Source: Antedon mediterranea (lineage: Eukaryota; Echinodermata; Crinoidea; Comatulida; Antedonidae). From it: 64,000 bases of DNA. Both the position numbers and the translations under genes were made by a program. The notes under the pieces are model-generated. The model did not search any database and was not told the DNA's origin. It worked only from the letters and a program-made list of their open reading frames with translations. Positions within the stretch are counted from its first letter, which is position 1, and every line of letters starts with the position of its first letter. Positions 1 to 64,000 of the stretch are shown in pieces. The stretch spans positions 25,675,001 to 25,739,000 of the forward strand of contig NC_092673.1 in NCBI RefSeq assembly GCF_964355755.1. The letters are read 5' to 3'.

Positions 1-9
1 TTTTTATAG

Positions 10-808
10 TTGCACCAACATGTCCAGAGAATTGGCTACTCGGTGGCAGCAAATGTTACGCTTACGTGGGGGAGAGCAGTGTATATTCTGATGCCGTTGG
101 CATGTGTGAGCAATATAGCAGTACTTTGGTAATTGTTGAATCGTATGAGGAAAACATGTTTGTTCAGTTAGTGAATGGAACTGAACAGTTGGTGAATGAA
201 ACTGAACAGTTAGTGAATGTAACTGACAATGTAGTTTACATTGAGTTTGAAGGCATGTGGCTGGGATTGTCTGATTCATCGGTAGAAGGAGAATGGCGTT
301 GGATTTCCGCAAAAGATGATTCTGTATATTCAAGTAAGACCACCATTAACATTAGAACGATATGTTCTTTATAATTTCTTACATTGAATACCGTGTTTCC
401 GCGGCCATAACAAAATTATTGGTTAATTTGTTAACTAATCAGATAATTATTTAAAAAATAAGATGCTCATGTGCAGACATTACCGACCAACCAATTAGCC
501 AATCACACCGCAACGAATTTCCTTCAGGTCAAAAGTTAAAATTATCCGATATCCGATAATTATCTGATTTAAGATAATTAATTGGTAGGCCTACCATGTT
601 TAAATTGTTTAAATTCACTTCATATTACCTTCTTTTTTCTTATATTTTTACAACATTATTAACATTCTAATAATCTTATCAAATTTAGACTGGAAATCAA
701 TTAAGACATGTGATTCTACTAAGAACTGCGCGTTTATGGATATAAATGGAACATGGGTATCCAGATCCTGCGATGAAGGTTTAACTATGAATGTTGTGTG
801 TGAACAAG
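10..808 (+). CDS. C-type lectin domain, exons 1-2 of the visible part (10-333, 689-808)
   Basis: The domain opens with CPENWLLGGSKCYAY, then C..Y.S.LV.VES, the hallmark WLGLSD, EGEWRW, and in the second exon NW..., CAFMD, NGTW and a final VVCEQ. The intron is phase 1. No EPN/QPD or WND calcium-binding tripeptide is visible, so classical calcium-dependent sugar binding is doubtful; it may be a protein- or lipid-binding CTLD (inference). The loop before WLGLSD is lengthened by a short in-frame repeat carrying three N-glycosylation sequons. The neighbouring discoidin domain also favours extracellular recognition. Confidence 0.9.
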
Positions 809-3800
809 GTATGTGATGGTTAAAAGAACGGATGAGAACACGTGTCAACTTACGTGGACCAATCAAATTTCTTGAATGTTGTTCTAAAGTTGTAAATAAT
901 TTTACAATCCCAATTACGGGCCATAATTATCATAACAAAAATAAGAATACCACATAAGAATTACGTAATAACACATTAATTTCTTATTTAGGAGCAACAT
1001 TTACAAGCAGTGAGCGGTTCCAAATGAGCTTAAACTTCTCATTTAGGCCTTATTCAATCGGAGACTTCATTATAGAAGCTACCGTGGACCAAGACGGTAT
1101 TCTTGAAAATACCGATGCAGCAGAAATCAGCGTATTCCGCCCAGAAGCAGCTAGGGCTGAATTAATGTTAACCTATGCCTTCGATTCTTCCCTATCATAT
1201 ACTGTACAGTAAGTATATATTATCAAACAGTCAGGCAGGATTCTTTTCTTGATCGAGTGCAGTGTTAACGGTATAGCTCGATTTTCGCAGGGCCTAATAA
1301 ACACCAGGTTTTAAATTAATCTTTGCTGTCGAATAAACATAACAAAGATGTAAACAAACGTTTTAGTGAGGGTTCTCTTTTATGTGTGAACATAAATGTT
1401 TATATGTACAACTTTATAAATTGTAAATATAATAATAAATTACTATCGTATGTATATTTTTGATGGGAAACACTGCTCAAATTAGTATAATAATAATAAT
1501 AATAATAACAATAATAATAATAAAATAATATAATAACATAAACCGTGTCTACCATATTATCTAGAATGGTAATTGCAATCAACTACAACCTCTAGACCTA
1601 GACCACAGAGCGAATTGCTTGTGAGCAAAATTACTGCGAATTTGTTTTATTATAATTGTCAATGTCTTTTGCAGATCTTTGATTGAAATACACTTTACTC
1701 TAAAACCAACCATGCAATCGGCTATTACGGCCGCCAACGTGTACATAATGTTTTATCTTCCGAAGTTATTTAATTATGTGTCCGCTAACTGCTCAGAAAC
1801 TGTCATCCCAACAAACTATGGTGTTAAAATATTGGTGAGTTTTTTAATAGAATGCGACATTTACTAATTGGATTGCTTCATTTAACAATAGATATCCCCT
1901 TAAATTAACGTAATATGAATGGACGAACACATGTCGAATAAATGGACGAACACACGAATGAATGGACAAACACACGAATGAAAGGACGAACACACGAATG
2001 AATGAACGAACACACGAATGAATGGACTAACAAATGAATGAATGAACAAACACATGAGTGATGAATAGATGAACAAACACCCGAATGAATGAATAGACGA
2101 ACACACGAATGAATGGACGAACACAACGAATGATCGAAGACACGAATGAATGGACGGACACACGAATGAAAGAATGAACGAACACAAATGAAAATAAGAT
2201 AATCATCAGCAACTGATAAAACTCTATTGTTTGTTCATACTATCAATAATTACATGGAATTGAATATAACATAATAATATGCAAATAATGAATGTTAATG
2301 AGTGGAATGGTACACATAATAGCATAAGGTGAATGCTAGGCGAAGTTGAAATATAATTTTTCATTATTGACCGAAAAAGCGAAAAGATTTTTTTTTCGTG
2401 CATGAAAGATCTGTAAAAGTACTATTGAACGACCGTTCAATATACTGCGTACTATTGCACGCCATGTGACCCGCAATCGTCTAATCAAATGACAAGAATT
2501 TATTTATATGTTATATAATATGTATAACTTACAAAGCTGTGAGACCATACCAACTATGTATGCAACACTATTTAGCAACAAAATTGAAGTTCGCATAAGT
2601 TTCAGTATTTATTAATTTATTTGCTAATGTGAAATGTATCCATTTCTATTAACAATTATGTGAGCTGTCCTTTCCTCCTTTTCTAGACGTCCAATATATT
2701 TCCAGGAGAAGAACCTCTTCAGTTTAAAGTAACGTTTTCTGTTTCATCGGACGTAAGCCTATTTAAAGAGAAAAATATATGCAAAGGAACAATATTTGTC
2801 AGTACTGTTTACAACCAAACGTATTTTGAAGGAAGTGAATACGCAGAGAATCATTTATTTGAAATCAAAAATTTGATCACGATTGACGTTACTCATCCTG
2901 ACTTAGGTACGTAGTGTGTTTGACGTACTGTGTGTAAATAACATTATTAACACACATGCTTTTGTTTTAATGATGATGATCGGATGGACTTTAAGCCGCG
3001 TTGGTACCATGAATATGAAAACCAAAGTATGCGATAAATAACTACGGTTGCACATTATTCGAACAGAACATTATGGGATAATCTACCGATTTTCCCCAGT
3101 TTCCAGTTAAGCGTGGTTTCCATTTGTGACTACGCAATGTGTTACATTAATACGTAGTTGCGTTGCGTCCTATTGGAAATATACATAATTATACATTGCC
3201 TTCTAACTCGAAAAAGTTTTATAGTTTTATATATTCAATTGATTATTATACTGTATTTAAATTGTCTTATTTTTATTATTAATACTGTACATTAATTTCT
3301 AACCTTACAGGATTGGTCCCGCGCTGCACGTCACCCGTGGCACTTGGTATGGAAAGTGGCCGCATAAAAGACTGCCAGATTACGTCATCAGAAGCCCCAG
3401 ATGAAGACGCGCCTGCGCACAATGCCAGGTTAAACATGACAAATACGGGTACTTTTTGTGCATCTGTTGAACTTGATTATAGATGCTATTTTATTATATA
3501 TCTTTTGACAGGGTTTTTAAACACAAGTGCTGCAAAAGCCTCCCCCATCCCCAACCACCCCATCCAGCCCAATGACATATACAAGGTCCTCAATATCATA
3601 TTGTCCTATGCAATATACAGTAGAACCAATCCGTTGGCACCAGAGACATATTACCAGAGAATCCAGTAACATCCCTTGCCGACAATTTTGATGTCCTGTA
3701 ACTCTTTGTTATGTAAATAAGGTTTCCCCTTAATAGAAGTTTTACTGTACTTAGACATAATACATCATCTTTAATCTTATACATTTACAGCCTGGAAAAT

Positions 3801-6800
3801 ATACCGAAAACATGAGCTGGATAACCATGATAGTTGGCTAGCGATAGATCTACTCTATAAAGCAACTATAACGAGCATAGCTACACAAGGCGGCTTGCGG
3901 GTCGGAACGTTGCATGATTTTCAGGGTTCGATTGGAAGTTTTCAGTTACTTTATGGTACAAAGAAAGGCGTCTATAAGGTGGCTTTACCCAGAATACAGG
4001 TAAATGTGACATCTACTGTAGGCCTATGAGTCCGTTACTGACTGAATTATCGATCCGGTTAAGCTTGGTTCCCACTAGAACGTAACGCAAGGACGTAAAC
4101 GCAACGCAAGCGTTTAACCAATGACAAGTTATAGACAGTTAGCAATCACAAGCGAATAAGCCATCGCTTGTGATTGGTCAATTCGCTTGCGTTGCGTTAC
4201 GTCCTTGCGTTGCGTCGCTAGTGGGAACCACGCTTTAGTTGGATCCTATAGCGACACGACAGCGATAAATGTACATACGTAACCAACTTACCCATGTAAA
4301 TAATAGGCCTGGACAGAACCTATTACTTGAGACACACAACAAAACATAACGTTGTACTGCCATTACCAATAGCACAATATACTTCTACCACTAAAAACGA
4401 CTCTTTGTCAATGAATGTTAAATGTTAATGTTAGAACTCATAATTTACCTTCGGATATTCGATACCTCTTGAAGGGTAGTCGATCGCGTGTGTCTGTTTG
4501 AAGATTGTAATTGTTTTCTGCTTTTTTATATAATTTCTAGAGTGATCCAAACAACAAAACGTATTTTGAACATGGTATACTTGACCCGAGTATTGTAAAG
4601 CACCACAGCCTTTTACCAGCCGTCGATGCTCGCTATGTTATGTTCAAGTTAGAACGTTACTGTCTGCATCATTTTGCAAGCATGAGAGTGGAGTTGTTCG
4701 GTTGTTATTACGACGACTTCAATGATACAGGTATATCAAAGCACCGTTGTTTTTTTTTCTTTTTCAAGCAAGAAATATTAAACATAACTTACCGTTCCTC
4801 ATCGTACACCACTCTAGATGAGTGGTGCAAGAGGCAGGTAGGCCGGTCGTGGCCCTCTAGTAGCTAAAACGTGTAAAAATCAAGAACGTAATTATTTTAG
4901 GATTACAAAATAATCTAAAAGGCCATCACAACCACTGCCGTAACGTTGATAACGATCCCTCTGCCTCTGGTGATATATTTTATATATATGATATGATATG
5001 GTGATCTGGAGAAAACTGCTATGGTCATTTTCCGTTCATTTCACCAAACAAGTGTGAACTTTGCTATGAGCACGCCATTATTAACTACCAGTAGCGGATC
5101 CAGGATTTTGAAATAGGGGGAGGGGGGGGGGCCTTAAAGTAGTGAAATGAATTGCTGAACTTAATTTGATGTCCTATCTTTTGCATTACAATTTGTGAAA
5201 TGTTTGGGCCCCGCATTGAATCCGCCTCTGACTACTGACAACGCATTAACATACTATGTGGCCGTATTTCCAGAATGCTATAGAATGACAGATGCTGTTG
5301 ATTATCGAGGCTCAGTCAATATCACCGTAACTGGGAAAACGTGCCAACTTTGGACATCACAGACACCCCATAGGCATACAAGAACTCCAAGCAATTATCC
5401 TGATACGGGTTTAGGCAGTCACAACCACTGCCGTAACCCCGATAACGAACCAACTGCCTGGTGTTATACAACAGATCCGACCTCTAGGTTTGAATTTTGT
5501 GATATCGGCAACCCTGGAGAAAATTGTTACGGTATTAGTATAGTTCTTCAACGTAGCAAAACAGTGTACCTCACTATCACGCCATTTATAGTTATCACCA
5601 CACAAGGCACTTGGTCTGTTTATTTGTCTTATGTGTGTATGCCTGATAACTGTTCTTTTACAGACGACAGAGTTTTATGTACGTTTTATATTTTGAGAGA
5701 TACATAAGCTAACAGCAATGCATTCACAGTGCTTTTATGTATGAGTAAACTCGTCTCTGTCCCGTCAAGTGGCAATGCCGTTCGTTGTGCAGGCTAAAGA
5801 ATAGGCCTAGATGGTTCGGATCTGGCGGCTTGGCATTCTATCAGATGTATGTTTTATCGCACTATAATAGTTTTAACACCACATTTGTATTGTATAATAA
5901 CATAGATTTTGGTTTGTATATAGTATTTAGACTGTTGATATTATAAACTTTGCACATGATACGATCGTAGTTCTGATAACAACAGTTTCTCTGCGTTTTG
6001 ATCAATAAGCTTCGACGTATGCAAGGATATAATGTACAGTATATTAGTACAACCCTGTTTAGGGACACAAAATAGTACGTGTCCCCTTTATTTGAATGTC
6101 CCTTAAGCATGGTTCCCACTAGAACGCAACGCAACGACGTATTGACGCAAAGTGCTGTATTGCGTTATCACAAGTGGGAATCGACGACGCAACAACAGTG
6201 CTGCAAATATCGCAGGTTTGATTTCACGCAGGCGAGGGCAAACACAATTGTTGGAAGGGCATTTTCTTCCGTTGCGTAGGTTGCGTTACGTTGCGTCGCT
6301 ATTGGGAACATAAGCTTAAAGCTTGGTTCCCACTAGAACGTAACGCAAGGACGTAAACGCAACGCAAGCGTTTTAACCAATGACAAGCGAAGTTATAGAC
6401 AGTTACCAATCACAAGCGAATAAGACATCGCTTGTGATTGGTCAATTCACTTGCGTTGCGTTACGTCCCTGCGTTGCGTCGCTAGTGGGAACCACGCTTT
6501 AGGAGTTAGCCGTAGTGCTAAAATAAATATTTCCTCTGGCTCTTTTTAGGGAAAAGTCTCTATTAACAGAGACGTATTATAAATTGTGTCTGAATTATTG
6601 ATGTATGCTATATTGGTGAGATCACCTTTCCATAATTAATACGATATTTTTATTATCCATACTATTTTCAGATTGTACTGTCTCCAATTCATTCCAGTCA
6701 GGCCTTGGTGAACAATCACGAGGCTTCATGGTAGTTGATGATCAACTATTTGTTTGCGATTCTTTACCGTCCAAATTAGAATACAGTGACGATGCATTCG

Positions 6801-8455
6801 GAAATAGACTTTATTATAACTTTACACGGTGCGTGTTTATTAATGTTTTTATTGTTTAATAACAAAATTAAAATGTAGTTTTAAATCTTCCTAGTACAAT
6901 TCTGGTCATTTTCACTACATATATTAATGGATACACAGGTAGTGAAACAAGTTGTATAACAAACAAAAATACAAATTCTATATCTCTCTCTCTCCCCCTC
7001 CCCCTCTGGAACTAAATAGGCACAATAAGTTTTAATACGAGGATCAACACCTTATTATTCAGTGGACACTGTTATGAAAGGGAATTGTTTTGGGCCTGTA
7101 CTGAACGTGTCTCCTTAGTAGGACTTCTACAAATACAATGTTTATTATTGTTTTTCTTCTGCCCGTAGAAATAATATGTTGGGATCATATTGTATGAAGA
7201 AACGATTTGATGAACAAACTTGGTCACGTAAGTATTATTTACGTCTACGTTAAAGGCACCTATAAAAACAATTCCTGAGGAAATGCGTTTGTAAGAATAT
7301 CTTATAAATAAAACTTAGTCAGGAATTACGTCGCCATTTTGATTGTCACAGACGTTTGTTGTTATCGGTGTATCCTCATTTTTTTGTAACACCCGGGTGT
7401 CACTGGGTTATTGTAAAGTGAGGATGGATGGTACGATCCCTCAATAGGCCTAATATCTTTATTGAAGTCTGATTTAACCTTTCCTCAGGATTATGATACT
7501 TAAAATAATTTAAAGTTTGATGGCACTAGTTACAAGTCGTTATGCGTGATTGATTAATGGATGACGTAATGCATAAACGGCATAAATAGGGAGAAGGATT
7601 TGTAATCTGGGGTGACTGGGAGTCTGGTATGCGTCATACTATTGTAACAAGACATATGTTGCAATTAGTTATACATTCTCTTTCCTGAGCTGATCGTTCA
7701 ATTCATAAAACTGACCAGAATTGCACTTTTCCACTTTTGAAGGCTTGCCACCAGACGTTAGCATGCTTCTAGGTTACGATTCGGAGTCGTTCCATTTATA
7801 CGGCACAAAGATCTCTGATACAAGTGGCACGGCAGTGCGCAGCATTGATAATGGACGTAGCTGGCATGTGATGATGTCATGGATGTATGCCGAAATAAGG
7901 GACTCTTCTACGTTTGTATCAATAACAAACGTGCCAGTAAAGGCAGAAGATGATTTTAATTGGTTGAATCAGTCAAATATTCTTAATAATTATATCATTG
8001 GAAATATAGGAGGTAAGAAGACGGTTTTTATTTATTATCGTATTTGTGTTTTAAAGCTTAAATAATATCTTTCTTTTTTTATTTCATACGCATCCAATAG
8101 CGAGTGACTCGCCAATTACAGGATGGATAAACTATTTAATATTTTAGGTGCTTATTTGAGGCTTAGGAAGTGGAGTTGAAAGAGTCGTGAGTTACAACCC
8201 TGGTACTAGGTCAGGATTGAACCCCGGACCTTAGGATAGGAAGGCAAGCACGCTAACCACCAAGCTACAGCTCTACTTTGATCTGCATGTTCTATATTTA
8301 CGTTTATACATTAACATATTCTATCTATTTTATTTCACTCTATAGCATCCTATGACGGGATATATACGAATGTGAACGGCGACTGGCAAAGACTACTAAA
8401 TTGGAAACAGTGTTGTTTGCAATCGACTGCCAACTATACACAACCATGTGTATAA
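10..8455 (+). CDS. Mosaic extracellular protein: C-type lectin + discoidin + kringle + Asp-box (3' part)
   Basis: Thirteen exons are supported by AG/GT sites and matching phases: 10-333, 689-808, 992-1208, 1675-1834, 2687-2906, 3311-3448, 3791-3999, 4541-4730, 5274-5678, 6672-6828, 7169-7227, 7719-8012, 8346-8455 (TAA). Together they give 866 codons without a stop. The first exon starts after an acceptor, so the start codon and any signal peptide lie upstream of the window. Domain order is CTLD, a beta-rich region of unknown family, F5/8C, kringle, then a unique region with one Asp-box. Many N-glycosylation sequons and cysteines fit a secreted or cell-surface protein, and no transmembrane segment is seen before the stop. 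The likely role is carbohydrate, lipid or protein recognition in the matrix or in immunity (inference). I do not know a named protein with this order. Confidence 0.85.
165..227 (+). repeat. In-frame 21-bp triplicated repeat coding for N-glycosylation sequons
   Basis: Three adjacent 21-bp units (165-185, 186-206, 207-227) encode QLVNGTE, QLVNETE and QLVNVTD. Each supplies one N-X-T sequon. The units differ mainly at the residue after Asn, so this is a recent in-frame expansion inside the CTLD loop. Confidence 0.9.
992..2906 (+). CDS. Beta-rich extracellular region of the mosaic protein (exons 992-1208, 1675-1834, 2687-2906)
   Basis: The three exons join in phases 2 and 0, and give about 200 residues of alternating hydrophobic and polar character with sequons (NCS, NQT) and few cysteines. 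Patterns such as AELMLTYAFDSSLSYTVQ and SLIEIHFTLKP suggest immunoglobulin-like beta sandwiches. I cannot assign a named family. The donor after codon 'GTA' at 1206 and the acceptor at 1674 are clean. The intron after 1834 holds a 20-bp minisatellite. Confidence 0.75.
1913..2190. repeat. 20-bp minisatellite in intron
   Basis: About 13 degenerate copies of a 20-bp unit, GAATGAATGGACGAACACAC, lie in the intron between 1835 and 2686. The open frames on the opposite strand here are only translations of the repeat. Confidence 0.9.
3108..3185. mobile_element. Short degenerate MITE-A remnant
   Basis: TTAAGCGTGGTTTCC and GTTGCGTTGCGTCC match the ends of the MITE-A family described at 4061. The internal part is deleted. 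Confidence 0.45.
3311..4730 (+). CDS. F5/8 type C (discoidin) domain of the mosaic protein (exons 3311-3448, 3791-3999, 4541-4730)
   Basis: The domain starts C.SPVALGMESGRIKDCQITSS, the typical N-terminal signature. It continues with NARLN, W......D..WLAIDL, the core ITSIATQGG, and ends MRVELFGC, the canonical C-terminal beta strand with closing cysteine. Discoidin domains bind phospholipid, collagen or sugars. Introns are phase 1, 0 and 1. Reading through the donor at 3449 would give an alternative C-terminus, but the next exon fits the family better. A MITE-A lies in the intron at 4061-4236. Confidence 0.92.
4061..4236. mobile_element. MITE-A fold-back element, copy 1
   Basis: The terminal inverted repeats AAGCTTGGTTCCCACTAG and CTAGTGGGAACCACGCTT enclose further nested inverted segments (AACGCAAGGACGT, CAATCACAAGCGA). 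Flanking TTA on both sides suggests a T/A-rich target duplication. There is no coding capacity. It lies in the discoidin intron. Confidence 0.9.
4919..5088 (+). pseudogene. Decayed duplicate of the kringle exon
   Basis: CATCACAACCACTGCCGTAA at 4923-4942 is nearly identical to 5418-5437 of the real kringle exon. GGAGAAAACTGCTATGG matches GGAGAAAATTGTTACGG at 5516-5532, and similarity continues through CACGCCATT. The tryptophan codon is changed, sequence around it is deleted, and AT repeats are inserted. It is therefore a relic of a tandem exon duplication, broken by base changes and indels and without usable splice sites. Confidence 0.8.
5089..5230. mobile_element. 142-bp MITE with 5-bp target duplication
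   Basis: The ends CAGTAGCGGATCCA and TGAATCCGCCTCTG are inverted repeats, and the element is flanked by direct ACTAC (5084-5088 and 5231-5235). The interior is G-rich near the left end. It sits 43 bp upstream of the kringle exon acceptor, between the relic and the working exon. Confidence 0.8.
5274..5678 (+). CDS. Kringle domain exon of the mosaic protein
   Basis: The exon follows the acceptor TTTCCAG at 5267-5273 and restores codon GAA with the phase-1 G of the previous exon. The kringle reads ECYRM....YRGSVNITVTGKTCQLW, SQTPHRH, the conserved HNHCRNPDN, AWCYTTDP and FEFCDI. All six expected cysteines are seen. About 55 further residues with three cysteines follow before a GTACGT donor at 5679 (phase 1), which pairs with the next exon. 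Open frame upstream of 5274 is intron and MITE, not coding. Confidence 0.9.
6105..6317. mobile_element. MITE-A related element, variant 2
   Basis: It shares the ends AAGCATGGTTCCCACTAGAA and the CATAAGCTT-type right terminus with MITE-A, but has a different core (GCTGCAAATATCGCAGG, GGGCATTTTCTTCC). The same variant recurs at 37037-37230. Confidence 0.8.
6319..6499. mobile_element. MITE-A, copy abutting variant 2
   Basis: A nearly full MITE-A begins directly after the right end of the variant-2 element, sharing the TTA junction. The two form a tandem composite in the intron after the kringle exon. Confidence 0.9.
6672..7227 (+). CDS. Linker exons of the mosaic protein (6672-6828, 7169-7227)
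   Basis: Two small exons with phase 1, 2 and 1 junctions encode about 72 residues. They begin after codon TAT shared with the kringle exon and include QSGLGEQSRGFMVVDDQLFVC and a sequon NFT. The sequence hints at a laminin-G or propeller-like strand pattern, but no family can be named. The donor at 7228 is a perfect GTAAGT. Confidence 0.75.
7719..8455 (+). CDS. C-terminal Asp-box region and stop of the mosaic protein (7719-8012, 8346-8455)
   Basis: The phase-1 acceptor at 7718 gives QLHFSTFEGLPPDVS. The segment SIDNGRSW fits the Asp-box signature S-x-D-x-G-x-x-W of beta-propeller folds (sialidase and VPS10 type). Only one clear Asp-box is seen, so this is either a partial propeller or a convergent hairpin. 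The last exon ends ...CCLQSTANYTQPCV then TAA at 8453-8455, with no membrane anchor. A tRNA-derived SINE lies antisense in the intron between the two exons. Confidence 0.8.
8081..8275 (-). mobile_element. tRNA-derived SINE, antisense in intron
   Basis: Read on the minus strand it starts GAGCTGTAGCTTGGTGGTTA (A-box-like) and has the B-box GGGGTTCAATCC, then a tail ending GGATGCGTATGAAAT. A second copy in plus orientation is at 52415-52600, matching over the whole length, which fixes the boundaries. Confidence 0.8.
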
Positions 8456-8722
8456 GTATTTTTTAGATTAACGATTATGCAGCTTTCTCGTTTTAGTTGT
8501 CTTAAACAGTCTGGTTTTGGGTGTGACGACGACGATCATTCAAGAATATTATCTTTACATAGGTCTTACAGTTTTGACAAGTAGAAACCATTTAGTACAC
8601 CTCTAAAGGATGGGTAGGATTAAAGTTGACAGTTTATTTCATCTTTTATTCATTCATTTGGTTTAATAACTAAACTACAAAATGGCCTATTCGAAGTTTT
8701 TATTTTTCATGTTCAAAGATAC

Positions 8723-8728
8723 AATAAA
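8723..8728 (+). promoter_or_regulatory. Putative polyadenylation signal AATAAA
   Basis: A canonical AATAAA lies 268 bp after the TAA of the mosaic protein gene. Another weak candidate, AATAAA, lies near 8886. Confidence 0.5.
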
Positions 8729-8969
8729 TATATATAATAGTGTGTAAAGTTGATGATTTTTTCTGGGTTTTTTTTGCTCTCACTTTGTTAATCCACATGA
8801 CTAACTGTATATAGGCTAAAAGGCATTATACCCTATAAGAACGGTATGTGTGTGTCTTAAACATGTTTGGCCTTTTCCTTTTTTGGAATAAAAGAAATTT
8901 TTTGTAGTTTTCATTTTATATAGGCCTATAAAAGAAAATAGTAACGGTACAGTCTCTCTTAGATGTTTC

Positions 8970-9053
8970 ATTGTACGCTAAACTAAGCAGACATAGTATT
9001 GAAACAATACTATTGTACGCTAAACTAAGCAGACATAGTATTGAAACAATACT
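8970..9053. repeat. Two-copy 42-bp tandem repeat
   Basis: Two identical 42-bp units beginning ATTGTACGCTAAACTAAGC follow each other without a gap. Confidence 0.9.
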
Positions 9054-9732
9054 TAATCATTATTAGCCGATATCTGATTTCGCCTGTTCTCGTGTGTCAT
9101 TTTAAAAGGCCTATTCTTATTTCGCTCAAATTAAATCAATGGCCAGAAAAAGCTCCCTCTATTGATGGTTAAGTTATCATAATATAGAGGGAAGCAGAAT
9201 CAAAATGTTGATTTCTGAGAATAGTATACAGACGTATCATACGACACCCATTACACACTACAAAAACATATTACTATTGCTTATTCTGCGGCTAAAATCT
9301 TTCCTTCCTTGATATTTCAAAGGAAATTTAAATTTCAAAAAGCTATATAAGGAAAAATGTCTAGAACGTATGATGGGCCTATTATTATTTCTTAGAAGGT
9401 TATCCTTAGGCCTAAATAAATTTAATACCATAATTATCAGTAAGTAAATGTCTAAATTCGGTAATTCACAACCGGTAATTATATATTGCATTTTGTTACC
9501 ACCGTATTAGTTCTTATACCGTATTTATTCATATATCACGGCCAGGGACGTGCATTGTTCGGGAGATGGGAAAGCGTCTTTCGAAGGGAGGGATTTAGTT
9601 GTTGAGTGGTAATGGTAACGTGTCAAAATCAAATACATTTCCCTGACAAACAAAGTAGAACACAATTAGCAGGAAGTGAAATACAGTAAACCTACAAATT
9701 ATTGTATCAAAATGCTTGGTGAATTGTAGATC

Positions 9733-10661
9733 ATGACAGACGGTCAATGTATTATACTACGTTTACGTTTTTCGAGTTGGAGGGCCTTTAATTTAAATCG
9801 TACAATAATTGGCGCCAGTAACTCTCCCGTTCCCTCGCGTTTCTTGAACGGAAGTGACGATTTTTTAATCAGGTGCATGGCGGCTGGATCGAACCAACAG
9901 AATACCGCGAACCGTTCAGTTATTCAAAAAATATACATAGCAAGGAGGAAGAGCAAAGCAACCACAAACAAAACTGACCTTTGTAAGTAGAAATATTCGT
10001 TATTTACACATTTTAAATCTATGTTTGTGCTCATTATATTATATTTAATGTCCAGACTGATTGTTAGTAAGGGAAACACACAGTCACATGAAAAAACACG
10101 TAGTAGAATCATAAGCGATTCAGACGGTTTCTTAATATGTAAACTTACATTAAGTCCCTGTGACGTCACAGTTATGTAATCGTTAATGTACAGTTGATAC
10201 GCTGTCCTTAGGCCTACACCAGGGAAGAGTGAAATTCACACTCATCCTCGGTTATAATATAAAGTATATTATAAACATATTTACACCAACAGTTTTTAAT
10301 TAAACCCGACTACCATGTGTAAATAAAACACTACCATTGATAGTCGAATGTATATGATTATACTTATTAATAATTATATGTATTAATAATAATAATATTT
10401 TAGTAATTTCCAGAATCAATCTACTATGCAAGGTTATATTGTATATCATTTTTAGATCACCTTGTGGAATTATTATTATTGTTTCTTGTACATTGTTGTA
10501 ATCTATATCTACCGGTTGTTAATGACGGCGCTGGTTCAGTAGTCCCGCTAGTATTTATAAGACATCCTTTGGGACTAAAGATTAATGTCTGGAACACAAC
10601 AGATAATCTACTTGCCACAAACGTGTTTATCTCCTCGTATTTATTATCGAATATTTATTAA
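9733..10661 (+). CDS. Possible two-exon open frame, unknown
   Basis: An open frame from ATG 9733 runs to a GTAAGT donor after 9982 (phase 1). A TTTTTAG acceptor at 10455 can join it in phase to 10456-10661, which ends in TAA. The first part is basic and Asn/Ser rich with several sequons; the second begins with a hydrophobic stretch (LLLLFL). No family is recognised, and a chance open frame in AT-rich DNA remains as likely. Confidence 0.2.
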
Positions 10662-11008
10662 AACTATGATAAATCATGTATTATATGATTCCTCCGGAGG
10701 AATAAGTAGATTTTAAGAATTAATAATTTAAATGCTAATACACTTACTGACATCATAACGTCAGTGTACCATATGTTAACGGCCGTGGTATCAACTGGAA
10801 AAAGATGTTTATTAATTTGTTTATATGAAATTCTATGGTAATTAAAAAAGCGTTACAATAAAATTTAATTAAAAATGCATTTACGGTGCATAATTTTTAA
10901 ACCTATTGTAAGTTTATACATGCGTTCCACTATTATATACGTAGAACCATTATTTAGTCGACGACTATCAGGTTGACACCTTCACGTGACACTAAGGAGA
11001 GGTTCTTA

Positions 11009-11117
11009 AGCTCTGTCTACACTATCAAATTTATGTGACAAAAACATGTGAGGTGCCCATACATTGACACGATTACGTCATATCACTACCATATTTGGGC
11101 ATATCACACTTGCTTTA
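11009..11117. mobile_element. MITE-B, truncated copy
   Basis: Left terminus AGCTCTGTCTACACTATCAA followed by the family interior (ATATCACTACCATATTTGGG). The right terminus is lost. Full copies are at 34282 and 35859. Confidence 0.75.
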
Positions 11118-11185
11118 AATCCAGAAACAATCATTACGGTATTTTTCTTTGAATATGTTTTGCTCTTTTGTCCTTAATTATGTCT

Positions 11186-11300
11186 AGATTCAAGATTCAA
11201 GATTCAAGAAATTTTATTTGTCCATAAAAATGGAAATTCACTTTGCTTGGTAGATTAAAACAACAATATTAAATATCTAAATATTAGACATCAATATTAG
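11186..11300 (-). mobile_element. 3' tail of a LINE-type retroelement (minus strand)
   Basis: Three ATTCAAG units followed by AAATTTTATTTGTCCAT read on the minus strand as a LINE 3' end terminating in a short tandem microsatellite, as in CR1/L2-like elements. No coding part is present. Confidence 0.45.
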
Positions 11301-11514
11301 TACATAATCAACAAGAGAACAATGTGTTGTTTTATGTGGGCGAATTATAGGTTACATGGGAGAATGTTAATATTTGTTAACAGGTAGACCTATTAAAGTT
11401 ATTATTTAAAAAACAATGTTGTTGAAAGACCTAACATTAGGCTTATTGTAATTTTGAACGAACTGAAGAAAGTAGTATCACAGTCAACATTCATTTTTTT
11501 TTTGATCTAAAATT

Positions 11515-11666
11515 GTCATCTCAACGTCGTTGTCGACGTCGTCATCTCAACGTCGTCGTCGTCGTCGACGTCGTCATCTCAACGTCGTCATCTCAACGTC
11601 GTCATCTCAACGTCGTTGTCGACATCGTCATCTCAACGTCGTCATCTCCCTCGTCATCTCAACGTA
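11515..11666. repeat. 14-bp minisatellite (CGTCATCTCAACGT)
   Basis: Around ten copies of a 14-bp unit with interspersed GTC runs. It stands out by GC content and CpG density in an AT-rich region. Confidence 0.9.
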
Positions 11667-11699
11667 ATTATCATTTATTTCCTTAATTTGTCGTCATCA

Positions 11700-13400
11700 T
11701 CATCTTACAATAAATGTGCAGCAATGAGGCAAAAGTCAGCTGTAGATTGAAGGGGGTGCGAATATTTTTTTTAGTTCCAGAGTTCCTCTAAAAAGCTAAC
11801 AAGTTTTGTTGTTTCCAACAGTAAGACTAAGATAACATAAGAGCATATCGAAATCTCGGTTAGCAGTCTATATACACTATTCACGTCTCCTAAAATGCTC
11901 ACACTGGCGTTTTGTACAGCTTGTACCAACTCCACAGATTTGCAGGCGTGATGTGGAAAAGGGTTTTTAGTCTATATATGTTGCATTGATCTATAAAATA
12001 ATATCTCGTTTAGCAGTCATTCACCAGTCACATCGCCTATAGACTAGACAATCTCACCCTGGCGTTTTGTACAGCCTGTGCGAACTCTAGAGATTTTCTA
12101 GGCGTGACTTGAAAGGGCTATTCCAGTATTTCGTAGGCCTACCTGTTTTTTTAAACGTTAGTTCCACCTCTTTAAGCCAGTCTACGCCTTGTACAACATC
12201 CTTGTCACTTAATGATTTTATTTTGACATATTAAGCTGCTTATGATTGGGTTATGTTTTGGTCCCAATTCCAAAACAACTGATATTTTAATTAGCCTATG
12301 ATGTTAAATTCACGAGAGTGGAAATTGTCGAACTATTGCAGATCATTCGTTTTCTCTCAAATCTTTAAATATCACGAATTACTAATCATTGTTTTAAATT
12401 ACAGAACTATAATCACACATTATATATATATATGTTTTTCATTTATTTTATTAAAAAAAGCAGTGTTAAAATATTTGACATAGAAATTTTTTTTTTTTAG
12501 TTTTTTGCCTTTTTTATTACGAAATGGCTGAGAAAAAACAAGAAGCGATTTGAAATCATCAGCACTGCTAGCCATTGCAGAACTTAATATATATATTTAA
12601 CAAGGTATAAATAACTTATATAATGATTATAAAGAAGAATAACATATTGCACTATATCATCTTGTATGCGATCTTAACCTTACATGTAAACAACACACAT
12701 TTAAGATATACTTAAATTCCGACTGAAAGTGGCTTTGTGAATTTTAGGTGGGCGTTCATAACAACGCTTACCATATCTAAATAATAAATAAGCTCAAGCT
12801 TCTACTAATAGCACCTTTATAATATAGGCCAAGCTAAAGACAATGAACTACTATATTTCATACCTTTCATTAAAGCTAATATTTTCTATATTTTGCCAAA
12901 ATAAAGCGAAAATTTGGTCTTATTGGAATAATTACTAGCATGACGTCATACATTATGCATTTTAAATGAGATCAATTTTTGGAATTAATTATTCAGGATA
13001 TGGAAAAAATAGTCAAGATTTACATACATGTGGACATTAATGTATGCTGTATAATGTATTTTACTAAGACAATCGATCAATCTTTTTATTTATAATTTGT
13101 TTTTGTAAATTATCACCATTGATAATAACATTAACATTTATAATTCAAATCCTAATATATTTCAAGCATTAACCATACACAGGCACAAAACGTCCACTAA
13201 TAAAAAATAAAATTACATTATAAACTGTATAATAAACATTATAAGATGCATTAAGATATCAAGCGCTTCCCATACTGCAAAACCAAATTATATAACCTGG
13301 ATTAGAAGAATGTCGCCTGATAAAAAAAAACATAATTATAACAATAAAAAATCACAAATATGGAAGTCTTGCCTGATAATTTCCGTTTACCACGTAAATA
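11700..13400. other. No gene seen
   Basis: AT-rich sequence with two diverged copies of a motif around GGCGTTTTGTACAGC (near 11909 and 12061), so an old local duplication of roughly 150 bp is present. No exon is supported. Confidence 0.5.
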
Positions 13401-13425
13401 TAACTATATATAATGTTATAAATCA

Positions 13426-13644
13426 ATGAATGTCTGGAGATTATACTGTCAAACGATATCCGATGACTGGCGTGCGTACAACAATATTACTGTTCATCAA
13501 GGTACAAATATTGTATTATACGCTTATAGTCTAATACGAGGTAGCGACTGTAGTAATGGTAATGCTATATATACTGTCCGTGTAGGAACACTGTCGCGTT
13601 ATATCATAACTCGTCAGTGTCAGATCCAGGATTTTTGTAAATAA
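13426..13644 (+). CDS. Orphan open frame with protein-like composition
   Basis: The 72-codon frame includes DDWRAYNNITVHQGTNIVL and CSNGNAIYTVRVG, which looks like real extracellular beta-rich sequence. No good splice sites frame it, and its 3' end runs into a MITE terminus (from 13614), as a broken exon would. It could be a relic exon of a gene related to the mosaic protein, or chance. Confidence 0.2.
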   Translation: MNVWRLYCQTISDDWRAYNNITVHQGTNIVLYAYSLIRGSDCSNGNAIYTVRVGTLSRYIITRQCQIQDFCK

Positions 13645-13660
13645 GGGGTGGGGCACAGGA
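13614..13660. mobile_element. Partial end of the GCGGATCC-type MITE
   Basis: CAGATCCAGGATTTTTGTAA and a following G-rich stretch match the left end of the element at 5089. The right end is not found. Confidence 0.55.
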
Positions 13661-14429
13661 CCTAACAATTGTAAAGTGTTAAACCTATTCTTTTAATCGT
13701 TTGCATTGCGATATTTGAACTGTTAACATAATTCTTAATTATTATTTTACAATACGAGTTATTAAACTTAGGCCTCCTAATCCGATATAAACGCGTATAC
13801 GTGCGTAAAGTTGGATATATATTTTGTCTGTATCTCAAAAGTAATAATTTTTAACCGTCTACGCAATAGAAATGGGTGAATGTCATTGGTTGTTGTGGCT
13901 TTGCGCGCACTAGCCTAAATCAAAGACGATAAATATCAAAGGCATGACCCTGTCTCGAACACTAAAACCCTGTTTGAGCTCGCTTAGCGCTACAACCGAC
14001 TTAATATTTACCCTGCAACAAAATCGAGTGCGTGCTTTTTTGACTGAATAAAATGTTCACAAGTTGAATATAACAGACAGAACAATAAATATCTTAAAAT
14101 AAATAATATAAATATGATAACTACATTCAAAAACATTTGGATGGATTTATATTTAGAATAAAATTTGTTCTCATGACGTCATTGCCTCTGACCACTTAAG
14201 GCAAGCTTATGAATCCAATAATAAATAGTTAATAAATTACCATAAATATTAAATAACATTTTAAATAGATCTTTGGTATTCAGCTGAAGTGAATTAAACA
14301 ATATTGTTCGTTTTAACTTTCTTCATTCGTTTCTAAAATTTCAAACTTTACCCCTTTCCTCGTAGATCATTTCTATTGCAATAGCGCTGAACTGTAGAGG
14401 GTGGGGCCTACCGTTCACAGGATGTGACG

Positions 14430-14612
14430 TTAACCACTGCGTGCGCGCGAGAGCCTGTTAATATCGCTTGATAGAACGGGAGAGTAATGCGCAAGCTCAC
14501 GTAAAACAATAAGGTCTCGTCTGTTGATTTCCTCGTCATCAGCATTCGGGCTAAATATCAGAGTTGACGTCACAGGTGTTTGGTTGATGCCTACCAAATT
14601 TTCTATATCCAT
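14430..14612 (-). CDS. Cytokine exon 5: C-D loop, helix D and stop
   Basis: A strong acceptor, CATATTTTTCAG, precedes 14612, phase 0. The exon has 60 codons and TAA. The loop carries the only sequon (NQT), then an acidic DDEE run and helix D (RRDLIVLRELAHY...SSDINRL), ending in a basic tail. The LIF-receptor FxxK motif found at the start of helix D in LIF and CNTF is not seen: the aligned positions are acidic or Asn. Confidence 0.8.
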   Translation of the reverse strand: MDIENLVGINQTPVTSTLIFSPNADDEEINRRDLIVLRELAHYSPVLSSDINRLSRARSG

Positions 14613-17600
14613 CTGAAAAATATGATGTGACTGATAAGACAACGTTATGTTATGAAATTAGTTATAATCGTATTGTTTTTAATTAAAGAATTTAATTATT
14701 ATAAATCAACAAGTATACATCATACATTTTGATAATTACTTTTATAAATGATATGCAAATTCAATGCGAATGAACTCATGTTACCCGCACCTAACTATTA
14801 TTAAAATTCACTATTTAAAAAAAAAATCTAAGTACTGCACCGGAAATAATTATGACCTACCTAATGATGTAATCCAATATTACTAACAGTCATATTGGAA
14901 AAAAACTAATAACATACAATCCGGGTCATTGAAATTAAGGTATACTTTAACAATATGAATAATGCATACTCATTAAAATGAGGTGTTAATGAAGCTTAAT
15001 AATATTATTCCGATTTAAGAGGACACTGAGTGAAACGACTAAGGAGCAATGTATTAAATTTTAACACTACGCTCAACCCATATTCACGAGAGAAGTTACC
15101 ATTTGTGCACATGTTTTATGAATCATTAATTGACATTCATTTTAATTCGCGCTTCAAAATGTTCACGCTATTATATTTATGCGTAATATATTATTAATGT
15201 ATGCTATTGACAATCTTTCGTTCAAAATAAGTGACTAGATCTGCAGTAGGCCTAAACATAAAATAAAAAAGGGTTGCGATTTATCTGTAGGACGTCCCCT
15301 ATAGTATCGAAACTATGTCAGCATTCCAGTTTTTATCCATGTTCGGTACATAACCTGCGGTTTATTTACCGTAATAATCTGTTTGTTTTTAAACGCTTCT
15401 TCTTCAACCACATGTATTACCAAACAATTAGGCCTAATTATAGATAGCTACGTCTACCACAAAAGGAAATAGTGGCTTATTGCATAAGCGTAGGTTATCA
15501 TTTGTAATCGCCATCCCTGATGTTTTCGTGGAGTGGGAATTTTATCACATTCTTAGGCCTGCTAATTTGTGTGTTACTATGTGTACAATTTAATGCAATT
15601 TCACAATGTTTTAATAGGTGAAAATCAAAGCCATCCCGTTCATTTAGCCTAGAGCAACTCTTGCATCTTTTCATGGAGGAATATAAAGTCAATGTCAGAT
15701 ATTGCTTAATCGGAAATGCCATGACAGGGTGGGAACCCTCGTTGACAAACAAAATTCCGTCAAAATGACGACAGATCCGCATTCCACTAATTTGCCCAAG
15801 AAACACGACACTGCTTATAATACTTGGCTAATCCAACTCAAATACCACCATCAGAATAATTAGCTTTGAGTCGGTGTTATGTAATAAGGTATAAAAACAA
15901 TTTGCAGTCATTGTTTTCTATAATATAGGATTTTTAGACAATTTTGTTGTTTTTGAACGGTTGGTGGGTTGTTCTATTTGTCAACCAACAGAGAGCACGT
16001 GTGAATAGCAAATTGTTATTACGTTGAAGATGGACCTTGTTATCCCACGTATATTGCATAACGAACGTAACCTTTAATAAACGCTATAGATAACAATAAT
16101 ATTTACATGTATGAAAATATTAAAATTATTAGTTTAATAAACTAACGGCTAATTGATCTAGTACAAGCCCGGTGTGACATAGAACTATTACTATCTAGGC
16201 CGATGTGGCAGAAACGTTACGTGATTATAACAAGAACTCGGCACCGGGCTCGGCGTTCCACTTCCGTTTACTGAGCGTGTGGGGTTGTATTTAGAGGCCT
16301 GGTGTTTCTTGCGATGATGTCATTGTAGCTAATTCGACGACCGATGCTGCAAACTGACAAAAATTGTCGTAATCGGCTTAAATTCTATTTCACAATTGCT
16401 GACTCATTATAATAACATTTTATTGTTTTGATTTTATATGGATGACCTCTTCCAGTGACAAGTTAATATACTTGTTGTTACTAGTTTTATGGAATTTATT
16501 ATTACGCTGAGTGCATATTTTAAATTTCTAAAATTGTAGGGGTAGAACGGAAATGTTTGTATTGTGTTGTGTTTTTGTTATTAATTAAGCGTTATAGAAA
16601 GTTTTTATATACCCTGCATGGGGTGTCAAAAGTGGAAGTTAAACGTTACACCCTTTTTGATGGAAAGAAAGGAATGAAAAGCGTGGGCAATATGATTTAT
16701 ATAAATCATGTTTATGTTTATTATAACAATTTATTATATGAATCGTAACGGGAAATAACAACATCTAAACCACCCAGGGATGATAATGTCGAGTATTGTA
16801 TTTTGGAGCAAAATCTCCATGGGTATTTAATTTAATCAATCATTTATTTATCTTTATTATTTAAAAAAAAATGATTTGGTTTACATTACAGAAATGTGGC
16901 TGCTACAATCGATGTTTATATTGGCTTTTTTTTATTATTTATGTTCGACAATATTAAACATCACCGATCTATGTATTTTATTACGTTTTACTGAGCGACA
17001 GTGCATACAATACTCCTATTGTTATTAGAACTAGAATAAACGAACTATTGAGTTCATCCTGAATTGCATGATAGGTGGTCAGTGATATTATGAATTTTGG
17101 TTGTTTGACGTTGCGTACTAATCGTGATACGGATCTGGATGAGAAATTCAATCCGAATTGACTGCAGTAGTTTCATTTGGACGATTTAATCAAATACCAC
17201 TTAAGATATTTCTATAATTAAGCCATGATACATCTAAGACATTAAGATTACGCACGGATCTTTACTCCATTAATTTTATATCCTTTTCGTACTATAAATA
17301 CAAAAACTGGACTAAATCACGGCTTTGTGACGACGTGTTGACTAGTTAGCGCCCGTGTGTATTCATAGAGTGGGATATGCTACCGCTAAGATAATACAAT
17401 TTATTTTAAAGATGGGCACTAATTAATTATTAACCATAGAGTGAAATATTTCACTCTTTCCTCTATTTGTATTGGACGTTTAATTGTTCAGTCTATGACT
17501 ATTAGTCGTAATAGTTCAACCTGTAAAGCAGTGCCGCAGTAGTTTAACCAATCGGTGTTGAGGAAGGTTACAGTATGAATAATCATACGTCAGAGACTAT

Positions 17601-20600
17601 CAACGCGCGCGTTCAAATTGTGATATTGATGCCATTAATAATAATGGTAAAAATGATGATACAGTAAACCCCTATTAAGGAGACGCAAGTGTCCCCTTGA
17701 TAGGAGTGTCTCCTGAATAGGCCGTAGAATGTTAAACATACTATTTGCTCCTCGTTCGTTTCATGGGGAAGTGTTCCCTTAATAGAATTGTCCCAAAGGA
17801 GGGTTTAACTGTATTATACATTAAAATGAAATGATTGTGTATACTCACTATATGTTGCAATCCTGCTATCAAGGTGTTTAGTTTTGATCGAATTGCTCGG
17901 AAGTTTGTTCTAAAACTATGTGAACCAGAGTACGTTTGTTCATCGGCTTCCATATATCTTAATGCACGTTCAAATATTAATAGATTTGAAACATGAGTTT
18001 CAAGGACATCTGCTTCCTGGTAACAAAGCAAGAAAAACAAATTCATTATAAACGGAGCGGTGTAAAAAAAAACAATTAGTTTAAGCTTCTTTATTATGTC
18101 ATCGGATGCGTTCCATAGTCAATTAACTAGTGACGTAAGCTATTTTGCAGCAAATTGTACCAGAAATAGGTAAAAAGTTATTTTAGAAAAGTCTTTTTTA
18201 GAATTTGGGATAAGATTTAATACCCTGTTTTCATGCAAGTGTAGTAAACACTGCAGATGAAGATGATAAAATCACTGGCCGTTCTGGAAATTCTAAATAG
18301 GCCTTAAGTCTTTTTTTTAAGGAGTAATTTTGACAGATAATTACTTAGTAGTATTTATTCAAGAATTAATTACTTTTTATGACGCAATATAAATGTAGAG
18401 AATGTGACAAATTTATCTTTGTTCTCCTTGGTATAAGACCTGTAATTAAAATAATTGCTAATGATAATCAACCAAAATCATAAACAGTCTGGTCAGGTAG
18501 TATACTGTTGGTTTTTTAACAAAAGTACCGGATTGTCAAACTGTTAGGTCGTGGGAAAAGCATACCAATATGTGACCAATAATATGCCTCTAATTTGAAC
18601 TGCTTAACAATAAATAAACGTGTTTTTCGTTTTTTTTTAACATAAATTTCTTTTGCTGTTTGTGTAGATTAAATATATGTTACATTGTTTGATGTTTACT
18701 TCTACTCTTCAGTAATTCGGTAATTACTCATATATCATATAAAATCCCAAATGTATTTAATAACAATACATAAATGATTTCACATTAGTACAGAGACAGT
18801 GAACATGCTCGTACTGAAATCATTTCCCTTGTAATAAGACATGGCTCGTACATTACGTCATTTCTATATGCATTGTCTGCATTAAATGACTGAAAGTTGT
18901 GCTATAGGCCTATAGTTAGAATTAATCTATATAATAAGTAATTGCTATTAGGCCTATCATTACATTATGTATTTTAAAAATATAAGCATTCTATTCTCAA
19001 TAGCCGGTAAATATATTTTGACGCAAATAGGATCCCCCATTTCATCCTCCCTCTGTTTTCCTCCTTCCTCTCTCACCGTCCTTCTTTCTTCCTCTCTGAC
19101 CTTCCCTTCTTCATCCTCCCTCCCGTTTCCTTCTTTTTCTCCCCTTCCCTCATTCTTTTCCCCTTCTATCCTTCTTCCTCTCTCCTCTTCTCTCCTTCAT
19201 CCCCTTACAGTAATGACCAATTACTAAACTATATGGCTACTTAGTACTAGTGTAGATCTAGACAGATTTAAAGTATCACAATATCGATTTGTCTACTTAC
19301 ACTTGCAGCGTGCCTTTGTGCGTATGTCCAACTTAAATGATTCGGAAGACCTGTCAAATACCAATTGGAACTCATGGTATGGCCAACCCGTAACGTTTCC
19401 TATAAATAAAATATAACACTGTTATCAAGTGCTTAATACAATTATTCCATAAAATATATAATATTTGTTGCACTGTTAAGGTCAACGGATAGATAAAACA
19501 GACCAGTTAGCCGTCTGATGGGAAAGTCTAGGTCATAAATGATTAGGCTTTTGAACATTTGAATCAGACAAGAGCTTATTAAGTACTATCTGTTAAAATA
19601 ACATAAAACGTGTTGAATTAATGTCGAGCATCCGACAGCCTAACGCACCGGTGCGCCTTCAACCTAGCCCAGTGGAGAAGAACCGCGGGAGAGTCCCAAC
19701 CTGTCTACTATCATAAGCGTGGTCTTCGTACATTTTTACCCATAATTCTGGAAATAAGCCAAGAAACTTGACGAGTATATATGACACATACATACAAAAA
19801 ATCACTTTGATTACGGGAAATAATTGCTTGAATACTAACAATGATGATATTTCAATTATCCGGACTGATCTTTTTTTTTTCTAAACTTGTCGGTTGGATA
19901 GGAAAGGACATCCGGCAATACAAAATGATAATATTGCCAAATACCAGTATTACAATGAAATCTAGTTAACATTTAAAGCCAGTCATTCATGTGTCCCAAA
20001 TTTGTATTACTACGGATAACTTGTGAACAATTAATTGAATGAATTTCTACCACCCGTTGAATAGTTTGCAAAGGTAATTCGGGTTCACACATAATCCATT
20101 GGATTTTATAACAATTTTAATGGGTATGAAGTAATCAAAACAAAAATAACCCTTTTTAAAATTCCTACTGTTTACAAACAGCAACCTTGGAATTATTTTT
20201 ATCATTATACTTATAATATAGATATATGCATAGTATAGTAAAATAACATTACCAGGCTTACAACTTTGCTATCATATGAGCCTGTACTACAGTAGTTTTG
20301 CTTCGATCTTTTACAATTTATCGCGTACTTCATTTCTGACACTCCCTAGCCTTCATTCTAAGATTAATTTTAAAGCCCAGCCATAAGGACACCAATTTTA
20401 TTTTGTTTTTACAAGTTGAATAATTCAATAATTCAATGTAAGCTATAATGTATATTTTACAACACGACTTAAACATAATTCAGTGCCTTTCTTTCCAAAA
20501 TTCAAATTAGCAATATTAAAAAAATAATCTCAATGTCTGCTGCCAAACTTGCAATATTAACGTTAAACCTCCTTGTAGATATACGCTTATTATGTGTTAT

Positions 20601-21132
20601 GTTATTCAAGCAAAATTTTACAATGACAATATTTTATGCAACAAAACAGATACATTTACATAGATACATGGATTTGAACTTACAAATTGACTATATGTCG
20701 AAAATGTCTCCCGAAACATGTGCATTGTCTCTTCCCGCATCGCCGAATATAAACGGGATACAGTTAACGTTGGAGCAGACTTTGCCAATTGTATAAATAT
20801 ACTAAACAAAATCATAACTATATAGACAAAGAAAATAGAAAGATAAAAGTAAAAATACGCTATAAATACAAAAATGCAAAGAAAATTAGAAATGTTAATG
20901 AATCTGGAAAAAAAAGTTAATTTCTTGAATATAAGGAGAAAAGTTAAATATGGCACAATTCACAGCATGCGCTGTTGAATTTAGTCTGTGAGATTAAGAG
21001 ATCAACCAGGTACTTAACCTAACATATCAAAGATGTCATAAGAAAATAAATAAGCAAAAAAATAATATGAAACAATGTTATATTGCTATACTTACAAATA
21101 AAACGTCGAATACTACTTAATATCAGAGCCAT
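14430..21132 (-). CDS. Four-helix-bundle class I cytokine (IL-6/LIF/CNTF-like), complete five-exon gene
   Basis: Exons on the minus strand are 21132-21096, 20817-20684, 19399-19301, 18016-17849 and 14612-14430. They join in phases 1, 0, 0, 0 to a 206-residue protein with stop TAA. Residues 1-26 form a signal peptide, with likely cleavage AKS/AP. The mature part (about 180 residues, no cysteine, one sequon at Asn156) has four long amphipathic helices: about 30-60, 91-117, 122-152 and 172-200. Helix D, LIVLRELAHY....SSDINRL, resembles the CNTF/LIF helix-D pattern VL.EL..W....S..DL. Exon sizes (37, 134, 99, 168, 183) and phases match vertebrate long-chain cytokine genes. The expected role is a secreted ligand for a gp130-like receptor signalling through JAK-STAT (inference). 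The exact subfamily is open. Confidence 0.8.
14642..17660. other. Large intron 4 of the cytokine gene
   Basis: Positions 14613-17848 are the intron between exons 4 and 5 (3236 bp). Open frames inside (15498-15806 minus, 16557-16748 plus) show no domain and no splice signals and are not called. It is AT-rich, with one MITE near its 5' splice site. Confidence 0.6.
17662..17811. mobile_element. 150-bp MITE with TA target site (mariner-like ends)
   Basis: CAGTAAACCCCTATTAAGG and its inverted partner GGAGGGTTTAACTG lie between TA dinucleotides. It ends 37 bp from cytokine exon 4, inside intron 4. Partial relatives are near 3705-3750 and 6032-6100. Confidence 0.75.
17849..18016 (-). CDS. Cytokine exon 4: helices B and C
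   Basis: 56 codons between acceptor TTGTTACCAG and donor GTGAGT, phase 0 at both ends. Helix B is ADVLETHVSNLLIFERALRY, helix C is FRTNFRAIRSKLNTLIAGL, joined by a short turn rich in Ser and Gly. Heptad-like spacing of Leu, Ile and Phe is clear in both. Helices B and C together on one exon is the family rule. Confidence 0.8.
19037..19205. repeat. Polypyrimidine tract in cytokine intron 3
   Basis: About 170 bp of nearly pure C/T on the plus strand (purine tract on the coding strand). The plus-strand open frame here is only this low-complexity sequence. Confidence 0.85.
19301..19399 (-). CDS. Cytokine exon 3: A-B loop
   Basis: 33 codons in phase 0 at both ends, between acceptor TTTATAG and donor GTAAGT. 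The sequence is loop-like with NWYLTGLPNHLSW, then the start of helix B. It is too short to appear as a long open frame and was found from splice sites and phase. Confidence 0.75.
20684..20817 (-). CDS. Cytokine exon 2: signal peptide core and helix A
   Basis: A pyrimidine-rich acceptor ending TATATAG precedes 20817. Two bases complete Phe13, then MILFSIFIQLAKSAPTL gives the hydrophobic core and cleavage site, followed by helix A (SRLYSAMREETMHMFRETF). The donor GTAAGT at 20683-20678 is phase 0. Open frame further upstream on this strand is intron. Confidence 0.8.
21096..21132 (-). CDS. Cytokine exon 1: start codon and signal peptide n-region
   Basis: ATG at 21132-21130 is the first ATG after the TATA box. 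It encodes MALILSSIRRFI plus one base, then a perfect GTAAGT donor (21095-21090). The basic RR before the hydrophobic core on exon 2 is typical of a signal peptide. A short first coding exon ending in phase 1 is characteristic of IL-6, G-CSF, EPO and GH genes. Confidence 0.75.
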
Positions 21133-21276
21133 AACCAGTATTTTCAAGTGTTTCCGACAGTCGTATATTCCTTGTCCTTAATTACTCTTTTATTTGCCGA
21201 AAATGATATCCGTATGATATACACGCTTCTGTTTCGGCTTGTATGAGTTAACTCAGCAGCTATGGTTTTAAAAGCA

Positions 21277-21285
21277 TTTTATATA
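21277..21285 (-). promoter_or_regulatory. TATA box of the cytokine gene
   Basis: The minus strand reads GTATATAAAATGC. It lies 145 bp upstream of the start codon, leaving a 5' UTR of roughly 120 bases without an upstream ATG. Confidence 0.6.
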
Positions 21286-21299
21286 CGTCGGCAAAAATC

Positions 21300-21350
21300 A
21301 TTGGTCAACGATCCGAGCTTTGTGATTGGCTGGTTCCCTGTTCACGTCAC
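21300..21350 (-). promoter_or_regulatory. CCAAT boxes and CRE-like site upstream of the cytokine TATA box
   Basis: Minus-strand CCAAT at 21329-21325 (AGCCAATCAC) and 21304-21300 (GACCAATGA), and TGACGTGA just upstream (about 21342-21349). Spacing 15-45 bp from the TATA box is normal for a core promoter. The same GTGATTGG and ATTGGTCAAC words occur inside MITE-A. Confidence 0.45.
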
Positions 21351-22050
21351 CTCCTCCAGAAACTTCATTGCTGTGATCAAACGTTTTGATTGACTGTACT
21401 GGCAAGACAGACAGATACATATTCAATCAATTATGAATTTACAAATGTATTTGAAAAACAATAAGCGGTTATTCTGGTTAGTTAAGAATATGTAATACAA
21501 AATAATGTCGAACATTAAAGGTCAATAAATAATGATAATGGTTAAGGCCTGATTTCTACTGACGCTTATGGTGTGTTTCTGGATAATCCCTCCGCCCACT
21601 AATCGCTCTGATAGGTTATTGCAATTAGTACCACTTCTTACATACAATAAGGTGTGAACATGAAATGTATAGCCATTTCATTAGAATAGATGTCCTCTGT
21701 TCAGTTGTTTCTAAGCACAGGAAGTCTTTGAAAATAAAGTATTCGGATTATTGATGTTAATTTTACATCGTAATGTTATTCTTCTATGTTATTAATTATA
21801 ATGTCTTTATAATCAGTACGTGTTTGGGGTTTTTACGCTGAAGAGGAAATGGAAATTGCAATGTTTTATGTTACGAATGTGCTAGTTGAGTGGCTCAGTG
21901 ATTATATAAAATAATATAGCAGTCTCAATTAAAAAATAGTGTTTACTGAAAGCCCTTATTCTAATGCACTAACTGTGGGGAATAATTAATTTAATTAATT
22001 AGATCATGTGAGAATTATTATTGGTATAGTTTACTCATTTATATATTTTA

Positions 22051-22310
22051 GTGTGACTTCTGTCTGCTAGTGTGACTTCTGTCTGTTAGTGTGACTTCTG
22101 TCTGTTAGTGTGACTTCTGTCTGTTAGTGTGACTTGTGTCTGTTAGTGTGACTTGTGTCTGTTAGTGTGACTTGTGTCTGTTAGTGTGACTTCTGTCTCT
22201 TAGTGTGACTTCTGTCTGTTAGTGTGACTTCTGTCTGTTAGTGTGACTTCTGGCTCTTAGTGTGAATTATGCTTGTTAGTATGACTTCTGTTTGTTAGAG
22301 ACTTTTAGAG
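22051..22310. repeat. 19-bp minisatellite (GTGTGACTTCTGTCTGTTA)
   Basis: About 13 copies, with a block of GTGACTTG variants in the middle showing local homogenisation. Confidence 0.95.
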
Positions 22311-25300
22311 ATCTGTTATTGTTATTTTAATATTTTATTCAGCCAAACACGATAAAACCAACAATAGTAATGACCGTATGGTTTTCTATTGGAATTAAGT
22401 TTGTTGTCCTATTGATATAACATTAACGAGGTCACGGAGCAAGATAGTTAGAGCACCTTATAATTTGATTTGATGTTCTCGTTCGATTTAATTCCCATGT
22501 ATGAAACACAACGCCAAGTTCCAAGTTAAACGAATCAGGTTTTATTGCAACATTAGTCCTTAGTTAATAGTACGATTATATGGCTTGAGTCGATAGATTA
22601 CTTTTACGACGCACTAGGGTAGGACCAGAGATACACTTGTTACATATTTCTATAAATTATCAAACTAATAACAAAAATTGATACCTGAAATTTGTTCTAA
22701 GGCATACCAACCTACTTGAGGTAAAATTCTATAATTCTTTAGTGACATTATGGTAATAACGACGATGAAATTATAAAAATTGGTTAATGAATGTCATTAG
22801 TTTGAAGGCGTTTAATTAGAACACGAATTAAGCCTATCGTATTTTTATCACTCTTTCGATGAAAATCAACAATTTTTAAAATTAGATTTTAAACTTAAGC
22901 GTTCATTTGGTTTCTTAATAGGGATGGATAATTATTAGGCCTATTAATAATTTAAATTGTTATGAATTATTTGAACAACAGAGTTCTTACCTTACAAAAA
23001 CCAGATACGAGTGTCTTGTAAATTAAATCCGCACGTCTTTTAAGCTACAAGCTGTAACTTGTTTGTTCTCTAGGCCTATGTATAGTGTGTTCAGTTATAC
23101 GTTTTCCTTATTCTATTCCATTGTATGTACTTGTGTTGTAATTTGTCTGGACTAGTCTAAATGGGTTTGGTTGTTGCTTAGCGGTAGCCTAAATTATTGA
23201 TTTGTTTATTAAGAAGCAGTTTGTTAAAAATAAAGGCTGCATTATGACTAAGCCAAAGAGTTATTGAATTATAAAAATAGTGTGAGAAATATTAATTCCT
23301 TATTAAGGAATCCCTATTTATATAATGTAATCATTCTTTTTATTTTAAACGTGAAGACACATAATCTCTGCTGTAAATCAAGAGATAACTTTGAATTATA
23401 AAACCTCTAGTTACCGCATGTGTCACCACATGTGTAGGCCCTATATTAAACAAGCTAATAATAAATACAAATTAATGTATAAATCGATCCGTACAAATAA
23501 ACTATGCTATCAACACCCGATGAAATAAATATGGGTTGTCACAAATCAACATGAAAAGATAATTCTCTGGCATTTCATAGAAAAAATGTATTTTAAAAAT
23601 ACATCACATCAAAAATACATTAAACCAAATAGAAAAACAACGTATGTGTTAATGTATTATTAAGCAATGTGACGTATTATATTTAAATAATACAATCAGT
23701 AATGTAAATTTATGAGGGATGCAACTTAAGTACTCAATTATATTGTGATTATCATAATTAAGCTTAACTTAAGTATAAATATTCAAAATCGTTGAAATTC
23801 ATTCATTTGCTATTTAGGCCTATACATAAAATCGTGTATAAGATGTGCTGTTTCTCCTAAAATCCGATAATGTGATTTTAAAATGCTATTTGACTTGCAA
23901 CACAACGTTGATTATCAACAGCAAATGAATTAAATACACAGGGATGTGTCGAAATACATCCGTTTTTAGTACTCCAAAATTAGAGATTTACTTATAATAA
24001 GATACGGTACCTTTTGACCAGAATAACAATTATTATTATTATTATTTAGTTTTGGGGATTTAATTTTTTCATTTTTTTTTTCTCTCTCATTACCAAACAA
24101 TCTTGTTTCCATTTTTTTTTTCTTTTGCTTCTAACGTTGAATAACCATATTTGGAAATGGTTGGCAGTCAACTTTTACAAAGGCCTAACGGTATAAAGAG
24201 TTGTATCTTTAAATTATACTTTAATCGTGTTTTTCAGTATTCATGATATGCAGTAGACATTATTTTCGGTAAAATTGCGTTTTTGTATTGATGGTACATT
24301 ACTAAATGTGTGAATATTTGAAAACGATTATTTAGGCTCATTAATAGGCCTATTATAATAATCCCAGCTATGTGAGCTGAACTAGAATTACATTGTGTGT
24401 GTCAGACACAGAATGTTAGAATTGATAATATCGCCCAAACATCACGCATAAAAACATAGTATGTTGATATGTACAGTGTTTTGTTAATTTAATATAGAAC
24501 GTAATACCTTATAGGCTACATCAACTGTATAAAACAAGTTTCAAGTAGCTAGGCCTATTATTTTGTCGAAGCCGAAAAGGAACCGAAATCCGTCCGACTA
24601 AGAGAGTTTTACCGCATGGTATAATAAACACTGTTGTGTATAAATTGTATGTCAATACTATTGCGGGCCCTTTGAAAAACAATTGCATTTATTTTACCAA
24701 AGACAAAAAGGTTTAAGTACAGACTTAACTTTAAGTAATTAGAACTAAAGTTTTTGTTTAGTACTTCGTAAGTATCAGAGTTTACAGAATTTCAAGAAAT
24801 ACCGTTAAATAGGCTTAAATTAATCGATGATCTTTAAATTTATACATTGTAGAATTCTGTTGCGCAATCGGAATTCCATAGGGATAATGACCTTGTCGGA
24901 AAAGTCTAACCAAAAGGACAATTAGTAGCTAATTATAGTTATCTAGAATTGTCAAGCAAGTCTGCCGATTGTGTGAGTGTATTAGTCATGGGGGTTTAAT
25001 CGTGGTGAAAGGTAGTTCCCATCCTACTTAACAATACAGGTGTGATTCGGTCTTTCTGTAGCGTCTTATCTAATACTTCCGATCTACTTGTCATACTTTA
25101 GGCCCGGCATGTTTGTCTTTTATGCGGCCTAGAGGTTACCATGTTTTCATCAAGTTATTAATCTCCGAAGAAAACTTCTAAATTAACAACTTCCAAATTA
25201 ACAACTTCCTTTAAAAACCGTTAGTTTTATTGGTTGATTTTAGGCACGTATATGTAAGCCAGTCGAGATGATGGTGTCTAATTGCATGTTTCTGCCATAC

Positions 25301-27994
25301 CCTGTCTGATGAGTTAGAAGATTTGCGGCTCCATAGACCAATCCCTATTTTCTAAACAGAAAACACGTTCGTGTTTTATTCAGTAGGCGACGATAATGAC
25401 GGGATTTGTAAAGTGGCATTTAAAAATGAATTTACTACAACACTAAGATGTCTGTTCTTTGAAAAATAAAGATAATTGGATAATTATAAATTCAATAGCT
25501 TTATTTATGATAATATTAGTAAAATGTTTATTACTGCTGGGATTTCTTTATGACATTTTTTTTAAAAACCAATCACCAATAAATAAAAGAATACTATTTA
25601 CAAAAGTAACTGAGGTTTGCAACAGATTCAGATTTTTTTTAAAAACAAAAACAAACAAACAAATCCATTTAAATAGCTTCAGTCATGTTCACACGGTTAC
25701 GGTTATTTGTTCATAAAACATAAGGATCATTTCACACTTATAGTATGATCCTGACATCATGTTCATAATGTATCGTATTTATTTTCAGTTTAAAAGTCTG
25801 AGATAGGCCCAAATGTGTTATGAAAATATAAGAATTATCTATTGAAATCCGGGGAGGACAAATTTGCTGTTGTTAATAACGAAAAGTGTACGATTTTCAT
25901 TTTAGTCATGGTACTTGTTATCCACATTCAAAATGCGCATAGTGTTGTGCACCGGTCATTAACTTTTTGTTACCCAAAGTCCAAAAATAAATTATTTCAT
26001 AGCATTTTATGATTTTTTTCTGTAACGATACAAGGTCTATTGACTTGATGGTGACTGTGCTGAACTTTCATCCCCAGTAAATTATGAAACGAAAGACAAA
26101 AGAGACGGTTCAGACAAAAAGGTAAAATACTTTTAATTAATCATTATTTTTGTTTCATATGATTCATCATTATCTACCTTGACCTGGTAATTTAAGTCTT
26201 GTCAAGAACTAAGGGGGCGTGATAAGGAAGGACAAACAACCACACCACCATCTGAAAACAAAATGACTTCCGGTCGGAACAAAAATTATGATTTACCTAT
26301 TACATAAAAATAAAATGTATTATAAATGTTTAATCATCCAACGAAGAGTCTAGCCAGAAAAAAAGATTTGTCGGGACAGGTGGGTTGATTCGGTTATCTT
26401 CGTTATCGAGCTCGGGTAATCCTCGGAAGTATAGCTCGGTTGACGTTTCAGCGGGCTTTCGGCGAAACTACACAACTCGACTCTTCTTACTATGAATACA
26501 AATTATTGCCAAGGGCAATGTAACCACCAAATATGGTAAATGTATATTCACCTCTGAACTTCTCAAGTAACTATTAAGCTCCCAAAGTGCTTAGGTTCAA
26601 CTACAACACACGTGTTACCAATCAGGTAGTAAATCAAACCATAGCTCACAACAATAATAAAACAAACTCGCTCTTTACAGCTATTTGGTGACTCTTGTCT
26701 GCCTAATTTGTTTTTGTTTATTGTGATATGTTATCAATGGTGCAACGGATACTTAAATACAGCGTAGTAAATATTAACTGTGACGTATTCTTTCAACAAC
26801 TTACGGTTCAGGCTCAACGTATTTTCTCTTAAAAATTAAGATTGAGAATAAATGGCACCCCTCTGTCCTATAAAAAAAAAACATATAAGCCTCTCAACAG
26901 GCCTACATTGTGTGTATGTATTTGTGGTCGGATATAACATGCATAAATAAATGTTACAATTACTGTACCTCTGTCTAGTATTGAGTAAAATAAACGAATA
27001 AGCCTACAATAATTTGACAACACTGCTAATGATAATAATAATAATATTGTACCTCTAATTTTAATGAGCATAGACTGATGATTAATTGATCATCAAGTGA
27101 ATTTAATTACATTGTGATTTTAATATTATGAATTAATAAATACATTTGAAATAATCATAGTATAATATTTATGATTAATAACTGCAATGACAGCTTTCAC
27201 AGAAATAATATGTTCTCGCAGAAAAAACTTATATTAACACAAATAATTTAATTTGTAACCTGAGAATGTCTGCAATTAAAACAATGTTCGTTAGAGTTAA
27301 TTGCTAGTTCTTTTTTGGGTTAAGTTATTATCTCTTTTGTAAATACCAATGAAACGTTTTGTTCGACTGTACTTTAAACGTCATCATTACAGAACGTCAA
27401 TAAAGTTCCAATATTGAAAACATCAGTTTCTAATAATAAAGTGGAACGGAAGACCGATGTGGTAAATTCGCCGACAAAAGTAGGTATATTTAGAACGGTA
27501 AAGTATAGGCCTAACGTAGGACGTATTTGCAATGATCCGTGACTTTTGGTAAAACTGTAGTACAGCAGTTCTGTGCTGAATGTCTGTATAATTGGTCCAC
27601 TGCGAATCAAAATAGTGCTACGAATTAACGAATTGTGTTTGCTCAGTGGTAACAATGTTTTGCTCCCTTAGATTTTAATTTTAGATTCGTTGATCAGTTT
27701 ACAAGTGTCCCATGGGATTATGATTGAAAATAAACAGGTAATTGATTTCGGAAGACTTAAGCCTAAAAATAATAGTTTTGATAGTAAGTTTGAAAGCTAA
27801 AATTGGTAATTTAAAAGTAATAGGCCTAAATACTTTTGTAATCTGTTTTGCATAGTCTGATACCATTAAAAATTTGGTTACATCTAAATTATGTTATAAT
27901 TGAAAGGCTAGTCTGATTGCGATTGTGAAGTATAGGCGTAACATTTTAATTTTAAACTCAGTACATATAAATATGTAAAACATAATATAAATTT

Positions 27995-28025
<31 letters not shown>

Positions 28026-29180
28026 TAATAATAATAATTAAGTTCTACGGTACCGGCAGTAGGTTAAAGATTCATTGATTTATTGTATGACCTAGTTTTA
28101 AAAACAAATTTAATATTGATAATTTACTTTGGTGTGATAATGTTTATAAAAGTAGTAATAATTATGAAGAGTTTTAGATATATACTATATGCAATAGCAT
28201 GGATAATAGGCACTGTGTGGTACCAGTATTTGTTTGTTGATTAGGCTACTGGTGTGGTAATAACAACTACTTGTTCTTTATTGTTAGTTCTGTTTGTTGT
28301 TTCATAAAAATGAAAGGGAAATAATAATCGTATTTTATTATTTCCCATTCGTTTCCAGCTATTCGCTCCATTTCGCCAGCGGGCCAATTAACTGTTTTGA
28401 GCTTCCGTAATAACCACTCTGTTTGTGTGTATACATTTATAAATACATCGTATTACCAAAAATAAATTTAGGCACCGTAAGCTACCAGATAGATTACTAA
28501 AAATAAAATACATATTATTCGGTGAGTTCAAATTGAAATATTATCCAAGAATATCGCTCATGTGTATTTTGGTCTTTGACTATTGTTGTGTTAAGCAACA
28601 TGCTTTGGGAATTCGAGGGTGGCAGTTTATAAGAGATATCAGAATCGATAAAGAAATTCGACCGTTTCCTTAATTTACATTGTTTCTTCAGCACTATTTT
28701 GTAGAAACTGTCTACCAAATTTAATCATGTAAGTTGGTTATATTTTATTTTCATCTCTGTAATTTAGTTATATAGACTGAAAAAAAAAAACAAATTTAAG
28801 TAGGGCCTATACTATTTAAAATGAAGTCATCTAATTGGCTTGAATAATAAGTGTATCTCAAAATGTTGCGATTGGACAAGAATCTAGAAATTTCATACAA
28901 TTTTACATTTTGGTATTTAATTCAGGTCGTCAATACAACAATGAATCAATGGAATTTTATATTCATAATCATTTAGCTTTTATATCACCGTTCACCCATT
29001 GCATGAACCTCGACAAAATTAATTCATAAACAACAATTGTAATCTAAGAAAATGATATTCTCGACTTTGCAGGATAATTAATGACTATTTGTTAATAAAC
29101 GGTAGTAGGTTGTTAATGGATTGAAAACAGATAAATCCGTGTCTTAATAATTGACGGTGAAAGAGAGTTCAAGGGGTTGT
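22311..29180. other. No gene seen
   Basis: AT-rich intergenic DNA with many TAGGCCTA words, AAT microsatellites (27997-28040) and a moderately GC-rich patch at 26340-26490 containing the inverted pair CGAAGAGTC / GACTCTTC. The scattered short open frames have no domain signature or splice context. Confidence 0.6.
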
Positions 29181-29182
29181 TA

Positions 29183-29366
29183 AAGCTTGGTTCCCACTAG
29201 AACGTAACGCAAGGACGTAAACGCAACGCAAGCGTTTTAACCAATGACAAGCGAAGTTATAGACAGTTAGCAATCACAAGCAAATAAGCCATCGCTTGTG
29301 ATTGGTCAATTCAATTGCGTTGCGTTACGTCCTTGCGTTGCGTCGCTAGTGGGAACCACGCTTTAG
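29183..29366. mobile_element. MITE-A, full copy
   Basis: AAGCTTGGTTCCCACTAG to GTGGGAACCACGCTT, nearly identical to the 4061 and 6319 copies, flanked by TTA/TA. Confidence 0.9.
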
Positions 29367-29394
29367 AGAGCAGACGATCTTGATGCATACTACA

Positions 29395-30030
29395 ACAACT
29401 GGGCGCTAACAATCAATTAATATAGTTCGCATTATTTAATCATTGCGCAATACACGTCATTCATCCGTAATTATATAACAGTATTAATTTTTTTAACTTT
29501 TTTCTTGACGACATTTATTATTAGTTACCAAAGTAGCCGATGTTATTAAAGTACCGTATTACTTGTTGAATAGGTTTTTTTAGGCATAGATAAATAAGTT
29601 AACTAATTTCTCCATGGTTTAGGACACTGTATACACGTCATTCATCCGTAATGACGTAATTCGTAATTATATAACAGTATTAATTGTTTAAACTCTGAAA
29701 CTTTTTTCTTAAGGACATTAAATAGTATAGTTACCAAAATATTCGATGTTTTTCAAGTACTATACTTGCTGAATAGGTTTGTGGGGGACTGTAAAACAAC
29801 TAGGCGATAACAAGCAATTATCTGTTCGCATTATTTTAGTTGTATTAAGTCAATGCGCAATTCAGAATGTGCAAAGTAGTATTGCGCAATTCATCCATAA
29901 TTATAACATGATTGGTGGTCCCAAGTTAAAACTGTGTTATTTTTAGGATACTTAGGCTATATACTATTTACCAAATTAGGCATGTAATCGATGTTATTAA
30001 AGTATACTTGTTGAATATAGTTTTGTTTAG
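29395..30030. repeat. Three diverged tandem units of about 170-230 bp
   Basis: Recurring landmarks in the same order: CATTCATCCGTAATTATA, AACTTTTTTCTT, GATGTTATTAAAGTA and TTGTTGAATA. AACTGGGCGCTAAC and AACTAGGCGATAAC mark unit starts. No coding content. Confidence 0.7.
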
Positions 30031-33000
30031 CAGACATTCCTGGCTTTGTGGGCTGATAATTTTACAATGCAACTGCAAATGAAAAGGTTGAAGCTTCTTT
30101 TGATCATTTTCTTTGATTAGCACAATCCTAGCATTTTACTATTGCATTAGAAGAATTGTCATTGAGTGTTCCAACAGATTATACTTTCTGTATTGACGTA
30201 AGTCTATTATGTACGACATTGATTACCACTGATCGTATGAATACTGAATCGGTTACTACTTGTTTCCGGCAATTACTTTGCTTTGTGTCGTTTGTTATGT
30301 ATTCCACCACCACACTTCAGTTGTCAGTCAGAACAACGCTCTTAAATAGATGGAATATCTAATCCTTTCTTGTTTTCTGAATATAGGTGCTATTGATAGT
30401 TTTGTTTGATCAATTTTATTCCAAAACCTTTGACGATACCGGTGATGTTTGTGTTGTCATACATCCGTTGAAGTCAATTGTACATGTAGTGTTAACATAA
30501 GTTAACAATCAAATGTTTGAGAACAATTAACATCCCATTGAACAATTTTCACTTCCTAATGACCCGAGGGGGTTCGAAGCTGACCGAAGTTTGTTAAGCG
30601 ATGAACTTTCTCTAAATTCTTTGACAAGTTAGGCCGTCGAGTTCGTTCACATTAGCCCATCCGTAATCATCTCCCCACGCGGGTGGATCGGCGGTTTATG
30701 ATGTCGATTACCGACCAGTAACCTACCCTCTCCATCTAGTGTTTTTCTTGCAATTTGAATCACAGCTTGATTTTCTGTTGGTAATTTATCGGTACAAAGG
30801 CCACTAACAGTTAGTAGTCAGCTCAAAATATCGCATTTCATTTATGATATGACATGTTATACCAGAATCTACCTTATTCTGTGCACTATTCATGCAAAGT
30901 ATAATAAATTACACAAATTGTTCCGTCTGGGCTATTTATTGGCACTTGTGTAAACCCTCAGGCGTTGAAATGAATTGATTTTCTCATACATCGAGATTGT
31001 CTACGAGATGTAACTCCTGCCGATGTTTTGTGACACCGTTATCAATTTGAACCGCGATAGACCTAATTAGGTGCAACTTCTTCTATCGTCAAAGCAGCCG
31101 CATGACAAGGTACCATTTTCACATCGGTATTTCGTCACATTTGGCGCACCATCGACAATATTTCGGTAATTCGGTTTTCGTTTTAAGTGTTCCAACAATA
31201 ATATTAGCATTAATCTAATTATAACTGAATTTCCAAGGGGCTCTTTATTTTCAATATCAACATAGACACTCTGTCCGTTTTTGCAAGGGCAGAAATAATA
31301 ATACCACAGAAATTAAGAAATGAAAGAACTAAGAACTAATCAAATACCACATTATTAATTATAAGGATCCGGTGGAACAAATAATTCCAAACAGACATTT
31401 TTATATCGTTTAATACATGTTCAACAATTACATAGTGTCCATGTCATAATATATTTATGTTGAAAAATAAATATGAACAAAGATGTAATATTAGGCTGCA
31501 GAATATGTTATATTGGGTCTTTTAAAAATCGTTATTACGCATAAATTTCAATTAAGCCTTAAAATGCTACGTTGTCGTAACCCTGTTTACAATTTAAAAA
31601 AATAAAGGGCGATGTGGTGTTATTTATTCAGTGGGAAACCCTATGATGGGCCAGGCATTAGGTTTTCCATTGTAGAAATAAGTTATGTCTCCATAGTTTT
31701 ACCAACATGCCATAAAACGTATATCATTATTAACAAAGTGAATTCTTAATACAAAGCTTTATCTAACTTTTGTTTATCATGTGCATTAATTTGTTCTATC
31801 GATGTAAAGTTTTCCAAAATTAGGACCATATATTAAATATATACCTAAATCATTGTTAGTATAAGTCAGAATAAAAACCCCTTGTTTTTATTATTTACCG
31901 CATTTAGTCTTGTATAAACATTGCTCGTAGAGATTCATGACGGAGGTAACACTGATCAAGATTACAAAGTCAATATTTAAAAAATATATACTTTTTAACA
32001 AAATCATAACACAAAGCGCGTCGGCCTATATTATTATTCTGTTTTGCACTGAATTAAAAGCAATTTGCCAAAATAAGACATCACCCTAAATCATCATCTT
32101 GAGTTTTACTATTTACAGCCTATTAAATACGTCTTATATAAACACTGCTCGCACAGTTGCATGACGTAGGTAGCACTAAACATCATATAAGGAAATCGAT
32201 TAGTACGGAAAGAAAAATATGCAGTTTGAAATATTAATTTTTTTTATTACGTGATATAAAAACGCGTTTCGCTTCTTTTTCGTCAAAGATAGTCAATATC
32301 TGAAGAGAATATATATACACCAGTGACGTCACTATAAGTATAAACAAACACAATTAGTAATTACAATATCATTAGGCCAACTTCTAGATTGATTGTTTTC
32401 ATTTTTAGTTGAATGTTTTGCAAAAAAAGATGAAATCAAGAAACAAAATGTGGTAAACATTTCTTTATATTGAAGACGGTTATCGTATAATTTTTAATTT
32501 TAATGAGAGGCCTAACAAGTATTAATTATTAATAAATTATCATTAATTATTTAAGAGTGGTTATTAATGAATAAAAGCATTGTGTTGGTTTGAACTAAAT
32601 TGTTGAAATTCTAATAAAATAAGAATTTTTTTTTTCGATACGATATTCATTCACTTCCTATTTATTTATTTTTTATTCTTGTTTTTAAAAATATTTATTG
32701 TTTGGCGATGAGCAAGCCTTTTTTTGATAATTATGTTTGTGTTTATTTATTTTTTTATGTTATTTGTTATGATTATTTATGTTTTGGTAACTGCGCCTTG
32801 AGCACTCTATCTTGTAAAATGACAATTGACGATTACAGTAATTTTAGTTCTATCCCATTTTTTTTTAATCCGTAACACAGTTCAGTAGTATTAGCTGTTA
32901 TTGGGCACAACGGAAATATAGACATTTGGAAAAATGTTTTTTTTTTGTCAAGGCTATTGAAACGGCAATATAGATAAACGGAAACACCACTACAGCGTTT

Positions 33001-34280
33001 GATTATTGATAGTTTTAATTGACGTCATAGAACGTAATATGTTACAAATAATAATATGGAACGCCAATATAAAAACAAAACATGTGATTATTATTTTTAA
33101 AACAAAATAATTGTATTCGTTTTATTTAACATACATTTATCAAAACTTATTATTTTTCATTATAAACGTGTAACCTTTGTATATGCTATATTCTAAAAAT
33201 GTAAATTGTTTAAAAAAATCTCTATTTAAATTAACATAGCAATTATGACGGAAGGTTATGAGTTATTGTTACTATTTTAGTTATATTATTTTGTATGTCC
33301 ATTTCTAAATTTAGAGAAAAAATCTCAATTGGATTTTGGAAATTTGACACATTAATATGAGTAATATATCGACATTGTTTAACAGTTATCCGTGCATTTA
33401 TTTAAGAGCGATTCTCTACTAAGAAAACACAATAGGAGCAATAAAAATAGAATATATCCGATTGTCAACATTAGGGAAGTTTTGGAAGGTTACCACCAGG
33501 CTTTTGGACAACTTTGATTGATAGTTTCTAGGCTAACTTACCCAAAAACAAGACAAATAGAAAGAAACATTAACAATTCTAATTTATTCTGATATTAATA
33601 ATAATGAATTGCTAAATAGGTACATAATGATGTCGTTTATATTATCATTAAAGTTTTTCAAACAATTTAGCGCCACAAATTAAGTCATTATGACTCATTT
33701 GGCGGATATTAGCGATGTACTTTTTGTTCGTCTGCTGAGAACAACAGTGCCACTCATTCAAGTATTTGACCAATCAGAAACGTTGACACTGCGCACAATG
33801 ACAGGAAACACCACCCAGTTGATCAGACGATATAACTGCACAGGCTAGCCATGTAATTTAAATCCACGCATTAGACCTAGCCTCACACCCCCACAAAATG
33901 TATTTTTAGAAAATATAGATTTAATTTAAAGAAATATTAAATTACATATCTACCGGGTATCTATAATAACCGGATCAAAATAATATTCTAATCTGTGGTG
34001 GGCCTACAACTTTGATAATAATATTAATAATGCTATTGTACTTATTTTTTGGGAAGATTCCCTTTTCTTGCCTCCTGATATGTTGTGTCACTACCGCACC
34101 ATGGCATTACTACTAATAATGTACCGTAATAGGCCTACATACATTTATGTGGTCACCAATATTGATAACCAGAAGTAAAAATAGGCTAAACAGATTCTGT
34201 TCCATATTATGGGCAAACAAAAAACATTTGATAAAAAATACAGCATATTATATCGAGAAATAAACTGTCAGAGCATCTGT
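30031..34280. other. No gene seen; one diverged tandem duplication and a possible LINE tail
   Basis: Segments at about 31886-31965 and 32105-32185 share TATAAACA(T/C)TGCTCG and CATGACG(G/T)AGGTA(A/G)CACT, a ~220-bp duplication. At 32695-32850, TGCGCCTTGAGCACTC resembles the 3' end of RTE-type LINEs. A more GC-rich stretch at 30540-30780 and 31000-31170 could be regulatory but shows nothing specific. Confidence 0.45.
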
Positions 34281-34281
34281 A

Positions 34282-34420
34282 AGCTCTGTCTACACTATCA
34301 AACTTTATGTCACAAAAAATGTGATGTGCTCATATATGGACATGATAACATCATATCACTATCATATTTGGACACATCCCACTTTTTTTGTCAAACTCGT
34401 TTGATAGTGTAGACAGAGCT
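34282..34420. mobile_element. MITE-B, full copy
   Basis: Inverted ends AGCTCTGTCTACACTATCAA and TTGATAGTGTAGACAGAGCT, flanked by GTA. The middle is an imperfect palindrome around GTGATGTGC and CATATCACTATC. The open frame across it is incidental. Confidence 0.9.
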
Positions 34421-35069
34421 GTAGACCTAAATTGTTTTGATAAAAGGTGTATGTTCACGGTGTCTGTTTCTATAAAGGGAAGACTGAAGAACAATGCCTT
34501 TTAACTTCTTTACAAACTTAAGCGATGTTTACACTTAAACTTAATGAAGAAGAATACTATTAAAATATCACGAGTATCCAATGTTTGACATCTCACTCTT
34601 TACCAATTTGCCCACTATAATAAATGTCAGTAATTGAAAATACACTAGATGCTTTACTTATTTTAACACAATGCAAGCATTGTTATGATAATGGTTTTAA
34701 AACATTGTGTTTTATTATACAATTACAATTACATTAAAAATAATTATTGAGTATAAATTATACTCGAGTGCCATTCAGTTAATTGATCAATAATTCAATT
34801 TTGATATTGGACCGGTTTTTGTTGGTTTATTACGGTTTAACAATGGAGGGACCGGTACTGGCTATTTCGCAATAACACTTGTTCTGATTAACACAAATCC
34901 AGGGTTTTCGGACCTTGTAAACTGTAACGTCATCTTCGGGATGTTGACTATGACGTCATTAATTAATTGGTGACTGTCCCACGTGTCACTAATCTTGGTC
35001 AGTAGGAAACCAATAATCTACATTATATCTATCGTTCTATTTTACACACGAAAAGAGACAAATTTATAG

Positions 35070-35120
35070 TGGGGGGGGGGGGGTGCAGGTGGGTTGGAGG
35101 GGGTGGGATGGAGAGAGGGT
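35070..35120 (+). repeat. G-rich tract with quadruplex potential
   Basis: A run of about 12 G, then repeated GGTGGG and GGAGGGGGTGGG. It has at least four G-runs within 50 bp. Confidence 0.6.
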
Positions 35121-35858
35121 TTTCAACCATGTTAACTCCTCAATCCAATACATTTAGTTCATTTTTTTGGTTTTGTATGTATGTATATATTTTATATGGA
35201 CAGTTAGGCCTAGTCTGAAATAAAGTTGAATCGGATTACCGGTAAATAACAGAATTGCTAAAGGTTAGCAACATTGTAAGACCAAACGATAGGACCTAAT
35301 GTTATTATGCCTATATAATTCTTAAGCGTAAATCTCTTGGATGTGCTATATTTTAATAGGTCATCGGCATGTATTAATGCTATACCATTTTAAAATAAAC
35401 TGACACCAATTTTTTTTTTAATGAACAAATGAATCCTTAATATTCAAGAAAACTATTTAATGCAAACAAGTTTTCCTGTACGCTTGCGATTATCGAATGT
35501 TATGATTTTATCGGATTTTTCAGTTTAAAAAAAAAAATAAAAATCAGACTCAGAGGCGAAAATCAGGAGGGTGGGGAGTGTGAGAGAGAGGCTTGTATAT
35601 ATAATATATATGTTTTGCCTAATTGATGACATAGATCTGATAATTTAAGCCAAAACATTGATGTCAACAACCGCCCACATCCCGCGCCCATATTTCTTTT
35701 CTACTATTTATATGTTAATAATTGCAATGTACTACTTCGGAGACATGATTATGAATCCTTAACCTTCCACTTAATTTAAAAATGTCCTATTTTCAGTAAT
35801 TAATTAAAAATTCAAAGAAATCAACCTTGTTAGCCATAATGACAGTGATACTGATCTA

Positions 35859-36036
35859 AAGCTCTGTACACTATCAAACTAGTTTGTGATGTGCCCAAAT
35901 ATGGTGGTGTTGTAGTGCCCAAATATGGTGGTGTTGTGCCCAAATATGGTAGTGATATGACATCATCATGTCCATATATGAGCACATCATATTTTGTTGT
36001 CACATAAAGGTTTGATAGTGCAGTAGACAGAGCTTT
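35859..36036. mobile_element. MITE-B with internal duplication
   Basis: The ends AAGCTCTGTACACTATCAAA and TTTGATAGTGCAGTAGACAG are present, with the internal GCCCAAATATGGTGGTGTTG block repeated two to three times. Confidence 0.85.
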
Positions 36037-37036
36037 AGTCACATTTCAATCGTCTGTTGTGATAGGCATATTCATTAATTACTTAATACAACATTATCCA
36101 TTTAAATGATTGTGTGTAATTGTTTTATAGTCGTTTTATTCAGAATGGCCTTGTAATTTGTATGTAGGCCTACATCATTTACGATTCTATCTGGTTTTGT
36201 TTTGGTTTTTTTTTTATTCTCTTCTCTCACCAGTTGTTTTGAAAACCCCTGTTGTTTTAATTTCAAATACAACTTGTATATTTTGTTGACATGTGCATGT
36301 TCACTTGTCAAAAATTGTACAATATGAGTTTGTGATTGTGACTGTATACCAACAGGGCCTATTTACCTCCAGTCGTCTCTGACCCACTTTGTTTGTAAAC
36401 CTACCTGAAGCAAAAGCAACATTCTGGGTTAGGTAACCCGGTTCCCATATGTCTGCCGCACCTGCATGGACAGGCAAATGAACCCTCCCTACCAGGCTAA
36501 GCCGTACGATTTCAGCATCAGTTTGACAAGCGGACAATAGTTTTCACAGGTTGCCAATTTATAGCAACTTTTGATACAACGATGAAGTTATGATCGAATC
36601 AGCATGCTATTTATTGATTACACATGACGAATTAATGTCAGGCATCAATGCCTCGTTTAAAATCATTCGTTTAGTCAACAAAACGAAGCTGTTTTTAGGA
36701 GAATAAAGAACTGACTGTTACGATAGACTGGTTCTAGTGTATGGATACATTTTATCCTCATCAGCCTCCTCAAATGTCTTGGTATAAAGGTACTGAATTA
36801 TGACTGCTGGATATGGGAGATGACAGCGGGGTGGTTCCCCACCTCACCGTAAAATTAACAGTAATTTACACAAATTACTACCACAATTCGTGTAATCTTA
36901 TACAAAATGATTTATGTTAGGTTTCCTGTTTTACACAGTTGATTTTATTCATGTCCCAATTAAACTGTATTTATTTAACACAGTTCAAATATTGTATGTG
37001 ATGGTATCGTAAACTCGTGCGCATTTAGCGTGCGTA

Positions 37037-37230
37037 AAGCGTGGTTCCCACGAGACGTATCGACGCAAAATGCTGTATTGCGTAATCACAAGTGGGAACC
37101 GACTACACAATAGTGCTGCAAACATCGCAGGTTTGATTTCACGCAGGCGCGGGCAAACTCAATTGTTATAAGGGCATTTTCTTACGTTGCGTAGGTTGCG
37201 TTACGTTGCGTCGCTAGTGGGAACCAAGCT
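37037..37230. mobile_element. MITE-A related element, variant 2, second copy
   Basis: AAGCGTGGTTCCCACGAGAC to GTGGGAACCAAGCTT with the same core as 6105-6317 (GCAAACATCGCAGGTTTG). Confidence 0.85.
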
Positions 37231-37232
37231 TA

Positions 37233-37401
37233 AGGCTCGGTTCCCACTTTAGACACAACGCAAGGACGCAACGCAAGGACGCAACGGAAGGGAAGTAATT
37301 TGACCAATCACAAGTGATGGATTATTCTAACTGTTGCTTGTTATTGGTCAACTCGTTTGCGTTGCGTTTACGTCCTTGCGTTGCGTAGTGGGAACCACGC
37401 T
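37233..37401. mobile_element. MITE-A copy abutting variant 2
   Basis: Begins AGGCTCGGTTCCCACTTTAG directly after the variant-2 element and ends AGTGGGAACCACGC. It repeats the tandem arrangement seen at 6105-6499. Confidence 0.8.
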
Positions 37402-38154
37402 GTTTTCATCTTCTTATTGTGACTAGACGAGTTCTCTATGTATTTAATGTTGTGGTATATGGTTAAACTGTTTTAAAAATCGTTACTGTTTTTAATATGG
37501 TACATTGAATATTTTATTTATTATCGTCACTTATAGCATTAAACAGTGATGACTTGAAATAATGTTGATTTACAGGCCAGGATATCAGTTGACTGTAACC
37601 GGCATTCCCCTCCCACCCACCTCTAATTAATTAGAGTAATTGAATATTTGCAGTTGACACTATTGATATTATACAGTATCAACTGACTACACCGTCATCA
37701 TTACCGTCAGAATTGATTAGAAATACATGTGTTAAGTGTACGATGTTTGTGAAAATCTCTATTTACCCTTATTTATCCTATACGACAGTGCGCTTTTAAC
37801 TATTAAAAACGTAGGACTGTCTTCTGGGTTATTATTTTTAGACAATCAATTAAATACGAATTGTTTGTCGCAATTGCGGTTAAAAATGCTTCTGCGTCCG
37901 GGTAAATTACGTCATCGAGCTAAGTGTTTTTAGTCGTATTCGTTTTAATTAAATGAGATACCATACTATCAGAATATAATCTATGAAACATGATCTAAAT
38001 TACATATGTTCAGAATGCGTCAAAAACTATATTTCATTAAACAACAAAATTGATATGTTATTAATAGAATGATAGTAAACATACGTTTGTGAACATAGAG
38101 TACCACAGCAGTCTGTTACTTGGTGTGTTGGTATCTGTCAAATTATGTCATTCA

Positions 38155-38255
38155 ATTAATTTGGCCAATCAAGCGATGAATTATTCGAACTGTATCGCTT
38201 GCCATTGGTCAACTCGCTTGCGTTGCACTGACGTTTGCGTTGCGTCTTTAGCTCT
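38155..38255. mobile_element. Degenerate MITE-A fragment
   Basis: Core words GGCCAATCAAGCGATGAATT and CATTGGTCAACTCGCTTGCG are recognisable, but the termini are gone. A companion fragment lies at 38484-38572. Confidence 0.6.
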
Positions 38256-38483
38256 CAAGTCCAGGAAAACACTTTGCATCGTTATTTGCTTAAAGATTGT
38301 TGGTTTTTGTGTACAACATTCATTAGTTGTAATTAAAATAGTTAATATTCGGGTTGTTTCAGAGTATTTAAGGTATTGGATGATTTTGTGGCGATTTTTG
38401 TGACGATTTTTATAAAGTCGATAAGCTTTTACGTTTGATTCCGGATTTTCATCTGCAGGAAGCCCTACTATTACAAAACAAGC

Positions 38484-38572
38484 AAGGACGTTGTTGACCA
38501 ATCACTTGTGATTGGTCAAATCACTTACATTGCGTTTACGTGGCTTGCGTTTCGTCCTATTAGGACCATCCA
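38484..38572. mobile_element. Degenerate MITE-A fragment
   Basis: GACCAATCACTTGTGATTGG followed by CATTGCGTTTACG and TCCTATTAGGACC resembles the MITE-A right half. Confidence 0.6.
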
Positions 38573-38582
38573 CCCTCCCAAT

Positions 38583-38698
38583 GTGATGTTATACCCATGG
38601 AAATAATGATGTCATATCACAACAATATAATTTGAGTATATCACTTCCATACATCACACTTGCTTTGCCAAACTGGTTTGATAGTGTAGACAGAGCTT
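38583..38698. mobile_element. MITE-B, left-truncated copy
   Basis: ATGTCATATCACAACAATAT to TTTGATAGTGTAGACAGAGC. It directly follows the MITE-A fragment. Confidence 0.75.
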
Positions 38699-39677
38699 TA
38701 TTATACAATGTAAATACAACTTGAACCATTTTCATAAGCATGTAAGCAATACATCCATGAGTTGCATCAAGATATATTGACAAAACCTTGACAGGGAATA
38801 AAAGTCTGTAGCGTTCTTTTAAAATAGGCCTATACATCGGCATTTGACGTCAATCTGTTGTTAATTGTTATTGTACAGTGTTGATTATGTAATCTATTTT
38901 GTTGTATTAAGTCATGATTGTTTTCCTTTCCAAACCTTTGTATTGATTTAGTGTTCTACTGCATATCGATATTAGAATAATTTACAGTACCCTAAAACAC
39001 ACACCTAAATAAACGTGGGTGTCATAGCGTTAAGTGATAATTACAGAACAGATGGTATCAAGTAAATATGTATTTATTTTTATTAGCTTATTTCTGGGTG
39101 GTGTTGTGTTTTTCTCTACAAGGCTTATACTGCATTAGACTGCCAAACCACATATGGGTTTTAAGTAAATATATAATGTGTTGTGTATGTATCACTATGT
39201 GTGGAGTTTTTCTCTACATCAATGGCTTAATTGCATAGACTCGGAATTTATTACAGTACTATAGGCTTACTAGAGTATACGGATGGATGGATAGGCGCCT
39301 TTTTTGCTGGTAAAGACAATAATCGTGTTCTGTGGTGAGAAATATGAAGAAGAAGAAAAAAACTGTATTAAAGAGGAGACAAAAAAATTAATGATGCTTT
39401 TTGTAGCCACCATGATATTATTTATATACTTACTACTATACCTATAACTAGTTGGGGGTTTTTTCCGGTTAAGAAAAAAATGTTGAAACAGAATCAGTAC
39501 CTCGTTTGAAGAGTGTTTTGCTTCGTTGTGATGTTCATTTCGCAGCACAGTTCAAAGCCAATATGTAGGCTGGGAGTACATTACAGTATCCCATTTGGGC
39601 CTACGTAGCATAAAGATCAATACTCAGTAAATTTTACTTATGAACCATATCTTTTTTTAAATATTAAAACGCTTTAA

Positions 39678-40016
39678 ATGATTTTAAAACCCACTCTCTA
39701 TATCACATTCGTTATCAAACTGAACGCGTTTTTCGTTAAAGAAAATACACCTTTGTTTATTTTCTTTCAAGAATTGATTATAATTTCTGCAGTCTTATTT
39801 TCTTACGCCAACTCAAATGGAGAGCAATTTTTCTTAATGTTAAACGAATCAATTAAGTCGTATATTCGTCGAACACAATTTAAGATGAACGCGATGAATT
39901 TGGTAAAATTGAACATTTTAGCAAGCAAAGATAATACTAGAAATATAAATATGGGTAACTTGATTGCTTCTATTTGTAAAGATAACGTGTTCGTTTGTTG
40001 GGCTGTGGAGAATTAA
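39678..40016 (+). CDS. Isolated open frame, possible signal peptide plus helix
   Basis: 113 codons including stop, long for DNA of this AT content. A segment LIIISAVLFSYANS resembles a signal peptide core and is followed by an amphipathic stretch (EQFFLMLNESIKSYIRR). A TTCTTTCAAG acceptor (phase 1) and a weak TTG/GTAAAA donor (phase 0) bound a 131-base piece, like cytokine exon 2 in form. No partner exons were found, so this is speculative. Confidence 0.2.
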   Translation: MILKPTLYITFVIKLNAFFVKENTPLFIFFQELIIISAVLFSYANSNGEQFFLMLNESIKSYIRRTQFKMNAMNLVKLNILASKDNTRNINMGNLIASICKDNVFVCWAVEN

Positions 40017-43000
40017 GAAGTTTTGTTTGAAAAATTCAGGTCGAAGAAAGAGAGATGGTCTCTAAAAAAGACGGTCGGTGCTAAATAAAAGGCAACTCGT
40101 TTGTTGTGTCATGCCTTTATTGTATTGTGACAACAAGTGAACATTATATACTATTTATATTGTCATAAACCTTCCGCGTACCACCAGTAGGTGAGTTTAA
40201 TTATCATAATGCCATAATAGGAGTAGGCCTATTGTAATGAGAAATATTTAGGCCTAGAGAAGGTTATGATAATGGTTAGAATAACAAACCAAGTACCACC
40301 TATTACAAACAGTTACGACGTTTAAAAATAACATTTATAATTTATATTTCCCTTAGTCGTCTGCTTAAAGAATTACGGCAAAATAAGGGCCGTGTACTTT
40401 TGACACCATGTGAATTGTAACACACATTCTGTACGGACCAAACATATTTATCTAATCAGTCGTATTTAATCCTAAGCGAAACTTAATTTGATTTTCAATT
40501 AAAACGTTTAGTCATAATCAGCGCATTGTTTACAAAATATAATGTACTATTAACTAATGTGTCTGGTTTGTTTTACCAGTTCCTATCATCAAAGTAATGT
40601 TTAACGTACCAATTAAATAACAGTAACGCTTTATACATGTATTAAGAAGCAGTTTAAAAACACGTAAATCATATATCGGTATGAAAAATGGGCTTGGTGT
40701 TGTTATCAAGCGTAAATTAAGCATGAGGGATCTCTTTATGTGTGTATATTATTTTAATAAAGATATAGATTTTTACCCGTCAAATTATCCTTTTGCCGCC
40801 TTTTTAAAAGTTACTTGACGCCGATCGTCTTCCCTTGGTGCCGATGGTGAATCGCGGAAACCGCAACTATTTTTGTAAAATATGGTTACTATTGTCGGCA
40901 AACGTATACTCCTCATGGTAACTTCCGGTTTTGTTTAGGACTGCATATTGGGCCTCTAGCTATAGGCCATTAGCATTTGATCGATACAGGTATACCGTAA
41001 AACCTCGAAACGAAGCCCAATGGGACTCTTTTCGAAAAGAAAACGCAGCATTGTGAAAATATTATATGACCAAAAAAATGAGAAAAAGAAACTGATTATT
41101 GCTTAAAATGACTTGTATAATACTGTATAATGTAACAAAGCTACTAAACCCATGCCGTAAGGTTATAATAAATTACCAAGGATTGATAAGATTTTACGCT
41201 ACGCTAAGTACGGCTGGAGTTGGTTACGTAAGCGCAGTACAAGCAATTTGAACAGCCAAGACGCGATGATTGTGATTGCGTCTATGTCGTTGCGTTGCTT
41301 CTACGTTGGACGTACGAAGCTTAAGTATCTTATAATATAATTAACACTTGTTAACAAAGTATATTTTGTAGAAAATGTCGCCATGTGTACACTGATTGTT
41401 TTGATGACTCATAATAAGTAGAGAATTAACCCTACAGTACTTTCAGTTTGCGACTCTTTGTTTGGAGATCGACTTAATACCAAAATGTGTCTATATTCTG
41501 CTTCATTTGACAAGCGAATTGTAAAGTAGCGTTTGAACTTTATTTATCCCTTATCAATTTGAAGTGAGAATGGACAACAACGAACTTCACAAGTGGTGCT
41601 AAATGACGCGTGTTGTTACAATGAAATTTGCTTGTAATTACCTGGTTAGTAATAAGATATATATTTACTGGTCATCAATATTCAAACATAAGTGCTGTTT
41701 TGACTTTTGAGATATGTCATATGTCGATACGCTAATCCGTTAACTATACCCTTATCACAGTATCTATCGTCGAACTAACACATTTATAATAAATTATTTT
41801 AACACCTTAATCGCTACAATATTATTTCACAAGAACGTCTGTAACTGTGCTCAATCACTTGAAATATTATTTAAACCGTGACAATCCATATACATGATGA
41901 TCTATATATTTATTCACCAAGTACGTGGCATTATGTCAGGCATCCAATAAGAAAACACAAAACGTATTTTAAATTAAGTTTACTTTATGAAAATGTTTCG
42001 TAAAAAGAAAATTAACAAAATAGAATAAAAAGATAGTAACAGTTTTCTCAAATAACTTATATGGATATTTATTTTGGCCACTGCGAAATAAATTCTGATA
42101 TACATGTAAAATGAATGTACGATTCTGGCATAACATTTATCTATGGCGGGCCAAACTGTCATTTAATCATTAACAAGATATCTTAGTTTTCAATAGATAG
42201 ATATCTATTAAAAACAAATATATCTTAGTTTTAAATAGAGCTATATTAAATAGAGATATTTATTTATTTTTAATAGAGATATATTAGTTTTAAATAGAGA
42301 TATCTCAGTTTTAAATAGAAATATCTCATTTAATAGAGATATCTCATTCAATAAGGATATCTTAGTTTTAAATAGAGATATCTATATATATGTTTAATGA
42401 TTAAATGAAAAATAAGTTTCAAATTAGCTAGAGTGAAAAACGGCGTTTAACTATACTATACTAATCCTATAAAAGTGGGATTCAATCTCAATCTTCGGCA
42501 TTGTGTCATACATAAAGAACAAATTGTTAAAACAATTATCACAGTTACATCTTTAGATAGGAATGCCACTGACGGATTTATATACAATTTGAAATTCCTT
42601 ATATAGAATACTTCTATTAAAACACCAAGGTTAAATTAGATAAGGACGGAAGAAATAAAATTACCGCATGTGTAAATGTTTTGACTGGCCTTTCTCTTGA
42701 CCACAAACAGTATCAATTAATTAATTCATCACCTAAGTACTCAATTAATCAAGTTGCTTGTCTATTAAAAAGTTGCGACAAAACCAGATTACCACCCAGG
42801 AATAGTGTGTGAAATACAATTGGATAGACTTTGGGCCTAATTGTTTTAGAAGAATATTTAATGTCCGGATATGTGATAGTATCACGTACGTATATATCCA
42901 TCCATCCAATCTACATGACCATTTAGGCTCACAACGCCGCCTACGTAAAAATAAACTCCTCTTTATTGGTTTTAGACGTTAAGGTACGTCTGCGCACGTA

Positions 43001-44860
43001 ACATTTTGGTAGAGGTTTAGATCTATTGTCGCTGTTTTATAACTATGTTTGCGAACATAAAATTAGGTGGCCAGCTGGCCTAAACGTACGTTCTGCTTGG
43101 TCCTAGCCTATATCGCGCCAATGATCCACTTGGCCCTGACCAAAAATACTGAAACATCTACTGACGTGTTTAGACATAATATACAAATCCGCTTTGGTCA
43201 AGAGTCGTATTGTAGCATATTGTAGTTTGACAGTTTTGTTTCAATATTTTTTTTACAATAAAGAACGCTATAAACCTGATAAAAATTAGATCTATAACAA
43301 TATATCGGTTTATGTAGTACGTGCAGCACATACATGTTCTCGTTATCGAGCACAATGTAACTGAATGCATGTCAATGTATAGTATAACTATAATTATTGC
43401 ACTAATAATATATGTATTAGTAACCTAATCACAATAATAAAACGCTGCTAATAACATTGTTAATGATGTAGGTTCGAATAACAACTATTATAGATTATAA
43501 GGTGATAATAAGTAACAATACATGCTCTTAAGTATATCAATTATACGGATAAAACGGGAGTAAAGAAACAAAGAAGGTAAAAGTGAGGCTAGGCCGTTTA
43601 GATTACTATGCCTTTCAACAGCTTATTTGATTTAGATGCCGACAAACCGCAAGGCATCACAATATTGAATGCCTTTACACGGTCAGAATTACCGCGTCTT
43701 GGCTTGACCATCCGTTGAGTAGCCGCAGACGTAATTTGCAGGTCTGTGTATTTATTATACACCCTTCAATGTAGGTCGACGCCGGATTCGCTATCATCCA
43801 AATTTTACTGAGAGACATTTTACTCTAATGATATTGATATTGTTTCATTTGTGGCTGATTTGGCGCCTATTTACCATAGAAATACTACCATCTCCTAAAA
43901 TATCCACAAAACATAATAACTGCCGGTCTCTCTTCGTTTCTCCTAAAGCCCTACCTTTCAATTTCGAGGCGAAACCGAAAAGATGGAATTTTTTTTTCTG
44001 CCTTTTTTGTCTACTAACACTTGAACCCATATAGGATACGCGCGCAACCGGGCCTAGCAAGTTTAATAGTGGTGCCTAAAAAGCGGTTGGCCGTGTGTTA
44101 CAACGTATATGTCTCCTCATACCTTTCACATGAATATATAGTGTCGTTAAGAAAGGATTCTGCTTTTAAATATTCCTGATTCAAAATGTCCATTATTTAT
44201 GGAACAGCAAGTATTCACACCGTTTTCTTCAGAAGCCGCGAGTTAGTCTAAATATGGTTTTTCCACTCAACAGATTTAAAATTGTGATTATATTTGGTGA
44301 CTTGCTATTACTGTTTCTAAAAAAAATAATAACCTTTAGGCCTACTTCTTTGTTTTATATCGTGTTTTCTTTCTGTGAAAATACCTCATATTACCCATAT
44401 AATATTACCCATATATAATTAGTAGCCTACCGACTATGAACAAAACTTAATGTTTTTTTGTATATATTTTTTTTAATATGTTGTGAGGGTAAATATTGTT
44501 ATGTGTATATCTTAGGTGTTACCCTTTATAGTGTGTTCAACTTCATGATATACAGTTATGTCTTTATATGTTTCAAGGTGAAGTTCGAGTTTTGATAAAT
44601 GTCCATTCGTGTCTTATCCTCGTTTAATATTTCAAAAAGAAATCATCATCATCAAAATTATGTTTTTATAAATTGTAAAAATATTGTTGCTTATATATTG
44701 AGGTCATCTATAAAACAACAAGAGCACATTTTAATTTCACCGTCATCTTTAATTTTTCGTTCAACCAGATAACGTTCAATAAGGTATATTCATTATCAAC
44801 TCAATCATCACATTTCAACAACATCGAAAAGTTCTACGTAGTACAATGCATGACTATGAT
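40017..44860. other. No gene seen
   Basis: AT-rich intergenic DNA. A degenerate MITE-A-like patch is at about 41211-41325 (GTTGCGTTGCTTC, GCGATGATTGTGATT). The open frames here have no recognisable domain. Confidence 0.55.
42185..42395. repeat. Degenerate minisatellite (TTTTAAATAGAGATATCT-type)
   Basis: Eight or more units of about 20-24 bp built on TTAGTTTTAAATAGAGATAT. Confidence 0.85.
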
Positions 44861-45254
44861 TAAACATGTTCTTAACTAAACATGTTTTTAGCTGAACATG
44901 TTCTTAGCTGAACATGTTCTTATCTAAACATGTTCTTATCTAAACATGTTCTTAGCTGAACATGTTCTTAGCTGAACATGTTCTTAGCTGAACATGTTCT
45001 TAGCTGAACATGTTCTTAGCTGAACATGTTCTTAGCTGAACATGTTCTTAGCTGAACATGTTCTTAGCTGAACATGTTCTTAGCTGAACATGTTCTTAGC
45101 TGAACATGTTCTTAGCTGAACATGTTCTTAGCTGAACATGTTCTTAGCTGAACATGTTCTTAGGTAAACGTTTTATTATATAACATTTTCTTAGCTGAAC
45201 ATGTTATTATCTAAACATGTTATTAGTAAAACATGTTCTTAGCTAAACATGTTA
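44861..45254. repeat. 16-bp minisatellite made of p53-family half-sites
   Basis: About 24 units of CTTAGCTGAACATGTT. Fifteen exact GAACATGTTC decamers occur at 44894, 44910 and every 16 bp from 44958 to 45150, plus AAACATGTTC at 44862, 44926 and 44942. The decamer fits RRRCWWGYYY with 6-bp spacers. Confidence 0.95.
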
Positions 45255-46971
45255 AATAAAAATGTGTGATAAATGTACTATCAGTGTACTAATGTTTAGG
45301 TATAAAGACTACCTCGTATGGCTGGACATGAATACACGTCGAAAGAGGTAGTTCCAGGTTTATAATCCAATCGCCGGCAAGCACGATAAATGTATGAACA
45401 ATATGTTGAACATAGAGTAGGTCTAGAGACAAAATGATAAAATATGCACACCCAGCGAAGATGCATTATGAGTTGAATTATAATAACAGTGACAGTGTTT
45501 CTAAAATTAAGGTCATTTGAGGTCATCTTATCAACTAATCAAGAAACTTATTAGATAAGTAGGCTATCAAGCATGTTCGTGTTATTCTTGTGTGTGGGAG
45601 TGCTGCCGATGTTACACTTTTAGTTATCTTTCGTATGCGTAGGAAGACATCAACAGCCTCATTTTCATCCAATGAGAGACAATAATCATTATAAATATTG
45701 CTTTAAATCAATCACTGTAATAGGGTATATTTTTTATAAATACACTTTTTAAGCAGTAAATTTTCCAGGTTTTATATAGTCTTGTTTCCTCCGTTATTGT
45801 ATTGGTATGCACCTTAAATGAGTTTCTAAGATCTTGTACGTTAGGTTGAATACGGTGGCTTTATTCTTATAACAATTTGATATATTAAAACCTTTTCTGA
45901 TATTATTTTGACGAAACACGTGAAACAATTCCTTGCAGATGCGGGACCTTTTTGTAATATTATTATAATTTAGGACAACATGTTGCTAAAGGTTTTTTTT
46001 AGAAACAATATAGATTCCAACCCCGAAGTTTTATTTAAATTTGGTATTGTCATAGTAACAGATTGTGTTCTCATTTTTTACTTAATTTGTCATTTGTTTC
46101 ATATAATTAATTTATAAATAGTATAAATCGAACTTGTTAAATTTATATCACAGTACAGTTAGGCCTAATGCTGTTTATTTATAGGCCTACATTATATATG
46201 TTTAAAGAGGTACGAAAAATACTATAACTTGTGGTTTATAAAGAATTAAAAAGATGAGTTTTCAAATTCTCACTAAAAAATAAAATTGGTTAAAGCTGTT
46301 ACACGGGTTACGAGCGGCAACTGCAAAGACCTTAAATTATCCAAGAGATATATATTCTGTCATTAAATGTTAGTTATCTTGTGGGCTTATAATTAGTTCA
46401 TCTTAAATTTCTTTTTATAGACAAAATAAAATGATCCTATAGTGATTTAAATGCCATATACAATAGGCCTACTAATGTGTTGTGAATAATAAAAGATTGT
46501 ACCGTACTTTCTGACGGGTATAAATACAATCATAATGTAGGCTTAATAAAATATTAAGTGCTAGTTTTATTTATCTATAATAATATATGATATTACAAGA
46601 ATGTACACTTAACCTGTTGTAAACGACATGAATGATTTGTGAGTTTGCTTAAAATTGCATCGTACTTAATTGCGCTGACAACTAATAATACAATCGCGGT
46701 GCCTGGGATTATTCTCAACGGTAATCAAAATAACAAAACAATAAGTGCTCCTTTTAAATTTATAATAATAATAATTATATTAATAATAAGCATGTACAAT
46801 GTACTCAACTTATTTGCTATTATTCATACACCCGGCTATAAGTACATTATGTAATCATATACGGACTGTATTATGTTATACGACTAAAATGCGTACAGTA
46901 TATCATAGGCCTAATTAGGCCATGTAGTGTAGACCAGACTTATGTGGATTCGTACAGGTACTGTACGTACT
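45255..46971. other. No gene seen
   Basis: AT-rich DNA with (AAT) runs and several TAGGCCTA words. No exon is supported on either strand. Confidence 0.55.
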
Positions 46972-47164
46972 AAAGCTTCGTTCCCACTAGAGACGCAACG
47001 TAAGGACGTAAGCGTGATTCCCACTAGAGACGCAACGCAAGGACGAACGCGCAACGCGAGCGAGTTGACCAATAAAGCCACTATTCGAATAATCCATCTT
47101 TTGTGATTGGTCAAATCACTTACGTTACGTCCTTGCGTTGCGTCGCTAGAGGGAACCAAGCTTT
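46972..47164. mobile_element. MITE-A, composite copy
   Basis: AAGCTTCGTTCCCACTAGAG is followed at 47010 by a second left end (AGCGTGATTCCCACTAGAG), so one copy is inserted in or recombined with another. Right end is GAGGGAACCAAGCTT. Confidence 0.8.
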
Positions 47165-49229
47165 AAGCGCAACTTTCGTATTGCGTTGCGTTCTATGTGA
47201 GTTCTGAATACAGGAATACGGTAGACACTGTAAGTTTAATGATGATTAGTAGGCCCCTACTATAATATTAAAAAGTACTATATATCCGCGATTTATGCCG
47301 ATTTCAGAGAATCAATTATCTATTAGAAAATCCATATAAATCCCAGTAAATCCCCGTAAATCCTTAGGATATGAAGGTTCAAAGAAGGTAAATCCTCGAT
47401 TGAAAGGGCAAATCCCCTGATCAATAAACTGCCATTATTTATGTAATTGTACTGAAAGTTATATAAACGGAACCAATATTATTCTTAATGTCGCAGACAA
47501 TAGCTACTGTTGAGTACTATAAAAGTGACAAAGTGAAAGATTTAAAATCCGTCTTAGATTACCACATTAGACAGTGGTGCTTTGTACAAGTGCTTACTTA
47601 TTTACCTTTCATTCAGATAACTTTGTTTACATGTTTATAATTTGACATCTATATGGATAGAATTAGGTGTGTATGAAAAGTAAATAGCAAAATAAGTTGA
47701 CAAGAAAATTGAAAAGGTGTTCGTATCATTGCTTGAGGGTGATGTGATATCGTATTGCAACCAATAATTAAAATCATCGAAAACAATCATGTTGTTTGTA
47801 GTTAGTTGAAGATTGATATTGGGTTAAAGGCAATTTTCTCTGTTTGAAAACCCAAAACAATTATTTCTTTGATCCTATCTATGTTTGTATTCGTACTTTG
47901 ACATTAAGTAACGGCACTTTAGATTTCGTCATCTCCAATGTTTTTGTTTGCGTTGTATTTAGGATTGAGTTTCACAAGCTGTATTGACGACGCCCTCAGT
48001 TTTCTAACTTTAGAAAACTTTTGTAATATATACTGAATATCCTACTACACAATATGTACAAACAATTGTACGTTTTGTATTGTTGCATTCAATGATGTTT
48101 TTATTATCAAAATTGAAACTTTTACAATAACAATAATAATATGCCTAACATTCTGACTAGGACTAAATTGTAGTATATTATTATTATCAATTCATTTGGT
48201 ACAATATGTCAAGTTCCAGATAAAATAGGGATTTCTTATATTTTTTTTCATTATTTCTACCGGTTTTCCTGACAAGGGCTAATATGACATTTTGTCATTA
48301 TCCAAAGTCTACCGATAAAATAGGCCTATAATTACTAAAATTAACTATAAATAATACCATGAAACTAGTTTTAGTTAAGAGTTTCTTCGAATCAAATTTG
48401 AACCTAAAAGAAAATTAAAATTTCATCAGATGTAGGCCTATATGTAGGAAGAAAGCGGGTCGCAGTTTCAATGGATATGTATGCTGTGGCTTAAAGTCAT
48501 GTTATTAGATGGTCTGAAAAGGTGAATTTTTCGTCAATGTCATGCCAACAAATAGGCCTATATTTGCGACCGTGGAACCACCTCGAAGTGCTGGTGCATT
48601 GGTGTACCGCATCATAAAAAATATATGTGTACTATTAGTCCAGTCAATCTAGTGATATTTAGAGGTAAACCCACCACAAATTGCAATAGTAACGAAACAT
48701 TAATTTTTTCATTCCAAATGTAGTTTATAATGACATATTAAAAGTCACCGAAAATTGAAGCATTGGAACACATTATTTTTTACGTAATCTCAACAACTAT
48801 ATAGTGATTTTATTCCATAAATATTTTGGGGTAGGGGGTAACATTTATGCCCATAACTTGTGGTTTTATAATCCAATCTCAATAATCTTGATATCAATGT
48901 GTAGAATATATATTTCTTTCTAATATGCAATTTAAAAAAACAAAATACAACATGTATTTATATAACTAGAGGTCAAAAGGTTATTGACCTTTTACAAAAA
49001 CTCATTTTTTCCTTAAAAAAAAGGATTAACTGTAATATTGTGCCATAATTGTATATGCATTTAATCAAAATTGTGTTTTATCTGTACCTATCGATATATA
49101 AAATAGGAAACATGATGTTAACTAGAAGAATTTTAAAAGTAATGATGTAGGCTACTATTCTTATTGAAATTGATTCTTGATCAAATGTAATGTAAACAAT
49201 TTTGGGGTAAGGGGTAGCGTTTATGCAAA

Positions 49230-49915
49230 TTTGTTGACGACACTGTCTTGCTGTCTCTCCTTCAAAATTCACAGGACGGTCATGGTTCCGCATTAGATGG
49301 TTTTATCCAATTTTGTGGAAACTCCTACTTGGAACTCAATGTGACCAAAACCAAGGAGATTATTGTAGATTTTAGGAAGGAGAAAGGACGCAGCCCTCTG
49401 GTATCCCCCACAAATGACGAACCAGCGATATTGTCCATTCCTTTAAATACCTAGGTACTATATTTGAGGACATTCTCAGCTGGGAATTAAATAAAGAGGC
49501 AATAGTAAAGAAAGGACACCAGAAACTTTATCTGTTAAGGAAGCTGAACCATTTTAATGTCGATAAAAGTAATTCTCATGGTTTTTCATAATTCCTTTAT
49601 TGAGAACGTTTTAACTTTTTTCCTTTATATGCTGGTTTTTTAGTCTTAGGGTCAAAAAGAGAAACTCACTACAAAGAATTGTTAACTTAAGTTCTAAATT
49701 AATAGGTTGTCAACTTCGTAGCTTATCTTCCTTCTGTGACATGCAAACTCTAGAAAAAAGTAGAGCTATTCTTGTTAACCATGCCTTGTTCAGTGATTTC
49801 GAGCTCATGCCTCATGGGCGTCGCTTTCAATGCCCGGCATGTAGAACAAACTGGAAAAGAAATTCGTTTTTGCCAATTGCCATCTGACTCTTAAATTCTT
49901 GAACTTTGACTCTTG
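49230..49915 (+). pseudogene. LINE reverse transcriptase, C-terminal fragment (CR1/jockey type)
   Basis: The frame starts at a FVDD box (a variant of the YADD catalytic motif), then VLLSLLQ, GFIQFCGNSYLELNVTKTKE and DFRKEKG. After a frameshift near 49430 it reads SFKYLGTIFEDILSWEL, LYLLRKLNHFNV, and after further breaks ALFSDFELMPHGRRFQCPAC and NSFLP. The order matches the palm/thumb and C-terminal end of non-LTR reverse transcriptases. It is truncated at the 5' end, as usual for LINEs, and broken by several indels. Confidence 0.85.
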
Positions 49916-50079
49916 TTATATTGTACTGTATATTGTGATATTTTTGTATATTTTGTAAGATCATTTTAATCCAGACCTTTTTATTTGAATTGCTCCGTGT
50001 GGGATGATATTGTTTAATACTTCAAATAGAAAAGGACTCACAACTTATATGTCATCAGTATCACTTTCTTGTTCGGGTA

Positions 50080-51560
50080 TTAGTACAGTGCAATGCCATT
50101 GCATTCACCACATGTAGTTCTAGTTACCCTGAATGCTTCAAGGAGATACTTGGGTTCTGGCTTTAAGTCTGTGTGTAGAGGAACCATGTTTCCATCATCT
50201 GATCTTCCATCCCCAATCCTCGGTACACATATCAACCCCACTCCATTGCTAAAAGATAACTTGAACTTGAACATGATGTTAAGTACCTTGGTTGTGGTAC
50301 GATTATGAAGTTGGCGATATGCGAGGTTGTACTTGTAGATGGGATGGAGTCATTCCACGTTGTCCAGGTAGTCCATTGTACAGACGCACTAAACCATTTT
50401 CTCTAGCAACCACAATGTCATCCTTTGTAGCTTGTTTGCATCTGAAGACTACAGCATAATGTCAGAAATAAGTGCAATGACAAGCTTTTTTAGAGCCACT
50501 TGTTTTCCAATTCCGAAAACTTTGGATGTTGTGTCACCAGTATCGCATGAGCAAACAGAAGGTTATCACAGATGTCTCTCAAAAGTACTGTTTGAACCAG
50601 TTTGATAGTCCAGCATCTCAGCTCCAGTCTAAAGAATATCACAAGATGTTTTAAATGCTTGACTGCAGAGGAGCACTAGTAGATCCGTGTCATCGGATAA
50701 TGACAGATGTTTTCCTGTTTGCTGATTCAATGGTTTTTTGTACTATCCGAAAGTTCAAATACTAGTTACGAAGATTTATAAATTGTTGTTTGTTACAGAA
50801 AGTGATCCTATTTTGTGGCACATGTCACTGGTAAAATGTACAGGGATACTACCACCTGACCCGCCTTACCATGTGCGCCGTCTTTGGTGGATGAGCCGCT
50901 TTCATAATTATCAAAGACTATGCAGAGCAATATTTTTTACAGATCTCTACACTATTCCATGGAATGCTGTGCAGGAGAGCACTACCATCTAAAATGTAGG
51001 CCTACTGGACATCATTCAGTGAGTTGGATGTATTAGACTATTCAGAAGAAGTTGTTTCCACGTGGCATCATGTTGGTTTATTAGCTGAAAGTATTGTAAG
51101 TTGGTAGTTTCAAAAAGTGGTGGTGGATAACAAAGTCACCTCGAGTCTCCTCTGGAACTGTAGGATTGATGCACACATATGACTTTATTGCCAGGATCTT
51201 GAATACATTGCAAGACTTTCTGGCCAAAATATTCAATCCTTAATACCACATTGCTAATATTCCGAGTCACCTGCAGTAACTCCCGTGTCAATGGTATGAA
51301 GTCTCTGAGTCGTAACCAAATGGATTTTTCAATTGCCATTGTGTTTCTGACGTGTGGCCATAAGGTCTTATGTTGGCCGCTGCTGGAGTAACGCCCTGAT
51401 ACTATTACAAGGCATTACATACATTTCAGTGCAGATTTGGTCTGGATGTACGCATTCCTATTCTCTTGTCAAACCTCTGGTTTTCTTTGAGGCTTCTCAT
51501 AGAAACTTTTTCAATCACCAGGTCTGTTGACAATCCAGCCTAGATGGTCCGAACGTCATA
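50080..51560 (-). pseudogene. Broken transposon-associated FEN1/PIN-like nuclease-type gene
   Basis: Reading the minus strand across frames gives, in order: GLSTDLVIEKVSMRSLK (about 51480-51530), DGSALLHSIPW (about 50955-50990), VFDNYESGSSTKDGAH (about 50875-50925), LSDDTDLLVLLCS (about 50650-50700), DTTSKVFGIGKQVALKKL (about 50480-50550), then a C-terminal part with RIGDGRSDDGN and TRTTCGECNGIALY. These motifs recur in a widespread invertebrate family of uncharacterised proteins. The spaced Asp clusters and a GIGK loop resemble FEN1/PIN nucleases (inference). Stops and frameshifts throughout make it a pseudogene. Confidence 0.6.
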
Positions 51561-52414
51561 CAACATGGAGGTCATTGTCAAACTGCTGTTGAACATTTTG
51601 TATTTCCACTGGTTAAAAAATAGTTATACATCCCAATATAAATACTGTAACCATGGCAACACAAATGCCATCTGGAAAAAATGGAATGTAGATCATCCAG
51701 AAGCAACAGGAACGGAGATGTCACTCATCTGCATCTTGAACTGGTCATGTGTATCGCGTTGGACTGAAATGTTCACCCCAGGGTATCCCTCCTGTGTGTA
51801 TACCATTGTTGTTTACATTGAAAACAACATTTTTAGCCAAAATTGACACATTATGTTGTGTTTTTCCGCAAAAATGACATTCTAAATAAAATGTTATGAC
51901 TATAAGTCTGATATCACTGAATAGGAAATTTAATAAGCTTTCGGAGACATAAATCCCACTTGTATATAATGTATTTTAAATGGTTAAATTTATGTAATTA
52001 ATGGGGCATATTAATTTTGACTTAAAATGACCTTTATTGACCTCTGACCCCTTGACCCAATGCTTGGATTTTCGGTGACTTTTAGTATGTCGTTCTACAC
52101 ATTATATAGAATTCAAAAATACTAGCTTTGTTACTATTGCAATTTGTGGTGGGTATATCATTAGATTGACTGGACTATATTGTAAAAACGATTTCACATT
52201 TGCACATACTGAATATTTTAACACGTTTACATTCATCCGTTATCCGGGTAGACACTATAGTGGTCCTTAGATGACATTTACAACATTTTCGACATAACAA
52301 TTGACATATTTGTGGGTATAAGAGCACTAAGAAATACGTTTTTTCTTTTTCGATGTAGCGGTACGATAGTTTTTTAGATGTTGTCGTTTACTATAGTATC
52401 AAAGTTTGCATAAC

Positions 52415-52600
52415 GGGCTGTAGCCAATGGTTAACGTGCTTACCTTCAAATCCCAAGGACCAGGGTTCAACCCTAACCTAGTTCTATGCTTGTAACTCCA
52501 CTCCTATAATGAGACTTAGTTTATAAGCACGATATATTATAATGTTATCCATCCTGTAACTGGCAAGTTTGTGCTCGCTGGGTGCGTATGAAATTAATAA
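52415..52600 (+). mobile_element. tRNA-derived SINE, plus copy
   Basis: GGGCTGTAGCCAATGGTTAA (A-box region), B-box GGGTTCAACCC, and tail CTGGGTGCGTATGAAAT match the minus copy at 8081-8275 across the whole length. Confidence 0.8.
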
Positions 52601-52674
52601 ATATGTATATAAACACATTTTAAACCACCCGGTGATATACTGAAATTTAATTAAATAATTTGAAACGATAAAGA

Positions 52675-52750
52675 TGAGGAAATCTATGAGAAGAGAAGAT
52701 TCGAACCCGAAACCTTCTGCTTGATATGTCCTAACCATTAGATCAATATT
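52675..52750 (-). mobile_element. Second tRNA-like SINE head
   Basis: The minus strand reads CTAATGGTTAGG (A-box) and GGTTCGAATCTT (B-box) at tRNA spacing. The acceptor-stem halves do not pair well enough for a working tRNA. It lies tail to tail with the SINE at 52415. Confidence 0.6.
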
Positions 52751-53249
52751 ATATTATGTGTGTGTGTGTATGTGTTGACTCGTAAAAGCACAAGAAATTA
52801 ATTAATATTATTTAGGATTTGTTTTCTACGCCATCATTAATTGTGTATTTTAGTTTCAATAATTGAAGATAATAATTTTCTTTGTACGACAATTAATCGT
52901 CAATTGTTTGTACTTAACTATTAATTTACCTTTTTTTTTTGCTTTCTAATTTAAATTTAACTTTTGCTTTGAATAACTTCGTCACTTTATTGAAAACATG
53001 GTCTTTAATAAGAACAATAAATATCCGTTTGAAATATTAGTAACGCGTACGCTGTCATTAAATTTACTTTTATACGACAGACTTGATCTTGAGAAACCAC
53101 AACCCCACCAGGGAACTTGGTTTTCTTGTTTAATGGTACTTCCGAAACCATGTATTACTAGATATCTGGATGGTGTTATATCAAAATTAACATTTAACTT
53201 CCGGTTCATAGAAAATCTTATTTTTATTACATATTATAAAATCAATTAC

Positions 53250-53560
53250 TTAAAGATATATTGTCCCCCTAAAACAATGTTTTTTTTTCACATTTTTGTT
53301 GAATATAGCAGTTTAATGTCACATAATAGTCATTTAATTTGACCAAAAACTGGATCACAAAAAAAAAAATATTTAGCTGAAAATAAAATTTAAAGCAAAA
53401 AATACCAGACAGCGGTTTTTGGTTAAAATTAAACACACCTTTGTCTTTTTATAAGTGAAATAAATATAATAACTTTATTAAAACTGCAAAATGGCCAATT
53501 TAAAGTCTGATTTTATTAATCTCCAGTTTTCAAATTTTTTTGGGGACAATACATCTTAAT
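53250..53560. mobile_element. MITE-D with TTAA/GTCCCC ends
   Basis: TTAAAGATATATTGTCCCCC and GGGGACAATACATCTTAA are inverted ends. The interior (CATAATAGTCATTTAATTTG, AAAACTGCAAAATGGCC) recurs in diverged form at 58342-58560 and 61420-61705, and partly at 8603-8712. Confidence 0.75.
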
Positions 53561-53804
53561 TATTTTGATTTTATTTAATTTGTGTTGATTTCTAAAACAC
53601 GAGCGACGCTGTTGACAATTTCTCGTCAACCATAAATATCACCAATAATTATTATCACTTGAAATGACAATAATATCCATATTCACTACTTAACAAGAAA
53701 TATATTTTTAATTTAATTTGAAATACTAATTTGTTAAGTAATTTATTACATGTTTAATGAATTAGAGAGACGGACGTTAACTCTAAAGCCATTAATGAGA
53801 AAAA

Positions 53805-53956
53805 ATATTAAACGAGTTTGACAAAAGAAGTGTGATGTGCCTAAATATTGTAGCGATATATGCCCAAATATGGTAGTGATATGAAATTATCATGTCCATA
53901 TATATGGGCATATCAAATTTTTTGTCACATAAAGTTTGATAGTGTAAACAGAGCTT
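53805..53956. mobile_element. MITE-B copy
   Basis: AAACGAGTTTGACAAAAGAA to TTTGATAGTGTAAACAGAGC. The left terminus is slightly truncated. Confidence 0.8.
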
Positions 53957-54008
53957 AAGACTAGTATCTTTTATTCCGTTGACGGTAAGGAACGTTGTTA
54001 GTGAAACA

Positions 54009-54270
54009 GTGAAGCTACGTTCCTACTGCTAGAACGTTGACTAATGACAAGCGACAGTTCAAATAATTCATCGCTTGTGATTGGTCAAATCCCTTGTGTT
54101 GCGCTTACTTACGTTCTTGCTTTACGTCCTTTGCAATTAAGCTTAATCTTAGTTCCAACCAGGACGCAAAGCTTGGACGTATACGCAACTCTAGTAATTT
54201 GACCAATCACGAAGCGATGATCATCCGAACTTATCCGCTTGTGGTAAACTCACTTGTGACGCAATTCGTG
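54009..54270. mobile_element. Two degenerate MITE-A copies in tandem
   Basis: CATCGCTTGTGATTGGTCAA, then a new left end near 54138 (TTAAGCTTAATCTTAGTTCC) and GACCAATCACGAAGCGATGA. Confidence 0.65.
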
Positions 54271-54867
54271 TGCATATTATGCAATTATTGATTATTAATT
54301 TATTTTAAATGTATCAATATTTAATTCAGGACACTCAAGCTATTGTTTGAAATAAGAATCATTTCTTAATCACATTATCTTTTATTCCTGAAATCATTAA
54401 TTCAATGTGATAGCTTCTCGTGTCAGTATTAATTGATCGTGTCCGCCTTTCTTTCCGCAGACACGGGGTCACCCGGATGTCAACGGAGGCGATCCCTCTG
54501 TCCCTGACACAAAAAATTAATTTCATTTTAATTCCTATATTACTCATTACTCGTCTACACCAATAACATGTGGAGTATATATTAATCATAACACTACTAT
54601 GAGGATGTTTTCGTAATTGTATTTAGAAAGAAAATTTGGTCTATTTGTTTCTTCCGGTATGGATCGATTGATCGATTACATATTGATTTGTATGATTTTC
54701 TCTTCAGATATGGATCTATCTTCCGATATGGATCAATTTTGGTATTGATCTGATCGGTATCTATCGGTTTACATATTGATTTGACTGCTTGTTATCTTCC
54801 AATAAGGAATAATCGATACATTTAGATAATAATCTGATTGATTTTTATCTCCCGGTATCGACCACTT

Positions 54868-54937
54868 ATTGATCTGAATATTATGTATCTTCCGATTTAA
54901 TTATTGATCTGAATGTTATGTATCTTCCGATTTAATT
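54868..54937. repeat. Two-copy 35-bp tandem repeat in a GAT(C/T)-rich region
   Basis: Two units of ATTGATCTGAATATTATGTA... with one difference. The surrounding 54655-54870 is rich in diverged GGATCGAT and TATTGAT words. Confidence 0.8.
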
Positions 54938-55429
54938 AGTTGCAAAGGTTTATCATCTTTCCTTGTTTGTAACAGAACTCTAGTTAGTTGTTTTTTTGAA
55001 TAAATACCATTTTGTTTTTATGTTTATAGCTTCTTCACTAAACATCGTAATGAGAATGAGTTTAGAAATAAATGATCAAATAACAAATAACATAACGTTC
55101 AGTCAGTTTTAATTCCACAATTTATTAACATCACCTCTTATGTCGTCACATAGCAAAAGTTCCCTATATTAATTCAGCGCCATCCAATTAGTTTGGGGTA
55201 TTAAACAGTTATGTCCCACCCCACTATACCATCAAGCCGAATAATAATTCATAATTCAGGGAAGTAATATTATAATACAGTATTATCGTAAAACTATTTA
55301 GCATTTATCAGGATGCTTTATATCCGATAACCGGACAATTATTATATTGCTAAATTTACCGCAACAGGAGATACATTGACTTTTATTTAAAACCCTGGCT
55401 CCGGGCATTAATGTCTTTAACATGTCCTC

Positions 55430-55703
55430 TTTTATGAATTATTTATTAAGTGTGTATTTATTTATGTATTCCTGTAAATTAATTTTTAATGTCATGTTCA
55501 TCTTTAAAGATGTAACTTCACGACATAGATAATTTGATTAAAATTTTTTTAAATGTTAGATTGTATGAAATGGGACTTCTTATGCTTTTTGCAGTTATTT
55601 GTTCGTAGTTATATTAACATGAACTGTAGGGCCCAGCTGAGTAACGATTTGGTTTGTACCTCGTTGTTAAAATGACAATAAATAATATCGTATCGTATCG
55701 TAT
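55430..55703 (+). mobile_element. 3' end of a LINE with TCGTA microsatellite tail
   Basis: GTACCTCGTTGTTAAAATGA followed by CAATAAATAATATCGTATCG is the usual LINE 3' terminus with a short tandem tail. The upstream AT-rich part is probably its 3' UTR. Confidence 0.55.
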
Positions 55704-55736
55704 GTAAATAAATGTAGGCTACGATAGAATAGATCA

Positions 55737-55858
55737 TCCACCTCTAGACTATCACCCACCTCTTTGACAATCTGAGTATCACCCCACCTCGTAGACTATT
55801 ACCCATCTCGTAGACTATCACCCACCTCTAAGACTATCACCCACCTCGTAGACTATTA
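55737..55858. repeat. 19-bp minisatellite (CCTCGTAGACTATCACCCA)
   Basis: Six or seven diverged units. Confidence 0.85.
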
Positions 55859-55859
55859 T

Positions 55860-57890
55860 CATTGTAGTATTCCAGTCGTCATTTAACATGACTTATGAAG
55901 AAATAGCATTTTGTAATACCAGATCACGCTGAGGAACACTTTCAACGTTTATCTTTTCAATCAGAATGTATCTACCCTGATTTCATTTCATTTTTCTGTA
56001 ACTCACCCCTCGTCAGATAGTCTGACATATTCTTATTGGTTGCTTTACCCATGTGTTTTAAACTGCTATAAATACATATTTCAATTCTTTGCTTACACAC
56101 CTGTCACAGAATAGGATGCCTTGTATAATAGAATAATTTGTTAGGCGACATAACCATTTTACTCCTAGCCAGGGTCCTGCTTTCTACCCATCTCTAAAGA
56201 AAGACATATATATTACCGTGTGATTAGATAAATTTCTCATAGATTGATTAAGTTACAAAACAATGTTAGAATATTATTTGACGTAAAGACCGCTTTGCGT
56301 AGTCTTAAGCACGGGGGTCGAGTAGATATTAATTTTCTCATGAAGACGATATGCCTAATCATCGTAAGCTGATTTTATAGAGAATTGGGTGTTAGGTTTC
56401 GCTCCACACCAGTGGTCGACTTTCACCTCAAAATTCACTCCACATGGCTTAGCCAATAGGCTAATTGTCATCCTTATATATTCGGTTAATTTCTGTCGCT
56501 CTTTATTCTAAATTTGTTCGCTACCCAGCCGTGAATTCATTATAGTTAAAGACTATGTTACAGGTGTGCGCTATTTCTGTCGACCGAAAAGTAAACTTTA
56601 TGTACTGTGTGTGATCCATGTATTTTGTTGTTCTTGTTTTCTTTCCTATGTCGTTTTACACAATGATGACTCAACGGCTGACAGAGAAGCGTATGGTTTT
56701 AATTCACTACGCAGTTGATCTATCAAAGAACATGTACATAAACACGATTTATATTGTTTCTATATTGGAACCCTAATGTGTGTCGGACTATCACAAGAGC
56801 ACAACAAAATATCAAATTATTTTTAGTAAAACCATGAGTTAAAATTATTCTGATCATTTGAGAATGAAAAGTCGAAAACATTGCTATTTTGTTCGTTAAT
56901 TTATGCACGTTATTGTCTTTTAATGAAATCACACTCAATAGTGTGTTTATGCAAGGCAATCAAACCATTACTGATTGTCTTCTTGGTTTAAGAGGGAAGA
57001 TGAATATGTTGAGATATGATGGCGCTAGAGTTTCATGTCTAAAACGCCTACCTGACATAGATTATGATGATGTCCCCCTACGTTTGTTATGGGGGCGGGG
57101 GGGGGGGGGTCTCTCTCACATTTTGACTGCAATCACCTCAAATTTGTATAAAGTAGCAATTTTCTATGACTCGTGTTATACATGATACGCGTCGGAAACC
57201 CTGTTCTTGGAAGCTCTGCTCTCGTTGGTTTTCGCACGCAAATCCCGTGCGCCACGGTTAGGTACAGAAACACCAAAAGATCGTCTGATCAACAAGTGTC
57301 AAGTTTCATTGTTTTCTAAATAATCTTTTGCGTTTTTCTGTTTTTGTTGTTGTTTTTTTTTTTTGTATTTCATCAACAAAACTATTTTGGGATATGGTAG
57401 GCCTAACTGTGCCGCTCATGCAATTTAGCCATTATCAGTAACTTACCGGTACTGGTGGCGCTATTCAAATTCCAGTTAAAAATTGCAATATAAACATTAT
57501 CCTTGGTTAGAGATACACAATGCATCTACTAACAAAATGACCTTTTTTTTATAATTTCAAAGGTTATAGATATCACTGTCATTTATAATTGATAGTAGTG
57601 TAATTAAATACTACCGTCTGAATGAGGATTATTACAAATTAATCATGATATATGAATGGTTATACTAATTTGCACTATGATGATGAGGAACGTTGTTTTT
57701 ACATTAAGTTTTCGCCTTCAGAGACATATAATAATTACGCTTGGTTTTAATGAGAATTAATCATTAATTTGATATTTCACCGTCGACACGAACTTCTAAC
57801 TCTCTCTCTCTCGTATGTCGCGCGTCGCAATTGCATGTCGCGTCGCGTTAGTGTGAGAGGGCCTTCAGGATATTCGCCAATAAAAGCTTT
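55860..57890. other. No gene seen
   Basis: Mixed intergenic DNA. The plus-strand frame at 56889-57185 crosses a run of GGGGGCGGGGGGGGGG at 57090-57109 and has no domain. A CG-rich patch with CGCGTCGC words lies at 57815-57850. Confidence 0.5.
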
Positions 57891-57898
57891 GTTACCAT

Positions 57899-58082
57899 TA
57901 AACTTGGTTCCCACTAGAACGTAACGCAAGGACGTAAACGCAACGCAAGTGTTTTAACCAATGACAACCGAAGTTATAGACAGTTAGCAATCACAAGCGA
58001 AAAAGCGATCGCTTGTGATTGGTCAATTCACTTTGCGTTGCGTTACGTCCTTGCGTTGCGTCGCTAGAGGGAACCACGCATT
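57899..58082. mobile_element. MITE-A, full copy
   Basis: AAACTTGGTTCCCACTAGAA to GAGGGAACCACGC, with the standard core. Confidence 0.9.
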
Positions 58083-58238
58083 AGGACGCAACGCAAGGAC
58101 GTAAGCGCAACGCAACGTAATTTGACCAATCACGACACGATGGCACAGATCATCCAAACTCTCGCTTGTAATTGGTCAACTCACCTGCGTGGCGGTTACG
58201 TTCTCGTTGCGTCCTAGAGTGAGAACTATAAGCTTTAC
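58083..58238. mobile_element. MITE-A related copy abutting the previous one
   Basis: TTAGGACGCAACGCAAGGAC to CGTCCTAGAGTGAGAACTAT. The left terminus is lost at the junction. Confidence 0.75.
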
Positions 58239-58559
58239 ACGAACATGTTGCGAACAGGAAATAGAATATGAGCATAACGTAATTCGGTTATGTGTTATAT
58301 AATTATTATGATGTAATAGCAAGTAAGATAACCATTACAATTGTCTTCCTGAAAATAATTTTGTTTAATATTTTTGTTAAATAGGCCATTTTAATGTCAC
58401 AAAAAAATAATCAAATTGACTGGATGGGTTTTGGTCGAATTAAACCGTTTATTTTGTCTTTTTACAAGTGAAAACATTTTTTTTTCTTTTTTTATTAAGT
58501 GATTAACTCAAAACTGTGAAATGGCCTATCCAAAATATTCAATATATCTTTCATTAAGT

Positions 58560-60566
58560 TTATATTTCTTTCGTCATGAACATTTTTCTGTTAAATACAA
58601 ATCTATAATATTCATTGACATTCTGTAGTTACTTTAATCTTCAATATTAGATCTATGAATATGAAAAGCGGTCGATCGTTTATTCTGATAGGATGCCGTC
58701 ACCGTAAAAATTATGTTACTTTTCAATTTAAGTAAGGTAGGCCTATTGAATGTAGACATACGAATCGTCCAGCTCATTTCATTTATTTGTTTTTATTTAT
58801 TTATACTTAACGATCAAATAACAGTTTTCTCATCGCAATTGATGTACAATAATTTTAAACTATGTTGTTTAAATCAATGTTCCAATAAACATATACATCA
58901 TACATCGTACATTTCTATCCTAACAAACTATTAAACACTTTCTATTAATAAAAAGTCAAAGAAAGTCAGGTTTCGAGTCCATTCTATAGTTGCCATAGAT
59001 TGACTTCTTCATCAGTACTTCTATGAATGGATGGTTAGTTGAGAACATGAATGCTAGTTGATCATACCCAGTACACTACGATCATTCGGGAAAACACCTC
59101 ATACGACGATATGAGATAATCAGACGTCTTTTTTACTCGAGGTCCTGTGAGTTTCATCCGGCGAGCTATTAATTAAAGTGCTTCAGAACAGAGCAGTGAA
59201 ACTGATTCTTTCTTCTGAGTAATTTTTTTTTTTTAATGTGTAAAATAATACGCTTAGGAGGTTACTATTAGGCGTTATCATTATTAAATTTGATCGAATC
59301 CTAGTTTAATAAACTATAGAGGGCGACGTTGACATTATTAACAATCGTTAAAATAGAAACTCATAAGTTCATTTTATTTACAACCATTAATTTTCTTACT
59401 TTAATATTTGCGAAAAGAATTTTAAATTTATGGTCTGAAATAAAGCATATAATTAAAAAGGAAAACAATCTATAACAAAAAAAAAATGAACCCTCCTAGG
59501 CTAAAATTGGCGGGATCTCGAAGCAGGTTGACCGCCACAGTCGCTGGAATTATGCTAAATTAGGTCACAATAAAGTCAATGCATGGCAAAGAATGTTAGC
59601 ACTGGCCAATACTTTTCTGTTTCATACAGGGACCACATTGGAATTAAGTTGTTTTACTTTAAACGACTTTATGTGTTTTCCCGTGCATCGTCAGACTTCA
59701 TTAATCCCGCCATTTTTATTTGCTTTTTTGATGTATTTTAATATTTAAGGTGATTATATATATTATTGATGTATTTTTAATGTTATGTATTGAGATGCCA
59801 AATAAATGAAAGAAAAAAAAATACAGTACCACCTACTTAATCGTCGTTATTTTTATCACCAAAATACAAAGATAGTGAAAATGGTTATTCATAAAGTATC
59901 ACCATCGCCCTCTATGTGGCAAACGGAAGTCGCGTTACTTATTAATCGTCTGGTTCCCGTACTGCGTGTCATTACCTTATTGTTTACTAACATTATTTAC
60001 ATCATTGTTTACATGTTGCTAATCACCATTTATTGTGATTATCGTAATATATATTTTGCTGTTTTTCCTCAGCAGACAAATAAAATGTTTAGAGGGCGCA
60101 TGATGGCCGGAATATCGATATATCTATATTATTAGGAAGGATCAGATAGGCTCAATAATGATTTAGTTTATAAACTTACCCAATAATAAAACTTTGTTGG
60201 AATAGCTAAGAAGCACAAGTAATAATTAATTAAAAGAGTGCTCTGAAAGTGTATGTCCTAAATGTTACCATCTGCCTACGTTTCTGCTATACGCTACACA
60301 GCTATTTGATTTTGCTCTTTAAAACCAATAGCCATGAGTTTTAAATTTGTGACGAAAATCATGGGGCATATGCATCCCGTCATTTTTCGAAGTCATCGTA
60401 TCTGTAAATATATTTCGATTTTTTTACGACAACCCTACACACAAAAAGGTATGAACTTAGAGTCGACAAAATTAGGTCAATACCAAATACTAACTAGAGG
60501 GTACTCTGAGAGTACAAACCTCCGCCTACCGTAAGATTCCCCTACATAAAATGTCCCCGGAAAAAA
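58560..60566. other. No gene seen
   Basis: AT-rich DNA. The plus-strand frame at 59806-60135 (109 codons) shows a hydrophobic stretch but no domain. GAGTGCTCTGAAAGTGTATG at 60237 and GGGTACTCTGAGAGTACAAA at 60499 are an old direct repeat. Confidence 0.5.
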
Positions 60567-60570
60567 TATA

Positions 60571-60601
<31 letters not shown>

Positions 60602-60755
60602 ATCTTTATACTGGGTGACCTCTTCAGTCAAAGACTGATCTCCCAGAGGGCCCAGTTGGTGATCAGTGGCTGTAATGTACTAATACACCGGGGTAAGTGT
60701 ATGTATCCAGCCTCTCACAGTTGAGATCGTTGGTTCAAATCCCACTGAGGTTTTT
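60567..60755 (+). mobile_element. Poly-T tract followed by a SINE-like unit
   Basis: About 30 T precede a unit that ends GATCGTTGGTTCAAATCCCA, a good Pol III B-box, and then TTTTTTTT. No folded tRNA is evident. A weaker B-box-like AAGTTTGAAATC is at 61292-61303. Confidence 0.5.
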
Positions 60756-61419
60756 TTTGTTATTATTATTTTTTTATTTATTTATATTTTTGTTTTTTGT
60801 GGACCTTGATCTTTGACCCTGACCTTTCAAAATGTAACCACAATTATATGATGAGTCATTGATCATTGTGGCTAAGTTTGGTGAGAATTGGATAATTTCT
60901 GTGGTCTCTAGGCAGTAAAATAGTTTTTTGTTAGTAGTGACCTAGACCTATGACCTTTCTCCTCAAATTCAAACTCTCCGAGCTTTTGAGGCATAGATCA
61001 TTGTGGCCAAATTTAATAATAGGTATAGGTAATAATACTTCCACATGGCGTCATACAGTAAGTTCTATGTCCTAGATCGTCGCAAAATCGAAAGCTCACA
61101 ATTTCCGTGATAATCGCACAATTAAAGTAGTTGGATGGTTTAGCAATAATTCAAATTAAAATTAATATGATGTATATTAATTTTCTACAAAATATAATCG
61201 TTATACCCATCACTGATCCGATTATCGGACACATGTCTCCTGACAAAAGTGTTTGACTGGATGCATGTGCTTTAGTTTCCAAATCGGAAGACCGAAAGTT
61301 TGAAATCAGTAGATGTCGTATATTTATTTTATAGTGAGGTAGATTATTTAAAGAGGTCGGTAAAGTTAATATTTAGGTTTTAGATGTTAAGTGTGGATTA
61401 ACCTGGTACGATCGCTTAT

Positions 61420-61705
61420 AGGTGTAGTGTCCCTCTGAAAAAAAAAAATTAGAATTTTTTTGTTGAATATGCCATTTTAATGTCACATAATAGTTATTCA
61501 CTTTGACCAAAAATTGGATCGGAAAAAAAAATTGTTTCTTTGAATAAATAGTCAAATTGGTTGCCAGGCAATGGGTTTTTGGTTGAATTTATCCTTTTCT
61601 TTCGTCATTTTGTAAGTGAAAACGTTATTTTTTTTTCTAAGGAAGTGATTAACTATGTTCAAACTACAAAATGGCCTGTTCAACGTCTGATTTTATTAAT
61701 TTATT
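61420..61705. mobile_element. MITE-D relative
   Basis: AGTGTCCCTCTGAAAAAAA, GCCATTTTAATGTCACATAA and CAAACTACAAAATGGCC align with 53250-53560. The right terminus is lost. Confidence 0.6.
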
Positions 61706-62942
61706 ATTATTATTAATTATTAATAAACAAAATCGCAGTTTATTGTTATTAGACATGGAACTGTATGAGAACTTATTTAACAACATATTTATTCTGGATT
61801 AATACACAATCAGGTAAAAGAAAATCTGTTTTGCATTGTGGTCCTGTCTTAAATACAAAATAAATCGGAGAAAATGTTAGTTTTGTGAAAAAAAATTATA
61901 TCGATATATAGCTTTGAATGAAGCAATTATTGGGGAATATTTAATTTCAGTTAGTAGTTTTATTCATATTTTAGCGCTTGCAACTTCGAATTAGATGCTT
62001 TCTCATATGTACTGTACTTTCGTGTTGATTTGAACTATATTGCCCTCAACATTAAAGGATAAGCAGAACATGTATTATAACTTAAATTTAAATAACATCG
62101 GATTAACGTCCGGAAACGAATTAGTTCAGAATAGACCTATATTTATATGTCCGTGCCTTAGAGTAAAGGTTAGTGTTCTTTTGAGGCCTATTTGGGCTAA
62201 TGACGCCCCGCCGAATGTCGATTGTAGTGTATTTGCAAAACCATTGTTGAAACATGTGCACATCTGATCTAAACAAAACCCTTCTAAACAATATCCGTAC
62301 TATAATTGTGCGCGCGTGTGTGTGTGTATTGACCTATAAGATCACGTACTTAGTAAAATGAAACTGGTCGATAAACAATATTATTGAACAAAAAATCCAA
62401 AATTAGACGTTTTCTCCATTAAAACGTTGAATAGTTGCTCTCAGTTGTATTATTGTATTCTTGTCCGTATTTGTCTAGTTATAGTTTGATAATTAAATAT
62501 AGAATTCTGATAGAATAGGTAACCACAACAATACACGAAATAACGTCACGGTACCTATAATGTTAGACTACTCAGTCCATTTATAGACAGTTTCCCTATA
62601 TCCGGTTGTAACATACATGACCCTTAAAGTCAATGTCTATGCTAACTAACAACAAACGACGTAATTGTGGTTGATAGTAGATTAAATGATATATAATTAA
62701 TTACTGTACTTTTCTGCTATCGCGTATTATTCTACCTTTGAAACACGTGGTTTCTTTTCTGGAAACACAAATAAATATGTTTTTTACATATACTGAATGT
62801 CAATTTCCAGCTGTGTTCTAAGTATTGTTGACGATCATCAAGACCACTCTAATGGTAATAAAATTGTAAACAGGGTATACTGGTCTTTAGATACCATTTG
62901 AGATATTTGTTGTGATGTTGCTTATTAGTCGCGTGGAAGCGA

Positions 62943-62994
62943 CTCTATAGTTCACTTTTTCGGTCGGTTGGTCTGTCTGTCTGTCTGTCTGTCG

Positions 62995-63045
<51 letters not shown>

Positions 63046-63062
63046 GGTCCGGTATCACTATG
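62943..63062. repeat. (CTGT)n microsatellite inside a duplicated block, copy 1
   Basis: TATAGTTCAC..TTCGGTCGG, about 18 CTGT units, then GGTCCGGTATCACTATGC. The same frame of words recurs at 63536-63605. Confidence 0.85.
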
Positions 63063-63535
63063 CGTTTTATCGCTTTCTGACCTTATCTTGATATCAGTTT
63101 AATCTAGCTAAGTCAATTTTTCAAAGAATATTCCTTATGGCCAGGAATCGATGTGGTTATGTTTTCACGGTGCGCAATAAAAAATTACGCGGTCTACGCA
63201 CGATTTAACGAAATCACGTTTGTAATCATATCTTCACAACCATGAATCACAATTAAATAAAATTTGGTACTCATAAATTTCAGGGCATAAATCATCATAT
63301 GGCAATACAATTACGTGCGTAGCGCATGCGTACGCGCGCTTAAAATTTTCAAAATTTATTTTCGATGAAATAAGAGTACGTTTCAGGCAATTTTCTGTTT
63401 TCTTGACTTACTTTTCAACTCGAAATTACGTTATACGAGCACGTCAAAAGTGACAGGCTACGCACGTGTGAATTAAAAAAATATAAATGTTTTTAATCAT
63501 TTCAACATTTTTAAACATGTTCAGTAATTTCGGTC

Positions 63536-63605
63536 AGTATAGTTCACTATGTCGGTCGGTCTGTCTGTCGGTCTGTCGGTCTGTCTGTCGGTCCGGTATC
63601 ACTAT
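63536..63605. repeat. (CTGT)n microsatellite inside a duplicated block, copy 2
   Basis: TATAGTTCACTATGTCGGTC ... GGTCCGGTATCACTATGC, with a shorter CTGT run than copy 1. Confidence 0.85.
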
Positions 63606-63834
63606 GCATTGTAGCACGCGACTTAATGGCTGTTGGCCTTGTTTTTTATACAGTGCAAATGGGAATAAAATAAACGTTTTTAACCATTTCTTCGGCGAAT
63701 TAATGAAATGTATTGATTAATGTAACTGAATATTTGATTATTAACAGGGTATCCCATTCTTACTGCATTAATTCGGATATTAATGAAGGTAATATATTTA
63801 CATAAAAAGTACAATATTGTCAGCCATCCGCATC

Positions 63835-64000
63835 TCTATTGACTAGCCCTCACATCACTTCGACCACCCAAATTCCACACCTTCACATCCCTCGATCACC
63901 CATTCAGATCCCTTCGACCACTCAAATTCCTCAACCGCTCCTTCGTATCTCGATCACCCCTTCACATCCCTCTAGCCAACTTCACATCCCTCTAACCCAC
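63835..64000. repeat. Degenerate C-rich satellite running off the window
   Basis: Repeated CTTCACATCCCTC, CGATCACCC and CTTCGACCAC words; unit about 20-37 bp. Confidence 0.7.

Follow-up and report, generated by a model that had tools for sequence, protein, structure and literature searches.

Does an animal outside the vertebrates encode a long-chain class I helical cytokine, and if so, to which part of the family does it belong? The question is raised by a locus within a 64,000-nucleotide stretch of genomic DNA (the window), for which an original prediction had proposed a five-exon gene for a secreted four-helix ligand of the CNTF/LIF type. Excerpts of a 2026 BLAST survey that covered 18 metazoan phyla or subphyla report IL-6-family ligands in vertebrates only, and trace IL-6R-like receptors to molluscs (PMC13203501). 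Excerpts of a 2022 review state that acorn worms and sea squirts yielded no type-I helical cytokine gene and describe the superfamily's origin as undetermined; the same excerpts report a growth-hormone-like helical cytokine in amphioxus, which the original prediction omitted in naming mainly the insect Upd ligands as invertebrate representatives (PMC9010856).

A five-exon gene and two paralogous loci

The five minus-strand exons of the original prediction were recovered at their coordinates with GT..AG borders, joining without a stop into an open reading frame for a 206-residue product (exon lengths of 37, 134, 99, 168 and 183 nt for exons 1–5; phases 1-0-0-0). The gene and its flanks comprise:

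21279..21285, minus strand: TATA-like box, lying 151–153 nt upstream of the ATG in exon 1
21096..21132, minus strand: exon 1 (start codon, 12 codons plus 1 nt, phase 1; the least certain exon)
20684..20817, minus strand: exon 2 (remaining signal peptide and helix A; phase 1 to 0)
19301..19399, minus strand: exon 3 (A-B loop, which contains a GLP motif; phase 0 to 0)
17849..18016, minus strand: exon 4 (helices B and C; phase 0 to 0)
14430..14612, minus strand: exon 5 (C-D loop, helix D including its conserved proline, and stop)
14030..14429, minus strand: AU-rich 3' region (8 ATTTA and 2 TTATTTAWW in 400 nt)
13085..13090, minus strand: first AATAAA after the stop, a possible poly(A) signal

When candidates were ranked without family knowledge, exon 3 came first of 14 and exon 5 first of 19. 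Several alternatives would fit in place of exon 1 (its chain ranked 5 of 266), and composition-based coding scores were low, with exon 2 at rank 172 of 504. The gene as such was missed by a crude gene finder: at the lowest exon penalty, exons 2 and 4 were exact but lay within a chain spanning the entire window, and at higher penalties its picks here were exon 4, a piece of exon 5, or nothing. These low scores, the missed gene and the competitors of exon 1 are compatible with exons picked by eye out of noncoding DNA. Against such an artefact, which we consider extremely improbable overall and refuted for exons 3–5, a search revealed two paralogous loci 5.3 Mb away on the same contig, in which exons 4 and 5 recur in order on one strand; exon 3 also has counterparts in both (rank 1 of 38 and 1 of 24 candidates by similarity), full-length pairwise z scores among the genes were 34–43, and differences among the three genes were fewest at codon position 2.

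Exons 2 and 3 of the paralogues were chosen with the window gene as guide, and their first exons were not fixed, the first phase being taken from exon 2; read in this way, all three genes have phases 1-0-0-0 and share 31–33% identity, guided exons included. The exon 2 counterparts of the two paralogues clearly resembled each other (0 of 1,000 shuffles, global) but were only weakly similar to exon 2 of the window gene (global P = 0.003 and 0.027; local P = 0.09 and 0.82). Exon 3 and the exon 2 and 3 pair stood against shuffles, the exception being exon 2 of the window gene versus one paralogue, P2, for which no local likeness was found (the P value of 0.82) and whose exon 2 ranked 9 of 16 by similarity; the exon 4 donor of P2 is also weak (2.7 bits). 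As judged from sequence, the window gene is firmly real for exons 3–5, probably so for exon 2 and uncertain for exon 1, and the genome holds at least three related genes predicted to encode secreted, helix-rich proteins.

Within the window, 8 ATTTA were reached by 0.3% and 2 TTATTTAWW by 1.9% of bins. The 3' regions of the paralogues hold 6 ATTTA plus 1 TTATTTAWW and 3 plus 1, respectively, the count in P2 being not unusual (3, versus a 95th percentile of 4), such that AU-rich 3' regions accompany two of the three genes. TATAAAA occurs in 14% of the 400-nt bins of the window, and the TATA-like box alone is weak evidence. Rfam and tRNA scans of the window gave no matches.

The predicted product and its likeness to long-chain class I cytokines

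The 206-residue product has a signal-peptide-like start (its strongest hydrophobic stretch spans residues 12–23) and no cysteine, both in agreement with the original prediction, and carries one N-glycosylation sequon; nor does cysteine occur among the invariant columns of the three-gene alignment. Four long amphipathic helices had also been proposed: the amphipathic moment at 100 degrees was higher than in shuffled sequences for helices A (P = 0.03) and C (P = 0.02) and was borderline for D (P = 0.08), and helix B showed none (P = 0.46), with the strongest moment of C and D at an angle other than 100 degrees. AlphaFold2 modelled exon 4 alone as a confident helical hairpin (B-C; pLDDT 87.7), and exon 5 (C-D loop and helix D) at a pLDDT of 60; the model is less certain for helix D, which may be kinked at a proline conserved in all three genes. 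A fold search with the exon 4 model returned 14-3-3 and other generic helical hairpins, with no cytokine among the best 50 matches per list. Sequence searches gave no Pfam family for the product at E values up to 10 (HMMER filters on) and no meaningful match in the PDB.

To place the product, we used a main profile of 10 vertebrate IL-6-superfamily sequences. The window product scored 22.2 over 110 columns, collinear over helices B-C-D, a score reached by none of 600 shuffles, 595 Escherichia coli decoy chunks (maximum 19.2) or 9 helical non-cytokines; in leave-one-out controls the members themselves scored 24.8–59.5, and leptin, EPO and GH scored 13.7–18.9. Profile make-up mattered (13.1–26.9 for the window product with one member removed). 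Among profiles, the IL-6 superfamily was favoured (z = 5.9, versus 1.9 for GH/EPO), and profiles of helical non-cytokines gave no match; a class II cytokine (IL-10/interferon; z = 0.6 with a small profile of 4 sequences) and a short-chain cytokine (z = −0.5) were rejected. Nearly all of this signal came from exon 4, whose reading frame ranked first of 539 against the cytokine profile, with little from exon 5 and none from exons 2 and 3 alone. Exon 4 was likewise the best place in an intron-free profile search (33.1, where the highest null value from 60 random windows was 28.3), and a spliced search of the window picked it but joined it to pieces other than the claimed exons. Single-helix searches of the window ranked helix B 2nd and helix C 75th of 120 peaks, and B plus C first; those with helices A and D missed exons 2 and 5. 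The paralogues alone scored 14.9, which was not significant (reached by 27 of 595 decoys), and they aligned out of register; at least 1 of 200 column-shuffled versions of the trio alignment equalled the score of the trio.

Gene structure offers a further comparison. The human GH, EPO, IL-6 and CSF3 genes have exon lengths that, by arithmetic check only, give five coding exons in phases 1-0-0-0. Exon 3 of these genes covers the A-B loop, exon 4 helices B and C, and exon 5 the C-D loop and helix D, as in the window gene, which matches in its five coding exons (exon 1 uncertain), its phases and its borders after helix A, before B and late in C. Five exons are also reported for the G-CSF gene of carp, other teleosts, humans and mice (PMC6389648), and for the IL-10 family, IL3, IL21 and IFNL1, with introns at analogous inter-helix places (PMC2654155).

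Together, the profile match, the exon 4 hairpin and the paralogues uphold the original assignment to a secreted, helical long-chain class I kind, and from sequence and models we consider it quite probable that the window gene and its two paralogues encode cytokines of this type.

Alternative placements

The more specific placement as a CNTF/LIF/CLCF1-type (LIFR-binding) cytokine has some points in its favour: an end-to-end alignment places the window protein's helix D over that of CLCF1, CLCF1 ranks with the better of the protein's pairwise matches (z = 1.9–2.1), and one paralogue has CNTF as its best match (z = 3.3). FxxK at the start of helix D is the LIFR-binding site III motif, however, and it is present there in five of five vertebrate members and in none of the three genes here. 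Pairwise local scores of the window protein were low for CNTF (z = −0.2) and LIF (z = −0.1), versus 5.3 for GH, and CNTF and LIF genes have two or three coding exons rather than five. The product matched neither Pfam CNTF nor LIF_OSM, a weak test in that CNTF and CLCF1 miss each other in the PDB; a genome search with Pfam CNTF also found nothing, as in 14 of 14 control genomes, and so is not proof of absence. On the missing motif and the low pairwise scores we reject this placement, which we regard as distinctly improbable.

A growth hormone orthologue or close relative, like the amphioxus gene, would account for human GH being the best pairwise match of the window protein (raw score 56, z = 5.3, 0 of 500 shuffles; collinear from residue 1 through helix C), for 10 of 31 ungapped identities between exon 2 and GH helix A (equalled by none of 300 shuffles or 200 decoys) and for a BLASTP E value of 0.002 as a single comparison. 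Yet 17 references were compared, which brings that E value to about 0.03, the GH/EPO profile was weak, and the match is not common to the paralogues, whose best matches are CNTF and IL-6; GH also has four cysteines in two conserved disulphides, versus none in the window product. Orthology to GH was thus not accepted and seems unlikely. Rather unlikely, too, is a lineage-specific secreted helical protein that came to resemble class I cytokines, in gene structure and the layout of its helices, by convergence: its sequence similarity to known families is barely detectable and helical hairpins were common in the fold search, but convergence would require coincident intron phases and exon-to-helix correspondence with GH, EPO, IL-6 and CSF3, as well as a specific profile match and an AU-rich 3' end.

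Putative role and comparison with known systems

If the three genes are long-chain class I-type cytokines, the mature protein of ~180 residues would form an up-up-down-down four-helix bundle without disulphides and could bridge class I (gp130/IL-6R/GHR-like) receptor chains, which would start JAK–STAT signalling; the AU-rich element might render the mRNA short-lived and inducible. The family would then be sister to the vertebrate long-chain cytokines (GH, EPO, IL-6, G-CSF and CNTF), or have branched off from them early, and would not belong to the CNTF/LIF branch. A genome search with PF09240 (IL6Ra-bind) gave one weak match below the cut-off, on contig C10, which was set aside with no convincing exon around it. 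We tentatively propose that three genes for long-chain class I cytokines of ancestral type form a family in a non-chordate animal, probably an echinoderm, and have kept a five-exon, 1-0-0-0 structure from before the GH/EPO/IL-6/CNTF split, their products being candidate ligands for receptors of the IL-6R/gp130-like type that have been reported from echinoderms, hemichordates and molluscs. Such products may supply the messengers so far lacking for an ancient class of cell-surface receptors; if the animal is indeed non-chordate, orphan receptors would gain candidate ligands, and long-chain class I ligands would predate chordates. Ligands this divergent are easily missed by surveys of the kind cited above, and were recognisable here by gene structure and profile, backed by paralogues. 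Further members might be sought by five exons in phases 1-0-0-0, GLP or GVP in exon 3 and D(L/V)LET at the start of exon 4.

Compared with known systems, the window gene resembles vertebrate long-chain class I cytokines (GH, EPO, IL-6, CSF3 and IL-11) in length, in its signal-peptide-like start, in a predicted layout of helices separated by long A-B and C-D loops and in its profile match, and differs in its cysteine-free product, its distance from Pfam models, its conserved helix D proline and a host that does not look like a vertebrate. The host genome, with 11 large contigs and a G+C content of 30–38% in eight 9-kb samples, does not fit amphioxus; no mitochondrial contig was recognised from the first 9 kb of contigs C16–C18. 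With CNTF, LIF, OSM, CT-1 and CLCF1 it would share the form of a secreted four-helix ligand and, in the alignment with CLCF1, helix D, and it differs in its five exons and in the absence of the site III motif from all three genes. Its closest parallels outside the vertebrates may be the insect Upd ligands of Domeless, a receptor described as IL-6R-like in excerpts of the 2026 survey (PMC13203501), and amphioxus GH-like (GHl), which, in excerpts of the 2022 review, is a type-I helical cytokine of similar length (208 residues) and similarly low identity to vertebrate members (PMC9010856).

Exon model and two paralogous loci

The five minus-strand exons proposed for the window gene are present at the given positions: they have GT..AG borders, join in phases 1-0-0-0 and encode 206 residues without a stop, with no cysteine, as had been claimed, and with a hydrophobicity peak at residues 12–23, as in a signal peptide. 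By splice and coding score, the full chain ranked 5 of 266 (3 of 81 among chains with a hydrophobic start), with close competitors for exon 1 only; exons 2 and 3 were present in all five listed chains with a hydrophobic start, exon 3 ranked first of the 14 candidates able to feed exon 4, and exon 5 was first of 19 terminal exons. Composition-based coding scores were low (ranks 172, 63 and 14 for exon 2, exon 3 (in-frame) and exon 4 among 504 same-strand candidate exons), and the gene was not recovered by a crude gene finder.

A search of the assembly holding the window (354 Mb in 18 contigs, 11 large (22–41 Mb) and 7 small) with the window product returned eight matches, four to the window gene itself and four to two further loci on the same contig, ~5.3 Mb away. 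At both loci an exon 4 match precedes an exon 5 match on one strand: E 2.8e-6 (39%) and E 0.04 (35%) at the first, E 0.001 (42%) and E 0.34 (38%) at the second. These paralogues, P1 and P2 (stretches L016/L018 of contig C4), lie only ~20 kb apart on opposite strands, and when P2 served as query, the matches (8, a lower bound) again fell at these three loci, with no fourth among them.

Window 14430–21132, minus strand: window gene, five exons
C4:20.407–20.409 Mb, minus strand: paralogous cytokine-like gene
C4:20.4296–20.4316 Mb, plus strand: paralogous cytokine-like gene

At P1 and P2, the DNA around the matches was read and open exons were listed by splice sites, with exons 2 and 3 picked under guidance from the window gene. 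Ranked on splice sites and coding score, exon 2 came 2 of 29 in P1 and 6 of 16 in P2, and exon 3 came 7 of 38 and 2 of 24, respectively; P2 has a weak donor at exon 4 (2.7 bits). For neither paralogue could exon 1 be pinned down. Without stop codons, exons 2–5 measure 134/99/168/180 nt in the window gene, 200/105/168/171 nt in P1 (which has a Thr/Ser-rich, extended N-terminus) and 140/99/168/177 nt in P2, and phases in both paralogues run 1-0, 0-0, 0-0, then stop. The three proteins share 31–33% identity and 37 invariant columns, with pairwise scores 34–43 standard deviations above shuffles, and codon position 2 has the fewest differences among the genes.

When the guided choice was assessed by similarity, the chosen exon 3 ranked first in both P1 (of 38) and P2 (of 24), and its likeness to exon 3 of the window gene was reached by 0 and 1 of 1,000 shuffles, respectively (global; local P = 0.009 and 0.017). 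Exons 2 and 3 of P1 and P2 were alike (0 of 1,000 shuffles both ways). The window gene's exon 2 was weakly similar to that of P1 (global P = 0.003, local 0.09) and hardly at all to that of P2 (global P = 0.027, local 0.82), which ranked 9 of 16 by similarity. Exons 3–5 of the window gene are accordingly firm and exon 2 is probable; exon 1 is a candidate.

Likeness to vertebrate helical cytokines

In Pfam, the window product matched nothing at E values up to 10, and phmmer against the PDB gave a single meaningless match; these misses are weak evidence because human CNTF and CLCF1 miss each other in the PDB too. A profile of ten vertebrate IL-6-superfamily sequences scored 22.2 against the mature window product over 110 columns (in the order helix B, helix C, C–D loop, helix D), a score reached by none of 600 shuffles (maximum 21.0), 595 chunks from 236 E. 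coli ORFs (maximum 19.2) or nine helical non-cytokines (maximum 12.0). Known members, each left out of the profile, scored 24.8–59.5; on the same profile, IL-23A scored 36.9, IL-12A 19.5, GH 18.9, EPO 14.1, leptin 13.7, and IL-2, IL-4, IL-10 and IFN-alpha2 11.8–12.8. Scores of the window product ranged from 13.1 to 26.9 against leave-one-out profiles and from 9.6 to 19.7 against four sub-group profiles, and the match was specific to the ten-sequence profile (z = 5.9; GH/EPO 1.9, class II 0.6, short-chain −0.5, helical non-cytokines −0.1; 150 decoys each).

Among 539 six-frame ORFs of at least 40 residues in the window, the exon 4 ORF came first (20.6; next 15.8), and exon 4 scored 33.1 versus a maximum of 28.3 in 60 random windows; no single-exon signal came from exons 2 or 3, and little from exon 5. 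P1 and P2 alone both scored 14.9, a value that 27 of 595 decoys attained, and were out of register in the profile alignment. The three-gene alignment, window gene included, scored 22.8 over 127 columns from the A–B loop to helix D, a value reached by at least one of 200 column-shuffled alignments (maximum 23.2), and 22.0 against a 17-sequence long-chain profile (shuffled maximum 14.9). Given the paralogue-alone and three-gene results, the sequence link to vertebrate cytokines is thin, though real for the window gene.

The original prediction had placed the gene with CNTF and LIF. Among 11 references, the best pairwise match was CNTF for one paralogue and IL-6 for the other (z = 3.3 in both cases). 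The CNTF/LIF placement was not borne out: CNTF and LIF were at chance against the window protein, and FxxK, the LIFR-binding motif at the start of helix D, is missing in all three genes, so the family is not filed there. For the window protein, human growth hormone was the best pairwise match of the 17 references tried (z = 5.3, reached by 0 of 500 shuffles; 10 of 31 helix A residues identical; BLASTP E value 0.002 for a single comparison), followed by EPO (2.2), CLCF1 (1.9) and IL-6 (1.2). The cysteines of GH are missing, and the family is therefore not filed under GH. With no branch favoured by all three genes, the sequences would fit an early offshoot.

Predicted structure and sequence surroundings

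Predicted alone from its single sequence, exon 4 formed one helix of 27 residues and another of 22 (mean pLDDT 87.7; five models 72.6–87.7); exon 5 alone gave a loop and helical pieces at positions 26–43 and 45–58 of the exon at pLDDT 60, the break between them falling close to a proline that the three genes share. These predictions cover exons 4 and 5 singly, and the up-up-down-down bundle topology of the spliced product is inferred. A fold search with the exon 4 hairpin was uninformative.

The 400 nt past the stop of the window gene hold eight ATTTA (0.3% of bins) and two TTATTTAWW (1.9% of bins); the paralogues have 6 + 1 and 3 + 1, and with 99th and 95th percentiles of six and four ATTTA per bin, the P2 count of three is not unusual. 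These counts suggest an unstable, inducible mRNA, as is typical of many cytokines.

Elsewhere in the window, a separate multi-exon gene model (102–8012, plus strand) begins with a stretch resembling a C-type lectin (Pfam Lectin_C, E 0.006, below cut-off) and contains an F5/8 type C domain (E 4e-7), and a kringle ORF lies at 5165–5707 (E 4e-23). By eye, an ORF at 49218–49454 (plus strand) resembles a piece of non-LTR reverse transcriptase, and an LCLHYQTLC-KK-DVLIYGHD-like peptide, probably a dispersed repeat, recurs in ORFs of both strands (34185–34412, 35830–36045 and 53792–54022). The 64-kb window contains 36 copies of a palindromic octamer, TAGGCCTA (0.43 expected), and there are ~22 per 64 kb across nine sampled stretches and 15 in 9 kb on contig C8. 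G+C content was 30–38% in eight N-free 9-kb chromosome samples, and stretches of two small unplaced contigs, L033 (C16) and L035 (C18), carry long open tandem repeats with NYSELLGTTR-like and TYLEHTRNIPG-like motifs. Contig number, G+C content and the octamer together may point to an echinoderm, conceivably a crinoid, and a vertebrate source is improbable given assembly size, number of contigs and composition.

Proposed function and comparison with known cytokines

The window gene and its paralogues are best read, with good though incomplete confidence (slightly tempered by the weaker backing of exon 2), as secreted long-chain class I-type helical cytokines, whose product would be secreted, fold as a four-helix bundle, bridge class I receptor chains and start JAK–STAT signalling. 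A PF09240 search gave one match, below cut-off and unconvincing as a receptor. One account describes IL-6-family ligands as found only in vertebrates (PMC13203501, 2026); another reports that amphioxus has a 208-residue helical cytokine resembling GH, together with several related genes, and that acorn worms and sea squirts have no such cytokine (PMC9010856, 2022), and a gp130-like receptor is described in Ciona (PMC1963337). No report of an echinoderm class I helical cytokine was found among the matches listed from the open-licence literature (titles and abstract openings).

Human IL-6, CSF3, EPO and GH each have five coding exons, and their exon lengths sum exactly to the protein lengths, giving phases 1-0-0-0 by arithmetic; among the gene-structure papers listed, none with a table of IL-6 exon lengths turned up. 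Five exons are also described for G-CSF of carp, human and mouse (PMC6389648), and one account notes five exons in common among several helical cytokines, divided at analogous helix positions, with an extra short first exon in IFNL2/3 that splits a codon after its first base (PMC2654155). In human IL-6, CSF3, EPO and GH, exon 3 covers the A–B loop, exon 4 helices B and C, and exon 5 helix D, and the window gene and its paralogues are arranged alike.
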